64,000 bases of DNA from contig CM034135.1 of assembly GCA_019914995.1 (NCBI GenBank), positions 1,490,501 through 1,554,500 on the forward strand, read 5' to 3'. Below, piece by piece: positions 1-64,000 of this stretch; position 1 is the stretch's first letter, and every line of letters begins with the position of its first letter. The notes under the pieces are model-generated. The model was not told the DNA's origin. It did not search any database and saw only the letters and a list, made by a program, of their open reading frames with translations. A program made the position numbers and the translations under genes. The stretch comes from Acanthochlamys bracteata. Lineage: Eukaryota; Streptophyta; Magnoliopsida; Pandanales; Velloziaceae.

Positions 1-693
1 AGCGCTTGAAATGGTCTGTTTTTTGTAATAGTTATTCTGTGGTCATCCATGCTTTACATTAGAGTTGTCTACTCATCATTGTCAAAGATCGTATTTAGGC
101 TGTCAAGATACTCCTTTCAGGCTAAGCCTTTAGCAGTGCTTATCTTGTCTACCATTAGCAGCCTTTAAGCTGCTTTATATATAAGAATGAGAGGTAGGTA
201 GTAAAATTAGATCAATCGGGTTGATTGAAATTTTTGAAGGTTGTGTAGCTTACTATGCTGGTAGGTAAAGTATGTGCAATAGTTCTGATTTGGCATAAAC
301 TGAACCATGTAATGGTAAACAGAAGGAGAGACTTGTTCAGGCGAGAGGCAACCATTAGGGAGCTAACCTGGTCAAGATAAATTAAGAAAATTATTGAAAA
401 CTTCTTATGGATATATGATCTCTGCTTGAAAATAGATTGCATGATATTCATGTGCACAAGCATTGTGTGCTTGTATGCTCGAGTAAGAATTCAGTCTTGG
501 GACACCCTTTGCATTGACCATGATAGATGGGGGATTGTTCATTGATACTCTGCTTAATCTTGTTTTCAGGTTTCGATGAAGACTGAAAGTAACCTGGGTT
601 CGTGATATGCTGCATGGTGATGATGCCTATGAGCTGCGCGTGAAACTTCTGAAACAAGTTCTAGAGGAATATCCCTACAAAAATGACGACTAA
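1..693 (+). other. Possible 3' end of an upstream gene
   Basis: No gene can be named here. A good acceptor (tgttttcag) ends near 569 and is followed by moderately GC-rich sequence. From about 580 to 693 one plus frame stays open and ends in TAA, reading VRDMLHGDDAYELRVKLLKQ and then a short acidic tail ending KNDD. Its composition looks protein-like. However, the upstream acceptor leads in-frame into early stops in all three frames, so the coding link is not secure. It could be the last exon of a gene starting left of the window, or chance reading within a 3' UTR. The first 560 bases look like intron. Confidence 0.3.
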
Positions 694-3123
694 TTAAAAT
701 GTTCTGCAATCACAGTTGCCTACTTGAGGTAGCTCTCTTTTGTTTATAGGACTTGTCATGTCATAGATGCTCGCGTAGCGACTTTCCAAGGGGAAATTTT
801 TCTTATAGAAATTCACAAAAATCCTCCGACATTAGAGCTTTTACTTAAATCTCATGTTTGGAATATTACTGTTGTAAAACTCCAGATTTTTCACAACGTA
901 GAGGGCTGTTCTTTTGCGAGATAATATGTATACACCTGCATTCTTCTTGCATCATATATCATTGTATTCTGACAGTTGTTCAGTGATCTGCAGTGTTAAT
1001 GTTTTAATTCATATCGTGTACATACTGTTAGGATTACTTACTGAGCCCTTCATTTCATTTGATAGTGAGTGAAGGTGTTCTGTGTACTTCAAGCAGTTGC
1101 ACAGTTTCTCCCACTTTCCAGTGTAACAGATACAGATGGAACTTTTTTTCTCTCATGCTAGTATTCATATAGAATCATATACAGAACTGAATCTGTCACA
1201 GAGCTATGGAAAACATATGAAATTTGATCTGATGTCTGAACCAAGTCTAAAATCTGTCACGGCAAACATGTTCTAGAAAAGGTATTAACGAGTACTGAGA
1301 TTTGCAATCAATAGTTAAAAACTAGACCAATTGCAGGTTGATCATGTTAGTGTCATATGGAAAAGAAAAAACATGAGAGGGAGATTATTGATGTGAGTGA
1401 TGTATGTATGACTCGTTCATTGGCTCCGTAGAGTGGGCACACAGTCCTGAACTGACTACATCTAAAAAATAATTTTTAAAAAAAAATTATTAAAAAATAT
1501 AAAAAATAATTTGAAAATAATTTTTTGATAGAAAAAAAATCACTTGGTGCAAAAAGAACACTCCCTGTATATAACTTCATCTAACATCGATGATTTCTTC
1601 CTCTTCCTCCTTGCAGAGAGAAATGCAGATTTTAATGAGCCTGCTGAGCAGATTCGCAGCACGTCACAGCTCGCACATAACCGAATCTCAAGCCACTTCC
1701 ATATTACCTGCTCCTAAAATCTTTGAAGAAAGAAACCCAGTTAAATACAAACATCAACTAATTAATAACCAAAACAATAGCATCACTTAAAACTCAAATC
1801 TATACAAGATTCAAGCTGTATTACTTATTGACAAATTGGTTATGCCTACTAATCGTGATAGAGACGATAAAAAATGGATGAGAAATATTGACTATTGTTA
1901 CTAGATGCATGTGATAGGGAGTGGTCTCCAAGACCATGTGTATAAGTTTTAAGGAAGGTAAAGACTCACACTGCACTGGACTCCACGGCACATGGTGGAC
2001 CATTTCAATATTATTTCCAATTGGATCAACTTTAAATCTGCCTCAAGTACTCATCTCAAGAATTCAACATCTCCAACATCAACCAAAAAAAAACTGCAGT
2101 TCTTGCGTGATCTAGTTTAGTGTTCACTCTCTCTTATTGAGGAGAGTTGAAATAAATCTACACTGAGCATGAACATGTAGCTAGAGAGAAATCAATTGCA
2201 TTGCTCTCTGAAATTACTTGCTTCTGAATATGATCTATTATGGCATTTAAGGAGCATACGGATAATTATGAAAAAACTGCAGTTGATGCAGGAAATAATA
2301 TATCTCAATGTAGAAAAGCTAGCTGTCACACTGAACCAATTAACAGTTAACACTTTGTCATTTATAGCAGAAAGCATTTGCAGAAAACAAACGTTTTAGA
2401 CCACATCAATGTATTATTGTTGAGAATACTTAGACCTAACATGGGTTTGTCAGTTAATTATCAACAAAGTATTATTGTCATTGTGAGCACTTAACACTTA
2501 CAAGTTACATTTTCATTATTTAGCAGGCAGACAAAATAAGTTGTTTTGCCTACAAAATAGGTCTTTCCCCCAAGGAACCATCAGAGATGACCAAGACCTT
2601 ACAATCCAACCGAAAGTTGCAGGTAAGATAAGAACGATAGCTAGCAAATTGAACTGAAAAGAGATTTGGATTCAAGGTTCAGAAACCAATGAGAAACAGT
2701 GGAGATGATTAATGAGGCTTCAGAAAAGTTTCTAAGATGGAATTACAACATAGGATCCTCTAAAGCCTAAACATTTACCGTCTGTCTCTCTGTCTGCCTT
2801 TCAAATTTATTGCTAGAAACTCTGAAACCCATAACTCTGCAATGCTTGTATGTCATTTGGGACATGTGACAGCAATAACATATACCTAAAAGCTGTGGGA
2901 AATAATTCTAAGCCCAGTTGGTGCGCTCTTATCACCTTAGCTAGTATTAAAAGTTTCTATGAGTCCTTACAGAAAAGCTTAGTATATTATTCTCAAGTCA
3001 TTTGACTAAATTTTCTTTTCTTTCAACTCAATTCCACCGATTATATATATGAAATGTTTCCATGAGAATGATGAAAGGCAACAGATAGAAAAAGGCTAGT
3101 AGTAAGAAGAAGAAAATACCTTC
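694..3123. other. Gene-free stretch, AT-rich
   Basis: I see no convincing gene. Open frames here are short and lack family resemblance. A very AT-rich patch lies near 1460-1550. A TATA-like tgtatataac precedes a 66-codon plus frame at 1590-1790 that I could not recognise. The right end is presumably the promoter and leader of the small gene at 3124. Confidence 0.5.
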
Positions 3124-3450
3124 ATGGGTGTGTTGTTGTGCCACAAGGATGACTGTTCTCCAAAAGCCAGGAGAGGAGAAAGACCAGTCCTTGTTGGCGC
3201 AGCTGCACAACACCATTGCATATCAGGCTCAGGTATAGCAAGGCTGATGAGCAAACTAAAGAAGACGAGCAAAATGCTTTGCATGAAAACACAGACATCT
3301 ACCTTCCATTGCCAGTATGATCCCTTGAGCTATGCCAGGAACTTCGACCACAGTGCTTTCGATGATGATTCTCCACGCTTTTACCACTCCTTTTCATCGC
3401 GGTTTGCTGCTGTATCTTTAAGGATGCCAAGAGAAATCAGTAATCAGTAG
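3124..3450 (+). CDS. Small plant-specific stress-type protein, 108 aa
   Basis: A single-exon gene of 108 codons. The C-terminal half carries a signature of a small angiosperm family often labelled 'stress induced protein': QYDPLSYARNFD at about residues 64-75, an acidic DDD stretch, then HSFSSRFAA at about 88-96. The N-terminal half is basic (KARRGER, KLKKTSK) with scattered cysteines and no signal peptide or membrane segment. Family members are short, single-exon proteins of similar size whose biochemical role I do not know. The first ATG of the frame is taken as start; nothing upstream argues for another. The gene ends in TAG after SNQ. It is convergent with the decayed CHR4-like locus to the right. 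Family assignment rests on the PLSY-NFD and FSSRFA motifs from memory. Confidence 0.7.
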   Translation: MGVLLCHKDDCSPKARRGERPVLVGAAAQHHCISGSGIARLMSKLKKTSKMLCMKTQTSTFHCQYDPLSYARNFDHSAFDDDSPRFYHSFSSRFAAVSLRMPREISNQ

Positions 3451-5177
3451 GAGCAGTAGTTGGGTCCATAATCCTCTTTCTTTTTTAGTTTTTTTTTTAA
3501 TTTCCAAAATTTTGTAGCACTTTCAGCTAGCCGGTTTAGATGAAGGATCCATTCGGCATGTATTTTCCTTTTAAACTGCTTCATACTGATATATTCACAA
3601 CTCCTCTACTGATGCTTTCTGAATTCTAATTTCATACCCACTGTTCAGCAGTAGACCTCAAACCTCACCAAAAGAACCCTCATGTATCAATCTTGGGTAC
3701 AATGTCACCTTCCTTTTTCTGTAGGAGAAGCAGGTTTATCATATAAAATTCGGTAAATAATCGATGGCAAAACACAGCAACTCGAAAATAGAAAGAAAAA
3801 AAATATAGATACCTCACTCTTTGGAAAGTCTATCCAGTTTCTTTTCCCAGGAACATGACTTCCACATGAAAACAATCCAAGTTCCTCGCAACTTCAGAGA
3901 TGCTTGCCATAGTTCTTCTTCAATAAATGCAGTAACATGCACAAGATAATAATCTTCAGATATGAAGCATCTTTTGAAGTTTCTGCTACTTCTCATTCAT
4001 CAAAGTCCAAGCTGGAAATTTCCGAGCCTAAATGGCTCTCTGTTTAAAACGTGAAAGCAGACTAACTTGCTACTTGTCTAGGTCGCCAAGACGAATCAGA
4101 ACATCAAAGACTCTTGTAGGGAAGATGTTAGCATGCGCTCAAGTGTAGTATTCACCAAAAAAAAAGGTTAGCTAGTTCTAAGGCTACCCTAACTGGAGAT
4201 AATTTATCATGCGTTAGAAATCAATCAAACATGTGTAGCGTTCCAAAACAAGACGCCACAGACATGCTTTTCTTTTCCTTGTAAAAGGAGTCAAATTCCT
4301 CCATAATACCTCACCCTTGAGGTATTTAAAGGGCTTAAAGCCTACAAAAAATCGGCAATAGACATCATTTTGAACCAGAAGCTAGTTCTATCTGATCAAA
4401 ATGGGAAACAAAAGGAATTTGAAACGTCAGCATGACAACAATGAAATGTGGTTTCTTTAATGCTTCATACCTATTACAAACAATCAAGTTTTTACATGCG
4501 CCTTAAGAATATGACAATGACATACCTTGACTGAGATAGTTAACCAATGTTCTACTTTGGTCTGTATAGAGCTGTCCTGCTGCAGGGAAAAAAGCCATAG
4601 CTAAAAAGTATGTAGCATTCAAAAAGAAATCATCAGCGAATTAGAGATAGTAACTAATCATGAAATCCCAGCACCGAAACAAATATCTGAGACGCATCAC
4701 TATAACCGTTCTTTCTCTTGGGTCTCAACCAGATAAGAACACTTGATTGTGTGTATTGAACAAATCAAACCTATATAATCATTGCCGGGCATTTACACAT
4801 TCTTTCTATAGCAATGCTATAGAAGTCACTTTCTAGGCAATCTTGACCGAAAATTTGTGCCATCTTGGCTACACTATATTTCACTCAAGCTTTAGAAGAG
4901 AATGTCTCTTCTTGTTAGCTGCTAGCCAACACTACTTGAAACATGTTAACAAAAATGGAATCTGTTGACCTGGAAAAGCCAGGCAGACTGGAAAGCATAA
5001 CCTTTTAGTTTCACTTTTTATGTCCATGAGGTAAAGTTTCTCTAGATGAAATTTCATCCTTAGCTTCAACAGAGAGCGAATTGAATGGGTCGTGCCCAAG
5101 TCTGAACCTTTTGCTGCATGGGCCTGCTCTTACTTCCCCAAGTCTCCTGGAAAGAAAATACACATGCCTCTTTTTAC
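3451..5177. other. Spacer between convergent loci
   Basis: No gene recognised. A 60-codon minus frame at 3814-3996 is followed by a donor-like gtatct but matches nothing known to me. The stretch probably holds the 3' UTR of the gene at 3124 and the degenerate 3' side of the CHR4-like locus. Confidence 0.45.
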
Positions 5178-8100
5178 TTAGTAGCTTCTTCTATATTTTT
5201 CACCATCATTCTTGGGGAACTTGCTCAGAGCATTTGAGATCGTTTGGGTAGGGGGCTCAATTTTCTGTCTTGGGTCAAGTATATCAGGGTCTGGCTTGGT
5301 GCTAGGTCCAGCATCCATGGAAGTATCTACTGAATCACAAACTTCAGGAGAAGATGCTATGCTTTTGTCCTCCTCTGGAGTGACAGAGGGTGATGAAGGT
5401 GGTATGCTCAGGTTGAGGTTCAAGGTTGGAGAGCAGAGTTCAGTTTCTGTCGGAGGTGCACCTGACAACTTTGTCATTGTAGACAGAGGTGCATAATTGG
5501 AATTTGAAGCAGCAGGATCAGAGTGCTTACTAAAATCATCAGCGAAAGTATTCAATTGTCTTTGATCAGAAAACTGCTTCTTTCTCTTGGGATCCTTGGG
5601 TTGGCTGGGTGGAGGACCTGGGATTGTGAATGGAGGGATTGTTGGCTTGTCTTCTCCATAAAGCAGGCGGACAGACTGAGTAATTGCTGAAACAGTGGGA
5701 GGTAACTGCTTGACTCCCTGTGGCTTACTTGAGGGAACATTAACAGCTCCTTGGTGTTCCTGCAATGGTATCCAAACATCATGGTATTAGAGCTGCCATA
5801 CCATGTTATCAGGTCAAAATACCACGCTTGTGGTTTTATACAATACCTAACTCCACTATACCACTATATTGGATCTAAATTTACTTATTTGAATGGAAAC
5901 TTTTGAGATCAACAAAAGGAGAGTTATTTTGGTACAAGAATGCAAGCCTCTGACAAAGTGGTGGAGGTGATGCTAGTTTCACCAACATGTAGAAGGCAGT
6001 GACTGTGGTAATGGGGCTGCTGACAAGAAGGTTGCAGTAGACCAAAAGAAGAAACAGTTGTGGTGGTAGAAAGAAGAAGAATAATCTGAACAACGTGACA
6101 TCCATCTTTTGAGAGTTATCTACCTAAATTGGTAGGATATAGGATGACAGAAACAGTGAGTACTTATAGAAATTAATTAATAATAAAAAGTTGAAATGGT
6201 AAGCACGAAGCAGTAAATGACAATTACAATTTTGGGTCCCACGGTTTGAGTATAATACACAAACAGGTCCCCTTTGTTACAAATTCCAATTGTTTTGAGA
6301 AATACCATTGAATAATCGTACCATATTACAATACTCCCAGGCATCACTTTGGTATTATTATGCCATGTTATTTGGTTCCGATACTTGCAGACACCATTTT
6401 TTGTAGCATTATACCATGCTATTTGAAATGCTACAGTATCACAGGAATATCATAGTATTCTTGAACATTGTAGCCATCCAGATGAACCCCACATTTGAAC
6501 CATTTATCATCCACTCTGGACACTCAAACTACACATAATTGGTTTCTGTAAGCCTCTCGCATTCGCGGATGCTCAAGATCGCATCTGAATCACATTTTTG
6601 TGTTAACCTCACTAAAAAAAAAATAGAAAAACATTAAACAAAATAAGTTAAACAGAAAAGTTATCTACCTCTTTGACCAATTAAGGTGTGTTTGCTCATA
6701 ACCTTGCATGTAACTGTTTGTTTATATCATACAACTCCAGAGATAAAGAGGAAAACCCTTAACAAATTTGTGCATCCACTATCTGACAAGAACTTCCAAG
6801 TAAACTCCTCAAACTACACAAGAGTATATCTATAGAATGCCAAAAAGGAAACTTTAGAAGTCATGGATAAGTTTTTCTAAGGTATTGAACCACCAAAGTG
6901 GTGCTGATCTACGTGTAGTTATGCCTTACTCTTGCTTATATGTTACCTATAATATATGTACAAAACTGAAATGGCAATATTAAAGTAGCTCTTAAAAATA
7001 CTTAGCGTATAAATCATGTAGATTGAACGCTACAATAAGAGAAGAATTAAATGTGCAAAAAGACTGCTCAATTTTTTAGTGAACAATACAGTGTCAAAAG
7101 AGGCAACTTACAGACAACAAACAAAGAATATCTAAATGAAAGCAAAATGAAGGCATGGGAGCTACCTCATGTGGCTTCTGACTAACAACGTTTTGTGTTT
7201 TTGCTTCCTTTTTCCTGATATATTTAGAAGTTGACGGAGCAGTTGATTTAGCATGTTGAATAAGCTGCTTTGTTTCAGGGTAAGAAGTACCCCCAGACAT
7301 CTGATCACAGTCAACTGCTGAACATGTTCATCCTTGTCAACGACTTTCCTTTTTTGCTTCTTCTTCTTGTCCTTTTTACTTAACTTCTTCTTGTTCTTCA
7401 AATTCTCAGGGGACTGCGGGCGTGGAAGAGTGATTTTTATCTTTTTTGTTTCACATTTGAAAACCTCAGGATTTTCTCCAGGAGATATGTCACTAAGAAC
7501 AGATGCCTTAACACTTGAATGGCTTCTCTTTGAAGAACTTCTCTTTTCATGTGCTGGGTTTTGGCTACTTTCAGTTTTGGTATCAGATGCTGGGAACCAT
7601 CACCTACAGAACCACCTGACTTTTTGCTACCTGAAGTATGAGCTTGACAGCCATCTGTATTACTTTCATCAGGCTTGTAGGACAAATCTGACGCTTTAGA
7701 CACTTGAAAGCTGCCTCTAATTTTTAACCATTTGATGCTTCCCTCTCCAGCATTTGAAGACTTCACAAGATCTTTACGCTCACTGAAATTTGGGCAATGC
7801 CACTTGCCAGGTGGAGCGCGCTACTCAAAAGCAAATTAAATAACAACCATAAAGTTGTAACACCAATTACACAACAAAACATGCCATATGAAAACTGACA
7901 AACAGACATCGATTCTTACCTTGAGGGGTGGGTTAAGACACTAAAGATGATAGGTTTGAGGACAGCTATCACAGCAAAGCAGATTCCCTCTGAGATCACA
8001 TTCTACACATTCAAAGTAGTACTGCAAAGCACAACATCAAATTTTTAGGGCCTGCTATAAAAGGAAAAAAACTGACCTTGTAAGGTTTAGGCACTTAATA

Positions 8101-9087
8101 AAAAACAAAAAGGAACAATATATCTAAATATGGGACCTGGACGATATTAACAACCAGGAGTGCTGGAATCTAGGAATATAAAAGAATGAAAAGGGAAGCA
8201 GATGCAGAATTTGAGTCTTGTGACATGTTTGATTTGAGCAGAATAGACTACTCTCTTGGAGACACAAGTGAAGATAAATGTACCTTGTACTTTGTAATGC
8301 TACAAAATCCTATGCCATATTGCCAGTCGAATCAACTAAACCAGATTGTGCAAACTACAAAATCAAAACTGCACTGTGTTAATGGAAGTTAAAATGCTGC
8401 TTGCACAGTCCTGAGACCTATTTGAGACCGAAACTGTCATCACATTTCAACAGATAGCTTCTATAATACAACTATGCAGTCCGATTGTCATTAATCTGTG
8501 ACTGCAGAATGAAACATCAACCCAAAGAAAAAAGGTTAAATTCTGTGTCCATTGCTTTCTACCAAATCCTTCTATTCAAGGGCACTTTAGCAATCTACTC
8601 CTTTCACCATCATTGCTGTAATCTAACTGCTCAAATTATAACCTTTTTATACTAACTTTCACTGAGATATGTTCAAATTATAACCCTTGAACATATCTGA
8701 ATTATATTTGATAAACCGGAGCATCCTGATTAGTCCTCAATATTTTAGCTCCTGAATTATTTTTTCTAGTTTTGGGTCACATAAACCTACAACAAGCAAG
8801 GTAGTTAGATGTACCTCTATCAAATATTAAGCTAGAAGAGAAACAAGAAAGCTTACCCCGTCATTCCCTTTAATCTTGGTAGAAACCCGAGAAACATTGA
8901 TTTCACATTTATGTCTCCTTTTCATAGGTTGGTTGTTCCTCAAGGACTTCGATGACAGAGAAGTACCTTCTCTCTTGTAATCTGATCCATATGTAACTCT
9001 TCTTCTCTTGCGTTTTGATACCCAATTCCTGTCGATCATTCTTTTGCATAAAGAACTGGTTTCCTGCATCCTTTGATCCTTGAAAAC
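5178..9087 (-). pseudogene. Decayed CHR4/PICKLE-related chromatin remodeller (PHD plus C-terminal tail, no ATPase)
   Basis: Four exon remnants on the minus strand resemble the N- and C-terminal parts of Arabidopsis CHROMATIN REMODELING 4 (PICKLE-related) proteins. Exon 8857-9087 holds RNWVSKRKRRR and a basic stretch ending KGNDG. Exon 7920-8021 begins the PHD finger (FECVECDLRGNLLCCDSC). Exon 7166-7820 continues it (PPGKWHCP) and then a Lys/Ser-rich linker. Exon 5178-5759 carries the C-terminal block LPPTVSAITQSVRLLYGED and TIPPF, then PSQPKDPKRKK. The family has two chromodomains and a SNF2/Chd helicase between these blocks; here a 1.4 kb intron-like gap stands in their place. Damage: an in-frame TAG (7941-7943) inside the PHD finger, loss of the last zinc-binding Cys (CPNF where CPKC is expected), and frameshifts near 7570-7600 and 7305-7325. 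The remaining splice sites are canonical. Interpreted as an internally deleted, decayed duplicate. Confidence 0.85.
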
Positions 9088-11270
9088 CTGTGCAAGATAC
9101 TATAATGACCATGACAAATAAATGCCATAATGTTTCTGCAATCATAGCAGTCGAAATATGTATGCTCATTACAGATGCAATTTAGAAACCTATTATAAGA
9201 ATATAAAAATTTGTCTCCCTCACTACAAAGTAGTATTCATCTTGCCAAAAGCAAAATTAAGCTTCAATATCTACTTGGACGATACTTTAAACAAAGTATG
9301 TGCTTCAAAAGATATGCTGTGTTTCCTACACAAAGGACGTCATATTTGCACCATATACATTCCTATTTAAGGAAGCACAGTTTTTTTCTCCGGAACTAAA
9401 GCATACCTAGAATATCCATCCATGTATAAGTGCTGAGAAGGGTATCCTACTTGAGCACAAATTCCATGGCATCATGTATGCAGCCTCTATATTTTAAATC
9501 TTCACAGAAAAGGCTACTTGCAAAGCAGCTTTTGCTAATGCTATAGAAATGGACTAACAGGATGCCATTCAATAAACAGATATGTCACAAAGCATGATTA
9601 GCTCAGGCTACCCAAAGCATTCCTGATGAATTCCAAAGCACATAAAAAGACTATGAGAACTAGGCCATGCACAGTTACTACAACACAATTTTTGCTCATT
9701 GAATATCATGGTCATGGAAGAAGCAACTCATAGCGGGCAGTGAAGCCACTAGGATGTCTTCCATCTTATGGGACATGCACAATTGCAGTTGAGCAGGTGA
9801 AAAGAAGCTGAAATATATCGACTGGACATGAAGGACCCAGGAAGGCATAACCCCGATGCCATTTTAATAATCTCCAAGTGCAAGCACAAGTACGAATGGT
9901 CATGACTAACCTGTTATACTCAAAATGCATTCCAATTTTGTTGTATCTCCCCTTCAAAACCACAATCAAAAGTATGAACTGTGTGACTTCTGTAACAGAT
10001 TTTCTTCATAATATGATATATTTCACTTTTTTGGTGCAAGCTAAACCAAATGTATGGACCTTTACAGACTCACGGTATCAGCATTTCAGCAAATACCCAC
10101 TAGTCCGTCAACTTGAAATGAGTACTCATTAATCTTTTACCATCCTTTAGCTTAGCTGGGCAAGCTTGCCCCACAAAGCTCCTTGAAGTTACATAGCAAT
10201 TAAAACTACTGGTGCTCCATTGACCGCACCGAATACCATTTTCGGGAACAGATTAAACCATGCAACATACTTTTTTGCACAATGTACCTGATGGTTAAAG
10301 AACAAACTTCAGCCAGGCACCTTCAGCGGCAAATATGCCATAGCTAATTTCTTTAATATTTAACTCCAAAAAAGAAAAAAGAGCAGCTTTAGTGAGACAA
10401 ACTAATAGCCAAAGTCTAAAATTCATCAATATCCAGTGTGGCTGACAAAAGATGGTGTACGAATACTAGAAACTCCCCATATCTTATCACATATAGAAAT
10501 TACAACCCTCTTGATGCTTTGAGCAACTGACTATTCCAGTAGACAGAATGAAACACTGTTATGTTATCTACATAACCAGAACAAAGTTTGCTTTATTGGC
10601 AAAACCAACAGGCCCTCTAATATAAGCAACAGCTAACAAAAATCAAATCAAATTAAATTTCGTTGTTGCTATATCCGGCTTCCACAAAACAACTTCAACA
10701 TACTATTCGGACAACTAAGCTAGCCAGAGCTTCAGTAACTTCACCGAAGATCAAAACGTTATCAACCACATAACCAAAAAAACACCACCGAGAACACTAA
10801 ACCACAAGCAAACCGCAAAATCGGACACACCAAGTTGCTCAAACCACCTCGAATCCTCTTCGAATCAGTCACTTAAATGCCAAAATATCAACAAACAACA
10901 AAACAAAACAAAAGACAAAGAAAAAAGAACCGGAATCTTACCAGAAATCACACGATAAGGTTATCCAACAGTTGACTCAAAGCTTGATCTGGTGGGCAAA
11001 GTGATCGCCTGCAAGAATCGAAGCTAGAGAGGTCGGTGACGTTGGGGAGAATTTGGGGATTGAAAGCGGCAGGACAGAAGAAGAGAGAGGGAGAGATGAG
11101 GGGAAAAGTGGTGTAGAAGGCCGCAGAGATGGGAACGAATATGAAGAAGACACGTGGGGCCCGCCGCAAGAGGCGCTGGTTGAGAAGAGGGACAGCAGAG
11201 AGAATGTGTGAGAGGTTTAAGGGACCAAGGCTTGATCACGACCGATAGATAGATAGCCCTCAACACTTCT
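9088..11270 (-). other. Probable 5' leader and upstream introns of the CHR4-like pseudogene
   Basis: No recognisable coding sequence. The first coding remnant begins at a splice acceptor (9088-9089), so non-coding leader exons should lie to the right. The GC-richer block about 10950-11270 is a plausible first exon, with a donor-like junction just left of it. CACGTGG with GGGCCC occurs near 11148-11162, as often seen near plant transcription starts. A CT/TC microsatellite follows at about 11355-11380. Exact exon limits cannot be read. Confidence 0.4.
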
Positions 11271-11990
11271 TCCTCTTTCTTTCTCTGATGCAGTGACGCA
11301 ACGACGGATCGTTTGATTGCGGCGTCGAAGATACGGCGCGCTCTTTTTCTGTTAGCTTCTCTCTCTCTCTTCTCTATATGATGAAGATCAAACTTTTAAG
11401 GGAAATAATAATTATAATATAAGAAAATAAAAAGGGCATATAAATAATGAAAATAGTGGTCTGGTTTTGCAAATAACGACTTGTTGTCACTTGTCAGGAG
11501 TCAAACCAGCTGTACAGCGTGTATTCGGTGGGCTCTGGTGGGTTGTTCTCCTTTTGCTAATTGCGTGCAGAAAGATAACTCCTTTTGCTGTTTCCTGTTT
11601 GATACCATTCAGCGAATCAACCAACCTTATTCAACACGATCTCCTACTTCCAACAATTACTTTTGTGCCCCTATAAAAATACAATGTTGTAAAAGACGTA
11701 TCATTATAACATGATAGAAAGATTCCAATCTTATAAATTTTTTATGGAATTTACACCGCCGCCGACGACTGACGTCCACTCACATTGACGGAGTCAAATA
11801 CAAAGTTTCATGTATAGAACTAACTCCGTTTTCTCTGTTCTATCTCCGTTTTATGTCGTTGACTTGACTACGGTTAACTATATAACTCCAAATGAACCTC
11901 TATTACCAGTGTAGAAGGAACACTGGTGGCCGTACGCCATACGACAGCTTGGCCAGGGGCCAAAGAGCATCTCTCATTTTAAGCAATAGC
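11271..11990. other. Intergenic region between divergent loci
   Basis: Spacer between the minus-strand CHR4-like remnant and the plus-strand NF-YC gene. It includes the CT-rich microsatellite at about 11355-11380 and a GC-rich patch (gccgccgacgactgacg) near 11758. No gene seen. Confidence 0.5.
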
Positions 11991-11996
11991 ATTTCG

Positions 11997-12032
11997 CCAC
12001 GTGTACATTCAGCGGTCCCTGTTTACACGTGG
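11997..12032. promoter_or_regulatory. Paired ABRE/G-box elements in inverted orientation (NF-YC promoter)
   Basis: CCACGTGT at 11997-12004 and its exact reverse complement ACACGTGG at 12025-12032 lie 20 bases apart. They sit just upstream of a CT-rich stretch (about 12060-12085) that looks like the NF-YC leader. ACGT-core sites of this kind are bound by bZIP factors (ABF/AREB, HY5) and some bHLH factors. Two copies are a typical ABA-responsive arrangement. Function is inferred from the motif only. Confidence 0.6.
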
Positions 12033-12049
12033 CACTTGGGAACCTAATT

Positions 12050-13561
12050 CCCTCTGTGTTCTCCGACCAACTCTCTCTCTCTAACTAATATTTGAAGTTC
12101 ACGCTTTCTTTCTAGGTTTCGAGATCCTTCTACCGCAGCAGGTACTTCACTAAAAAAAATAATAATAAGATTTTTATTTGGTGTTTGTTTAAATCTTAGC
12201 TCTTCTATAGTTGTTTGAATAATGATCACCGTTTTCTTGAATCATAAAAAACTTGTTTTTAGTTTCTGTTTAAATTCCAGTAGAGAAGAAGGTACTTTGG
12301 TTTTTTGTTTAAGAGCTGATGATTGGATTCACTATGCATGTTGTTTCGTAGTGTTTTTGTGGATTCTTTGTGTATACATGTACAATATTTGTAGTTTATT
12401 GATGAATTTGTTTTTTCAAGAAAATATTAGTATTGTCATAAAGGTGGTATTTTACTTAAAATTTGTTACTTCTCAAAAGTTCATGATCTCTCTGTTCTTT
12501 GATGTGTGATAGGGGTGTATGTAGTTTTCCTTAGATTGCTAGATTTGGGGTTTCTTTGAAATCATTGTGTATAATTTATTGATCTGATTGATAGAAGATG
12601 TTGAAAGTTGGCATCTCTTTTGTTCATAGATATCCGATTTCAGGAGTTTAGATCCTCTTCTTCATAAACCTCCATGTTGAATAGATATGGTGAGAGTATC
12701 ATCTAGTCAAGTAATTATGCTTACTTTGAAACGGATCAATAGTTTTATTGTCACTTTTCTATGGTTCGATGAAATTGTATTCTTCAATCTTAGATGACTT
12801 CCTTAGTGACCACCATTCACCATCCATTTTTCCTTTTGCTGTTGTCGCTTATCATCCTACACGCTTTGTATGATTCTCAACAAACGTTAATGCTATTGTA
12901 TCTTAGGTGTCCAACAAAAAGGTATGAAAGCTTGAAAGAGTAGTTTTCTCAGTCCTAAAGATAGAACTATTATTTTGTCATATATCATGAATAGCAGATT
13001 CTTGATTGCTGTCAGTAAAATATAAAAAAGCTGTGCGCAAACTTAGAAGGTAAGATTGTGTCCTAACAATTGGTGAAAGCTGTCGTGTTTTTTAGTATAT
13101 TATTTTAGCTTCCAAGAAGATTAAAATCATTCTTATTTTGACTTCTCGTTGGTGAGCAGGAGATCCATATTCAATTTCTTTGCTTTTAGTACTGATCTCC
13201 AATGTCCTTCAGATCGACTGTACATGCAGATATGTTCTAATGGGGCTCCTCATAAACCATGTAAGTATTATAAGTTTTTACCCGATTCTGTTAAAACATT
13301 TGAGAACTTCAGATAATCAAATTTAACTTCTGACGGCGCATGATAGCTGCATACAATTTATGAAATGTTAAAATTGCATGTGGTAATGTTGTATCTAGAT
13401 ACTTGATTATAGTAGTGTTAATATGGTGATCAGACATAAGTTTGGGAAACGACTATATACTGTTATAACCTAAAAGACTGCAAAATATGACAAATGTTTG
13501 ATCAGACAGAAGTTGCTGTGTTATACTACGGTCCTTCTTTAGGGATTTTTTTTTTCTGCAG
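12050..13561 (+). other. 5' UTR exon and leader intron of NF-YC
   Basis: A CT-rich leader (ctctctctctaacta) runs to a donor CAGCAG|gtactt at 12141/12142. A 1.4 kb T-rich intron ends at a strong acceptor (poly-T then ctgcag) at 13561. The coding exon starts 43 bases later. An intron in the 5' UTR with an intronless coding region is common in plant NF-YC genes. The transcription start is not determined. Confidence 0.6.
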
Positions 13562-13604
13562 TCTTAGTAGGTTTGCAATTTGGGACGAAGAAGAAGCTTT
13601 TGCC

Positions 13605-14426
13605 ATGGAACAACCAGCCCAACCTGAGATAGGTTTCATATCAGGTGCACTGCAAATACCTTATGCCGCACCTTCCTACCATGTTACTACTCCGATAGGT
13701 ACTAGTGCTCCTGCCATTATTGGAGCCATCTCTCCAACTCAGCCCGCAACAGCTTTCCCTACCTCTGCTAGCAACATTTCAGACCAGCACCAGCTCTCCT
13801 TTCAGCAAGTTGAGCAATTTCACCATCAGCAACAGCAGCAACAACAGCAGCAGCTTCAGGCATTCTGGGCAAACCAAATCCTCGAGATCGAGCAGACCAC
13901 AGACTTTAAGAATCACAGCCTACCTTTGGCACGGATCAAGAAGATAATGAAGGCTGATGAGGATGTCCGCATGATCTCCTCGGACGCCCCTGTGATTTTT
14001 GCAAAGGCATGCAAGATGTTCATACTGGAACTGACCCTCAGGTCATGGCTTCATACCGAGGAGAACAAGAGACGGACGTTACAGAAGAATGATATTGCTG
14101 CTGCTATAACAAGGACTGATATTTTCGATTTCTTGGTTGATATAGTTCCAAGGGATGAGTTGAAAGAAGAAGGCGTCTCGATTCCAAGAACTGCATTGCC
14201 CGCAGTTGGTGCTCCAGTAGAACCAATGCCATACTACTATGTCCCAACGGCACATCAGGCTGCTGCACAAGGGATGATTCTGGGGAAACCTGTCGATCAG
14301 ACAGCTGCAGCAGCAATGTATGGACCACAAACATGTCCAATGGCTTACATGTGGCAGCAGCCGCAAGCAGAAGAATCCTCTCAAGAGCAAGTGCAGCTGT
14401 CTCAGCAGCAGCAATCTGAAGATTAA
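13605..14426 (+). CDS. NF-YC: Nuclear transcription factor Y subunit C (NF-YC1/2-like)
   Basis: An intronless 273-residue CCAAT-binding factor subunit. Residues 1-75 are a variable, Ala/Pro/Thr-rich N-terminus, followed by a nine-Gln run at about 75-83. The histone-fold core covers about 97-190: [52 protein letters not shown] and [20 protein letters not shown]. The tail is Gln-rich. NF-YC dimerises with NF-YB through the histone fold and, with NF-YA, binds CCAAT; in plants it also partners CONSTANS and bZIP factors in flowering and ABA responses. The MEQ start and the DELKEEG region after the core place it near the NF-YC1/2 group. The upstream in-frame extension lies in the intron, so the ATG at 13605 is used. 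Residue 137 is Lys in ACKMF, where plant members normally have ACEMF. Confidence 0.93.
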
Positions 14427-15004
14427 TTATTAAGGCCAACCTTTTAAAAGTCTACAAAATACTGATACTTGGTAAGTGACATTGAGGGAGTTACAGATGG
14501 ATTTTATTTGGTTTGGGATGTGTTGTACAAGTTCTTCTTATGGAAACGTTCAGTACAGCAGCGGGCATTATAATGCTGTATCTAGGTTTCAGTAGTGCAA
14601 TTACATATTTAAATGTGTGGTCTTGTAACAAAGAATCCTTTAGAGACCGCCACTGATTATTATCTTCATTGTCAGAAGGAAATAAAGCATTGCAATAATT
14701 ATCTTCAAGTTACGGTAATTCTGGATGAAGATGGGATTTTTTTTTAAATATTTTGAGAGCCCGTCTTCTTATTTTCAAGTGCACAGATATTGCTACAACA
14801 TTCAGGAGAGGTCAGAGACAATCTGTTCAATTTTTACGAGTAGAATTTCACTGGTCTGAAAACTGCACAGATAACAGATGAACGAGGGATCTTCTAGTAT
14901 TGTTTCACTATCGAAGCCATAACCAGAATCATAAAGAGACGAAACCTTAAAACAATGAACAGGCTTTGCTGGTAACTTTAGAGATCGCATTTATTATAAA
15001 GAAA
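14427..15004. other. Convergent 3' regions of NF-YC and the KUP gene
   Basis: 3' UTRs of the plus-strand NF-YC gene and the minus-strand potassium transporter meet here. aataaa-type signals occur near 14680 (gaaataaagc). No further gene seen. Confidence 0.5.
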
Positions 15005-18000
15005 CTATACATAAAACACTTGCCCCACATTGAGCAAGCTCTCATGTGGTACATTGAAGATAACACTGTTTTCTCTACATATCCTCCTAAGAAATGCGTA
15101 TATGTAATTCACTGCAATCTTTTTTAAAAAATTTGAATTCCTCCGAGCTCTCACTATAGTGTTTCCAAGAATGTGAACAACACCTGCCTCTTTACACCTG
15201 TTCAAGAACTCCAGTTCGTCCTCCATCTGACTCGTGTGGCCCGAAAACCTCGACGCACTATTGGCATGATGAGGGGATTGGGCAGGCACAATTGAGTCAG
15301 ACGAAGTTGAATGCGTAATATGTGTGTTACCATTTTCAGTGAGGAGCAACTCAACTGAGATGTCAGTTTTCTCCGGCTTCATAGTCTGCTGCCCCTGAAT
15401 ACTGTACTCAGAATCTGAGTAACCATCCATCAATGACTCAAGTCTGACAAACAAACAGAGAGCATCAAAAAGCATCTTCTCAAAGTTTTCGTCTTTCTTG
15501 TGTAGATCCTTGTAGCCGTACCTTGCAACACAACGGAACATGTGGAAGCTCTTTGGGCCAATTCTCCTTACCAGAAATCTCTCATCGACAGGAACTGTAT
15601 AGACAGGGAGGTACTTCACGCAGACAAAAACAACAACCGAGTGGATAGCGGGTAGGTTTGTGATAAAGTGTGAGAATATGTGGGGAACGCCGCTAGCAAG
15701 CTCAGTGTAGACGAATCCAATACCTGGGACTCGCACCAGGCCAAGGCTAGGACCGAGGCCAAGAATCCAGGCCATTGATACTCTACTCTGCATCTCAAAT
15801 TCGTAGCGCTTAACACTTCCGTAATGCCAAACATACATGATGATGAGGAAGGCAGCTGCTATGACAAGAGGAACCCATCCACCTTGATCCACCTTGAAAA
15901 GTACTGCAGAGAAGTAGGTGAGCTCTACAACGAGGGATAGAGCCGTGAAGATGAGTACAAGGATCCAGTGACTGCGCCATACCAAAAGCATTATAGGGAC
16001 CATGAGGAATGTTGTCACTAGCATAACAATAACGACAGCAGTTCCTGCTCATATAAGAAAGACAGGAGATGTAATTCTAGGACAAAATATCCAGGTAAGC
16101 AGTCTGTGACAAGCTTTTGACTTTTGAGGACTAGTGCTGAATATAAGTTCTATAATGTATGTCAGTAATCCTTTCAAATAGAGACCTTATGCTTTGTAAG
16201 TAACTGTAGATACCAAAGCAAAGGTGGCAAGCTGACTTTATGAGATGTATGAATGCTCACCATAGGCATTTCCTATCTGAGTTTGGTTCTTGAATCCAGC
16301 AGTCACAGCAATGCAAAGAATCATGAGAATCCAATTTATGTCAGGAATATATATCTGACCTAGAAAATTCTTGGAAGTATGAACCACATTGACACGAGGG
16401 AAACAGCCAAGTGCTAATGCTTGCTTGATGATTGAAAATGTCGCAGATATGGTGGCTTGGCTGGCAACAACAGCTGCTAGTGTTGCGATGATAAACATTG
16501 GCCAGTATATGCTTTCTACAGATAATAATTTCTAATCAGCAACTGGAGCAGAGTTGCACCCCATTTGTAATGAAATTAGAGAAGTCTGGACATTACCTGG
16601 AATGGAACGGTAAAAGGCATCAAAAACATGATCTTTGTGATGCATAATGTAAGCTGCTTGCCCAGTGTATGCCAGAAGAAGGCACGGGAAGACAATTACA
16701 GTGAAAGCTATCTACAAAAAGTCAGATGTAAGATGTTAAATCGTGAGCTGAGACAAATTTGTTTTTAGTTGAATAACAACCTACCTGTACAGCAAGAACA
16801 GGGAAATGACAAAGATCAGCATACAAGGCTTCTATTCCTGAATATTTGAAGAAAAAGATGTAAATTATCGTATAGTTACCAAGTAATAATAACAAAAAGC
16901 ACTCTAAACATCTAACCTGTAATGCTAAGCATTATTCCACCAAGAGAGGTCCAATTGCTGTGACCTCTTCTGAAGTAACGATATATGTACACGGGAGAGA
17001 AAGCTTTCAATACAGTTTTATCATACTTGAATATATTTATAGCACCTATAGTTCCAATTGACAAAAACCAAAGAAGAACCACAGGAGCGAAAAGCCAGCC
17101 AACTTTATCTGTGCCATAATGTTGGACGGAGAAAAGAGCAACTAATATGCCGACAGCGACAAGTATAACAACATCTGAGACATTATGAAATGAACACATA
17201 TTAGAGAATTAGAATGTTAATGCTACAAAAGAAATTAAATGTTCTACGACAAGGTTGCAGTCAGCCTATTGGCTTTACTGTAGAGACAACATCAACTGAT
17301 AGTTCATTGTTCTACATCCTGTTATAAATTAAAGACAATTAAGAGTTTATTCAGATCACAGCAACAAATTTCAGGTCAAATTTCAAACTAGGGATGTGGT
17401 GTTAACATTATAAGTGGTCCTATCCATTCAGGGTAAACTGAGGACCAACCATTAATCCTCCTGTTTACAAGCCAAAAATATTTGAATGGTTGAGGTTAAA
17501 GCTTTCTAATGCATTTTATTCAGTATACAGAACAAAACATCTAAGAAAGAAGATGAGCAATAATTTCTCTTTCTTTGTCTCTCTCTTCTTTTTTCTTTCT
17601 TTTTTTCTTTTTTGGGTGCATCTTTATTTCCTTTTTATCTGAGAGCAGGTCAAAGAAAGTGAATTTTGAGATTGTAGACATACCACTGCTGATCCCTGGA
17701 TGGTCAACTTTAATACCACCTGCTGCAGAAAGTACTGCAAAAATAGAACTTCCAGTTAATAATAGGGCAATAGTATTGACTTAACAAAATACCGAGGAAG
17801 AAGTTATGATAGTGGCTATGCTAGATATATAAATTGGAGGTAAATAAAGAGATCATAATGGTTGCCCATGTCATCAAGAGTATCAAGTTGCTTCAGTAGG
17901 CAATATTTTGTTTTACAGGTCTCTCAACTAGCGATACTCTAGATAGTGAAACACAATATAAAACACAAAAGGCTAAGAAAGAAAATTATAGAAGCACCTG

Positions 18001-19888
18001 ATATTGCAGGAGTGAGAATCCCATCACCTATTGCCATGCAAGTACCAATGAGAACTAAAATGAGAAGAGCATTTTTGTTAAATGAATGAGATTCCAGCCA
18101 CCTCTTGACTTTTCCAGCAAGCGAGTTCTCATCAAATGTGTGGCGACTATATGTTGTGAGTTGTTCATCTGTCCTATGTTGATTGGGTATAGTATTTACT
18201 TTTGCATGCCGACATAGTAATGAATAAAGAGCAAATGTGCCACCTGCAATGTTATTAGAAACACAAGATTCATTATAACCTTCAATTAGAAATCAAAGCT
18301 GCTATATTATTCAAAACATAAAAGAGTCACAATGGCGTAAAACCTTCATGCTTAAATTATAGCCATAAATAGAAGTAAATCGTCTTGGAGAGGCTAAAGT
18401 CCACAATCCTTGCACAACTAAGAAATATAAAAGCAGGGTGGCTGAAAAATACTCTATATTTGACAGTGGTTCTAGCTAGATACTGAGTATCTTCTCCAGT
18501 AAATGAGTTTATAGCATTTAGGGTCAAATAGTATATAGAACGACATAATCAGTGAGAAAATGAATGCATCAGACAAAGTTGAAAGTGAATCAGAAGATTG
18601 CGAGTCTGCCCATACTCATTCCTGTAATCCTTCTGAAAAGACAATAATTGGTAAACATATAAACAGATCTTATCCATAGAAACATAGATATTTGCATATA
18701 CTATCAGACCTAAGGGAATTGAGCATAAAAAGCAGTGCTAAGTGTACAAACTAAATGCAGGATCGGCTTGTTCAAAGGAGGACAAACTTTTGATTCAGTG
18801 CGAATGTGTCACAATTACGTCCAAAGTGACTTAATGACCAAACCAAGGTAATGTTACCCTAGAGAAATAGGCCACACCGCAAAATCACCTTTATGAATCC
18901 CTGAAGCAACTAAAAGTGACTCATTCAGACAAGCTGCTCATGTTAGTATAGATCTTGCTTCACTAGTTCGCCAACAGTAACATTCTGAATAACTTGTTGC
19001 GTACCAACATTGGGTCAGAAATCAAACAATTTATAAAATAATAGTAGGCAAACCTATAAATCAGTGACACTCGTTGTAAGCAGAGACCAAAAGACCCTGG
19101 GTAGAAACCACTAGGGAGCTTTGACACCCATAGCCTGACTATGATAGCTCCAACATATTTGCAGGATTTCATGCCCCAAATGAAAAATAGCCAATCTTAT
19201 CCTAAAATTACTGCTATTCGACCTTAACCATTTAAAGAATTTGGGAAAGATTACAGGGTCTTAATATTTGGCCTAAAGGAACTTAAGCTAGCATTTTGAT
19301 ACTTGGATCTCTACCTGAAATGCACTGTAAGGTCCATAACGCATCTGGCATTAGCGAACAAGTAAATTGTTTGACAATAACCTCAAATACCTTCTGTACT
19401 AATAGTTTACCTTGACCATTGTCATTTGCCCTTAGCACTATAAAAACATACTTGAGAAGCGGTATGAGTGTGAGTGAGTAGATAATCAAAGAGAGGGCTC
19501 CCAAAATGTCCTCTTCATCTCGTATCCCTTTAGAAAACGTATTGTAGAACACATACAATGGTGATGTTCCCAAATCTCCAAAAACCACGCCTAGGCTTTG
19601 GAAGGCAAGCCGTAAAACTAATAAAGATGAAAACTTCTGCAATTCCAGAATCGCAAATATTAGAATAAACTAGATCCAACAAACCAGCTAAATACAACAT
19701 TTGTTACATCTACTAATTTCATGCTTACAAAATAATGAATAGAGGTGTCTATATGTAATTACCTTCTCCCTATACATGTTCTTCAATCTCCCAGCCTCCT
19801 CATCCATAGGATGATCAAGCTTCTTGTCCAGGTCCCACATACTCCCCACCATCTCCAATCCATCCCCTTCGATTGTTTCGGATGCCAT
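15005..19888 (-). CDS. KUP11: KUP/HAK/KT potassium transporter (KUP10/KUP11-like)
   Basis: Nine exons join without frame error into 789 residues: 19763-19888, 19411-19636, 17998-18243, 17684-17734, 16917-17174, 16785-16837, 16597-16711, 16261-16515 and 15005-16044; all introns are GT-AG. The protein has an acidic N-terminal tail with DEEAGRL-NMYREK, then the family hallmark [19 protein letters not shown] in the first membrane helix, about 12 predicted membrane segments, [33 protein letters not shown], and a long cytosolic C-terminus ending [11 protein letters not shown]. Family members are proton-coupled or facilitative K+ transporters of the plasma membrane or tonoplast, acting in K+ uptake, turgor and growth. 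The sequence, including the YREKKFSSLL junction and the C-terminal tail, is closest to Arabidopsis POT10/POT11 as remembered. Distinction between KUP10 and KUP11 is not certain. Confidence 0.95.
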
Positions 19889-21477
19889 TTCAAGGCCTTA
19901 TCCCCCAAAATTCCTCAACTGCTAACAGATTCGCACTATTACTTGAGCAGTATCAATGCTTTCAGATATCTCCTTTCAACCAGAACGAAGTTTTTATCAT
20001 GCAAGATGAACTTCTTCTCCTGCTTTACATCCAAAATTGTCAAAAGGTTTTAATTTGCCGAATTCCAAACTTCACTGCTCTTGATGCACTCTGATACAGA
20101 GAGCTTATGCACCAAAATCCCCTAATTTTGATATATATATATATCACTGAATTTCGGTAAACATATTATCTACTTTAAAGAAAGAAATAAAAAAGACCAA
20201 AACTTTACCAAAATTTTCAAAAAATTCTAACTCTACATTTCCCTTCTCTTTGGAAAAGCTTCAACACTAATCCACGAACTGAGAAGAACTACAACCTAAA
20301 ACTAACCCAATCTTTTTGAAAAGAAAAAACAAAAGAGAAAATTTGAAACTTTATGATATTTTGACACCCAGATAACACAAACAATCAAATATTTCCAATT
20401 TCCCAACACGGGTTCTCAAAATCCCAGAAAAAAAAAAAGGAAAAAGCTTAAATCACCTGAGAGAGAGATTTAAAAAAGAAAAAACAATAAAAGAAAAAGA
20501 AAGCTTTCCAAGAACAAGACTTTCTAAACGTGGCAATATCAGGCTGTTTGATACTCTCCCTCTCTCTATCCAAAGAGAGAAAAGAATGAAAAGAGAGAAG
20601 ATTAAATTAAGAAATTTATCCTACAAAAATGAAAGAAAAGTGTTGCGGGTGGTGAACGAAGGGAGGAGACAATGGAGGGAGATGGAATTCGTTTTGTCTG
20701 TTAAATTATAATTAAAACAAAAATTAGTTGTCTTCTTCCGGTGAAGGCCACAATTAAAAATTAACTACTTAATATTATATTTATTTTTGTGTAATAAATA
20801 TTGTTGAATTTTTTTGCTTCTAAGAGCATTGACTTGTAGAGAATAAGAATTGCAAAACCTACTTTATCTTTTAAATGTTTTTACTTAAATTCTGTAAGAT
20901 AAGAGTAGAATATTATATGATGTTTAAAATTATATGTTATTTATTATCATATGTTCTAATATTATATGATGTTTAAATTTTATTTAATTAATTGACGTAA
21001 AAATAGTAATTTTAATTTTAATAAATTTAAAGACTATGATAAATTAATATAGATTAACTTTTTTTGTAATATTTATTTTTTATAAAAAAAGTTTTTAAAT
21101 AAATTGGTGAATAAAGCGAATTATTTTTACATAATAAAGTGGACTATTATAATAGAATATTGTATGTTAATAATACATTGAAGCTAAATTTAGTTTAGAT
21201 AAATAATCAATTAATTGCAGATAACTTAAGCAGACAATGTTGAAAAAACTAATCAAATAATATTTTTGTTCTAACACCACGTGGATAAGATTTTTATTCC
21301 AAATTTATCAAAAACGTATTGTTGCTTTCACAAAGTTTAACTTTTTTCCAGATACATTTTCGTCTATACGCAGAACAATTTTGGAAATTTTTGTAACTTA
21401 CGAAAAAAAATTCACGACAAAAACTGACAGGTCATCATCAAATGTACAAATAGTTTTATTCATTTCAGATCGATATA

Positions 21478-21715
21478 TTCAGTGTGAGTTTATTTTTATT
21501 TTTTAATTTTTAATTTTATATTTTTTAATATATATTTTATATATATTTAGAAATTTTATTTAAAATTTTAAAAAATATAAAAAAATTCTATATAATAAAA
21601 ATTTTTTATTACATATTTTATTATTTTTTTAAAAATGAAAAAATAAAAATATTTTTTATTTAAAAAAAATTTCATTTTATAAGCAATTTCGAACACACAC
21701 TCAATTACAAGTTAG
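21478..21715. mobile_element. AT-rich MITE-like element, copy 1
   Basis: The unit starts near cagtgtgagttta and ends with ttttataagcaatttcgaacacacactc, giving short imperfect terminal inverted repeats (agtgtgagtt against agtgtgtgtt). The right end strongly resembles the unit at 50375-50605 (ttttataagtattttcgaac). No clear target duplication. The core is almost only A and T. Non-coding. Confidence 0.45.
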
Positions 21716-22242
21716 AATTATGTGAAGTATATTTTATTAATTTTTAAACAAAAGCAATTAGTCATAATTGTTAGGTAATTATTTTAATTTAGGTTTGTTT
21801 TACTTTTTACTGTAACAAGAAGCATATTTTTTAACTGTAATAAGATATTATGCCTTTCTTTGATGTTGATATTTAAAAAGAAATTCAATTAAAAATTTCT
21901 TAAAAGTTAGGTCATGATCTGATGATTAAAGCTAAATAAATTTTGGACATTTTTTTATCCATGATTACAATCCATTGACTTGATTTGACATTTTAAAATC
22001 TTCATTGATTATCTTATTTAAAGTAGATTTTCTTTTTCAAAAAATATTTCAATAATTTAGTCTAATATTTATGAATTCAATTTCTAACATTTAGAATAAC
22101 TGTTATTATTATTTGTTAATAGTATATACTTTTGTTAGTATTCTATATTGTAAAATTAAATATTTACATAAATACTTATTAATAGCATTTTTTAGTTTAT
22201 AAAAATAACTAAAATTTACATGATGAATAAAAATACCCAAAC

Positions 22243-22495
22243 TTATATAAGAGACGTTTGTGAGTGTTTTTAAAATAAAATTTTTTTAAAATAGAAAAAA
22301 ATTTATTTTTATTTTATAAATAAGATTTATTTTTTTATCTAATAAATTAATATAATAAATAATAATAAACTTTTACTATGTAAACTATTTTTAAATTTTT
22401 AAATAAATTTTATATATTTACAAAAAATATTTTTTAAAATATGAAATAAAAAACTAAAAAAGTTTTTTGAAGAAAAGTTTCCCAAACGTCCCAAA
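22243..22495. mobile_element. AT-rich MITE-like element, copy 2
   Basis: Left end gagacgtttgtgagtg and right end tttcccaaacgtccc form an inverted repeat of about 13 bases (GAGACGTTTGTGA against GGGACGTTTGGGA). The body is A/T only. The left end resembles the element at 54215. Target duplication not resolved, and the element is too small to encode a transposase. Confidence 0.5.
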
Positions 22496-22740
22496 GTATA
22501 TTCTTTTCACCCTACAATGTACTTACTTCAATTCAAAATTTATTTTTAACTACATACAAAATTATTTCTAACTTATTTTTTAAGTAAAATATAAAAATTA
22601 AATTTATTTTCAAAATACTATTTATAATTTAATAAATTGTTTTAATTTAAAAGAACACAAACATGGTCCAACTCATAGGATAGCAACATTTCATACCACA
22701 AAGGTTAGGTAGGTCATGAATCCATTAGCATTGCATGCAC

Positions 22741-22765
22741 AAAAAAAAAAAAAAAAAAAAAAAAA
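22741..22765. repeat. Poly(A) tract, 25 bases
   Basis: An uninterrupted run of 25 A residues. It could be a simple repeat or the tail of an inserted reverse-transcribed sequence. No retroposon body is recognisable upstream, so its origin is unknown. Confidence 0.9.
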
Positions 22766-23611
22766 GGACTTGATTCTTGTATCACATGATTATTTTATTG
22801 AATTTGTACCAACAATTAAAATTCTTTAGATTTTGTTTTGTGTGACTCATGTCCTAGAATGTTGGATTCAACAAAATATTAAATGCTGTTAGAGAGCATT
22901 TAGAATTGCTTTTCCTACATTTTCAAAAAATATTTTATATTTAACATTTTAATAATTTTTTTAATAATATATAAAAATAATTTAAATTTAAAAAAAAAAC
23001 CTGTTTACATAATAAAATTTTATTATTACTTAATTTTACTATTATTTAAATTAAAAAATAAATTTTATTTTTTTAAACTAAATATTTTTATTTATAAAAC
23101 TTTATTTTAAAAACCGTCTCAAACGCCAAGTGCATGTAACTTTTTATTTGAAATATTTTTTAATAAATTTAAGTTTTTATATAATTTATATAGCTCATAT
23201 TATAAATACTTATTTTTTTAAATTATTTGTAAAAACACTTAGAGTATGTTTTAATTGGTAAAAATAAATTTATAACATTGAGTTTCATTGAATTTAATAA
23301 AAAGCGAATCAAAAAAAAATTCGGTAAGTTTGGAAGAAACAAAATATAGAAATTAAGTTTAAATTTAAATCTAATAATATAAGGTAAGTTTGTTGCAATT
23401 AAAACATGCTTTTAAGATAAAAAAAACCTTCACCCATATAAAATAACTATTAGAGTGTTATCTTTTACTATAATTTATGTATTAAAAAATCATTATTATT
23501 TTACTGTCAATTATATAAAAATACAAAAAAAATTTTAATTTATTTTTCAAAAATATAAAAAATTAAATTTATTTCAAATAATACTATAGTAATTTATTTT
23601 ATGATAGCTAA

Positions 23612-23835
23612 GGCAATGTTTCAAAGTGCTTATGAAATAAAATTTTTTTAAAATAAAAATATTTTTATTTTCTTTGAAAAATAAGTTCTATTTTTTGTAA
23701 TAAAAATTTCATAACGTAAATTTTTTTCTATATTTTCTAAATTTTAAATAAAACTAAATATTTATAAAATATATAAAATAAAAAAATTAAAAATAACGTT
23801 CGCAAAAACGTAATTCCAAACGCACCTTTCAACAC
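23612..23835. mobile_element. AT-rich MITE-like element, copy 3
   Basis: The left end aggcaatgtttcaaagtgcttatgaaataaaa and right end taattccaaacgcacct are imperfect inverted repeats (aggcaatgtttcaa against aggtgcgtttggaa). The subterminal gtgcttatgaaataaaa is the reverse-complement counterpart of the right end of copies 1 and 4. Non-coding. Confidence 0.4.
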
Positions 23836-24266
23836 CGCTTGTAAAAGTTAGAGATTTGAACTCGGTACCAGTACGACTACGATTAGCCTCAACTACAAGT
23901 TACGGACATCTACTTTTCAAGGTTATTATTATAATATTAATATAATTTGTTATTTTTAAATTTTTGTGTATCATTATTTGGGCTTTAAATCAGAATACAT
24001 TGGGCTGAACTAAACATGCTGGCCTATTAATTCGTATATGGGCCACATGTAGGTACACATTAGTGTTGGGCCTCCAAGTTTTCGAATCTCTCCCCTGATA
24101 TCTAGGAGGTCAACGCAGTGGCACGACGCGATTGCTTCCAAAGGAAAAAGCTCTATTTTTCTTCTCAAATTCTTGTTTAATTCCTCTTCTTCAAAAACAT
24201 CAAGTTTTCTGCTAATGATATTCGAAAAATTTTCGAAATTTCTACCATTTTTTTGGATTTTCCATA

Positions 24267-26568
24267 ATGGGTTCAAATAGTTCACCATTTCGAGCTGATA
24301 TTTAGGAAGGGAAGGTGGCGTTGGTGACAGGCGGTGGGTCTGGAATCGGCCTCGAGATTAGTACACAGTTCGGAAAACATGGTGCTGTTGTCCCAATAAT
24401 GGGTCGCCGCCGCCATGTAATCGATGAAGCCGTCGGTCATCTCCAGTCACTTGGCATTCAGAGATAAAATCACAAGTAGAATTCACTTGTCATTATTTCT
24501 CATTAAAGGAGGTACATTAGGAAGACTATCTAATATCTAAAGTAGAAAGATTTCTAATTAGATATTTCGACATTCATGTAGTGATATATGTTATTAGGTT
24601 GCTGTTATTTTGAGTTTTAACCAAGTTTGAGATTTGATTTCTCAATTGTTTTTACACGTATACTGTTTTGTATGCAGTTAGGTGAAATTAGTATGAATTT
24701 CTTTATGGTTACATATGATCTAAGCTCTCTAATTGCTTGCTTTCATCAGCACTCCCTTTTGAAAGATTCAGGAACTTGAGGTGTAGCGAGCTCAGTGTGC
24801 TTAACAACAGTTAGGTATATTTCATGTAGTAAGTTGGATTAATATCATGCCTTTTTGTGTTTTATATAAACTCAAGGTCCTGGTTACGCGGCCTTCCTAA
24901 AATATTCTAAAACACTAATGCGAATTTGCATTGTCCACGATTTGTCTTGGATAATGTGCTGCAGGCCGCAGGGTTGGTGGTGATGTTGCAAGAGGGAAGA
25001 TGCAGCTAGGGTTCTAGAAAAGACTCAAACATTTTGGGAAACTTGATATTCTTGTCAATGGAGCAGCAGGCAATTTTCTTGCATCACCTGAGGATTTATC
25101 GCCCAACGGATTTCGTAAGGTGGTAGTCTCTTTATGTTTTAGCTGGCATTAGAATATACTGTCTTGTGGGTCTAGCAAATTCTAGTTTTGACTGGGCATT
25201 GGTTTGAGGATGCATTCTTCATTTAACCACAGCCTATTAATCTCACACATTTCTTGGGTGAGATTGACAGGGGTACCAAACAGTAATGCTTGTGTAGCTT
25301 TACCCAACTCTCTGGACGTAATGCAGCATATAATCTTATCTTCAGTAGAGATACCAGAATGTTCTGCTACTTAAACATATATTGTAAAGCATATACTATT
25401 AATGAGATAGCTAGTTGACTAGGAGTTCTCTAAAGCTTAGTTTGGCTGTTTTTTAAAATATTACTTCTCTTATCTTTTGGCAGTTTTGGATTTGATTCGG
25501 TTGGAACATATACAATGTCCTTCGAAGCTTTAAAGTATCTAAAAAAGGGAGGAATATGTAGAGATGAATCTACTGGTGGACTTATTCTAAACAAACTGCA
25601 ACTCTACACTATACAGCCTCTTGGCATCAGATTCATGTATCTGCTGCAAAGGTATTTTTGTGTGTGTTCATCGAAAAGATTCTGTTCATTGAAGTTGACT
25701 CTCCTTCCAAATACAGGCAGCTGTCGATAGTGTCACTAGATCTTTGGCCCTGGAGTGGGGAACAGATTATGATATCCGAGTCAATGGTATTGCTCCAGGA
25801 CCAATTGAGGGTACTCCAGGAATAAGAAAGCTTGTTCCGGAAGAGATGCAAAGCAGGGCAAGGGACTACATGCCCCTATTCAAACTAGCAGAGAGATGGG
25901 ACATTGCTATGGCTGCTGTATACCTGGCTTCTGGAGCAGGTTTGTCACCATACTTTTGCATGGATTACTCTGTTCCTGTGCTGGATAATTTTGCCTGAAG
26001 ATAGAGAATTTACAAATATGTTTGGAATTGATTCTTTGTTGTTTGCTACCCGAAGAAATATTGTAGGAATTTTAACATGGAAAACATAGAGATATTATAA
26101 ATGTGCTACAGAAAAGACATGGAAGCTTTTTGATAGCAAAAAAGGCACCTATAACAGTAGGGTAACATCTCGGTGAACAAGGAGCAGGGATATGCAAGGA
26201 ATTCTGACCTTTACTGGAATACTGCTGTTGTGAAGAGCTTCTAATTCATAATGAGATATAGTCTTTTGCTGATGTTCCGACTTTCATGCATTGAGGCTAT
26301 CAAATCCTTGAAAATTTCATGTAAATATAATACAGAAAACATGTGTCCTGTAGTCTTCTGTAATGTTTATCCTAAATTAGGTCTTACGTGATCAGTCAAT
26401 TTATCTGCTGCAGGTAAATACATAAACAGACACACAATGGCTGTCAATGGAGGGCTGTGGCTGAGCCGGCCTCGACATATACCCAAGGAGGAAATGAAGG
26501 CACTATCAAGAGTAGTAGAAAAGAAGACAAGATCATCACCAACCATGCTCCCTACCAGCAAACTCTGA
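24267..26568 (+). pseudogene. Decayed peroxisomal 2,4-dienoyl-CoA reductase (SDRB/DECR2-like)
   Basis: Five exon remnants keep the intron positions of a short-chain dehydrogenase: 24267 to about 24466, 24965-25119, 25494-25651, 25717-25939 and 26414-26568. Readable blocks: KVALVTGGGSGIG (NAD(P)-binding glycine motif), FGKLDILVNGAAGNFLA, SPNGF, EALKYLKKGG, LALEWGTDYDIRVNGIAPGP, NGGLWLSRPRH, and a C-terminal SKL, the type 1 peroxisomal targeting signal. The family reduces 2,4-dienoyl-CoA during beta-oxidation of unsaturated fatty acids. Disabling changes: TAG as codon 13 (24303-24305), a pair of frameshifts around the VLEKT block in exon 2, and a frameshift before ATLHYTASWHQIHV in exon 3. Exons 4 and 5 remain fully open, with canonical junctions. 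Because introns are retained, this is a decayed duplicate, not a processed copy. Expression of a truncated product cannot be excluded. Confidence 0.9.
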
Positions 26569-26752
26569 TATCTCAATCAGCCCAAAAATTGTTGTACGCC
26601 TTTATTTCACAGCTCCATTCATGCGAGTAAAAGTTTAGTTGATTCAGCGCCGAACTTCCTATGTCTTTGTAGGCTATTCACGTATATTATGTAGATGTAC
26701 AAATTCTTGTAAATTTTTTAAATAAGCGTTTCTTAACATAACAATATACTAA

Positions 26753-26979
26753 GGGCTCGTTTGGGTTTACTGAAAAAGTAAAATTTTGGTGAAAAAATTG
26801 TTTGAGAAACGAATTTGCTATATTTTAGATTTAAATAAAAAACTTTACCATATAATGATTATTATAATATATAAATTATCTACATCTTTTATATTATATT
26901 TTTTTTACAATTCTGTAGAAAAAAGTTTTGAGTTTGAAAAAGAGCTGTGCATTTTGGGAACGTAACCCCAAACAAGCTC
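26753..26979. mobile_element. Tourist-like MITE with TAA target duplication
   Basis: A 227-base element flanked by TAA at 26750-26752 and 26980-26982. Terminal inverted repeats gggctcgtttgggtttac and, read inward from the right, gagcttgtttggggttac agree at 15 of 18 positions. A three-base TWA duplication and G-rich termini containing GTTTGG are typical of PIF/Harbinger-derived Tourist elements. The interior is AT-rich and non-coding. Confidence 0.7.
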
Positions 26980-26982
26980 TAA

Positions 26983-27399
26983 GGCTGCTCTATCTTTTAT
27001 CTTTACATATTTTATTTTCTATTAGCATGTTTCACTTATAAGTGTCTACTTAAATATGCACAGATAATCGATAAAATCGACAAAAATTTGGGACGATATT
27101 TCTTTTTTTTTTTTTAAGGTATTATATTTTCAAGAAAAAGTAGGACGAACAAAAGAATAAGCGACATAACGTTCTTATTAATGGGCCAAGCAAGAAGGCC
27201 CACTTATTGCAAGCCTACTTAGAATGCTGGTTTGGACCAAATCGAATTGGGGCTGAGCGGATCGAACTCGAACCGCCTTGCATTGGCTCACTTCACTCCA
27301 AGAAAGAATAACGAGGTTTTTTAACAAGTTCTCTTTTCACCAAATCCGATCTACAAAAATTTCTCGAAATTTTGAAAAAAAGCAATTTAAAAGAAGAGA
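26983..27399. other. Promoter region of the SCI1-like gene
   Basis: Spacer between the Tourist-like element and the SCI1-like start codon. The left half is AT-rich; the last 200 bases are GC-normal (tgggccaagcaagaaggcccac, gattgag-type leader sequence). The TGGGCC/GGCCCA pair near 27182 resembles site II (TGGGCY) promoter motifs of plant growth genes. No gene seen. Confidence 0.4.
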
Positions 27400-29150
27400 A
27401 TGGTTAGCGAGGAGAAAATGAAATCGAAGAAAAGACGAAGCTCATCTTCGTCAGGTGTCAAACTTTTGTTTTATATATCCGCTTCTTGAAATATTAAAAA
27501 ATTGATTTCTTTGTTGTTGTTTGTTTGCTTTTGTTTTTTATTTAGATGAAGATGAGAAGAGAAGGAAACGCAGAAAGAGAGATGATAGAGAGGAGAAGAA
27601 GAAGAAGAGTAGCAGTAAAAGTGATGAAAAGAATAGGAAGAAGAAGAAGAGAGACAAAGATAAGTCACACAAGCGATCAAGTAGAGATGAAAAAGGTTTA
27701 TAATTTTTTGAAAATTGAATATTTTTGGCCTAGTTCTTCATTTGGTGGTAATTTTTTTGGTTGGGATTGATAAAGATTGAATTTATTTCTTTTGGAAAAA
27801 TATTCAATTTTTGGTACTGAATTAGTTCTGTATCTCTTCTGGTGTTGATGAACTTGAGCAGAAAAGAAGTCAAAGGAGAAGCACAGGCGTTCTAAGAAAA
27901 TGGCCTATTCGGTGAGCTAGTATTTATAAATAAGTGTTTTTTTTCCTTGCTCTGTGGTAATTGTTGAAGAACTTCTTTTAATTAATGGAGTATGTATGCC
28001 TGCTGTAGTGTTCCTTTTTTTTCTCCCCCTTTTTTGAGAAATCTGGCATTGCATGCGGTTAGTGTTTGGTTGTGGGTCTGAAGTATCGAACGAATAAACT
28101 TCATTGTGAAGAAGGAAGAAGTTTGTATTATAGCACCTTCTGGATTGGTTACTTGATTCCTTTAAAGTTTGAATGAACTTTGATGATCGCTTTTTTGGGT
28201 TCATTCACAATGTTCATGTCATTGAAAACAAATTTTTCTGTCCATCTCTTATGTATGAGGAGACATATTTCCTTGATTTCCAATGTGACAATGGTGTTTG
28301 GATGATTATTCATAGTTTGCTTCACTATGTAACAATGGTGTCTGACATTGAAATACGTTAGTCTGTAGCTCAGATTTTTGTTGTTGGTTGCTGATTTTTT
28401 ATCGTCAATATAGTTGTGACTGCATTAAGTTATCAGGTTGTGAAAACAAACACACATTATCTTGTTGAAATTTCTTTCTCTTACTATCTCTTGTAATAGA
28501 ACTACTCCATATCTTGAATGAGGACTGATGAGAAATCATGGCAGGAAATCTTCTGTGCATACAAATTATAAAAATTAGTGTGTTGAGAAGTCGTCTCAAA
28601 TTACAAACTTAGGCCCTTGAGGAAAGTAACTTCAAGCACCAATATCATGCAGGATATAAATGGTACTAGTGCTTGATAGTGCCATGGCTGACATAAATGA
28701 ACTCCATTTCTGCCTCCAATCTCTGGTTTGTAACGTCGCATTTGTATAGTGTTTCTGGTATACCAGGGAAGGATGCCGCATGTTGATGTGAACTACTCTG
28801 TCTAGCCATTGCTGCTGATAAATTCAGCTCTTTGTACTTGCTGCTGTCTCATGAACATATCATAATAATATATGACGATCATTATATTGATATTTGTGGT
28901 TCTAATTCAATTTTAGGAGTTTCAAGAGCTTTCCAAGGATGACTACTTCTCCAAGAACAATGAGTTCTCGACTTGGTTAAAAGAAGCACGTGGGGTATAC
29001 TTCTCTGATCTTTCTTCCGAGGATGCAAGGGACTTGTTTTTGAGCTTCACCAAGGAATGGAACAATGGCAAGCTGGAGACTCGGTACTATGATGGTATCG
29101 TTAGTGGCCCTCGTACAGCACACAACTGGAGGATTAGAAGTGATAAGTAG
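27400..29150 (+). CDS. SCI1: Style cell-cycle inhibitor 1 (SCI1)-like protein
   Basis: Four exons (27400-27454, 27546-27695, 27862-27911, 28917-29150) join in frame into 162 residues. The N-terminal half is extremely basic and Lys/Arg/Ser-rich (KRRKRRKRDDREEKKKK, KSHKRSS), consistent with nuclear and nucleolar localisation. The conserved C-terminal domain reads FQELSKDDYFSKNNEFSTWL, then GVYFSDLSSEDARDLF, TKEWNNGKLETRYYDGI and SGPRTAHNWRI. SCI1 was described in tobacco pistil as a nuclear inhibitor of cell proliferation that interacts with cyclin-related machinery; homologues occur across plants. All introns are GT-AG, and the last is about 1 kb. The ATG at 27400 is the first in frame. Assignment is by the C-terminal domain; the basic half is low complexity. 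Confidence 0.85.
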
Positions 29151-29902
29151 CTGCCAATTTTTGAGCTTCACAGATATTTTTCAGTGTTGTTGTAAGTAAT
29201 CAGCAGATGTTTGATGAATGTTTTCATAGTGCTGATGGTTATAGGTGTTGTAGATGCTCCAACTGGATAGTGATCGTATAGTTACGTAGTATGCATTCCT
29301 GCTTTATCTTTCACTCGATGAGATGCTTCTCCCCTGATAAGAATTGCATCGTAGACCTTCGTGAAGAAGGATGGAGATTTGATGGTTTCCTGAGAAGGTT
29401 TCGCGTCTAGCGTACCTGTGGATTTGGATGTTCACTGCAAGTGAGATGTAGTTCAATCATGCACTGAAAATTCTTGCAAGTATCTGTTAAATTGATGGCA
29501 TACAGAAGCTAGGAGTTCAAGGCAGTGGAAGTTAAACTTAAAAATACATTCACTTGAATAGCAGCGATGGATCAACAAAGCCGAACAGCATTTCACAGAG
29601 ACATGCTTGCAACAAGAATTCATCATTAATTAATCTTCTCAGAAATTAATTGAAGCAAAAACTACTTGCAGAAACTCAAGAAGATTAAGTGTTGCTGTTG
29701 TCATCATCATCACCGTCCCCTTTTAACATATAAAGGAGAAAAAAAGGTAGAAACAAGAAAAGCACATGCGGAATTATTTGAAACTCAATGTAAGGACATC
29801 ATTGCTCTTGTTACATGCAGAGACCTATAAACCACTTGTTGAATGTAGATCACTAGCTACTTGGAAACGTGCAACCGACAAACAACTTTTTCGTTGGAGT
29901 GC
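29151..29902. other. Convergent 3' regions of SCI1-like and GDCSH
   Basis: 3' UTRs of the plus-strand SCI1-like gene and the minus-strand H-protein gene. Nothing else is recognised. Confidence 0.5.
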
Positions 29903-31823
29903 CTAGTGTTTAGCATCTTCTTCCTCGCAGAACTTGGAGTATTGCTCAGAGTCCATCAATGAATCCAGTTCTCCAGCATCACTCATCTTGACTTTTATGA
30001 TCCATCCATCTTTATATGGGCTCCCATTTACCTGAGTCGAGTAAAAGATTCTGAGCTTAAATTCGACTGGAGTAGGTAACTATTGCAGGGAAATGAGCAC
30101 AAAGTTAAAGTTGATAGTTAAACATAGGCATGTAGAAGATGCAAGGAAATATTAGCAAGTCCATTAAAATGAACAAGAATCACAGAATGTAAAAAAAGTA
30201 AAGAGATAACTCAAATTTGTTATTAAGCCTCCAAAGGCCATCTAATAAGTTATTACTGTCTTTGTTGAAATAACATTACTATGCTTGAAAATTGAAGCAC
30301 TTCAGCATTTACAAAATCTTAAACAGACTGGTAACTGATTTTGTATGAAATAGTAAAATGACAACAGCAAGCTTACCAAACCTGGAGAACCATTTAGCTC
30401 AGCATTAACTTCAGTTATTTCTCCTGATACCGGAGAGTTGATGTCACTTGTTGCCTTGACGCTCTCAACTGCACCAAAGTTCTTCCCCTGCGACACAGTG
30501 GCACCAACTTCAGGCAACTCCACATACACAACATCACCCAAATGGTCCTGGAAAACAATCATCAGCCTCAGATCCACATCACAAGGGGTCAAACTAATGC
30601 AACAAGCAATTGATGAATAGCAAAGGTTGATGATAAAATTTAGAGTAATACTCATGCAGAATAAGAACAAATCATGAACCCTATGGACGTGTGGTTTAAT
30701 GATGAATTAAAAATCCAATAGTTGACCCAGTCATTATCAACATGGTATAAACATGGAGACAACCTGAATGGCAGACATTGCACTAAAAAGGGATTACAAC
30801 AGAAAGAGTCTTTATTAACCTGTGCATGGTCTGTAATTCCTACAGTTGCAGAGTCTCCTTCCACCTTGACCCACTCATGGGTGTTGCAGTATTTCAAATC
30901 CTTCAAAACTGCAAAGAAGAACAGCAAGGTTTCATTACTATCATCATTTCTCATCATGACACGAGTAACTCTAAGAAACAAAATTCCAACAAGTGACGAC
31001 CATTATGCCTTCCTACAGGACATGCCATACAGAATTTCAGTGGATTTCCTAGAAATGTAAATTGCACACATGCAGAACAGCCAGGTTTTGATCAGGAATA
31101 GACAGATGCTACAGGAAAATATATTCGAAGCATTAAAATCAAAAGAAAAGAAAAAGCTTGACTAATCAAACTCAGACATCTATTAATTCAACATTTACCA
31201 TGTGATCCTATGATCCGCATCATGCAAGATTAGAAAGAAGTAGAATATGATGCAGAACGTCTTCAAGTATAAAATTTTGGACTCCTTTTTGTTTCAGAAC
31301 TTAGAAAACAATATGTCTAACACCGCAAAGGAAGTTCTAGGGATCCAACAACTTCAATCGGTAGAACAAGGATTCCAAGTGAATGCTAACGAAGAAGCAC
31401 ACAAAAATATTAGGGTAAAAAAGATTTTAACAACAGTGATCCATGTAAGCATGTCATTCAACCCAAATCTAGTTTAAATAAAAAAAACGAATTCCTGCAA
31501 AACAACAGAGGTTTCACAGAACAAATCAAGAAAAAATGAAAACAGAATTATACCATTCAATACAGATCCGATTTTTATTGCAAAAACAAATTTAAGAAAG
31601 AAAAGATCTAAGCAAAACAAACCAAACCCAGATCACTACAAACCATTTACTTTTAAATAATCACTAAACCCAGTTCAACAAGGAACGTTGTATGTATTAG
31701 ATGATCTAATATACGAAGGAAGATTGAAACTTCACCGGTTGAAAATGCTCTGTTAAAGTTAAATGTTGAAATTCGAAGGTAAGCGGCTGCCCTTGATGCC
31801 CATAGCGTTCTCACGGCCGCCAT
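29903..31823 (-). CDS. GDCSH: Glycine cleavage system H protein, mitochondrial
   Basis: Four exons (31736-31823, 30820-30908, 30377-30547, 29903-30031) join into 158 residues. Residues 1-29 form an Arg/Ala/Ser-rich, acid-free presequence typical of mitochondrial import. The mature part starts [20 protein letters not shown] and includes [20 protein letters not shown]. The lipoyl-attachment block [19 protein letters not shown] places the lipoyl lysine at residue 90. The C-terminus contains [13 protein letters not shown] and ends in EEEDAKH. H protein shuttles the methylamine intermediate of glycine among the P, T and L proteins of glycine decarboxylase, which is central to photorespiration and one-carbon metabolism. 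Introns are all GT-AG, and length matches the family. The start codon is the first ATG of the presequence frame, shortly after a (TTAA)n-containing upstream region. Confidence 0.96.
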
Positions 31824-31904
31824 GATCGAGCCAAAGTTTGCAGCTTTTTTCTTTCTCTTGCCAACTTTTGCTGTGTTGTTCTTTTGATCTCACAACAAAT
31901 GTTG

Positions 31905-31931
31905 TGAAAATTAATTAATTAATTAATTAAT
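31905..31931. repeat. (TTAA)n simple repeat
   Basis: A run of about six TTAA/ATTA units 85-105 bases upstream of the H-protein start codon. Likely a simple repeat in the promoter or leader. Confidence 0.8.
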
Positions 31932-32273
31932 ACTTCTTGGTATTGTTTTTATATTGGTTTGTTGGGCCATGTGTTATCATGGGCCACTTCAACAAACCCA
32001 CCAACTTCTTCTACCATGTGTGGGCTCCATTTTTCCTTCAAAAGTTTCTCACCTCCATTGATATAGTTCACGGCCAGGAGTGTGTTTTAGACTAAAAATA
32101 AATTACTAAAAAATAAATTACTATAAATAGTACTATTAGAAGTAAATTTAATTTTTATATATTTTTCTAAAAAAATTAAGCTGAAATAACTTTTTATGTT
32201 TTTATATGTAGCTAAAAATAGACTGAGAGTGACTTTCTAGTAGAATTATGTGAAATAGTATGGTGGTGTTGTG

Positions 32274-33923
32274 TTACGTCTCAGCTACTGCTTTCTTTAC
32301 ATCCTTGTGCAATTGTTCTGATAATTGCAGTAACCTGCTCAACCTGTTCATCACCTGGAGCAAGAAGCTAGAAAAAAAAACTTTTGCAGTACCACCATCA
32401 GGGTAACAACCGGAACCAACCATGCATTTCTTCAAAAATTTCCAAGCATTTTATGTTCAGTTTCTTTCTTGAGTACGCCTTGATTCCAGACGTCCATGTT
32501 ACTAACATCAGCCTTTTGGTTTCTACTTGCAAGGGATTGTGAAAATCATCTTCCATCTTATTCAGAACCCAGTTTTACCGTAGATGTTGATGAAGATGTT
32601 CTACGTACTGATGTCTGGTTTATCTGGATTGATTTCTATATGATGCAGTAACTCCTCCATCTTTTCGTACAGTTCCATCTTTCCCGTATGCATTGCGCAT
32701 GGAGTTCAGATCGAATGTGTCAGGCTCCGGTCCTGATTTGTGCATCTCTGTCGCATTTTTGAGATGTTGCCTGATTTTGAGAGGCAGCATATGAGACTTC
32801 ATGAATGGCGTCATGCCATGTCTCTTTATCTCTACAAAAGCAGCTTGAGCATCTGCAAGTTTTTGCCACAAGCTCAGGTGTTGAAGAAGATTAATTCAAA
32901 ATTTATGGAAAGCGTTCAAGGTGCGTCTCTTAACATTCATTAAGACGATAGGCATCTGCGATAATATTATCTAAGCTCTATCTGGTTCACAGCAGATGTG
33001 TTGCACCAAGGAGAATACCTCAGAAGACCCATATAGAAAAACTGCACGACTGATACGTTGAGATCATGAAACATGTTTCTATCCAAAATTTTGAATTTTT
33101 TTTTTCATGATATGCATATTTACCAGTACGCTTCCATGAGGGCCTTATATGCATAAACATCTGGAGTTCGAGGCCAGCTCCCTGGAGGTCTCAAACACTT
33201 CCTCTGCCTTCTCACACAATTTCTCTTACAAAGCGTTTATCAAAGCAGTGTATGTGCAACTATTTGGCTTGCACTATTCATTTTTCATTTCTTGATAAAA
33301 CTTTACGAGCCATGATAGACTGACTAGCCTATCACGTAGATTAATAGCTAGTGTAAGATAGGTAAAACACACTAGGAATATTGTCACAAGTGCCAAATAG
33401 AACTGACTCACTTTTCTGTATGCAGTTATCACAATTGTATATGTATCTCTGGTTGGCGTGCACCTAAACTTTCTTCATCCTCTGAAATATTTCTAATGCC
33501 CTTTGGGTTTGTCTTCCTTTGAGCAATCCATCAATATAAGCATTATATACTATGGCACCAACTGATGTTGATTCTGCATAAATTCACAAATTTCCAGTGA
33601 TACGAAATGTTGACAACAAAATAGATCAATCATGAAATCCCATCTAAATATTTCTTAGTATTAACGAAATTACTTGGGGAAGCAGGTTTTGGGGGATCTC
33701 AGACAACATAGCCTTGGCCTTTTCTAGCAATCATGATGTGCGATAAGCCCGTAAAATAACAAGTATCTTCGTTAGGAACGCACTGAGAATCAGAAAGTTG
33801 CAAGTAGATTGATTCTGCCTCATTGTGCTGGCATTTCTGGCTAAATGCATCAATGAGCAAGTTGTAGTAGATTACATCTGGATGGAAGGAACTTTTGTTA
33901 AGTATCCACTCACACACATACAA
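32274..33923 (-). pseudogene. Decayed pentatricopeptide repeat gene (At2g35130-like)
   Basis: Minus-strand fragments resemble, in order, an Arabidopsis At2g35130-type P-class PPR protein: YVCEWILNKSSFHPDVIYYN, LLIDAFSQKCQHNEAES (33700-33923); VYNAYIDGLLKG, ALEIFQRMKK then, in a shifted frame, CTPTRDTYTIVITAY (33420-33575); TYTALINAL, EKAEEVFE and, shifted, PDVYAYKALMEAY (33120-33270); EIKRHGMTPFMKSHML and GPEPDTFDLNSM (32640-32870); WTSGIKAYSRKK with LEIFEEM (32420-32520); and VKKAVAET followed by TAA at 32274-32276. The parts lie in at least three frames, with several stops and lost segments, so no intact product is possible. PPR proteins bind organellar RNA. No clear N-terminal transit region is found right of 33923. 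Interpreted as a pseudogene. Confidence 0.85.
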
Positions 33924-35448
33924 ATCATGCTTTTTAACATGTTAATGAAAACAATGTGCAAGTTGTTAACATGTTGTAACTAGTTCCTTCTTTCAGATGG
34001 AGTTTTGCAAGACTGACGTAAAATCTTACCAGCATTATGGCATACCATTGTTTGTTAGCTCGAAGTTGAACAACAAGTACATTGACAAGGCCGTCCTACA
34101 GAATGCTGAGCAGAGGAGCACAATTGTCCAGTGGAACCCAAACGTCTGTGGATCCACTTCAGTCTGAACAAATTTAAGAATATCCTGAGTCAAGGAGCTA
34201 GGAACAGGGAAGAAGTCATGGACAAATCCAGATCCATACTTTCATCCACGACCTCTTAGGGAGCCACATAAACGTCAATGGCAATGGTTAGTTATACCAG
34301 ATACTCGAAATAAATAGACAAGTAGACTATAAGCAAATTTCTCAGTTAGAATTAGATATACCAATAATGTCTTGCATCTTTTTCTTGATTACTTCTTGCG
34401 ATCAAGGTAAAACAGTATCTGAGTAAGAGAAACTACCTACTATTATCTGCTTATATAGGACATTCTTCAGGTTTCGTCAGAGTACCAAAATCAAACACCT
34501 AAAGGGCACTAATGTTAAAGAGCGTCTAGATTTTTTACCAGAATTCACGAAAAGAATAAGACGTGAGCTTTATTACTGTGAACTAAAAGATATTCATGAA
34601 ATATTTCAATACGAGAAAATCCAAATAAGAAGAGTTTTTTTCTTACATGGTTGGTACTTTGCTTCTGCTTCTTCTTCTTCGGATAGCTTGGATAACGCGT
34701 TGGCAATGGAGCTGAAGCTCTAGAACACTGAAATATGAAATCGATAAGTAGATTCTTGCTACAGAAAATTGAAGTTTTTAAATTTCAACAAATCCTTTGA
34801 AATTGAATGTTTGGAATCGGAGAGCTATCCTGTACGCTCACCAGATACTCTCTGCAAAATACCTTAATCCTTAACGATCAAAAGTTCGTCGCTAAAGCCC
34901 CCTAGAAACTAAAGCAATTGAATATCTCGGAACTAGTCGCTGACGCTTAGCGACTTATTTCCTAAGTCGCTAAAGCCAAAGCTTAACCGCGAACGCAGCT
35001 CAAGTGACTGTAGAAACAGTTGAAGAACAATCACCAAGACATCTATGGAGGTAGAAAGAGAACATGGCCGCAAAATATACATAAGCAAAGATCTATTAAT
35101 ACAACATTTCTAGCGAAAAACATGCTTCCAGCAGAAGCAACGTGCAGGGAGTTGTAGCTCAAAGATCATCTCCGCAAGCTTTGACAGATGCTGCCTTTTG
35201 AGCAGGAATAAGTTGGCTGCTGCTTTTTCTTTGTATCCATAGGAACTGCAAGTCAGGGGATAAAAACCAAAAGGCAAAAGCGGCTATGCCAATTCAAATG
35301 GTCGTGGAAATTTGTTGGTCTATCACTACAGCAGCAGTGCGAACATTTTGATTGATGCAAACTCATGAATGTTGATCCTCCATTTGTAACTCACAAAGTT
35401 CCCCAAGACGTCTTGAATGTTAATATCCTTGATCAAATTGTCAAGAAT
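33924..35448. other. Unresolved spacer between PPR pseudogene and S-acyltransferase
   Basis: No gene named with confidence. On the minus strand at about 34060-34250 one frame stays open, reading GSGFVHDFFPVPSSLTQDI, then TFGFHWTIVLLCSAFCRTAL. Its hydrophobic centre faintly recalls an Oxa1/Alb3 first helix, but I cannot support it. Near 34880-35000 there is a locally GC-richer patch. The right 250 bases should be 3' UTR of the S-acyltransferase. Confidence 0.4.
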
Positions 35449-38400
35449 TTACTTGCTCGTTGATGGATGCTTCTGGCTTCCAACACCAGAAGTTGAGTAA
35501 TTAGGTTCTCTCCAGTTCTCAGTTCTCCGAGCGTCACTCTCTTGTCGTACATTTATAAGAGGCCCGCCAAAAAATATGGACTGGCCTGTATACAAAAATC
35601 TCTCAGATTGCTGCATAGGTGGTGGTACCAATGAAGGATTATTATTATTTGGCCTTCCAGCATAAACATTACTCGAACCTGACGGATTTGTCAATGACAT
35701 CCTAGATGTCCTGCCTGGAGCCCCTGTAAAGGTTTCTGGTCTAGAAGATGTAGGGACCGAAATGTACCTTCCAGCTTCTTGGTCCCATACAACTGACGCC
35801 CTCCTAGTATCCCTGATAAGAGAAGAAGCTGTCTGAAATATTGGGTTGGTGAGTTGTGTAGTAGGAGGTGGCCCTCTGGCTGTAACAGGGCGATCTGGAG
35901 GTCCCCTTTGCACAGGTAACGGGCTGAGCACAACTGGTTCACTGATCCGACCAGGACTGCTGAGACTACTACCTGTTGGTGTACCAGTTTCATAATCATC
36001 TCTGCTGGCAATACTTTGGGGACATGAGTTTCTTAGAGGTGAAAGTTTGAGATCACTTTTGATATCTTTGTTTGCACTGTAGTCCATACTCATACTGCTT
36101 CTAACACTGGCATTGCCGCTGGAGCTGTAATCTGCATCAGGTACACGGCGACCCTCTACTGGACGAAGAACTGAAGAGGATGCTCGGGCCTTTGCGGCTG
36201 CTTTCATTGCCTCATTGGAGTCCAACTTTGCAAGTTTCCAAGCACTTATCTTGACATTCTTTTTTGATTTGTTCACCCTCTCCATATGCTCAGATGCATC
36301 TGGATCCACTGTTGAAGGCACCCTTCCAGGTTCGAGATGCGGAATAACCTCATCCTGTAGCATTTAATTGTAAGCCAAACTGGCATCAATATTATATATA
36401 GTTAAAAGTGGTACGAGAATCTGAACTTTGAATAAATAACAATTTTATGACAAACAATGCATGTCATGGAGGAAATAGAAAAAAATATGGAAGCCTGCCT
36501 GTTGATCCACAAAAACTCTTGGAGGGGTGCACCAGACTCCTTTGTATTGCAGACCCAAAGAACTTGTACCACTAAATCCAGTTGTCACAGAATTTGTAGG
36601 AGAAGCAGCAATTGCATTATTAAAAGCCTCGTCAGCATAAGATGGTGGAGGTCCCTCAGTCAAGCTCCTCATCGCCACAACATACTCATAGGTTGTAATA
36701 CCCTATATAGGAGAGGCTAAATTAGTCAACAAAGAAAACACCTAACTAATAATCAAGTATCATTTCAATTCTTTCATGTATGACCTTTTTTATCAGTATC
36801 ATGTGGAAGAAGAAGAGTTCTCCCAGGGGCACACATGCAAGTAATGAGACTGCTGTACAAATGGCCTGCAAGCACAAAGCAGAAACATTAAGGTAGCACG
36901 AATTTAGCCGGTCTCATTGAGAAAGCCCAGTTAAACAAACAGTAAACTATAGCATCAACATGATAGCAGTAGCTAGGATAAGCACTACAGATATTGTTAA
37001 TTTGAGAGAAAGCAGCATAAGAAATCATAGTAAATTCACAAGAATAGAAAGTGAAAGAGGCCCCTTTTTTCCAATTTGTCCACACAGCCCAATATTCCAA
37101 TGCAGTTAAAAGCAAAGGTGTCCCTAACAAAGTTGCATTCACAAATTTAAGTTATGTTAAACGGTAAGGGTGATCAGGAAAGTTGTACCACAATAGTTGC
37201 AAATGGAGCACGGGAGAATCCGTTTCCAAGCTTGTCCACAATGTTACTCTCTGTGCCTTTCTTATTAACAAAGCAAAGCACCAAAACAGCAACACCAACT
37301 CCAAATTCAATTGCAAGCTGGCAATATTAAAAAAAAAAACTTTTAAGCACAAACAAACAAATCAATGACATAACAAAGTTGACATGACGAATCCAGTATA
37401 TTGGAGCTCAGATAACTCCAATTAGGACGTTAGTATTACCCAAACAAGACTTGTTGCCATAAGTGAGATAAAACTGACATAATTTTTCCTTCCAACACAA
37501 TTGTTAAGCCACTGCCAATACACGCGCAACAAAGAAGTGTCATATGATGGGAATCTATAAGCAAGAACACTAAAGTCAGAAAACTTATTAGAGATTTACC
37601 CGACAATGATGGTCAAAGCCATCAACACATTTATCACAACTTCTACAGTGCTTGCTGAACTTACGCACCTACAAGGACAGAAAAAAAAAAAGATTATTTA
37701 CGAGCAAGAGAACTTACGCTGGTTGTATTTAATTATACTTCATTGTAGCTGACCCCACCTAGTTGGATGAGGCTTAGTTGTTGTTGTTGTGGACCACCAT
37801 TACTTACCCTGATGTTAAATTTGACTTGGACCACTTCCAAATAAATATGAAACAATACTATGAACTTCAACACTACAGTTCACATTAGAAAACTGTGTAG
37901 TCCTGCTCCAAGTCCAGATTGTTTAACAGCTCAAATCATATTATGTTATAGTTATCATAACAACTATTTGCTCAAATTGATAAGACGTTGCCATCTTAAT
38001 GAACACTTCACCAACTTCTCAGCATCATGAATATGTGCTCAACAACATTGAAGAACGATGTCTTAAAGTGGTCAGCTTGGCCAGTTAACTATGAACTTCA
38101 CCGAAAAATGAGCAAATTTGTCAAGGGGAAAATTTTAACTACATTGATGTGAATAATATTCTTGCTAAAAATTGGAAAAGTACATAATTAAAGATTGCAA
38201 CAAAAATAGAGCTCTTTCCTGAACGTGCATGAAGTTCATCACTTCTAGCTTTATTAATTACCACTACTATATTCAATAGGCATAGACAAATCTCAACCAT
38301 GATCCAGAGAAGCACTGCTTGTGAATCAAGGGCAAAGCAATTGAATAAGAGAATCTACATCAAACATAAGCAAAATAACACTAGTGCAACTGAGCCATAC

Positions 38401-39634
38401 CTCAGCATTGCATAGTGTACAGAATAAAGCGTCATCACCCTCAGCTTCTTGGTCAATGATATCTTCTTTACGACAATCTTCTTTTGCAAAGATAGCACAA
38501 AAAGCTCCCCCAAGTTTGAAGCAGCAAGATGGACTCTTTACTGAGGCATGCACAGGAATATCTGCATTTCCATCTCCTCCATCCAAATGGTACTTGTTTG
38601 AGCTACCATCATGAGAGCTTGTATGGGCTGACAAAGGAGAAGCCTGACCACTCGCTGCACCATTAGGTAAACTTGAGTTGGGCAACCTTGTGGTATTCCT
38701 TGGTCCATCTGCTTGTTCATTCTCAAACTTTGACATGATTCCTGGATCTGCAGGATTAATACGAGTGCAGCGGACATAGAGGATGAATACAGTAATTGCC
38801 TGCCAAAAAATGGTTATGAAGGCTCCCAAGATATGAAACTCTCAGTTCTATGTGTGCTATAACAACATCAATCTTCAAATGGGAAGAGCTTACATACCAG
38901 TGGAGTGTAAACAGCTATAGCGACATACTCAAAGATGCGTTTACCCAGAAAGGGTGCAAAAAAGGCATAGAATGCGATAACCAACAGAAAGAATACTGTG
39001 ATTGCCACAACCTGTCAAAAAAAAAAAAGTGACACCAACAATTACCACTTCAACTCATCAAATTTAATGCGAACATAGAAATCCATCTAGTAAATTAACA
39101 CAAGTAATTCTTAGAAATTCAATCCATGGTAAAGATATAATGTATGTGAAAAATTTTAGCCTTTCTGTTATATTGCCAACTTAATCTAATCTCATTTGTT
39201 GCTTTTTCTTAAAATTAATCAAAGGTCAACGAATTCTTGCAAAAAGAACAGTTCAGCGAATGCGTCAAATATGGTTATCTTAAACGGTAATACATTAAAC
39301 CCATACGTAATTAAAACTACCTGAACCATAACCAAAACCAACCCAGATCTCCACCACAATCTCAAAAGGAGAATCCATAACATTCTAAAGAATTGTTCAA
39401 GAAAATATACACATGGAAACACCTGCGGAATCATACCAGAAATGAAATCAACAGATTAAACACTTCCTAACTCCATTTTTTGCCTACAAAACTCACCCCA
39501 GTTCCATACACAAAAAATACTCCAACTTTTCACATAAATAACTTAAATTGAAGGCGAAATTGGAAATTTTAAGAGCACAGTTGATTGACCTGGAGTGTGT
39601 GAGCTGGTAACTGCCATCCATGTCGTCTCACCAT
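35449..39634 (-). CDS. DHHC-type protein S-acyltransferase (PAT19/20-like)
   Basis: Nine exons join in frame into 672 residues: 39590-39634, 38898-39011, 38401-38799, 37600-37668, 37440-37511, 37189-37317, 36785-36865, 36499-36702 and 35449-36354. The start is [15 protein letters not shown], followed by two membrane helices (about 16-70), a long variable loop, and the Cys-rich catalytic domain [18 protein letters not shown] with the DHHC at 205-208 and [11 protein letters not shown]. Two more helices follow, then [12 protein letters not shown] and a long Ser/Pro/Arg-rich cytosolic tail. These enzymes transfer palmitate from acyl-CoA to protein cysteines at the plasma membrane or endomembranes through an autoacylated DHHC cysteine. 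The long tail places it with Arabidopsis PAT19-22. The intron between exons 8 and 9 begins with GC (CAACAG|gcaggc, 36498-36497); no GT is near, and homologues read [13 protein letters not shown] across the junction. Confidence 0.94.
37737..37790 (+). mobile_element. SINE-like 3' tail fragment ending in (TTG)n
   Basis: The motif tacttcattgtagctgacc, then ccacctagttggatgaggc and ttagttgttgttgttgt, resembles the 3' end of angiosperm Au-type SINEs, which end in TTG repeats. Only the tail is recognised; the tRNA-related head with A and B boxes is not seen. It lies inside an intron of the S-acyltransferase gene, on the opposite strand. Confidence 0.5.
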
Positions 39635-41224
39635 GGTCGCTCTCTGTCTCTCTCTCTCCCTCTCTCTAACAGATCGAAGAGAAACAGAAGTGGAGCAAAT
39701 TACACTGGGTAGGTCCACTACGCAATAAAGAAAGATGCATTCAGCTAAATCTGCAAACGCTACTGCTATTTGCATAATAGAACCAGTAGTAATATAAATT
39801 CACATACTTAGTCCTTCATGAGTGTTTTCTTTGTTGTTTTTAAGAGGTGTTTGATAGTTACTTGTAGAACTATTTTTTATTCAAAAAAATATAATTTTTA
39901 ATAAATTATTTAAAATATTTAGAAAATTTTATTCCTTTCAAATTTTTAAATAAAAATTCACTTTTAAAAGTTTCTTTTTATCTAAGAAGATGTTTGAAAA
40001 TACTTTTTCTTTATTTTTTATTCTTAAAAAATATTTTACATTTCTTAACAAAAACTTTACATTATTTTGTAAATTTTATTTAATAATTTTATACAAATTT
40101 ATTTAAATTTAATATAATTTATACATATTTAATATAATAATTTGTTTAAGATAGTGATTATAATCTTAAGATAATGATTAGAGGGAATGTGTAATGCTGT
40201 ACTTGTTTTATTGAAGTAGTAGTTAGAGCACTTTTTAAGTTTTTAGTTGCAACTGCTTCGCACATATTTTATGGAATAGTTCGATGGTCTCATTAATGCA
40301 GAATGCTTACCTTCTCGTTTGATTTGGTTCTGGAAATTTTTTACGTATTTTTATAATTTTTTAGTTTGTGGAATGTTTAAAAATGCTTAAAATAAAGTTT
40401 TTAGAGCATGTTATTCAAATATACACTCATTTTTTAAATAAAAATTTTACTTTCAATTTAATTCAAAATAGAATAAATATAAAAATCAAATTTTAATTTT
40501 TTTTCAAAATTTGACGTACAAATTTTTTATTTTAAAATAGAAACGTCAATTCTAAACTTATTTTTATTATAAAAATAAATACAAAATTTTAATTTTTATT
40601 AAAATTAAATTTAAATTTATAAATTCACAAAAAATGAATTTAAAGATAAATAAACGCGTTCAAAACTTCTCGGACACATTTAGGATATATTTTGAAGTGT
40701 TTTTAAAATAGAATTTTTTTAAAATAAAAAATAATTTTATTTTTTTACTAAAAAATTAATAAAATAAGTAATAAAATTTTTTTATTATAATAAAAAAATT
40801 TTATATTTTAAAAAATTTTAAATAAATTTTCTAAATATTTATAAAAAATTAAAATACTATTTTTTATCACCGCATTGCCAAACAATTCCTTACTTTTCCG
40901 AGCTATAATTAAATCATAACCATCTGATTGCTTAATCAAAATTTTTTTAAAAAAAATGCGTGATAGTGTCTATAAAGAATAAAGAAAGTGTCTATGTGAT
41001 ATTTGGAATCATATTTACTCTAATTTTTTAGTTTATATTTTCTTAAAATTTCTAAAATATTTTTTAAAAATTTAAATATTTTATAAATACAAAAAAATTC
41101 TACGTCGTTAAATCTTATTATTAATTATTTTTTAATTAAAAAAAACTCATTTAAAAAAAATTTCAAAATATACTTTTTTTTATAAAAGCACTTTTACAAT
41201 AATAACTTCCAAATCTCCTCTATA
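39635..41224. other. Intergenic AT-rich stretch upstream of the S-acyltransferase gene
   Basis: The leader next to the start codon is CT/GA-rich (ctctctgtctctctctctccctctctc). Beyond 39,830 the sequence is AT-rich spacer with MITE-like units (about 40680-40890 ends gaagtgtttttaaaatagaa and gccaaacaattcc). No gene seen. Confidence 0.5.
40680..40890. mobile_element. AT-rich MITE-like element, degenerate copy
   Basis: The left part gaagtgtttttaaaatagaa followed by a T/A body matches the left part of the unit at 22243. The right end (attgccaaacaattcc) is a weak inverted counterpart. No target duplication read. Confidence 0.35.
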
Positions 41225-41774
41225 TAGGGGTACAATATGGATTAATAGGTCAGTTCCGGATCGACCCATATAATAATCGGGTCAAAATTGTTCAACTCTA
41301 ATTCGACTCATTTATTTATTGGGTCAAAATTGTCAACCCTAACCCAACCTATTTATAATCGGATGAAATTCGGATTGACCTATTTAATAATTAAATTATT
41401 AAATAAAAATTATAAAAATTAGTTTTTTAATAATAATATATGTAAATTATTAATTATAATATATTTAAAAAGAAAATTATTAATTTTGACAAAATTTATA
41501 AATAAAATAAAAATTAGTTAAAACTAAGATAAATTAAAATATATATATACAAATTAAATTCAAATTTGTTATTTTTTTAATTATTAAGTAATATATATTA
41601 TATAAATAATTATACGGATTAAACGGGTCAATTTCGGATCAAATCAAACTCAATCCGAACCCGTTTAAATGTTCGAAGTCATTTTTAGATCTATACGAAC
41701 CCGAATAAAACTTAATCCGAACCCAATCTTTTCAGATCGAATTTTCGGGTCGGGTCGAAGATTTGCCTCCCCTA
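41225..41774. mobile_element. hAT-type non-autonomous element with 8-bp target duplication
   Basis: A 550-base element. The octamer CCTCTATA occurs at 41217-41224 and exactly again at 41775-41782. Inside it, the left end taggggtacaatatgga and the right end, read inward as taggggaggcaaatc, begin with the same TAGGGG. An 8-bp duplication with TAGGGG-type termini fits hAT non-autonomous elements. The subterminal regions are full of degenerate cggatcgacc, gggtcaa and aacccg words in both orientations; such words probably serve as repeated transposase-binding sites. It has no coding capacity. Confidence 0.85.
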
Positions 41775-42207
41775 CCTCTATATCATTCTCTTAAGATAAT
41801 AGTTGAAGTTCTTATAATTATTTCATTCATGATTCCAACCAACCACAGTAGAGAAATTTATAGATATTTCAATAATCAAGCAAAACCAAATCCACACAGA
41901 TAGTAGATGTGTGTATATAAATCACAAAGACAAATGCATTGTTTCAACAATCTCTTCTTTTTTTCCAAGTTTCGAACATAAGATAATTAACGATATCATC
42001 AATCAGCAGATTTAAATCATTGAAACTATTACATATGAACAAGAATTAAAGCAAATTAAGGTTTTTCCATACTCGGGTAACAGCAATCGATCATGACATT
42101 GAATTATTGAAGATAACAGCTGATAACTGAAAAACCAATCTGCAAAAATCCATGGAATGAATTAATTAATAAGAGTTTTAAACTCATTAATATTTTTAAA
42201 AAATGAA
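41775..42207. other. 3' region of the MADS-box gene
   Basis: Left of the MADS-box stop codon at 42208-42210. Likely 3' UTR and flank. No other gene seen. Confidence 0.5.
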
Positions 42208-43326
42208 TTACCATAGCTGCAAACGAAAGAATTGCTGCAACTGCTGTTCGTCCTGCTGCTGCTGCTGCTGCTGCTGATGAGATGAAGAAGACTCTCCGAT
42301 GAAGTAATGCGGTGTGTAGTCTTCAATCTCTGCCTGCTGTTCTTGAATCTGTACATGTGAAAAATTTCATAGTAATAACTTCTACCAGCGAAATAATTAA
42401 CAATAAATTATATATCTGCTCTTACCAAGTGCGATAATTTGCAATTCTGGTTATCCAGTAACTCCCCCTGTGAATTAATCAAGATGAACATGTACAGAAA
42501 ATGTTCGTACAGTTAATTTGCAGTAAATTTTTCATCAGATAAACATGGCAATCTACTACAACTACTAACCTTTCGGCGAAGGTTTTCAATCTGTTGATTT
42601 ATTAAGTCGTGCTGCAAAAACACACGAGAAGATTTTTTTTTAATTTTTTTTGTGGAGTTACTTAATTTACTAGTGATCAGAAAAGAAGATGTAAAATTAA
42701 TGGCATACCATTCGATTACGTATTTTTTCAGCAGCAACTTCCAACTGTCTCTCAAGCAGCTCTAAACCTTCTACTGTCATCTGCAATGAAACATCTTCTC
42801 CAAGATACCTTCGAATATTGCTCTCTAATGTTTCGATTTCTTGCTTCATTCTTGTTAACTCACTCACCATTTGCTATACAAAATTAAAACAAAAATATCA
42901 AATACAGCATTTCGATCTGTTTTCCATCTGACAAAAAAAAAAAAAAAAAAAGTTTGAACCTGGCGATGATCATGTTCACCTAGTAAGGGCAAATTATTCA
43001 TTCTCTGGTACTTATCAATAATTCCTGCCATGCTATATATATACATGCATTACCAAAAAAAAAAAAAAAAAATCTTCAATTAGCCTTAACATATGAAAAT
43101 TTTCAATGAATTATGTACTATATATAATAAAAGTATACCTTGTCCAAGGACTGCAGTATTGGTACAATTTGCCTGAAGATGAGAAAACAATTGCAGCTAC
43201 TTCACAATCAGTAAGGATGGAGAGTTCATTGGCTTTCTTAAAGAAACCTCCACGCCTTTTTGAGAAGGTCACTTGACGCCTTGTCGCGTTTTCGATCCGT
43301 TTTATCTCAACTTTCCCTCGAACCAT
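42208..43326 (-). CDS. MIKC-type MADS-box protein, Bsister-like (TT16-type)
   Basis: Six exons (43139-43326, 42960-43032, 42709-42873, 42570-42611, 42426-42467, 42208-42348) join in frame into 216 residues. Residues 1-60 are the MADS domain: [55 protein letters not shown] short I region follows ([11 protein letters not shown]), then a K domain at about 90-155 ([57 protein letters not shown]). The C-terminus is glutamine-rich, with eight or more Gln from a CAG repeat. The NIRRYLGED and QIENLRRK words and the YCS ending of the MADS domain resemble Bsister proteins (OsMADS29, TT16), which act in ovule and seed coat. Exon sizes 42 and 42 are typical of MIKC genes. Two exons usually separate in the K box (62 and 100 nt) are fused here as one 165-nt exon. 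Confidence 0.8.
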
Positions 43327-44859
43327 TTCTGATATCAAGCATGCATTGAAGAATGCATTGAAGATATTCATGATACAAATTAAACACACATGAAAAATTT
43401 AGTAAAAATTGCTGACGAGAGCATCATTGGGGGATTTAAGCAAACACATAATGATCACAAAACTATATATATGTAGAATGCATGCAAATGAAGCGCGGCA
43501 CATATATTATATATATATATACCTTAGTTATAATTTTCCAGAAGAGATCCAATTTCAGAAATCTCAAGTCTTCAAATTAACTGAAGAAGTTGCAGAAGAA
43601 CAAGAACAAGCAAGAAAATATATATATCTGCTGCTTGAATTAAAAATTAAAGCTAAATAGCTAGCTAGCAAATAATGTTACTTCTTCTTGTTGATTACAG
43701 ACAATGAAATCTATACCCAAAAACGTTTTTCCTTGTCGTCGGTCAGTCTATCAACTGCCCACCTGCCATTACCATATATGAAAGCTATACCACTAGCTAG
43801 TTATTTTTTTTTTTAATTTCCTGCGAATGGAAACTTTGAAAAAGCATTTATGCATGCATCATGATGTTAGCAGCTATATCCCAAAAAAAAAATTTCTTAC
43901 TTTGGCAAATGGAATGAATTTAGTTGTTTTCTTGTTCTAGGAACTTGTCAGATATCAAACACATGCATTCCACCAAACTCATTCAAGTTTAGCTCATGAT
44001 TTTCCCCTTCTTAGACCATTAGGTGTATGATATATATGCAATAAGCTCTTGGAATTTTGCTTTCTATTCTCTCTCTGATTTATTAGAAAAGAAATAAATA
44101 CAAGTACTTCTACGGCATTGCGTATTTGTGTGTTGTTACTTCGATTCATCTCCATAATTGTTATACATACATATATAATATCTTTTACGTTTTACGAACG
44201 TATAGTAATTGCATTTAATTTGATTTGTGCAGAAATGGTGAGAACAAATAGAACAGAATTTAAAAAAAAGACCTTGCAGTATAGCAGCAGCAACAACAAG
44301 CATGAGTTTTATTTCTTCTGAAGTTTTGTCAGGGATTCTCACATGCTCTGCTTTTGCTTTGTATCAGTTGTATGTTTTTTCACTTTCTTTCTTGTTGACA
44401 GTGATTCAGAAAAAATATCACTTTCGCTCTCATGCATGAAGAAGACGAGAGCAACTTCTTGTGATTTTAATTTCTTCTTCCAGTATTGCTCTCAGTTTAA
44501 ATGCTATCCACCTACCGATCTTCTTCTTCAGTTTTTCTTCTTTGTGTTCTTTGAATCTATACCTAACAACATAACTGGAACAAACTCATATAATTGAAGC
44601 TAAACCTTCAAAATTTTGATAGCATGAGAAAAACTTTTGCGTTGAAGAAGATTAAATTTGGTTCTGGTTTTGTTTAAATTTTCTTTTCTTTAATAAACAA
44701 GATTCATCAAAAAGAATTTGACAAGGATTATGTAGGTCTTACATTGCAAAAATAAAATGTCGTACTTATGCAGAAACGTCCCTAAACAGAATACTTAGCA
44801 ATAAAAGGGTTTGTAAGACATATTTAGTGGCCTTATTTAGAAAAAAAGGAAATCTTTGC
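43327..44859. other. Upstream region of the MADS-box gene
   Basis: Promoter and leader sequence with (AT)n at about 43505-43520 and several tatatat tracts. No gene recognised, although short open frames occur. Confidence 0.5.
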
Positions 44860-45605
44860 TTTTTGCAGGAAACGTCTATAAGAAGAAAGTTCGCAGTAGC
44901 AGTATCGGCCTCTATGTTTCAGAAAGGAGGAAAGGTTAATTAGTATTCTTTTGACCTCTTCCCAGCATTCGGAGTCCCTCTTATCCACGCTGCGCGCCCT
45001 TGACATTTCTGAGATTCGTTCTCTTGCACTCGGCCTTCCAAGCTCCCCGGTCTCTGTGCTGTTCGCTTTCCCTGCCGTCTGATGGGACATGACCAACTCC
45101 GGTCGAGCGGATTCGGCAAAAAGGCTTGACTCGGACTCAGATCGGCGACCATCCCTCCCGGTCTGTCTGGCTGCTGCTTATGGACGTTCCCGAATACCTT
45201 TTTATTCCATAGCAGAATGAAAAAGGGCAGCAGAACTCGCTCGACAAAAAGGAAGAAAAGATTGGCTTGATCGAAAGACGGACATAAGGCGACTATTTTG
45301 GAAAAAGGAGGAGGATCACTTTGATCTCTTGTTTCGGAGAAATAAGTGGCTCACGGCCAGACGCACTCCAATCTCGAGTCACGTCCCGACCTACCCATTT
45401 CGCCTGGACCTATCTATGCAAGACAGAATCCGGAGATTGGACAAGGCAGTAGGACAAGCAATGCCAATCGTTTCTGGAGTTTACTATGGGGCGTCATCTA
45501 GAGAGAAGAACCATCGGCGGACGGTCGGCCTGGCAATAGGCTTCGCTTCGTAGTAGACTAGTTTCCCAGCCCTTGCAAAGACTTCGCGAGAACGGTCAGG
45601 GGCGG
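44860..45605. other. GC-rich foreign-looking insert, candidate mitochondrial DNA (NUMT)
   Basis: About 750 bases are near 50 percent GC between flanks near 30 percent. The texture (cggccttccaagctccccgg, ggaaaaaggaggaggatcac, gcttcgcttcgtag) is like non-coding plant mitochondrial DNA. Frames on both strands are unusually open (70-87 codons) because of base composition; none resembles a mitochondrial gene I know. A degenerate transposon fragment is the alternative. Limits are set by the composition change and are approximate. Confidence 0.5.
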
Positions 45606-45697
45606 CAAATTTGCAGAAAAAAATGCTTTTAGAGGATGTTCGTCAAACAATTTTGGAGGACCTCTGATCAAACTGCAGTGGACGTTACCGTGAATAA

Positions 45698-45960
45698 GGG
45701 CGTGTTTACCTAGGGGGGGTGGAAGTGAAGTTTTGGGGAAAGTGGAGTTTTTAGGAAATAAATTTAAAAAATAAAATAAAAAATAAAAAATATTTAATAA
45801 AAAATAAAATTTTATATTAATTATATATTTTTAGTAAGTTTTAAATTTGAATTTTTAAAAAAATTTTATTGATAAAAAAATTTATTTTAATTTTTATAAG
45901 TATTTATGTGAAACTTGAGTTTAAAGAAAGTGGAGTTTAGGGGTGTTGGTAAACACGCCC
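45698..45960. mobile_element. Tourist-like MITE with perfect 13-bp inverted ends and TAA duplication
   Basis: A 263-base element. The left end gggcgtgtttacc (45698-45710) and right end ggtaaacacgccc (45948-45960) are exact reverse complements. TAA flanks both sides (45695-45697 and 45961-45963). Inside, the word aaagtggagttt is repeated directly near both ends (about 45739 and 45928). This fits a PIF/Harbinger-derived Tourist element. No coding capacity. Confidence 0.85.
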
Positions 45961-45963
45961 TAA

Positions 45964-47215
45964 GTATAATTTCAGAATGTCAAAAAAATTTGAAGTACTT
46001 ATCATTAAATAAACATTTCGTATTTCAAAATTAATTTTATAAATTTTTTTAAAATTTAAATAATATAATATATATATATATATATATAATATTTAATTAT
46101 TTGATATAAAAAATAAGACTTATTTATAAAAAAAAAAAATAAGACTTATTTAAGTCTCATTTTTAGTATTGTAAAGATTGCTTTTTTACGTTGTGGGAGC
46201 CCAAGTCTGCTATTAAATTATGGCGGGCAGATACTTTACCAAAACTTTCATGAAGAGCTCATTATATTAGTCGCAAATGCGGTAAAAAGTGCTCGTCATG
46301 AGGTCCTAATACTGCTAGTGTCATTATCATGGACCGATATCGGAAATATCTTGTCATATTATTCTTTTTACGAAGTAGGCCTGATGGTGCTCTTCTTGAC
46401 GAGGGCCTAACGCACGAAGGACTGATATTGTAAATAGAATTTCATATAGCTATCTATAAATAAGACCAACATGGATTTAAATAGGCTCATTATTAAAGTG
46501 ATTGTTCTTTTCGTTTTGGAAGGTCTTAGAATGTTAATAGAATTATAGAGGACTCATAATGAATTCGTATACAAATCGCAAACAAAGGCCGTTTTGCTAA
46601 AATTAGAATGTCAATTTTAGATTACTGATACTGCAAAAAGTGGTAAAGTGGTAAAGTAAGTATTTGCAGAAAGATCTCGGAAACATGTATTTTGTAGATG
46701 CCATTGTTTGCAAAGTAGAGACTGTTCTTTAGTGGCTTTATACTGCAATATAAAAGTAGAAACGATATATTTATCAACATTTTCTCCTTCCTGTAATTAC
46801 CGTAGTATAGTACAATACTTATGAATCGGTCGAACTAATAACTGTTTGTACTTTAAAACAATAGGGACTGATATTTAGTCAAACATATACAATAAGTCTG
46901 TTTATGCAAATATGTTTTTGCAAATTTCGTAATTTGACACCTGTCTATTTGAGAGAGAAACAAGTTAACATTCCAGAAACATAAAGCCCATGGTATTATG
47001 ATTTTTATCAGATCCCATCATCACTCATCACGCTCGAAATAATATAGAAAAACCAATCAACGGCTAGGATGTGAAATTCTCCGCACAACTCACGCGGATA
47101 TTCGTTGCAGTCTCTCTGTATAAACAAACCCAAGCCTTTTCCCAATTTCTCTGCGATTTCATTTGATTCTCTCAGCAAATTTTGGTTAAGTTTTTTGTTT
47201 GATTGATTGATCGAC
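45964..47215. other. Spacer and promoter of cytosolic PGK
   Basis: (AT)n lies at about 46068-46089. The rest is unremarkable spacer. The last 150 bases are the PGK leader, with a ctcacgcgg-containing GC-normal patch and a T-rich segment before the start codon. No gene seen. Confidence 0.5.
46068..46089. repeat. (AT)n microsatellite
   Basis: About eleven AT dinucleotides in a row, embedded in AT-rich spacer. Confidence 0.85.
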
Positions 47216-49930
47216 ATGGCGGTTAAGAAGAGTGTTGGTGAACTCAAGGGAGCTGATCTGCGAGGGAAGCGTGTGTTCGTGCGCGTGGATCTCAACGTTC
47301 CGCTTGATGGCAACTTCAAGATCACCGACGATAATAGGATCAGGGCTGCTGCACCTACGATCAAGTATCTTATGGAGCATGGTGCTCGGATTATTCTCTG
47401 CAGTCACCTGGTGAGTTTTTTGATCAGGCCGATCTCTTTGAATCTCCTCGAATAATCTATGTTTTGATTTTGTAAATAATTTTTTTTTTTGTGGAGTGTT
47501 TTGGTTGCGATCTGGCGTTGGAATTTTGCTTTGGCATGAGATTTGCTAGAGTTTGCAGTTGGTTTGAGATCTGATCATCTGGTTTGTGCTTCTTAAGATT
47601 TTGATTGAGATCAGTTAGTGAGCTCAGATGACAATTTTATTTATATTTTGGGTTTTTGTATAGATCGGTTGCTGCGAAGAGCGAAGTTATGTAACTGACT
47701 TTTTCATGCCTTTTTATGTTCTCTTGTCCGAGTTTGCAGTGTGATTGCTTTGATTGCACGACGCAATCGGTTTTGATTCGAGATCGGTTATTTGAGTGTT
47801 TGATGTTATTCGTATTGGTTTCAGTCTTGTGATTGTGTGAGACTTTTGAGCATATTGCTTGACACAATTTGGGATTTTCATGTATTGCATGTTCTTATGG
47901 CTGTGGCGAGATCATTATACCACAAACTGCTTTGTGGTGTGTTTGAGTTAGTAGGAACAGTGATCATATGATTTTAGATAAAAAGGCACAGGATGGTTAC
48001 AAAAATGCTTTGCTCCTTTTCTGTGACTGTGCATTTTCTTACTCTTATGTTTCGATATCTGGTACATTGAAGTTTTTATATTCTTGAGTTTTTTATATTT
48101 TTGAGCCATATCTTGGTTAGGATACTTGCCTACTTTGTTTCCCAGACCAGCTTGCATGTTCTAACTTCTGTTCTTATGTTCGGGAGTTCAGGGGCGTCCT
48201 AAAGGTGTGACACCAAAGTATAGCTTGAAGCCTTTGGTACCTCGGCTGTCAGAAGTTCTCGGTGTTCATGTAAGCACTTCTAGTGTTATTCTTTTATGTT
48301 TGAGTTGTAGAAGAAAGGAATGATCTTCTGCTTCATTGCAGGTAGAAATGGCTGATGACACTGTTGGCCCAGAAGTAGAGAAGAAGGTTGCATCTCTACC
48401 AGAGGGAGGTGTGCTTCTTCTTGAAAATGTACGATTTTACAAGGAGGAGGAAAAGAATGACCCCGAGTTTGCAAAGAAGCTAGCTGCCCTAGCCGATCTT
48501 TATGTCAATGATGCTTTTGGCACTGCTCATAGAGCTCATGCTTCAACTGAGGGAGTCGCCAAATATTTGAAGCCAGCTGTTTCTGGATTCCTCATGCAGA
48601 AGGTGTGTTTAATTGTGCTAATGCTAGAAACTTCTCAGCTTGCAATCTTCATCCAATTTTATAAGTTTCAAACCTCCAGCTTTGCTTGCTTAGTTTTTAT
48701 GCTTTTTTTTTCATAGATTTTGTACGGAAGCCTCTGTTTTTCACATTTTGTACGATTCCTGGCTCCTGATGTAAACAGCATGAAGAACTACTAACATTTT
48801 TAAACTTGGTTTTGAATAGTTTACTATGTATCAAGATATTATGAAATAACATGATAGCATTTGGTTGCGGGGTAGTATGTGGTCTACTAACTGAGTTGTT
48901 GGGCAGATTGAATCTTGTTGAATAAGTATTTGATGGTATATAAGGTTTCTGGTTCAGTTGTGCACTGTTACTTCATTTCACGAAATCGTGTGGCTAACGG
49001 AGATGATACACTTGTAACTTTTTCAGGAACTTGACTACCTTGTTGGAGCTGTAGCAAATCCGCAGAGACCTTTTGCTGCTATAGTGGGTGGCTCTAAGGT
49101 ATCAACAAAGATCGGAGTGATTGAATCTCTATTTGAGAAGGTTGACGTTCTCCTCCTCGGTGGAGGCATGATCTTCACATTCTACAAGGCACAAGGACAT
49201 TCCGTCGGTTCATCTCTTGTGGAGGAAGACAAACTTGAACTGGCAAAGGCTCTTATGGAGAAGGCCAAGTCCAAAGGCATCCAACTGCTGTTGCCTACTG
49301 ATGTGGTCATAGCTGACAAGTTTGCTGCTGATGCAGAAAGCAAGGCATGTTTAGTAATCACATTTACCAGTCTTCATTTTTATGTTCATTGAACAAACTT
49401 TTAGTAGGATTATTTAGTACCGCCTCTCTCTACCTCATGCTGTGCAAGCTGAGACCTTATCGACTTATCCTTTTGTGATGCAGATTGTGCCAGCATCCGG
49501 TATCCCAGATGGCTGGATGGGTCTTGATATTGGCCCTGACTCCATCGAAACTTTCAGTGGAACTCTGGATACCACCAAGACCATCATCTGGAATGGTCCA
49601 ATGGGAGTCTTTGAGTTTGATAAGTTTGCAAAAGGAACCGAGGTAAATTGGACTTAAGCATGTGGATGCAGCATGAAAGTGTTCATAGTCGTTGCTTTTT
49701 GAACATTAGTGACATCATGCTCTTTTTTTGCCCAGGCTATTGCTAAGAAGCTTGCAGATCTCAGTGGAAAGGGTGTGACGACTATCATTGGCGGTGGTGA
49801 CTCTGTTGCTGCTGTTGAGAAGGCTGGGCTTGCTGATAAGATGAGCCACATCTCAACAGGAGGTGGTGCCAGCTTGGAGCTTCTGGAGGGCAAGTCTCTT
49901 CCTGGTGTTCTAGCACTTGACGACGCATGA
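47216..49930 (+). CDS. PGK3: Phosphoglycerate kinase, cytosolic
   Basis: Six exons (47216-47410, 48192-48269, 48342-48602, 49027-49344, 49484-49642, 49736-49930) join in frame into 401 residues, the usual length of the plant cytosolic enzyme. There is no plastid transit peptide: the protein starts [15 protein letters not shown]. Visible motifs: the substrate-binding [13 protein letters not shown] (18-31), [82 protein letters not shown], and the nucleotide-binding [15 protein letters not shown]. It converts 1,3-bisphosphoglycerate and ADP to 3-phosphoglycerate and ATP in cytosolic glycolysis. Intron 4 starts with GC (GCAAG|gcatgt at 49345) and ends at cag 49483. The amino acids ESK-IVPA across that junction match other plant PGKs, so the GC donor is well supported. 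Confidence 0.97.
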
Positions 49931-50832
49931 AGCTTTTTCCTGTCCTAATCGTCTTTCCTCCCTGCAGTCAGTTGCATTTGGGATGAGATGTAGCATGTAC
50001 TCTTTATTATGAACAAAAATTAAAAAAAAAGTTTTGTAGATGGTTGAATAAGAGGGGTTTTACCTTTTGCATGAGAGATAATCAGTTGCTGTTGACTCAG
50101 ATACTCTGTTTTTAGTGTAGCACTTGAGAGTTAGCTGTTAGAAGTTCTATACTTCTATTTTGTGTGTGATTTGGTGTACTACGTTCTCTTTCCTCTATTC
50201 TACATTGTTGCGTCGGAGACAAAGTTAACGCCAAGCACTTCAATTTTACATATAAAAATAAAATTTTAAATTTTTTATATAATTAAAATATATAAATTAT
50301 TTAAAATTTAAAATTTGATGAAAAAAATAAAGTTATGGATTATTGAAAAACGCACTCAGTGGATATAGGGGCTATTTGTTTGTGCGTTTGAAAAATTACT
50401 TATCAGTTTTTCTTAATTTTTTTTATTTTATATTTTTTAATATATATTTTTAAAATATATAAAAAATTTATTTAAAAATTTAAAAAATTAAAAATAATTT
50501 TACGAAATAAAATTTTTTTATTAAATAAAACTTATTTTTTAAAAAAATAAAAATATCTTTTATTTTAAAAAAATTTTATTTTATAAGTATTTTCGAACGC
50601 TCCATAATGGCTTGTTGTTGCTGTTGTTTGTTTCTCTTTTTAAATTTTCTTTTCTTGTGGGAAATAACGGTTGGACCAAAGCCGCCAAACGACCTTGATT
50701 GCACTATAATCATTGAATTAGCCTCTTCCTTTGCTCTAAGATTTTTCGTTTTAATGCTTCTAATATTTGTTAATTTTTATTTTCCACTGCTTCGTTTCTA
50801 TTCGATGATATTTCACTCCCGCTAACGTGACC
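49931..50832. other. 3' region of PGK and AT-rich spacer
   Basis: The PGK 3' UTR occupies about 250 bases, followed by AT-rich spacer that includes a MITE-like element and then the GC-normal flank of the HINT-like remnant. No gene seen. Confidence 0.5.
50375..50605. mobile_element. AT-rich MITE-like element, copy 4
   Basis: The left end gtgcgtttgaaaaattactt and right end aagtattttcgaacgctcc form an imperfect inverted repeat (gtgcgtttgaaaa against gagcgttcgaaaa). The right 45 bases match the right end of the unit at 21478-21715 closely. A/T-only body, non-coding. Confidence 0.5.
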
Positions 50833-53013
<2,181 letters not shown>

Positions 53014-54214
53014 ATTGCACATGACACCTTGGTGCTTTTCTTTTCCATCAACTCTTCTATATTTGAGAAAAGTCACTATGATGCCTAATCTTCCATTGTT
53101 AAGGGAAATTTTGCCCTGCACTGTAGATCTTTGTGTTTTCAAGTTTGTTCTGCTAGTCTACTTATGATATCTCTACACTATCTGTTGGTTTATTGAATGA
53201 AGCCCTTGCACCATCTGTGTTTGATGTGAAGAGAGATGGTTGCCTATCTGTATTCTGACATATTATAGTGTTAGTTTCTGTTGGATACATATTCCTGTTT
53301 TTCTCTTACATAATGTCTCCAGATTTTAATCCGTAGTGAAAACTGATGCAAAATATAGTCCATTCTGAAGGAAGCTTTGGATATCAAACATAGAATGGAT
53401 GATCTAAATGGCAAAACTGTCTGGTATCGTCCTTTATCAATTGGATTCTTGACCAAATCAAATATCTTTTTGCATGTTGTTTATAATCTTGTGGTAGCAA
53501 GGCTGAACTGGAGCTTGATTACTAAGTATTATATCTTGCAGGCAGATTCTGCATGCTTGAAGAAGCCTAGATCAATCCACCTAAACAGGTAAGTGTACAT
53601 CACACTTCAATCCCTCTATGATTACATGTGCTTTACACTTAGATTGGTACGATAATTAAAAGGAAAAGGACTGATCTCCTGTACTGCTTTTGTTTTTGTT
53701 TTGTGGGGTTCACTCACCCGCCAGTAGCTGGAAATCACCATTAAAGGGCAAAAAAGCAGACAGGTGACTGCTGGCCTCATACATAATTATCATCCTGCTT
53801 GGCCAACCCCAAAACAAAAGTAAACTCCTTGCTTAACATCAGTTAGAGTATAGTAAATGTTGGTCTTTACTTTACGGTGTAACTTTTAGATCAAGATGAA
53901 AATAAGTGCACGAGCCTGCTGTATGAATTCTGTTAAAGCTTCCTCATGGTAGTTCGTTTTTTCAGGGAAAGAGTTTTTTTTTTCTTTTCAAATCTTTGAC
54001 AATGTAAGTAGACTTCCAGTACTTAGCAAGCAAAAGAAGTTAAGTTTAGCTTAGGATACTTACTGAACTGATAAATCTCTTTTGTAACGGGAAACTTAGT
54101 TTGGATAATTTGGTGTCTTCAGTTTCTAGCAGACTTGGATGATGCAACGCTCACCGTTGTTTGATAGAAATCTTGAAGAAGAACTTAGCCTCAGGTCCCA
54201 ACTGAAGCAAATTA

Positions 54215-54448
54215 AGGGACGTTTGGAAGTATTTTTAAAAAATATTTTTTAAAATGAAAAAAAAATATTTTATTATATTTAAAAAAAGTTTTATTTTTTA
54301 ATTTATAAAAAAACAAATAGTAATAATATTATTATGCAAGTTTTTATATTTTAAAAAAAAATTAAAATAGATTTTATAAAAATGATAATATTTATTAAAA
54401 AATTAAACTAAAAAATTATTTTCTTAAAGTAAAATGTCAAGCAGTCTC
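54215..54448. mobile_element. AT-rich MITE-like element, copy 5, with TTA duplication
   Basis: The left end agggacgtttggaagtatttttaaaa and right end aaaatgtcaagcagtctc are weakly inverted. TTA flanks both ends (54212-54214 and 54449-54451). The left end shares GACGTTTG and the following AGT-TTTTTAAAA with the unit at 22243. Confidence 0.5.
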
Positions 54449-55694
54449 TTAGCTGCTGATTAGAGTTCATAGAACGTAAAAGTCATTGTTGAAAATGATT
54501 ATTGAAATATTAGAAAGTTGATCGAGTGTGCACGTAGGTAAACTGTTCTATATATTTTGGTTGGATTTGTGGCATTTTTATTAGTCTACCCTTGGAACAA
54601 GAAGCAGTATTCGTCAACAATTAAATTAAATTCTGGGTTGTTAGTCAACTTTATTTGTTTAGTTTGTAATTTGGGTGAAACGAAAAACAGGTCAATTTTA
54701 TAAAAAAAATGTTGATGGAGGTTGGTTGATGGAATTCAATCTCATCTAATGTTTTAATAAATTTTTTTATAAAAATAAGTTTAAAGTATTTTTTTATTAT
54801 ATATAATAAGAATTATATAAAATATTTAATATATATAATATTTGTATTTTAACTTTAAAAAATTTTCTTAAATATTATAAAAATGTATTAAAAATAATAA
54901 ATCTAAAGAGCACTTCTTTGGAGACAGCTTCTTTTTATTTGGTTTTTACTATTTTCTTCCAAAGATTAATAATAAAAGTGGTACCAGTATCACATCAAAT
55001 TATAAGTGCGGAGGTTTGCAAATTTGTGGACTAGTCCATATTGAATTCAGAATTATAGTTTTTTTGCTCAAATTTATTTATTTTTAATTTATTTTAAAAA
55101 ATAAAACAATATTTTTAAATTATTTTTAAAGACATTTTGATTTTAACTTTTATTATGTAAAACTTATTTATGTATATTTGAAACACATTCTTAAAAAAAA
55201 AAATGTTAAAACAACGGGAAGAGGAAAATTTTGTTCTTTGACAGTGGCATAACAGTTTTAATTAATTAAGATTATAATGGAATTTATTTCACCAGCCAAC
55301 CAACACCACCTCTGGGAAACAACACGACAAGTTCAAGCTGGCCAGCTCAAAACCAGAGTGCTCTTTTCCGGAAACGATTGCTGTGAACGCGTTTCCCTTT
55401 CATCCTGGTATCGTACTGGAACTGGTTTGTTTCGTTTGCGTCACTAACTTCTGTCTTTCGCAAAGTGTGTATTTATTTCCACATAAAAGTAATTTTTTTT
55501 CTATTAAAAAATTAATGTTAATTTATTTTTTATTACAAAAAATATATAATATTATTTTTAATTTATTTTTCAATATAAAATAAATACATCACTTTTAACA
55601 ATAATATTTTTAATAACTTATTTTAAAAAATTTACTTTCAAAAAATTTATATTTAAAGTAAAAACAGCGCACACTCAAAGCCATGCCCTAGATA

Positions 55695-55905
55695 TTGGAA
55701 ACGTTCGGATTGCTTTTATAACAAAATTTTCTAAAATAAAATGTATTTTTAAATAATTTTTTTATAAAAATACTAATAAATTTTATGAAATAAATTCTTT
55801 CTGTATTTTAAATCTTAAATAAATTTTAAAATTTATTTAATCATTTAAAAAAAATTTACAATATTTTTTAATTAAACATTTTTATAAAAACACTTTAAAT
55901 ATTTT
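55695..55905. mobile_element. AT-rich MITE-like element, degenerate copy
   Basis: The left part acgttcggattgcttttataacaaaattttct followed by an A/T body, and a right part tttttataaaaacactttaaa, are arranged as a weak inverted repeat similar to the other AT-rich units. Ends not precisely defined. Confidence 0.3.
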
Positions 55906-56329
55906 TTTATTCTTTCTATTTTCATATTTTCTAAAGACTAAATTAGAACTAAACTAAAAAATGAGATCAGCAAATAAATTATAAAAACTAAAATGACCTT
56001 AAATTTAGAAAAAATAATTTATAAAATAAATTTGGAAATATTAATATAATTATTTGAAATTTACTTTGTTGTAGGAATAAAGACAATTTCGAATAATAGA
56101 TGTATTTGTTTTTTACGGAAAATTCTTATTAAAATTCTTATATTTAGTTTGTATTAAAAGTATTTAATATTATTTTATATAAAAACAATTATTTTAATAA
56201 AAAAATAAACAGTTCTCTTTATTAAAAACCTTTTTCAGCAAGATCGTTTCCCTTTCGAAATGAGTCGGACCAACTGTGGGTCCCACGTGACATGGCTGGG
56301 TTTGCTCGTATTAAAAACAAAGATTCCCT

Positions 56330-57780
56330 CCACTTTTTTCTTCCTTCCCGGTTTTTCTCTCTCGCTCTCTCAATTTTCTCTCTAAAAACAGAAATGAAAT
56401 TAACCAAACTAAAAAAATTATAATCAGAAGAAGAGAAGCAAAATCTGAAGAAGACCATCATTGCTCTTTTAAGAGACCGACCGATCGATCGATTTCTTTG
56501 TTCTCAAAGGCAAGTAAAATAGTACTAGTTTCTTTAATCGATTTGTTTTTGGTTTCGAATCGACTCCTTGTCTGATTTTCTTCACATCGTTTGATTTATT
56601 GCTTGAATGTACTAGTAATCACTTGGTTGTTGGTTTCCAGATGAAGTGCTTGTGAATTTCAGTGAGCTGATTTGATTTTTCTGTACTGTGTAGATCTTTC
56701 TGGTCACTGAAACGTTCCATGGCAGCAATACTGCTAGTGTTTTGGTTTCGATTTTTTCCTTGTTCTTTTTTTTTATAGTTTAGATAACAAAGCAGTTCGA
56801 TACTTCGTGTTCTTCATTGTTTTTTCTTTTCCTCCATATCACTACCGACTTCATTCTTCTTCGTTCTTTTTGACCTTTTTCTGTGGGTAAAAAGGTTCAG
56901 GATATTATAAGAATCAGGTATGAATTCGTTCTAGTGTTTGAATCAGATTGAAATATTGAGAAACCTTTCCCCTTCAGTGAGAGTTTTGAAGATTTAATTA
57001 CTTGAATGAGATCTAGACATTCTTTGTAAGCTTAAATTTTTTCCCTATTTTGTGCAGAGTTGTTAAAACTTCGTATAAAATTATTACAGCTACGCACGTT
57101 TGGACTATTGGTGACTTACAGGACTTGTTTTGATGTTTATTTTGGATCCAAAAGCAGAATGGATCACAAATGAAAAACAACTCAGGTGCTGATTGCGTTC
57201 AACAACCAACCATAGTTTACATACTTCTAAGTAGAAGTTAATTAGATCTCCTTCATCTTTGAATCCACTCTTTCCTGTTGGCAAAAGCAACATTCCTCTC
57301 AAATTGCAGCTTTGCTAAAATTAATCTGAGTTTCTTTTCTAAGACACTTGCACAATGTAAATTTATATTTAATTTTGATTTTGAACTTTGGTAAGTAAAT
57401 TTATTTCCTGAGACATCAATTGTGAAAAGTGTTCAGAATTGCTCTTCGTAGCGATCTCACTCAGATCTTGGCCTCCACCAAAATTAATGCTTTTGATTTT
57501 ATTTTTTGATTGATGTAATGAACACACACCGCATCTGTTTTTATTCCCACAAATATAGTTCACAAATATGCATCTATACTAAATCTTATGGATTGAAATG
57601 TTATACATGCACTTTTTGTAAAATTAGGCTGCCCGAAATATGCATGGCATGCCTAAGATGTAATAGTGATTACCATCATGAGCTATTCCGTTATGCACTG
57701 TTCCATCATTAACAATATTTTGTTCGTCAAAAACAGGTTGTGACCGATTGGGGGATTAGAAGTTGTTTGCTGAGAACTAA
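56330..57780 (+). other. 5' UTR and leader intron of the PICC-like gene
   Basis: A CT-rich leader (ttctctctctcgctctctc near 56355) runs into a candidate donor AAAG|GCAAGT at 56509/56510, which is the textbook GC-type donor. A probable acceptor (aaaaacag) ends at 57737, 43 bases before the start codon. The exact leader structure needs transcript evidence. Confidence 0.45.
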
Positions 57781-60700
57781 ATGGAGGATGTACAAACAGG
57801 CTCTGCAGAACTGAAGGTCCAGCTTCCTGAAAAGGCTTGGACTCCATGATGTCTTCTTGTCTTCATAAATTTTTTTGAATTTTAAAAATAGGCAAATGAT
57901 CTCCTTTTTCTCTCTTAATATAGAATGATTTCAGAATTGAAGGATTTCTTTAGGTGTTTATACTGTCTCATTACAGCAGTTACCTATTCAGTCTTAGCAT
58001 TTATGAGGTAGATTCTACAAAATGAAGATCATAAGATTTGTGTCAAAGATATTTAGATATCTATAAGCCTGCAGTTGGTTTACTTTTCCAACATAAATAA
58101 CTAGATTGAACGCCATGGATTAACCACAAGAACACATTTGAGAATAGTAAGTAGAAGATCAGGTGAAGATACTAGTGCTGAAGGAGACTTGACAATGATA
58201 TATCTAACTACTTAAATCAAGAGGCTCGATCCATTGTCTGCTTATTCAGGTTACGTTAAGAGTTCATATAATTCTTTGAGGCATTAGAGCACATTTTGAG
58301 ATCCCTCTAACAAAGTCTTTTCCCCAATCAACTGGAAAATTAGAAGAAATTGTTTCTATTTTTGTAATGACATACTTGAAGATTGTTGTATATCTTACTT
58401 GATAATGGGGTTTGCTGTAGTTGTTGTTCTTTGGGGTTAGTTGAATATTCTCCGGTTCAATCTCTTAAAATGCATGTTCCCATTGTTAAGTTGAGCATTT
58501 TAACTTGATGAGCAAATAAGAGCTATTAATTCTTTGTTTCACAAGGTTTCTTCCGTCTTTTCCGTTTCTTTCTCCTGGTATTTGGTCTCAATTTTTGTTT
58601 TCTTCAAATCTTATGGAGGCTATTAATTAAATGAATTTAATTATTGTAGTATATCAAGCTACAGCATGTTCTGATAGAAGGTTTGAAAAGTGTGCTAACG
58701 TTCAGTTGCTTACATGTTCAGTCTATCAAAACTGACCCTTAATCTAGTTATATATTTCCATCTGCAAAGTGTGCTGGAGTTATGTTATCATATCTTCATT
58801 TTCTTTAAGTATCTTCATTTTCATCAAATGATTCAATGCTAGAACATCGATGGATCTGCTTGCTAGTCCCAATCTTTTGTCTTTCTTTCTTTCTTTTTAA
58901 AAAAAATTATTCAGGCTCTAACTGTTCTATAACTGCTACACACTGCAGGTAGAAGGAAATTCAGAGCCTGTTTTGGTAAATGGTCATTCTCTTGAAGAAG
59001 AAAAGAAAGCAAGCAGAGAAGACAGAGAGGAGGATTCTGCATTAGATGAGGAATTCGTAAAGATTGAAAAGGAACCAACAAATACCAAGGACGGTTCCCG
59101 GAAAGCTTTCTCAGAGGTAGAACAACAACCAACCAGTCCTCATCCAGGGAGGTTAGAAATGCCTGACGGAAGTTCACTTGATGGTGAAGGGAAAATTAAA
59201 GAACTTGCACTTCAGCTTGAAACTGTTGTCAACAAATTGCAGCATTCAGAATCTGAAAAAGAAGCACTGCATTCAGAGCTTGCTGTTACCAAAGAGAATC
59301 TAGAAAAGACAGAGAAACAGTGCGAGAATTTGGTACGAGATCATGAGAAGATGGTGGAACGTATTCAAGAAGCTGAACATAAACATAATGCACAGCTAGG
59401 ATCTCTCCAGGAAGCTCTGGCAGCTCAGGAAATGAAGCATAAGGAGCTGGTTGATCCAACGGAATCCTTTAATGGGTTATCTGCAGAGGTTGAGAGCTCT
59501 AGAACAAATATGGAAGAGCTTAACAAACAGTTAGCATCATCAGCTGATGAAGTGCGCAAATTTGAGGGGCTTACTAACGAAAAGGGTTCTTTTGCAAATT
59601 CAGAAGCAGGAAGGGCTGCCGAAGTGGAGAAGATGCTGGAGGTGGCAAAATCAAGTGCCAAGGTAACAGAAGACCAGGTCACCTATCTGCAGGAAGAACT
59701 CAAGAAACTTCAAGATGACATTGCTGAGAGCCAGAAACTTCAGGAAGCATTGAGTCGCACTGCACTGGAACTTTCAATGGCTCAAGAGAAGTTGGCGCAG
59801 TCAGAATCGCGAGTGGCAGAGTTGGAGGCGCAGCTAGTTTCTCAGGAGAACACCATCAAGTTGGAAATTCAAGAGGAAGTAAATAAAAGAGAGGCACTTG
59901 AAGCTGCCTGTGGAAAAAACAAAGTAGTGGCACAGAGATTACAGGAGGACTTGGTCAAACTGTCTGATGAAAAGGAAACTCTCGGAAACTGTATTACCGA
60001 CCTCAGTGCGAAACTTTCACATACTGAGGAATTTTGCAGCCAGTTAATGGGCAAACTGAATGAAGCTGAGCAGAACTTAAATAAAACTGATACACTCCTC
60101 TCGCAAAATTTATCACACAATGAGGAGCTGGAGGAAAAGCTGAAATCACTCGAAGAGCAGCTGCAAGAATCCAACAAAGCCCATCAGATTTCTGGCCTGA
60201 AACATCTTGAACTGGAGGATGCTATTAAGCTCTCTAATGGTGCTCAAGAGGAGATAAAAGCACAGATGAGGGAGGCTGAGATAAAGCTGATTGATGCAGA
60301 GAAGAAGATTGCCGAACTTCAGGAACAGTTAACTGTATCTGAAGCAAAAGGCTTGGAAGCTGACAGAAAATTAAATATGCTCAAGGAGAAGGAAGCAGAA
60401 CTCACCAAACTGTTTAGAGAGCGAGAGGAGGAAGCTGAACTCTCAAAGTACCTTTTCAATGATTATGAAGAACGGATAAGCCTACTGGAGTCATCTTTGA
60501 ATAAGTCTAATGCAAGGAATTTGGAGCTTGAATCCAAGCTGAGGGACCTTACTGAAAGATGTGCAGAGCATGAAGAAAGAGCCAATGTGAACCACCAACG
60601 GAGTCTTCAATTTGAAGATTTGGTTCGCATATCTCAGTCAAAGGCAGAGGAGGCTTGGAGAGTAGTTGGTGAACGGGAGCAACTACTTGAGACTGCTAAC

Positions 60701-63700
60701 TACGGAACAAAAGAGTTGGAACAATTATTGAGCACCATGGAGGGGAAATGCAGAGACGCTGAAGCACAATCAAAACATTACAGTAGTATGGTCTCTGAGC
60801 TTTCCGCTGAATTGGAAGCCTACCAAGCAAAATCCGCGAGTCTTGAATTTCTGCTGCAAGCAGCCAATGAGAAGGAGAAAGAATTAGAAAACATGATGAA
60901 TGCTGTCGCAGAAGAGGGGAAGAAATTTGAAGACTTGTCTAGGAGTTCCAGTGAGAAGCTTCTAGAAGCTCAGAGCTTGGTCGAGTCCTTGAATGCTGAA
61001 AACAAATCTTCACAGGAGAAGCTAGAAATTTCACAGAAAGATCTTGAGGCTCTACTTGTCAGAGAAAGGGAGATATTAGCTAAGCTTACGTCCGTTGAAG
61101 AACAACTGGAGCATCACCAGAAGGAGATGGAACAGTCTACAAATAGAAGTAGGGATCTAGAATTCTTACATGATAACTTCATACAGGATTCAGAGCTGAA
61201 ACTCCAAGAAGCGGAAGCGAGGTTCTCTCAGAAGGATTCTGAAGCTAAGCAATTATATGAAAAGGTGAATTTCCTTGAAGAACTAGTTGCCTTCTATCAA
61301 ACTCAGGCAGTTGAGGAGGTTGAAAGGTTGGCATCAGTAAAGACTGAACTCGTGGCAATTTCAGAAAAATCTGCTGGTCTTGAGAGACTAGCCGATGATC
61401 TCAGAGTAAAACTCTCAGATTATGAAAAGAAAAGTGAGCAGCTAACTTCTGAGAATGAATTGCTGGCTGAAACCAACTCTAAACTCAACGTCGAACTAGA
61501 GACCCATGAGCGAAAAATTGATGACCTTCAGAAAGAGGCATTCAGCTCCATTCAAGCAGAGAAAGAGGCAACCACTGAGCAGCTTGCTTCTCATGTGAGA
61601 ACCATAGGTCAGTTAACTGATGAGCATTCCAGAGGCTTGGAACAGTCAGCTACAGAATCTCACATTAAGGAAACTGAAAGCCTGCTGAATGAGGCTATTG
61701 AGAAGCTAAGGAAAAGGGATTTGGAGTCTCAAGACTTAAATGGCAAGGTCCTTGTCCTTGAGGCTGAGGTAAAAAGATATGAAGAGTTGGTCAAGGATTC
61801 TGCTGTTGTTGCTGATGCCCACAAGTTGGAGCTGGAGGAGGCTTTGAGGAAAGTGCAAAATCTGGAGGAGGTTTTGCTGGGCATGCAGAGTAAAGCGAAT
61901 CAATTGGAAACTGAGAATGAAAGTCTAGCTAAAATAAACTTGAACCTTTCTGAGGAGCTGGCAGCATATCAGACAAAAATGAACGAGGTACAATTGACAC
62001 TAACTTCAGTGATGGAAGAGAAACAAGAGACATCTGTACAGCTTCATTCTTCTAAGAAGACCATTGAAGATCTGATGAGGCAGCTCAAATCTGAGGGAGA
62101 AAAACTGCAGTCTCAGGTTAGTTAACCAGATTTATGACACATAATTTGTAACTTCTGCTTAACAACTGATGGTATGCTAAGGATTTTTATCTCTATAAAA
62201 AGCATATTTTCTCAATGTTTGCTTTGCTAACCCCTCTCCAACCTTCTATGAACTCACTTTGAGGTGTATTAAAACAGGTATGTTCTCTTATAGAAGAAAA
62301 TAGTAACCTCAATATCATTTACCAAGAAGCCAAAAAAGGACTTGAAGAAACAGTAGTTGGAATGGAAAAGCAACTCGATGATCAGAACTCAAGAGAGATT
62401 TCTCTCTTGGCGGAAGTAGAAAAACTGAAGATGGAAGTTGCTGACAAAAGTAAGGTACAGGCTAGGGTGTTCGAAGTTGAGGAACAATTGGTATTGATTG
62501 GAAGTAAATTCAAGCAAGAGGTAATGTACCCATGTTTAATTCTAATTTCCATCTACCAGAGCTTTGAATATTTCGTAGGTATTAGTTTCATGAATTAACT
62601 ATCATTTCAGATTGAGAGCATTCATATGGCTGCTCATGAGAAGGAAGCTGGACTACATTCCAGATTGGAAGAGAATGCAAGCATGATCGAAGAAAAGGAT
62701 GCTTTAAGTGAACAGATAATAGAACTCCGAAAGGAGCTCGAACTTGCACACCACACCATAAAATCGCAGGCCAGTTCCTATCATTATGAAGTTATATCAT
62801 TACTGTCTGTAAGAAAATATTTGCTGCTATCCAGAAGCCTAATTGTTCACCTATGATTGTGTAGTTCCTTTCCTTTAACCATCTGTTAGTAGTTCATGAG
62901 TAATATTGCTGAGCATAGCAGTCAGTGTCACTAAAACTTCTGATCAAGTATGCATTCCAAGAAAGACAAGAGTTTTTTAGAATTTTCAGGGAGATTCAGA
63001 ATTTCCTTGAAATTTGTGAAGCAATTCGTCATTCGAAGATCATAAGAATCCAAGCTGTGGGCTATCTATTAATATGTAAAGATTATTTAGTCCATACTTG
63101 ATGTGGCGAGTGAAAGCAGTTATACCTTGTGGCAGCTAAAAGTTTTCAGCTTTGTTTCATGCATGATTTAAGCCTGGAATCTTTTCTTATTTCTTGTTTG
63201 CTAATTCTTGGTGTGCTTTTTTTCAAACAGAAAGAGGTTGTCGCAAGTATGGAACTAGAGCTAGAGGCTGCACTCAAGCATTCACTGGATGAGTTAGAGA
63301 CTTTCCAAAAACGTGCTGAACAACTGGAGAGCGAAAATGAAGAGCTTAAGCAGAAACTTCAGTTAGTTGAAAATCAGCATAAGGAAAAGGTTAGTTGAAA
63401 ATGATACGTGTATAATCTTTCTGAAGCTATTGTGAATTATTATAAGTCTCCATGGTTTTTTTGGGATCTATATGAACTTGGAAAAGTAGATCAACTCGCC
63501 ACTTGAATCCATTTGCACCTTGTGGTGATCATGTATATGCATATTCAACATTTAAAAGAATGAAGTTCCTACGTAGTAAAAAAGTTGTGGGAAATTGGTA
63601 CATGCCTTTTGCCAATTATTTACCCATGAAAAGCTAACGAGGTAATCTGATAGTTAACAACTCTGATCCATTTGCTGAACCAGGACTTCTTATTCTAACT

Positions 63701-64000
63701 GTAACTAGTAGACTACTTTGTGTAGACGTTCTTTCGGACTCAACTTTTTGTATGTGCACAGGATACTGAAGAGGAGAACAAACTTGTGTCAGCTGAATCG
63801 GAGATAAGCTATTTGAAACATAAATTGAGTCAAAGTGTTGAAATGGAAATGAAAATTGCAGAGCTTGAGAATAAGTTGCAGGTGGCAACTAGTGTTTTTA
63901 ACGAACAGGTATGATTCCAGTTATTTCTTCTTGGGTCATGTAAGTAGCAAACAATCTATTGTACACTGAATGTCAAATATATGTCACACACACAGCAGGC
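57781..64000 (+). CDS. PICC-like long coiled-coil protein (partial, runs off the window)
   Basis: Six exons are inside the window: 57781-57816, 58949-62116, 62278-62520, 62611-62769, 63231-63389 and 63762-63908. All junctions are phase 0 and give 1,304 residues so far. The protein begins MEDVQTGSAELK, followed by an acidic, Glu/Lys-rich N-terminus (DEEFVKIEKEP) and more than 1,100 residues of heptad-patterned coiled coil without Pro breaks. The order of segments (KCENLV-type repeats, DTLLSQ-LSHNEELEEKLK, NARNLELESKLRDL, HEERANVNHQRSLQFEDL, ELLAETNSKL, KKTIEDLMRQLKSEGEKLQS) follows Arabidopsis PICC (At2g32240) and its paralogue. PICC is an ER-anchored long coiled-coil protein linked to pattern-triggered immunity and held by a C-terminal membrane helix, which would lie beyond the window. 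The intron after exon 4 appears to start with GC (CGCAG|gccagt); an alternative GT donor at 62809 would add 13 residues. Confidence 0.9.

Follow-up and report, generated by a model that had tools for sequence, protein, structure and literature searches.

Within a 64,000-nucleotide stretch of DNA (the window; C10:1490501-1554500), four loci resembling genes for a CHR4-like chromatin remodeller, a dienoyl-CoA reductase, a PPR protein and a HINT2-like protein are disrupted, and they lie among genes that appear to be intact. This raises the question of whether the window is one half of a duplicated region that has been losing genes since the duplication, as a sequence-only reading had proposed, and, if so, how the genes were lost. 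That reading had predicted a second segment in the same genome, where these genes would recur in unchanged order and the four broken loci would be present in working form.

A collinear segment on a second chromosome

The predicted segment was found on C15 of the same assembly, where C15:1457580-1524878 is collinear with the window, has the same gene order and carries open copies of CHR4, SDRB (the reductase), PPR and HINT. Chaining of the two chromosomes over 133 kb yielded 63 blocks and 65944 columns, with 82% identity at columns that have a base in both; gene order and orientation in this chain are identical on the two chromosomes, and collinearity persists across all 133 kb compared. About 1 Mb away, C10:500001-510000 pairs with C15:422816-435741. 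In genome searches made with window positions 1-20000, 20001-39999 and 42000-61999, C15 was the only extended partner among the best 39 of 65, 38 of 7774 and 39 of 5577 candidates, respectively, that were scored, and a further weak partner could have escaped searches restricted to the best candidates. Scanning the window against Rfam and for tRNAs produced no matches, and no RNA family or tRNA was found in a 5-kb sample of C552, a contig of possibly mitochondrial origin.

The genome-wide extent of the duplication was thinly sampled, with five stretches away from the window, three of which have a partner: the distant stretch of C10 mentioned above, a stretch of C3 that pairs with C5 (79-91% identity), and a stretch of C6 that matches both C16 (80%, one block) and C4 (75-78%, two blocks), either of which could be its homoeolog. 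The other two, on C1 and C12, are transposons. A duplication of a large segment or of a single chromosome, followed by the same decay, would be compatible with the fact that one chromosome pair only was examined closely and that two of the four stretches on other contigs were uninformative; however, C10 and C15 are paired over a distance of 1 Mb or more, and the partners of the C3 and C6 stretches (the latter at 75-80%) argue against such a limited event, which we consider improbable.

Relics in the window face open copies on C15

Each of the four named loci is broken in the window and stands opposite an open copy on C15. The CHR4-like relic (CHD-type chromatin remodeller, minus strand) retains only N-terminal exons and part of the last exon. 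The partial, frameshifted last exon is located at 5023..5748, in a block (4307-5748) that aligns to C15 at 73%, and the N-terminal exons, whose PHD region is disrupted in the window translation, are located at 7071..9081 and map to C15 exons at 1472355-1474304. At the junction between them (5749..6278, unstranded), 0.53 kb in the window corresponds to 7.55 kb containing catalytic exons on C15 (1463946-1471499), and an internal deletion of about 7 kb has removed the catalytic core. Apart from the 3' CHR4 remnant on C10, a genome search with C15:1463000-1470000 recovered only a single match, 102 bp long, on C3. The relic has two stops in 544 confidently aligned codons and eight frameshifting gaps in 1679 bp, and the C15 copy is open and encodes SNF2 (PF00176) and PHD domains. 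The locus had thus been correctly recognized as broken, but its extent had been underestimated, as the relic reaches about 9.1 kb.

The relic of the peroxisomal 2,4-dienoyl-CoA reductase (SDRB-like; 24267..26568, plus strand, five exons) differs from its C15 copy by one internal stop, six frameshifting deletions of 1-2 bp and an aligned end of exon 1 that lacks a donor site; on C15 the frame is open for 300 residues, with PDB 4fc6 as best match. The PPR relic (32301..34309, minus strand), identified by PPR repeats and taken by us to be At2g35130-like, has a projected frame broken by 13 stops, and a MAFFT alignment shows 24 frameshifting indels; its 5'-most exon is poorly aligned (56%), and six stops lie in the confidently aligned codons alone. 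The C15 copy is open across 580 codons, its start codon not having been located. Here too the breakage had been called correctly, and the end of the relic lies at 34.3 kb and not at 33.9 kb. The HINT2-like relic (HIT domain; 50931..53010, plus strand) has four stops and five frameshifts, two and four of which, respectively, lie past the first exon, and its C15 counterpart encodes a HIT domain with HINT2 structures as best match and a histidine-triad end in frame. A further, RNASEH2C-like relic was identified in the C10 flank, with an open partner on the homoeologous side.

Genes retained in both copies or present on one side only

Eight genes of the window had been described as intact, and five of them are indeed retained duplicates, the other three (KUP, MADS and SCI1) being present intact on this side only. 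The retained genes are NF-YC (13562..14426, plus strand; PF00808; pair Ks 0.28, no internal stops in 276 codons), the glycine cleavage H protein gene GDCSH (29903..31889, minus strand, first exon position approximate; PF01597; Ks 0.36, 128 codons), a DHHC S-acyltransferase gene (35453..39665, minus strand; PF01529, recognized on C15; Ks 0.28, no internal stops in 557 codons), the phosphoglycerate kinase gene PGK (47216..49930, plus strand; PF00162; Ks 0.42, Ka 0.023, 393 codons), and a long coiled-coil gene that extends past the window (58943..63911, plus strand; Ks 0.27, 1304 codons). The latter, presumably PICC, gave only weak coiled-coil Pfam matches, and a phmmer search with its frame returned no solved structures; in its main exon 1050 of 1058 codons were aligned, with no stops.

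The KUP potassium transporter gene is intact in the window (15005..19888, minus strand; TIGR00794 above cut-off over profile positions 1-598 of 688, and K_trans_C) and is a relic on C15 (1481073-1483059), where nothing is left upstream of window position 17013 and 379 bp are deleted from the last exon. This relic has eight frameshifting gaps in 1161 bp, yet no stops in 314 aligned codons. For the lysine-rich gene that we assume to be SCI1-like (27400..29150, plus strand; no Pfam match), no C15 copy was found, and its positions 28785-29073 have DNA relatives at C1:8054100 (80%) and C19:2946228 (78%). The MADS-box gene (SRF-TF and K-box; 42212..43328, minus strand), with GT/AG ends at six predicted exons, has no residue on C15, and its gene body has no DNA relative elsewhere among the matches reported. 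The proposal that transcription factors and enzymes are preferentially retained found no support: an enzyme, the reductase, has been lost, MADS and KUP are single-copy here, and a coiled-coil protein, a TRAPP subunit and a GTPase are among the products of the retained pairs, which at 12 are too few to reveal a bias by category.

Divergence and lesions of the relics

Ks was uniform across the retained pairs, in agreement with a single origin by duplication, at 0.313 (0.29-0.34; 12 pairs, 5947 codons; single pairs 0.27-0.44), and it was 0.313 (0.28-0.35; 1796 codons; single relics 0.235-0.407) between five relics and their open partners, indicating that one duplication made both sets. Ka/Ks was 0.36 for the relics (0.62 for CHR4) and 0.28 for the retained pairs, a small difference which indicates that the relics were long under constraint after the duplication. 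Exons were picked by score and by hand, since the home-made gene finder had in its first passes joined separate genes and called too many short exons; those with a score of 10 or less, the GAPDH exon at -18177 to -18078 (stop in the mapped copy), the RNASEH2C exons and the DHHC exon at 35453-35585 (which contains a stop) were left out of the Ks estimates.

Most of the SDRB lesions are 1-bp deletions, the usual error type of some long-read assemblies, and broken loci could in principle be working genes damaged by assembly or sequencing errors. Against this, 55 frameshifting gaps were counted in 5797 aligned coding bp of the five relics, and only five in 10616 bp of a matched control (35 exons with predicted ends identical in both copies). 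Under a looser control the figure was 30 in 17973 bp, a count inflated at least partly by exon-model errors: realignment of nine RAN1 exons, in which this control had scored 10 gaps, left no indels. Stops, splice losses and kilobase deletions are not read errors either, the Ka/Ks of CHR4 likewise speaks against such errors, and we give this explanation hardly any credence. The relics keep their introns, as had been claimed, at the same positions as in the functional copies, and the preserved exon layout and most splice sites indicate that they are not retrocopies. Retrotransposed or dispersed pseudogenes scattered among unrelated genes are just as implausible, as no support for such an origin was found, the relic introns remain alignable and each relic lies opposite an open partner in matching order and strand; a processed pseudogene is excluded by the introns and the collinear position.

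Pattern of gene loss

Among 16 hand-picked copy differences between the two segments, six are long relics, three are traces and seven have no detectable residue; for five of the long relics, the part that can still be aligned amounts to 28-86% of the intact gene's span. Broken or missing copies number nine on C10 and seven on C15, with no visible fractionation bias. Loss is reciprocal, as the KUP relic on C15 exemplifies, and not confined to one segment as had been implied. A tblastn search for residues of one-side genes with 12 query sets (predicted exons with a finder score above 9 and at least 15 residues) yielded two short matches, with E up to 0.01. Genes without a residue on the other side may be gains on one side. 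When the C15 CPN60 interval was searched against the genome, a repeat dominated the matches, which therefore carry no information on other CPN60 copies. After a flank-quality filter, 29 coding deletions showed no clear excess of short direct repeats (mean 0.62 versus 0.56 expected); for the 12 deletions of at least 3 bp, the mean was 0.92 versus 0.72 expected.

Discussion

Our results argue strongly that the window on C10 and its counterpart on C15 are homoeologous segments, which arose in a duplication at Ks of about 0.31 that was very probably whole-genome and were then subject to gene-by-gene loss. After such a duplication, redundant copies would be lost one by one on either segment. In the window, stops, short indels and splice-site changes accumulated in CHR4, SDRB, PPR and HINT, which decayed where they stood, CHR4 suffering in addition its large internal deletion, and KUP on C15 decayed likewise and lost its 5' part; expression of these copies has probably ceased. 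As to the likely order of the deaths, that of the reductase is late, and the dates of the other relics are loose.

The process itself is already known, the unusually good preservation of dead genes being a mild surprise. Gene-by-gene loss between homoeologous segments through many short deletions has been described for maize after tetraploidy (Woodhouse et al. 2010, PMC2893956), and the two segments resemble maize in both respects; they differ in the absence of a visible bias (nine versus seven, as opposed to the 2.3-fold bias given in that account) and in that short direct repeats are not clearly enriched at the coding deletions. Yu et al. (2020, PMC7775554) describe a fractionation dominated by excision, in which a doubled genome keeps hardly any relics or none. 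The differences without residue (7/16) and with traces (3/16) conform to that description, whereas the long relics (6/16) do not. The Ks of 0.31, the window GC content of 35.3% and the sizes of the large contigs shown (7.4-14.9 Mb) resemble values given for the Rhizophoraceae duplication, namely Ks peaks of 0.32 in Rhizophora apiculata and 0.38 in Kandelia (Kandelia obovata, PMC7195387; Ceriops zippeliana, PMC8982413), a GC content of 35.24% in Ceriops (PMC8982413) and Kandelia chromosomes of 5.03-13.8 Mb (PMC7195387), a likeness in three summary numbers only.

What had been predicted from the bare sequence was borne out in the same genome. Each relic's open partner presumably carries the function, which would probably remain with C10 in the case of KUP and with C15 in that of the other four genes (CHR4, the reductase, PPR and HINT). 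The small genome lets excision and in-place decay be measured against each other, as open aligned partners allow relics to be dated and deletions to be sized. It is conceivable, although we hold this only tentatively, that duplicate genes often die in place here, some of them late, with relics persisting and the deaths distributed across the whole period after the duplication. Should the rest of the genome show the same pattern, it would run counter to the rule that fractionation in plants proceeds by excision and spares almost no relics.

A collinear partner segment on another contig

The assembly consists of 557 contigs totalling 195.5 Mb, and the window, which lies at C10:1490501-1554500, is made up of plant-like DNA with intron-containing genes, AT-rich gaps and a GC content of 35.3%. 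A DNA search of the genome with positions 5178-6449 as query gave a first match on contig C15 at 80% identity. A comparison with 140 kb of C15 sequence by blastn yielded a chain of single order and orientation between window positions 1-63911 and C15 1457580-1524878, the second collinear segment in the same genome that the sequence-only reading had predicted; the few hits outside this chain were repeat-like. When 70 kb of flanking sequence from C10, the contig carrying the window, were added, the chain extended from -39618 to 93472 in window coordinates and from 1420013 to 1553877 on C15 (63 blocks, 65944 columns, 82% identity). Genome searches with queries 1-20000, 20001-39999 and 42000-61999, in which the best candidates were scored, reported no extended partner other than C15, and the remaining matches were short single-gene and repeat stretches.

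C10 at 0.50 Mb also pairs with C15 at 0.42-0.44 Mb, indicating that the pairing of these contigs covers at least 1 Mb; C8 and C11 give short exon matches to the same C10 stretch. Four stretches were sampled from other contigs, of which that on C3 pairs with C5, that on C6 pairs with C16 and C4, and those on C1 and C12 landed within transposons. The C1 stretch (1000001-1010000) contains, at about 950-4710, a ~3.75-kb element with at least 24 near-full-length copies at 81-87% identity among the best 30 of 5131 candidates; we take one of its predicted frames to resemble a copia-type polyprotein.

Decay of four genes in the window

Lesions were present in all four loci that had been read as broken (CHR4, SDRB, PPR and HINT; we use the Arabidopsis-style names as labels for putative orthologs), and the C15 frames of SDRB and PPR are open. 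The SDRB gene on C15 has five exons encoding 300 residues with no stop and a C-terminal SKL, and the closest structure to its product is 4fc6, a peroxisomal 2,4-dienoyl-CoA reductase. All five exons persist in the window at 85-91% identity, but the reading frame is interrupted by one internal stop and shifted by six 1-2 bp deletions, and exon 1 lacks its splice donor. For PPR, C15 carries 580 open codons with PPR repeats, the start codon not being located, and the window copy shows 24 frameshifting indels and 13 stops in the projected frame, part of which is alignment noise because the 5'-most exon aligns at 56%; six stops are counted in confidently aligned codons alone. The HINT copy on C15 encodes a HIT domain closest to HINT2 structures, with the histidine-triad end in frame, and the window copy has five frameshifts and four stops in total (four and two, respectively, beyond exon 1). 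The predicted CHR4 gene on C15 spans ~12 kb, with SNF2 and PHD domains and an uncertain 5' end. The end of its last exon (5.02-5.75 kb) and N-terminal exons (7.07-9.08 kb) survive in the window, where 0.53 kb lies opposite 7.55 kb of C15, so that the catalytic core has been lost from this copy. A genome search with C15:1463000-1470000 found the CHR4 3' remnant and, on C3, a single match of 102 bp, but no further relatives.

The relics contained 55 frameshifting gaps across 5797 bp of aligned coding sequence, against 5 in 10616 bp of control (35 exons with identical predicted ends in both copies). A looser control gave 30 in 17973 bp, a value inflated at least partly by exon-model errors, since realignment of nine RAN1 exons, in which it had counted ten indels, left none. 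No clear excess of microhomology was seen at 29 coding deletions.

Losses on both segments

Sixteen copy differences were hand-picked from gene-finder output across 133 kb, other small predictions being left uncounted. The broken or missing copy lies on C10 in nine of them (CHR4, SDRB, PPR, HINT, an RNASEH2C-like gene, a thioredoxin/PLATZ-like stretch possibly spanning two or more genes, a HEAGH-motif protein, a chaperonin-60 gene and an inositol-phosphatase-family gene) and on C15 in seven (KUP, an AICARFT/IMPCHase gene and the gene adjoining it, SCI1-like, MADS, a metallophosphatase-like gene and an NBS-type gene). The names are backed by Pfam, NCBIfam or PDB matches, except that SCI1, PICC, the HEAGH-motif protein, metallophosphatase, thioredoxin/PLATZ and NBS are putative identities.

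The potassium transporter gene KUP (15005-19888, minus strand) is complete in the window by profile (TIGR00794 above cut-off). Its C15 partner has no sequence upstream of window position 17013, has lost 379 bp from within its last exon and carries eight frameshifting gaps in 1161 bp, yet the 314 aligned codons hold no stop. For the RNASEH2C-like gene in the flank, PF08615 was found in the C15 version; the C10 relic (89133-89967 in window coordinates) contains one frameshift and one in-frame stop within the domain, the remainder of the four stops counted being close to uncertain exon ends.

Six of the 16 differences left long relics and three left traces: 161 bp for AICARFT, 56 bp for the metallophosphatase-like gene and 350 aligned bp, partly repeat, for the thioredoxin/PLATZ-like stretch. 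In the other seven, neither blastn nor tblastn detected residues on the opposite segment, and these genes may be gains on one side rather than losses.

Near genes that decayed in place, ~8.3 kb on C10 (-15155 to -6840 in window coordinates), containing the AICARFT/IMPCHase gene and its neighbour, stand opposite 100 bp on C15 (1451209-1451309), which is either a clean two-gene excision on C15 or an insertion on C10.

Divergence and timing of gene death

Ks was compared over retained pairs, as the sequence-only reading had proposed, and the pooled value for 12 pairs (5947 codons) was 0.313 (0.29-0.34) with Ka/Ks of 0.28. Five relic pairs (1796 codons, RNASEH2C excluded) gave Ks of 0.313 (0.28-0.35) and Ka/Ks of 0.36, individual Ks values ranging from 0.235 (CHR4) to 0.407 (SDRB). 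Aligned non-coding columns differ at 21%.

An upper bound on the share of post-duplication time spent dead was calculated as Ka/(pooled Ks/2), assuming no amino-acid change on the working branch. This bound was 0.35 for SDRB (or 0.48 when Ka takes its upper limit), 0.63 for KUP, 0.74 for PPR, 0.88 for HINT and 0.93 for CHR4; SDRB is the only relic for which it forces a late death. A crude indel clock gave 0.28 (0.12-0.56) for CHR4, 0.40 (0.15-0.87) for SDRB, 0.41 (0.18-0.81) for KUP, 0.75 (0.30-1.54) for HINT and 1.03 (0.67-1.51) for PPR, which looks like the oldest death by this measure. Together, the late SDRB death and the position of PPR make it likely, though not proven, that deaths were staggered over the time since duplication.

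A probable organelle-DNA insertion and repeated DNA

A GC-rich patch at 44982-45520 consists of ten abutting pieces of 31-70 bp, each 98-100% identical to its source on C2, C4 or, at scattered places and on both strands, the small contigs C115, C289 and C552. Samples of these small contigs have a GC content of 43-51%, and they are probably, though not provenly, mitochondrial. At three of the nine junctions the pieces meet flush, at four they overlap by 1-6 bp, and at two they are separated by 31-34 bp of unmatched sequence. The patch looks like a recent complex insertion of organelle DNA; plant insertions built from several organelle fragments are known (PMC6215612), although the pieces here are very short.

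A ~270-bp repeat at 45691-45971 has at least 37 further copies on 19 contigs among the best candidates scored. Of the matches listed, 35 are at 96-98% identity, indicating recent mobility, and two are at 85%. AT-rich short repeats with many genome copies occur at 21498-21704, 22250-22491, 23615-23833, 50371-50608 and 54209-54422; they match one another and do so in both orientations, the pattern expected of inverted-repeat elements, and are MITE-like, possibly forming one family.

Comparison with published work

Ks peaks of 0.32-0.38 and a GC content of 35% appear in the Kandelia (PMC7195387) and Ceriops (PMC8982413) papers, and these values, together with the chromosome sizes, resemble the C10/C15 Ks, the window GC and the sizes observed here. 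Yu et al. 2020 (PMC7775554) conclude that fractionation is dominated by excision, with few relics, and for maize, short deletions and a 2.3-fold bias were reported by Woodhouse et al. 2010 (PMC2893956). The process seen in the window is already known, and its sole unusual point is how many of the differences keep long relics, in a small sample (133 kb, 16 hand-picked differences).
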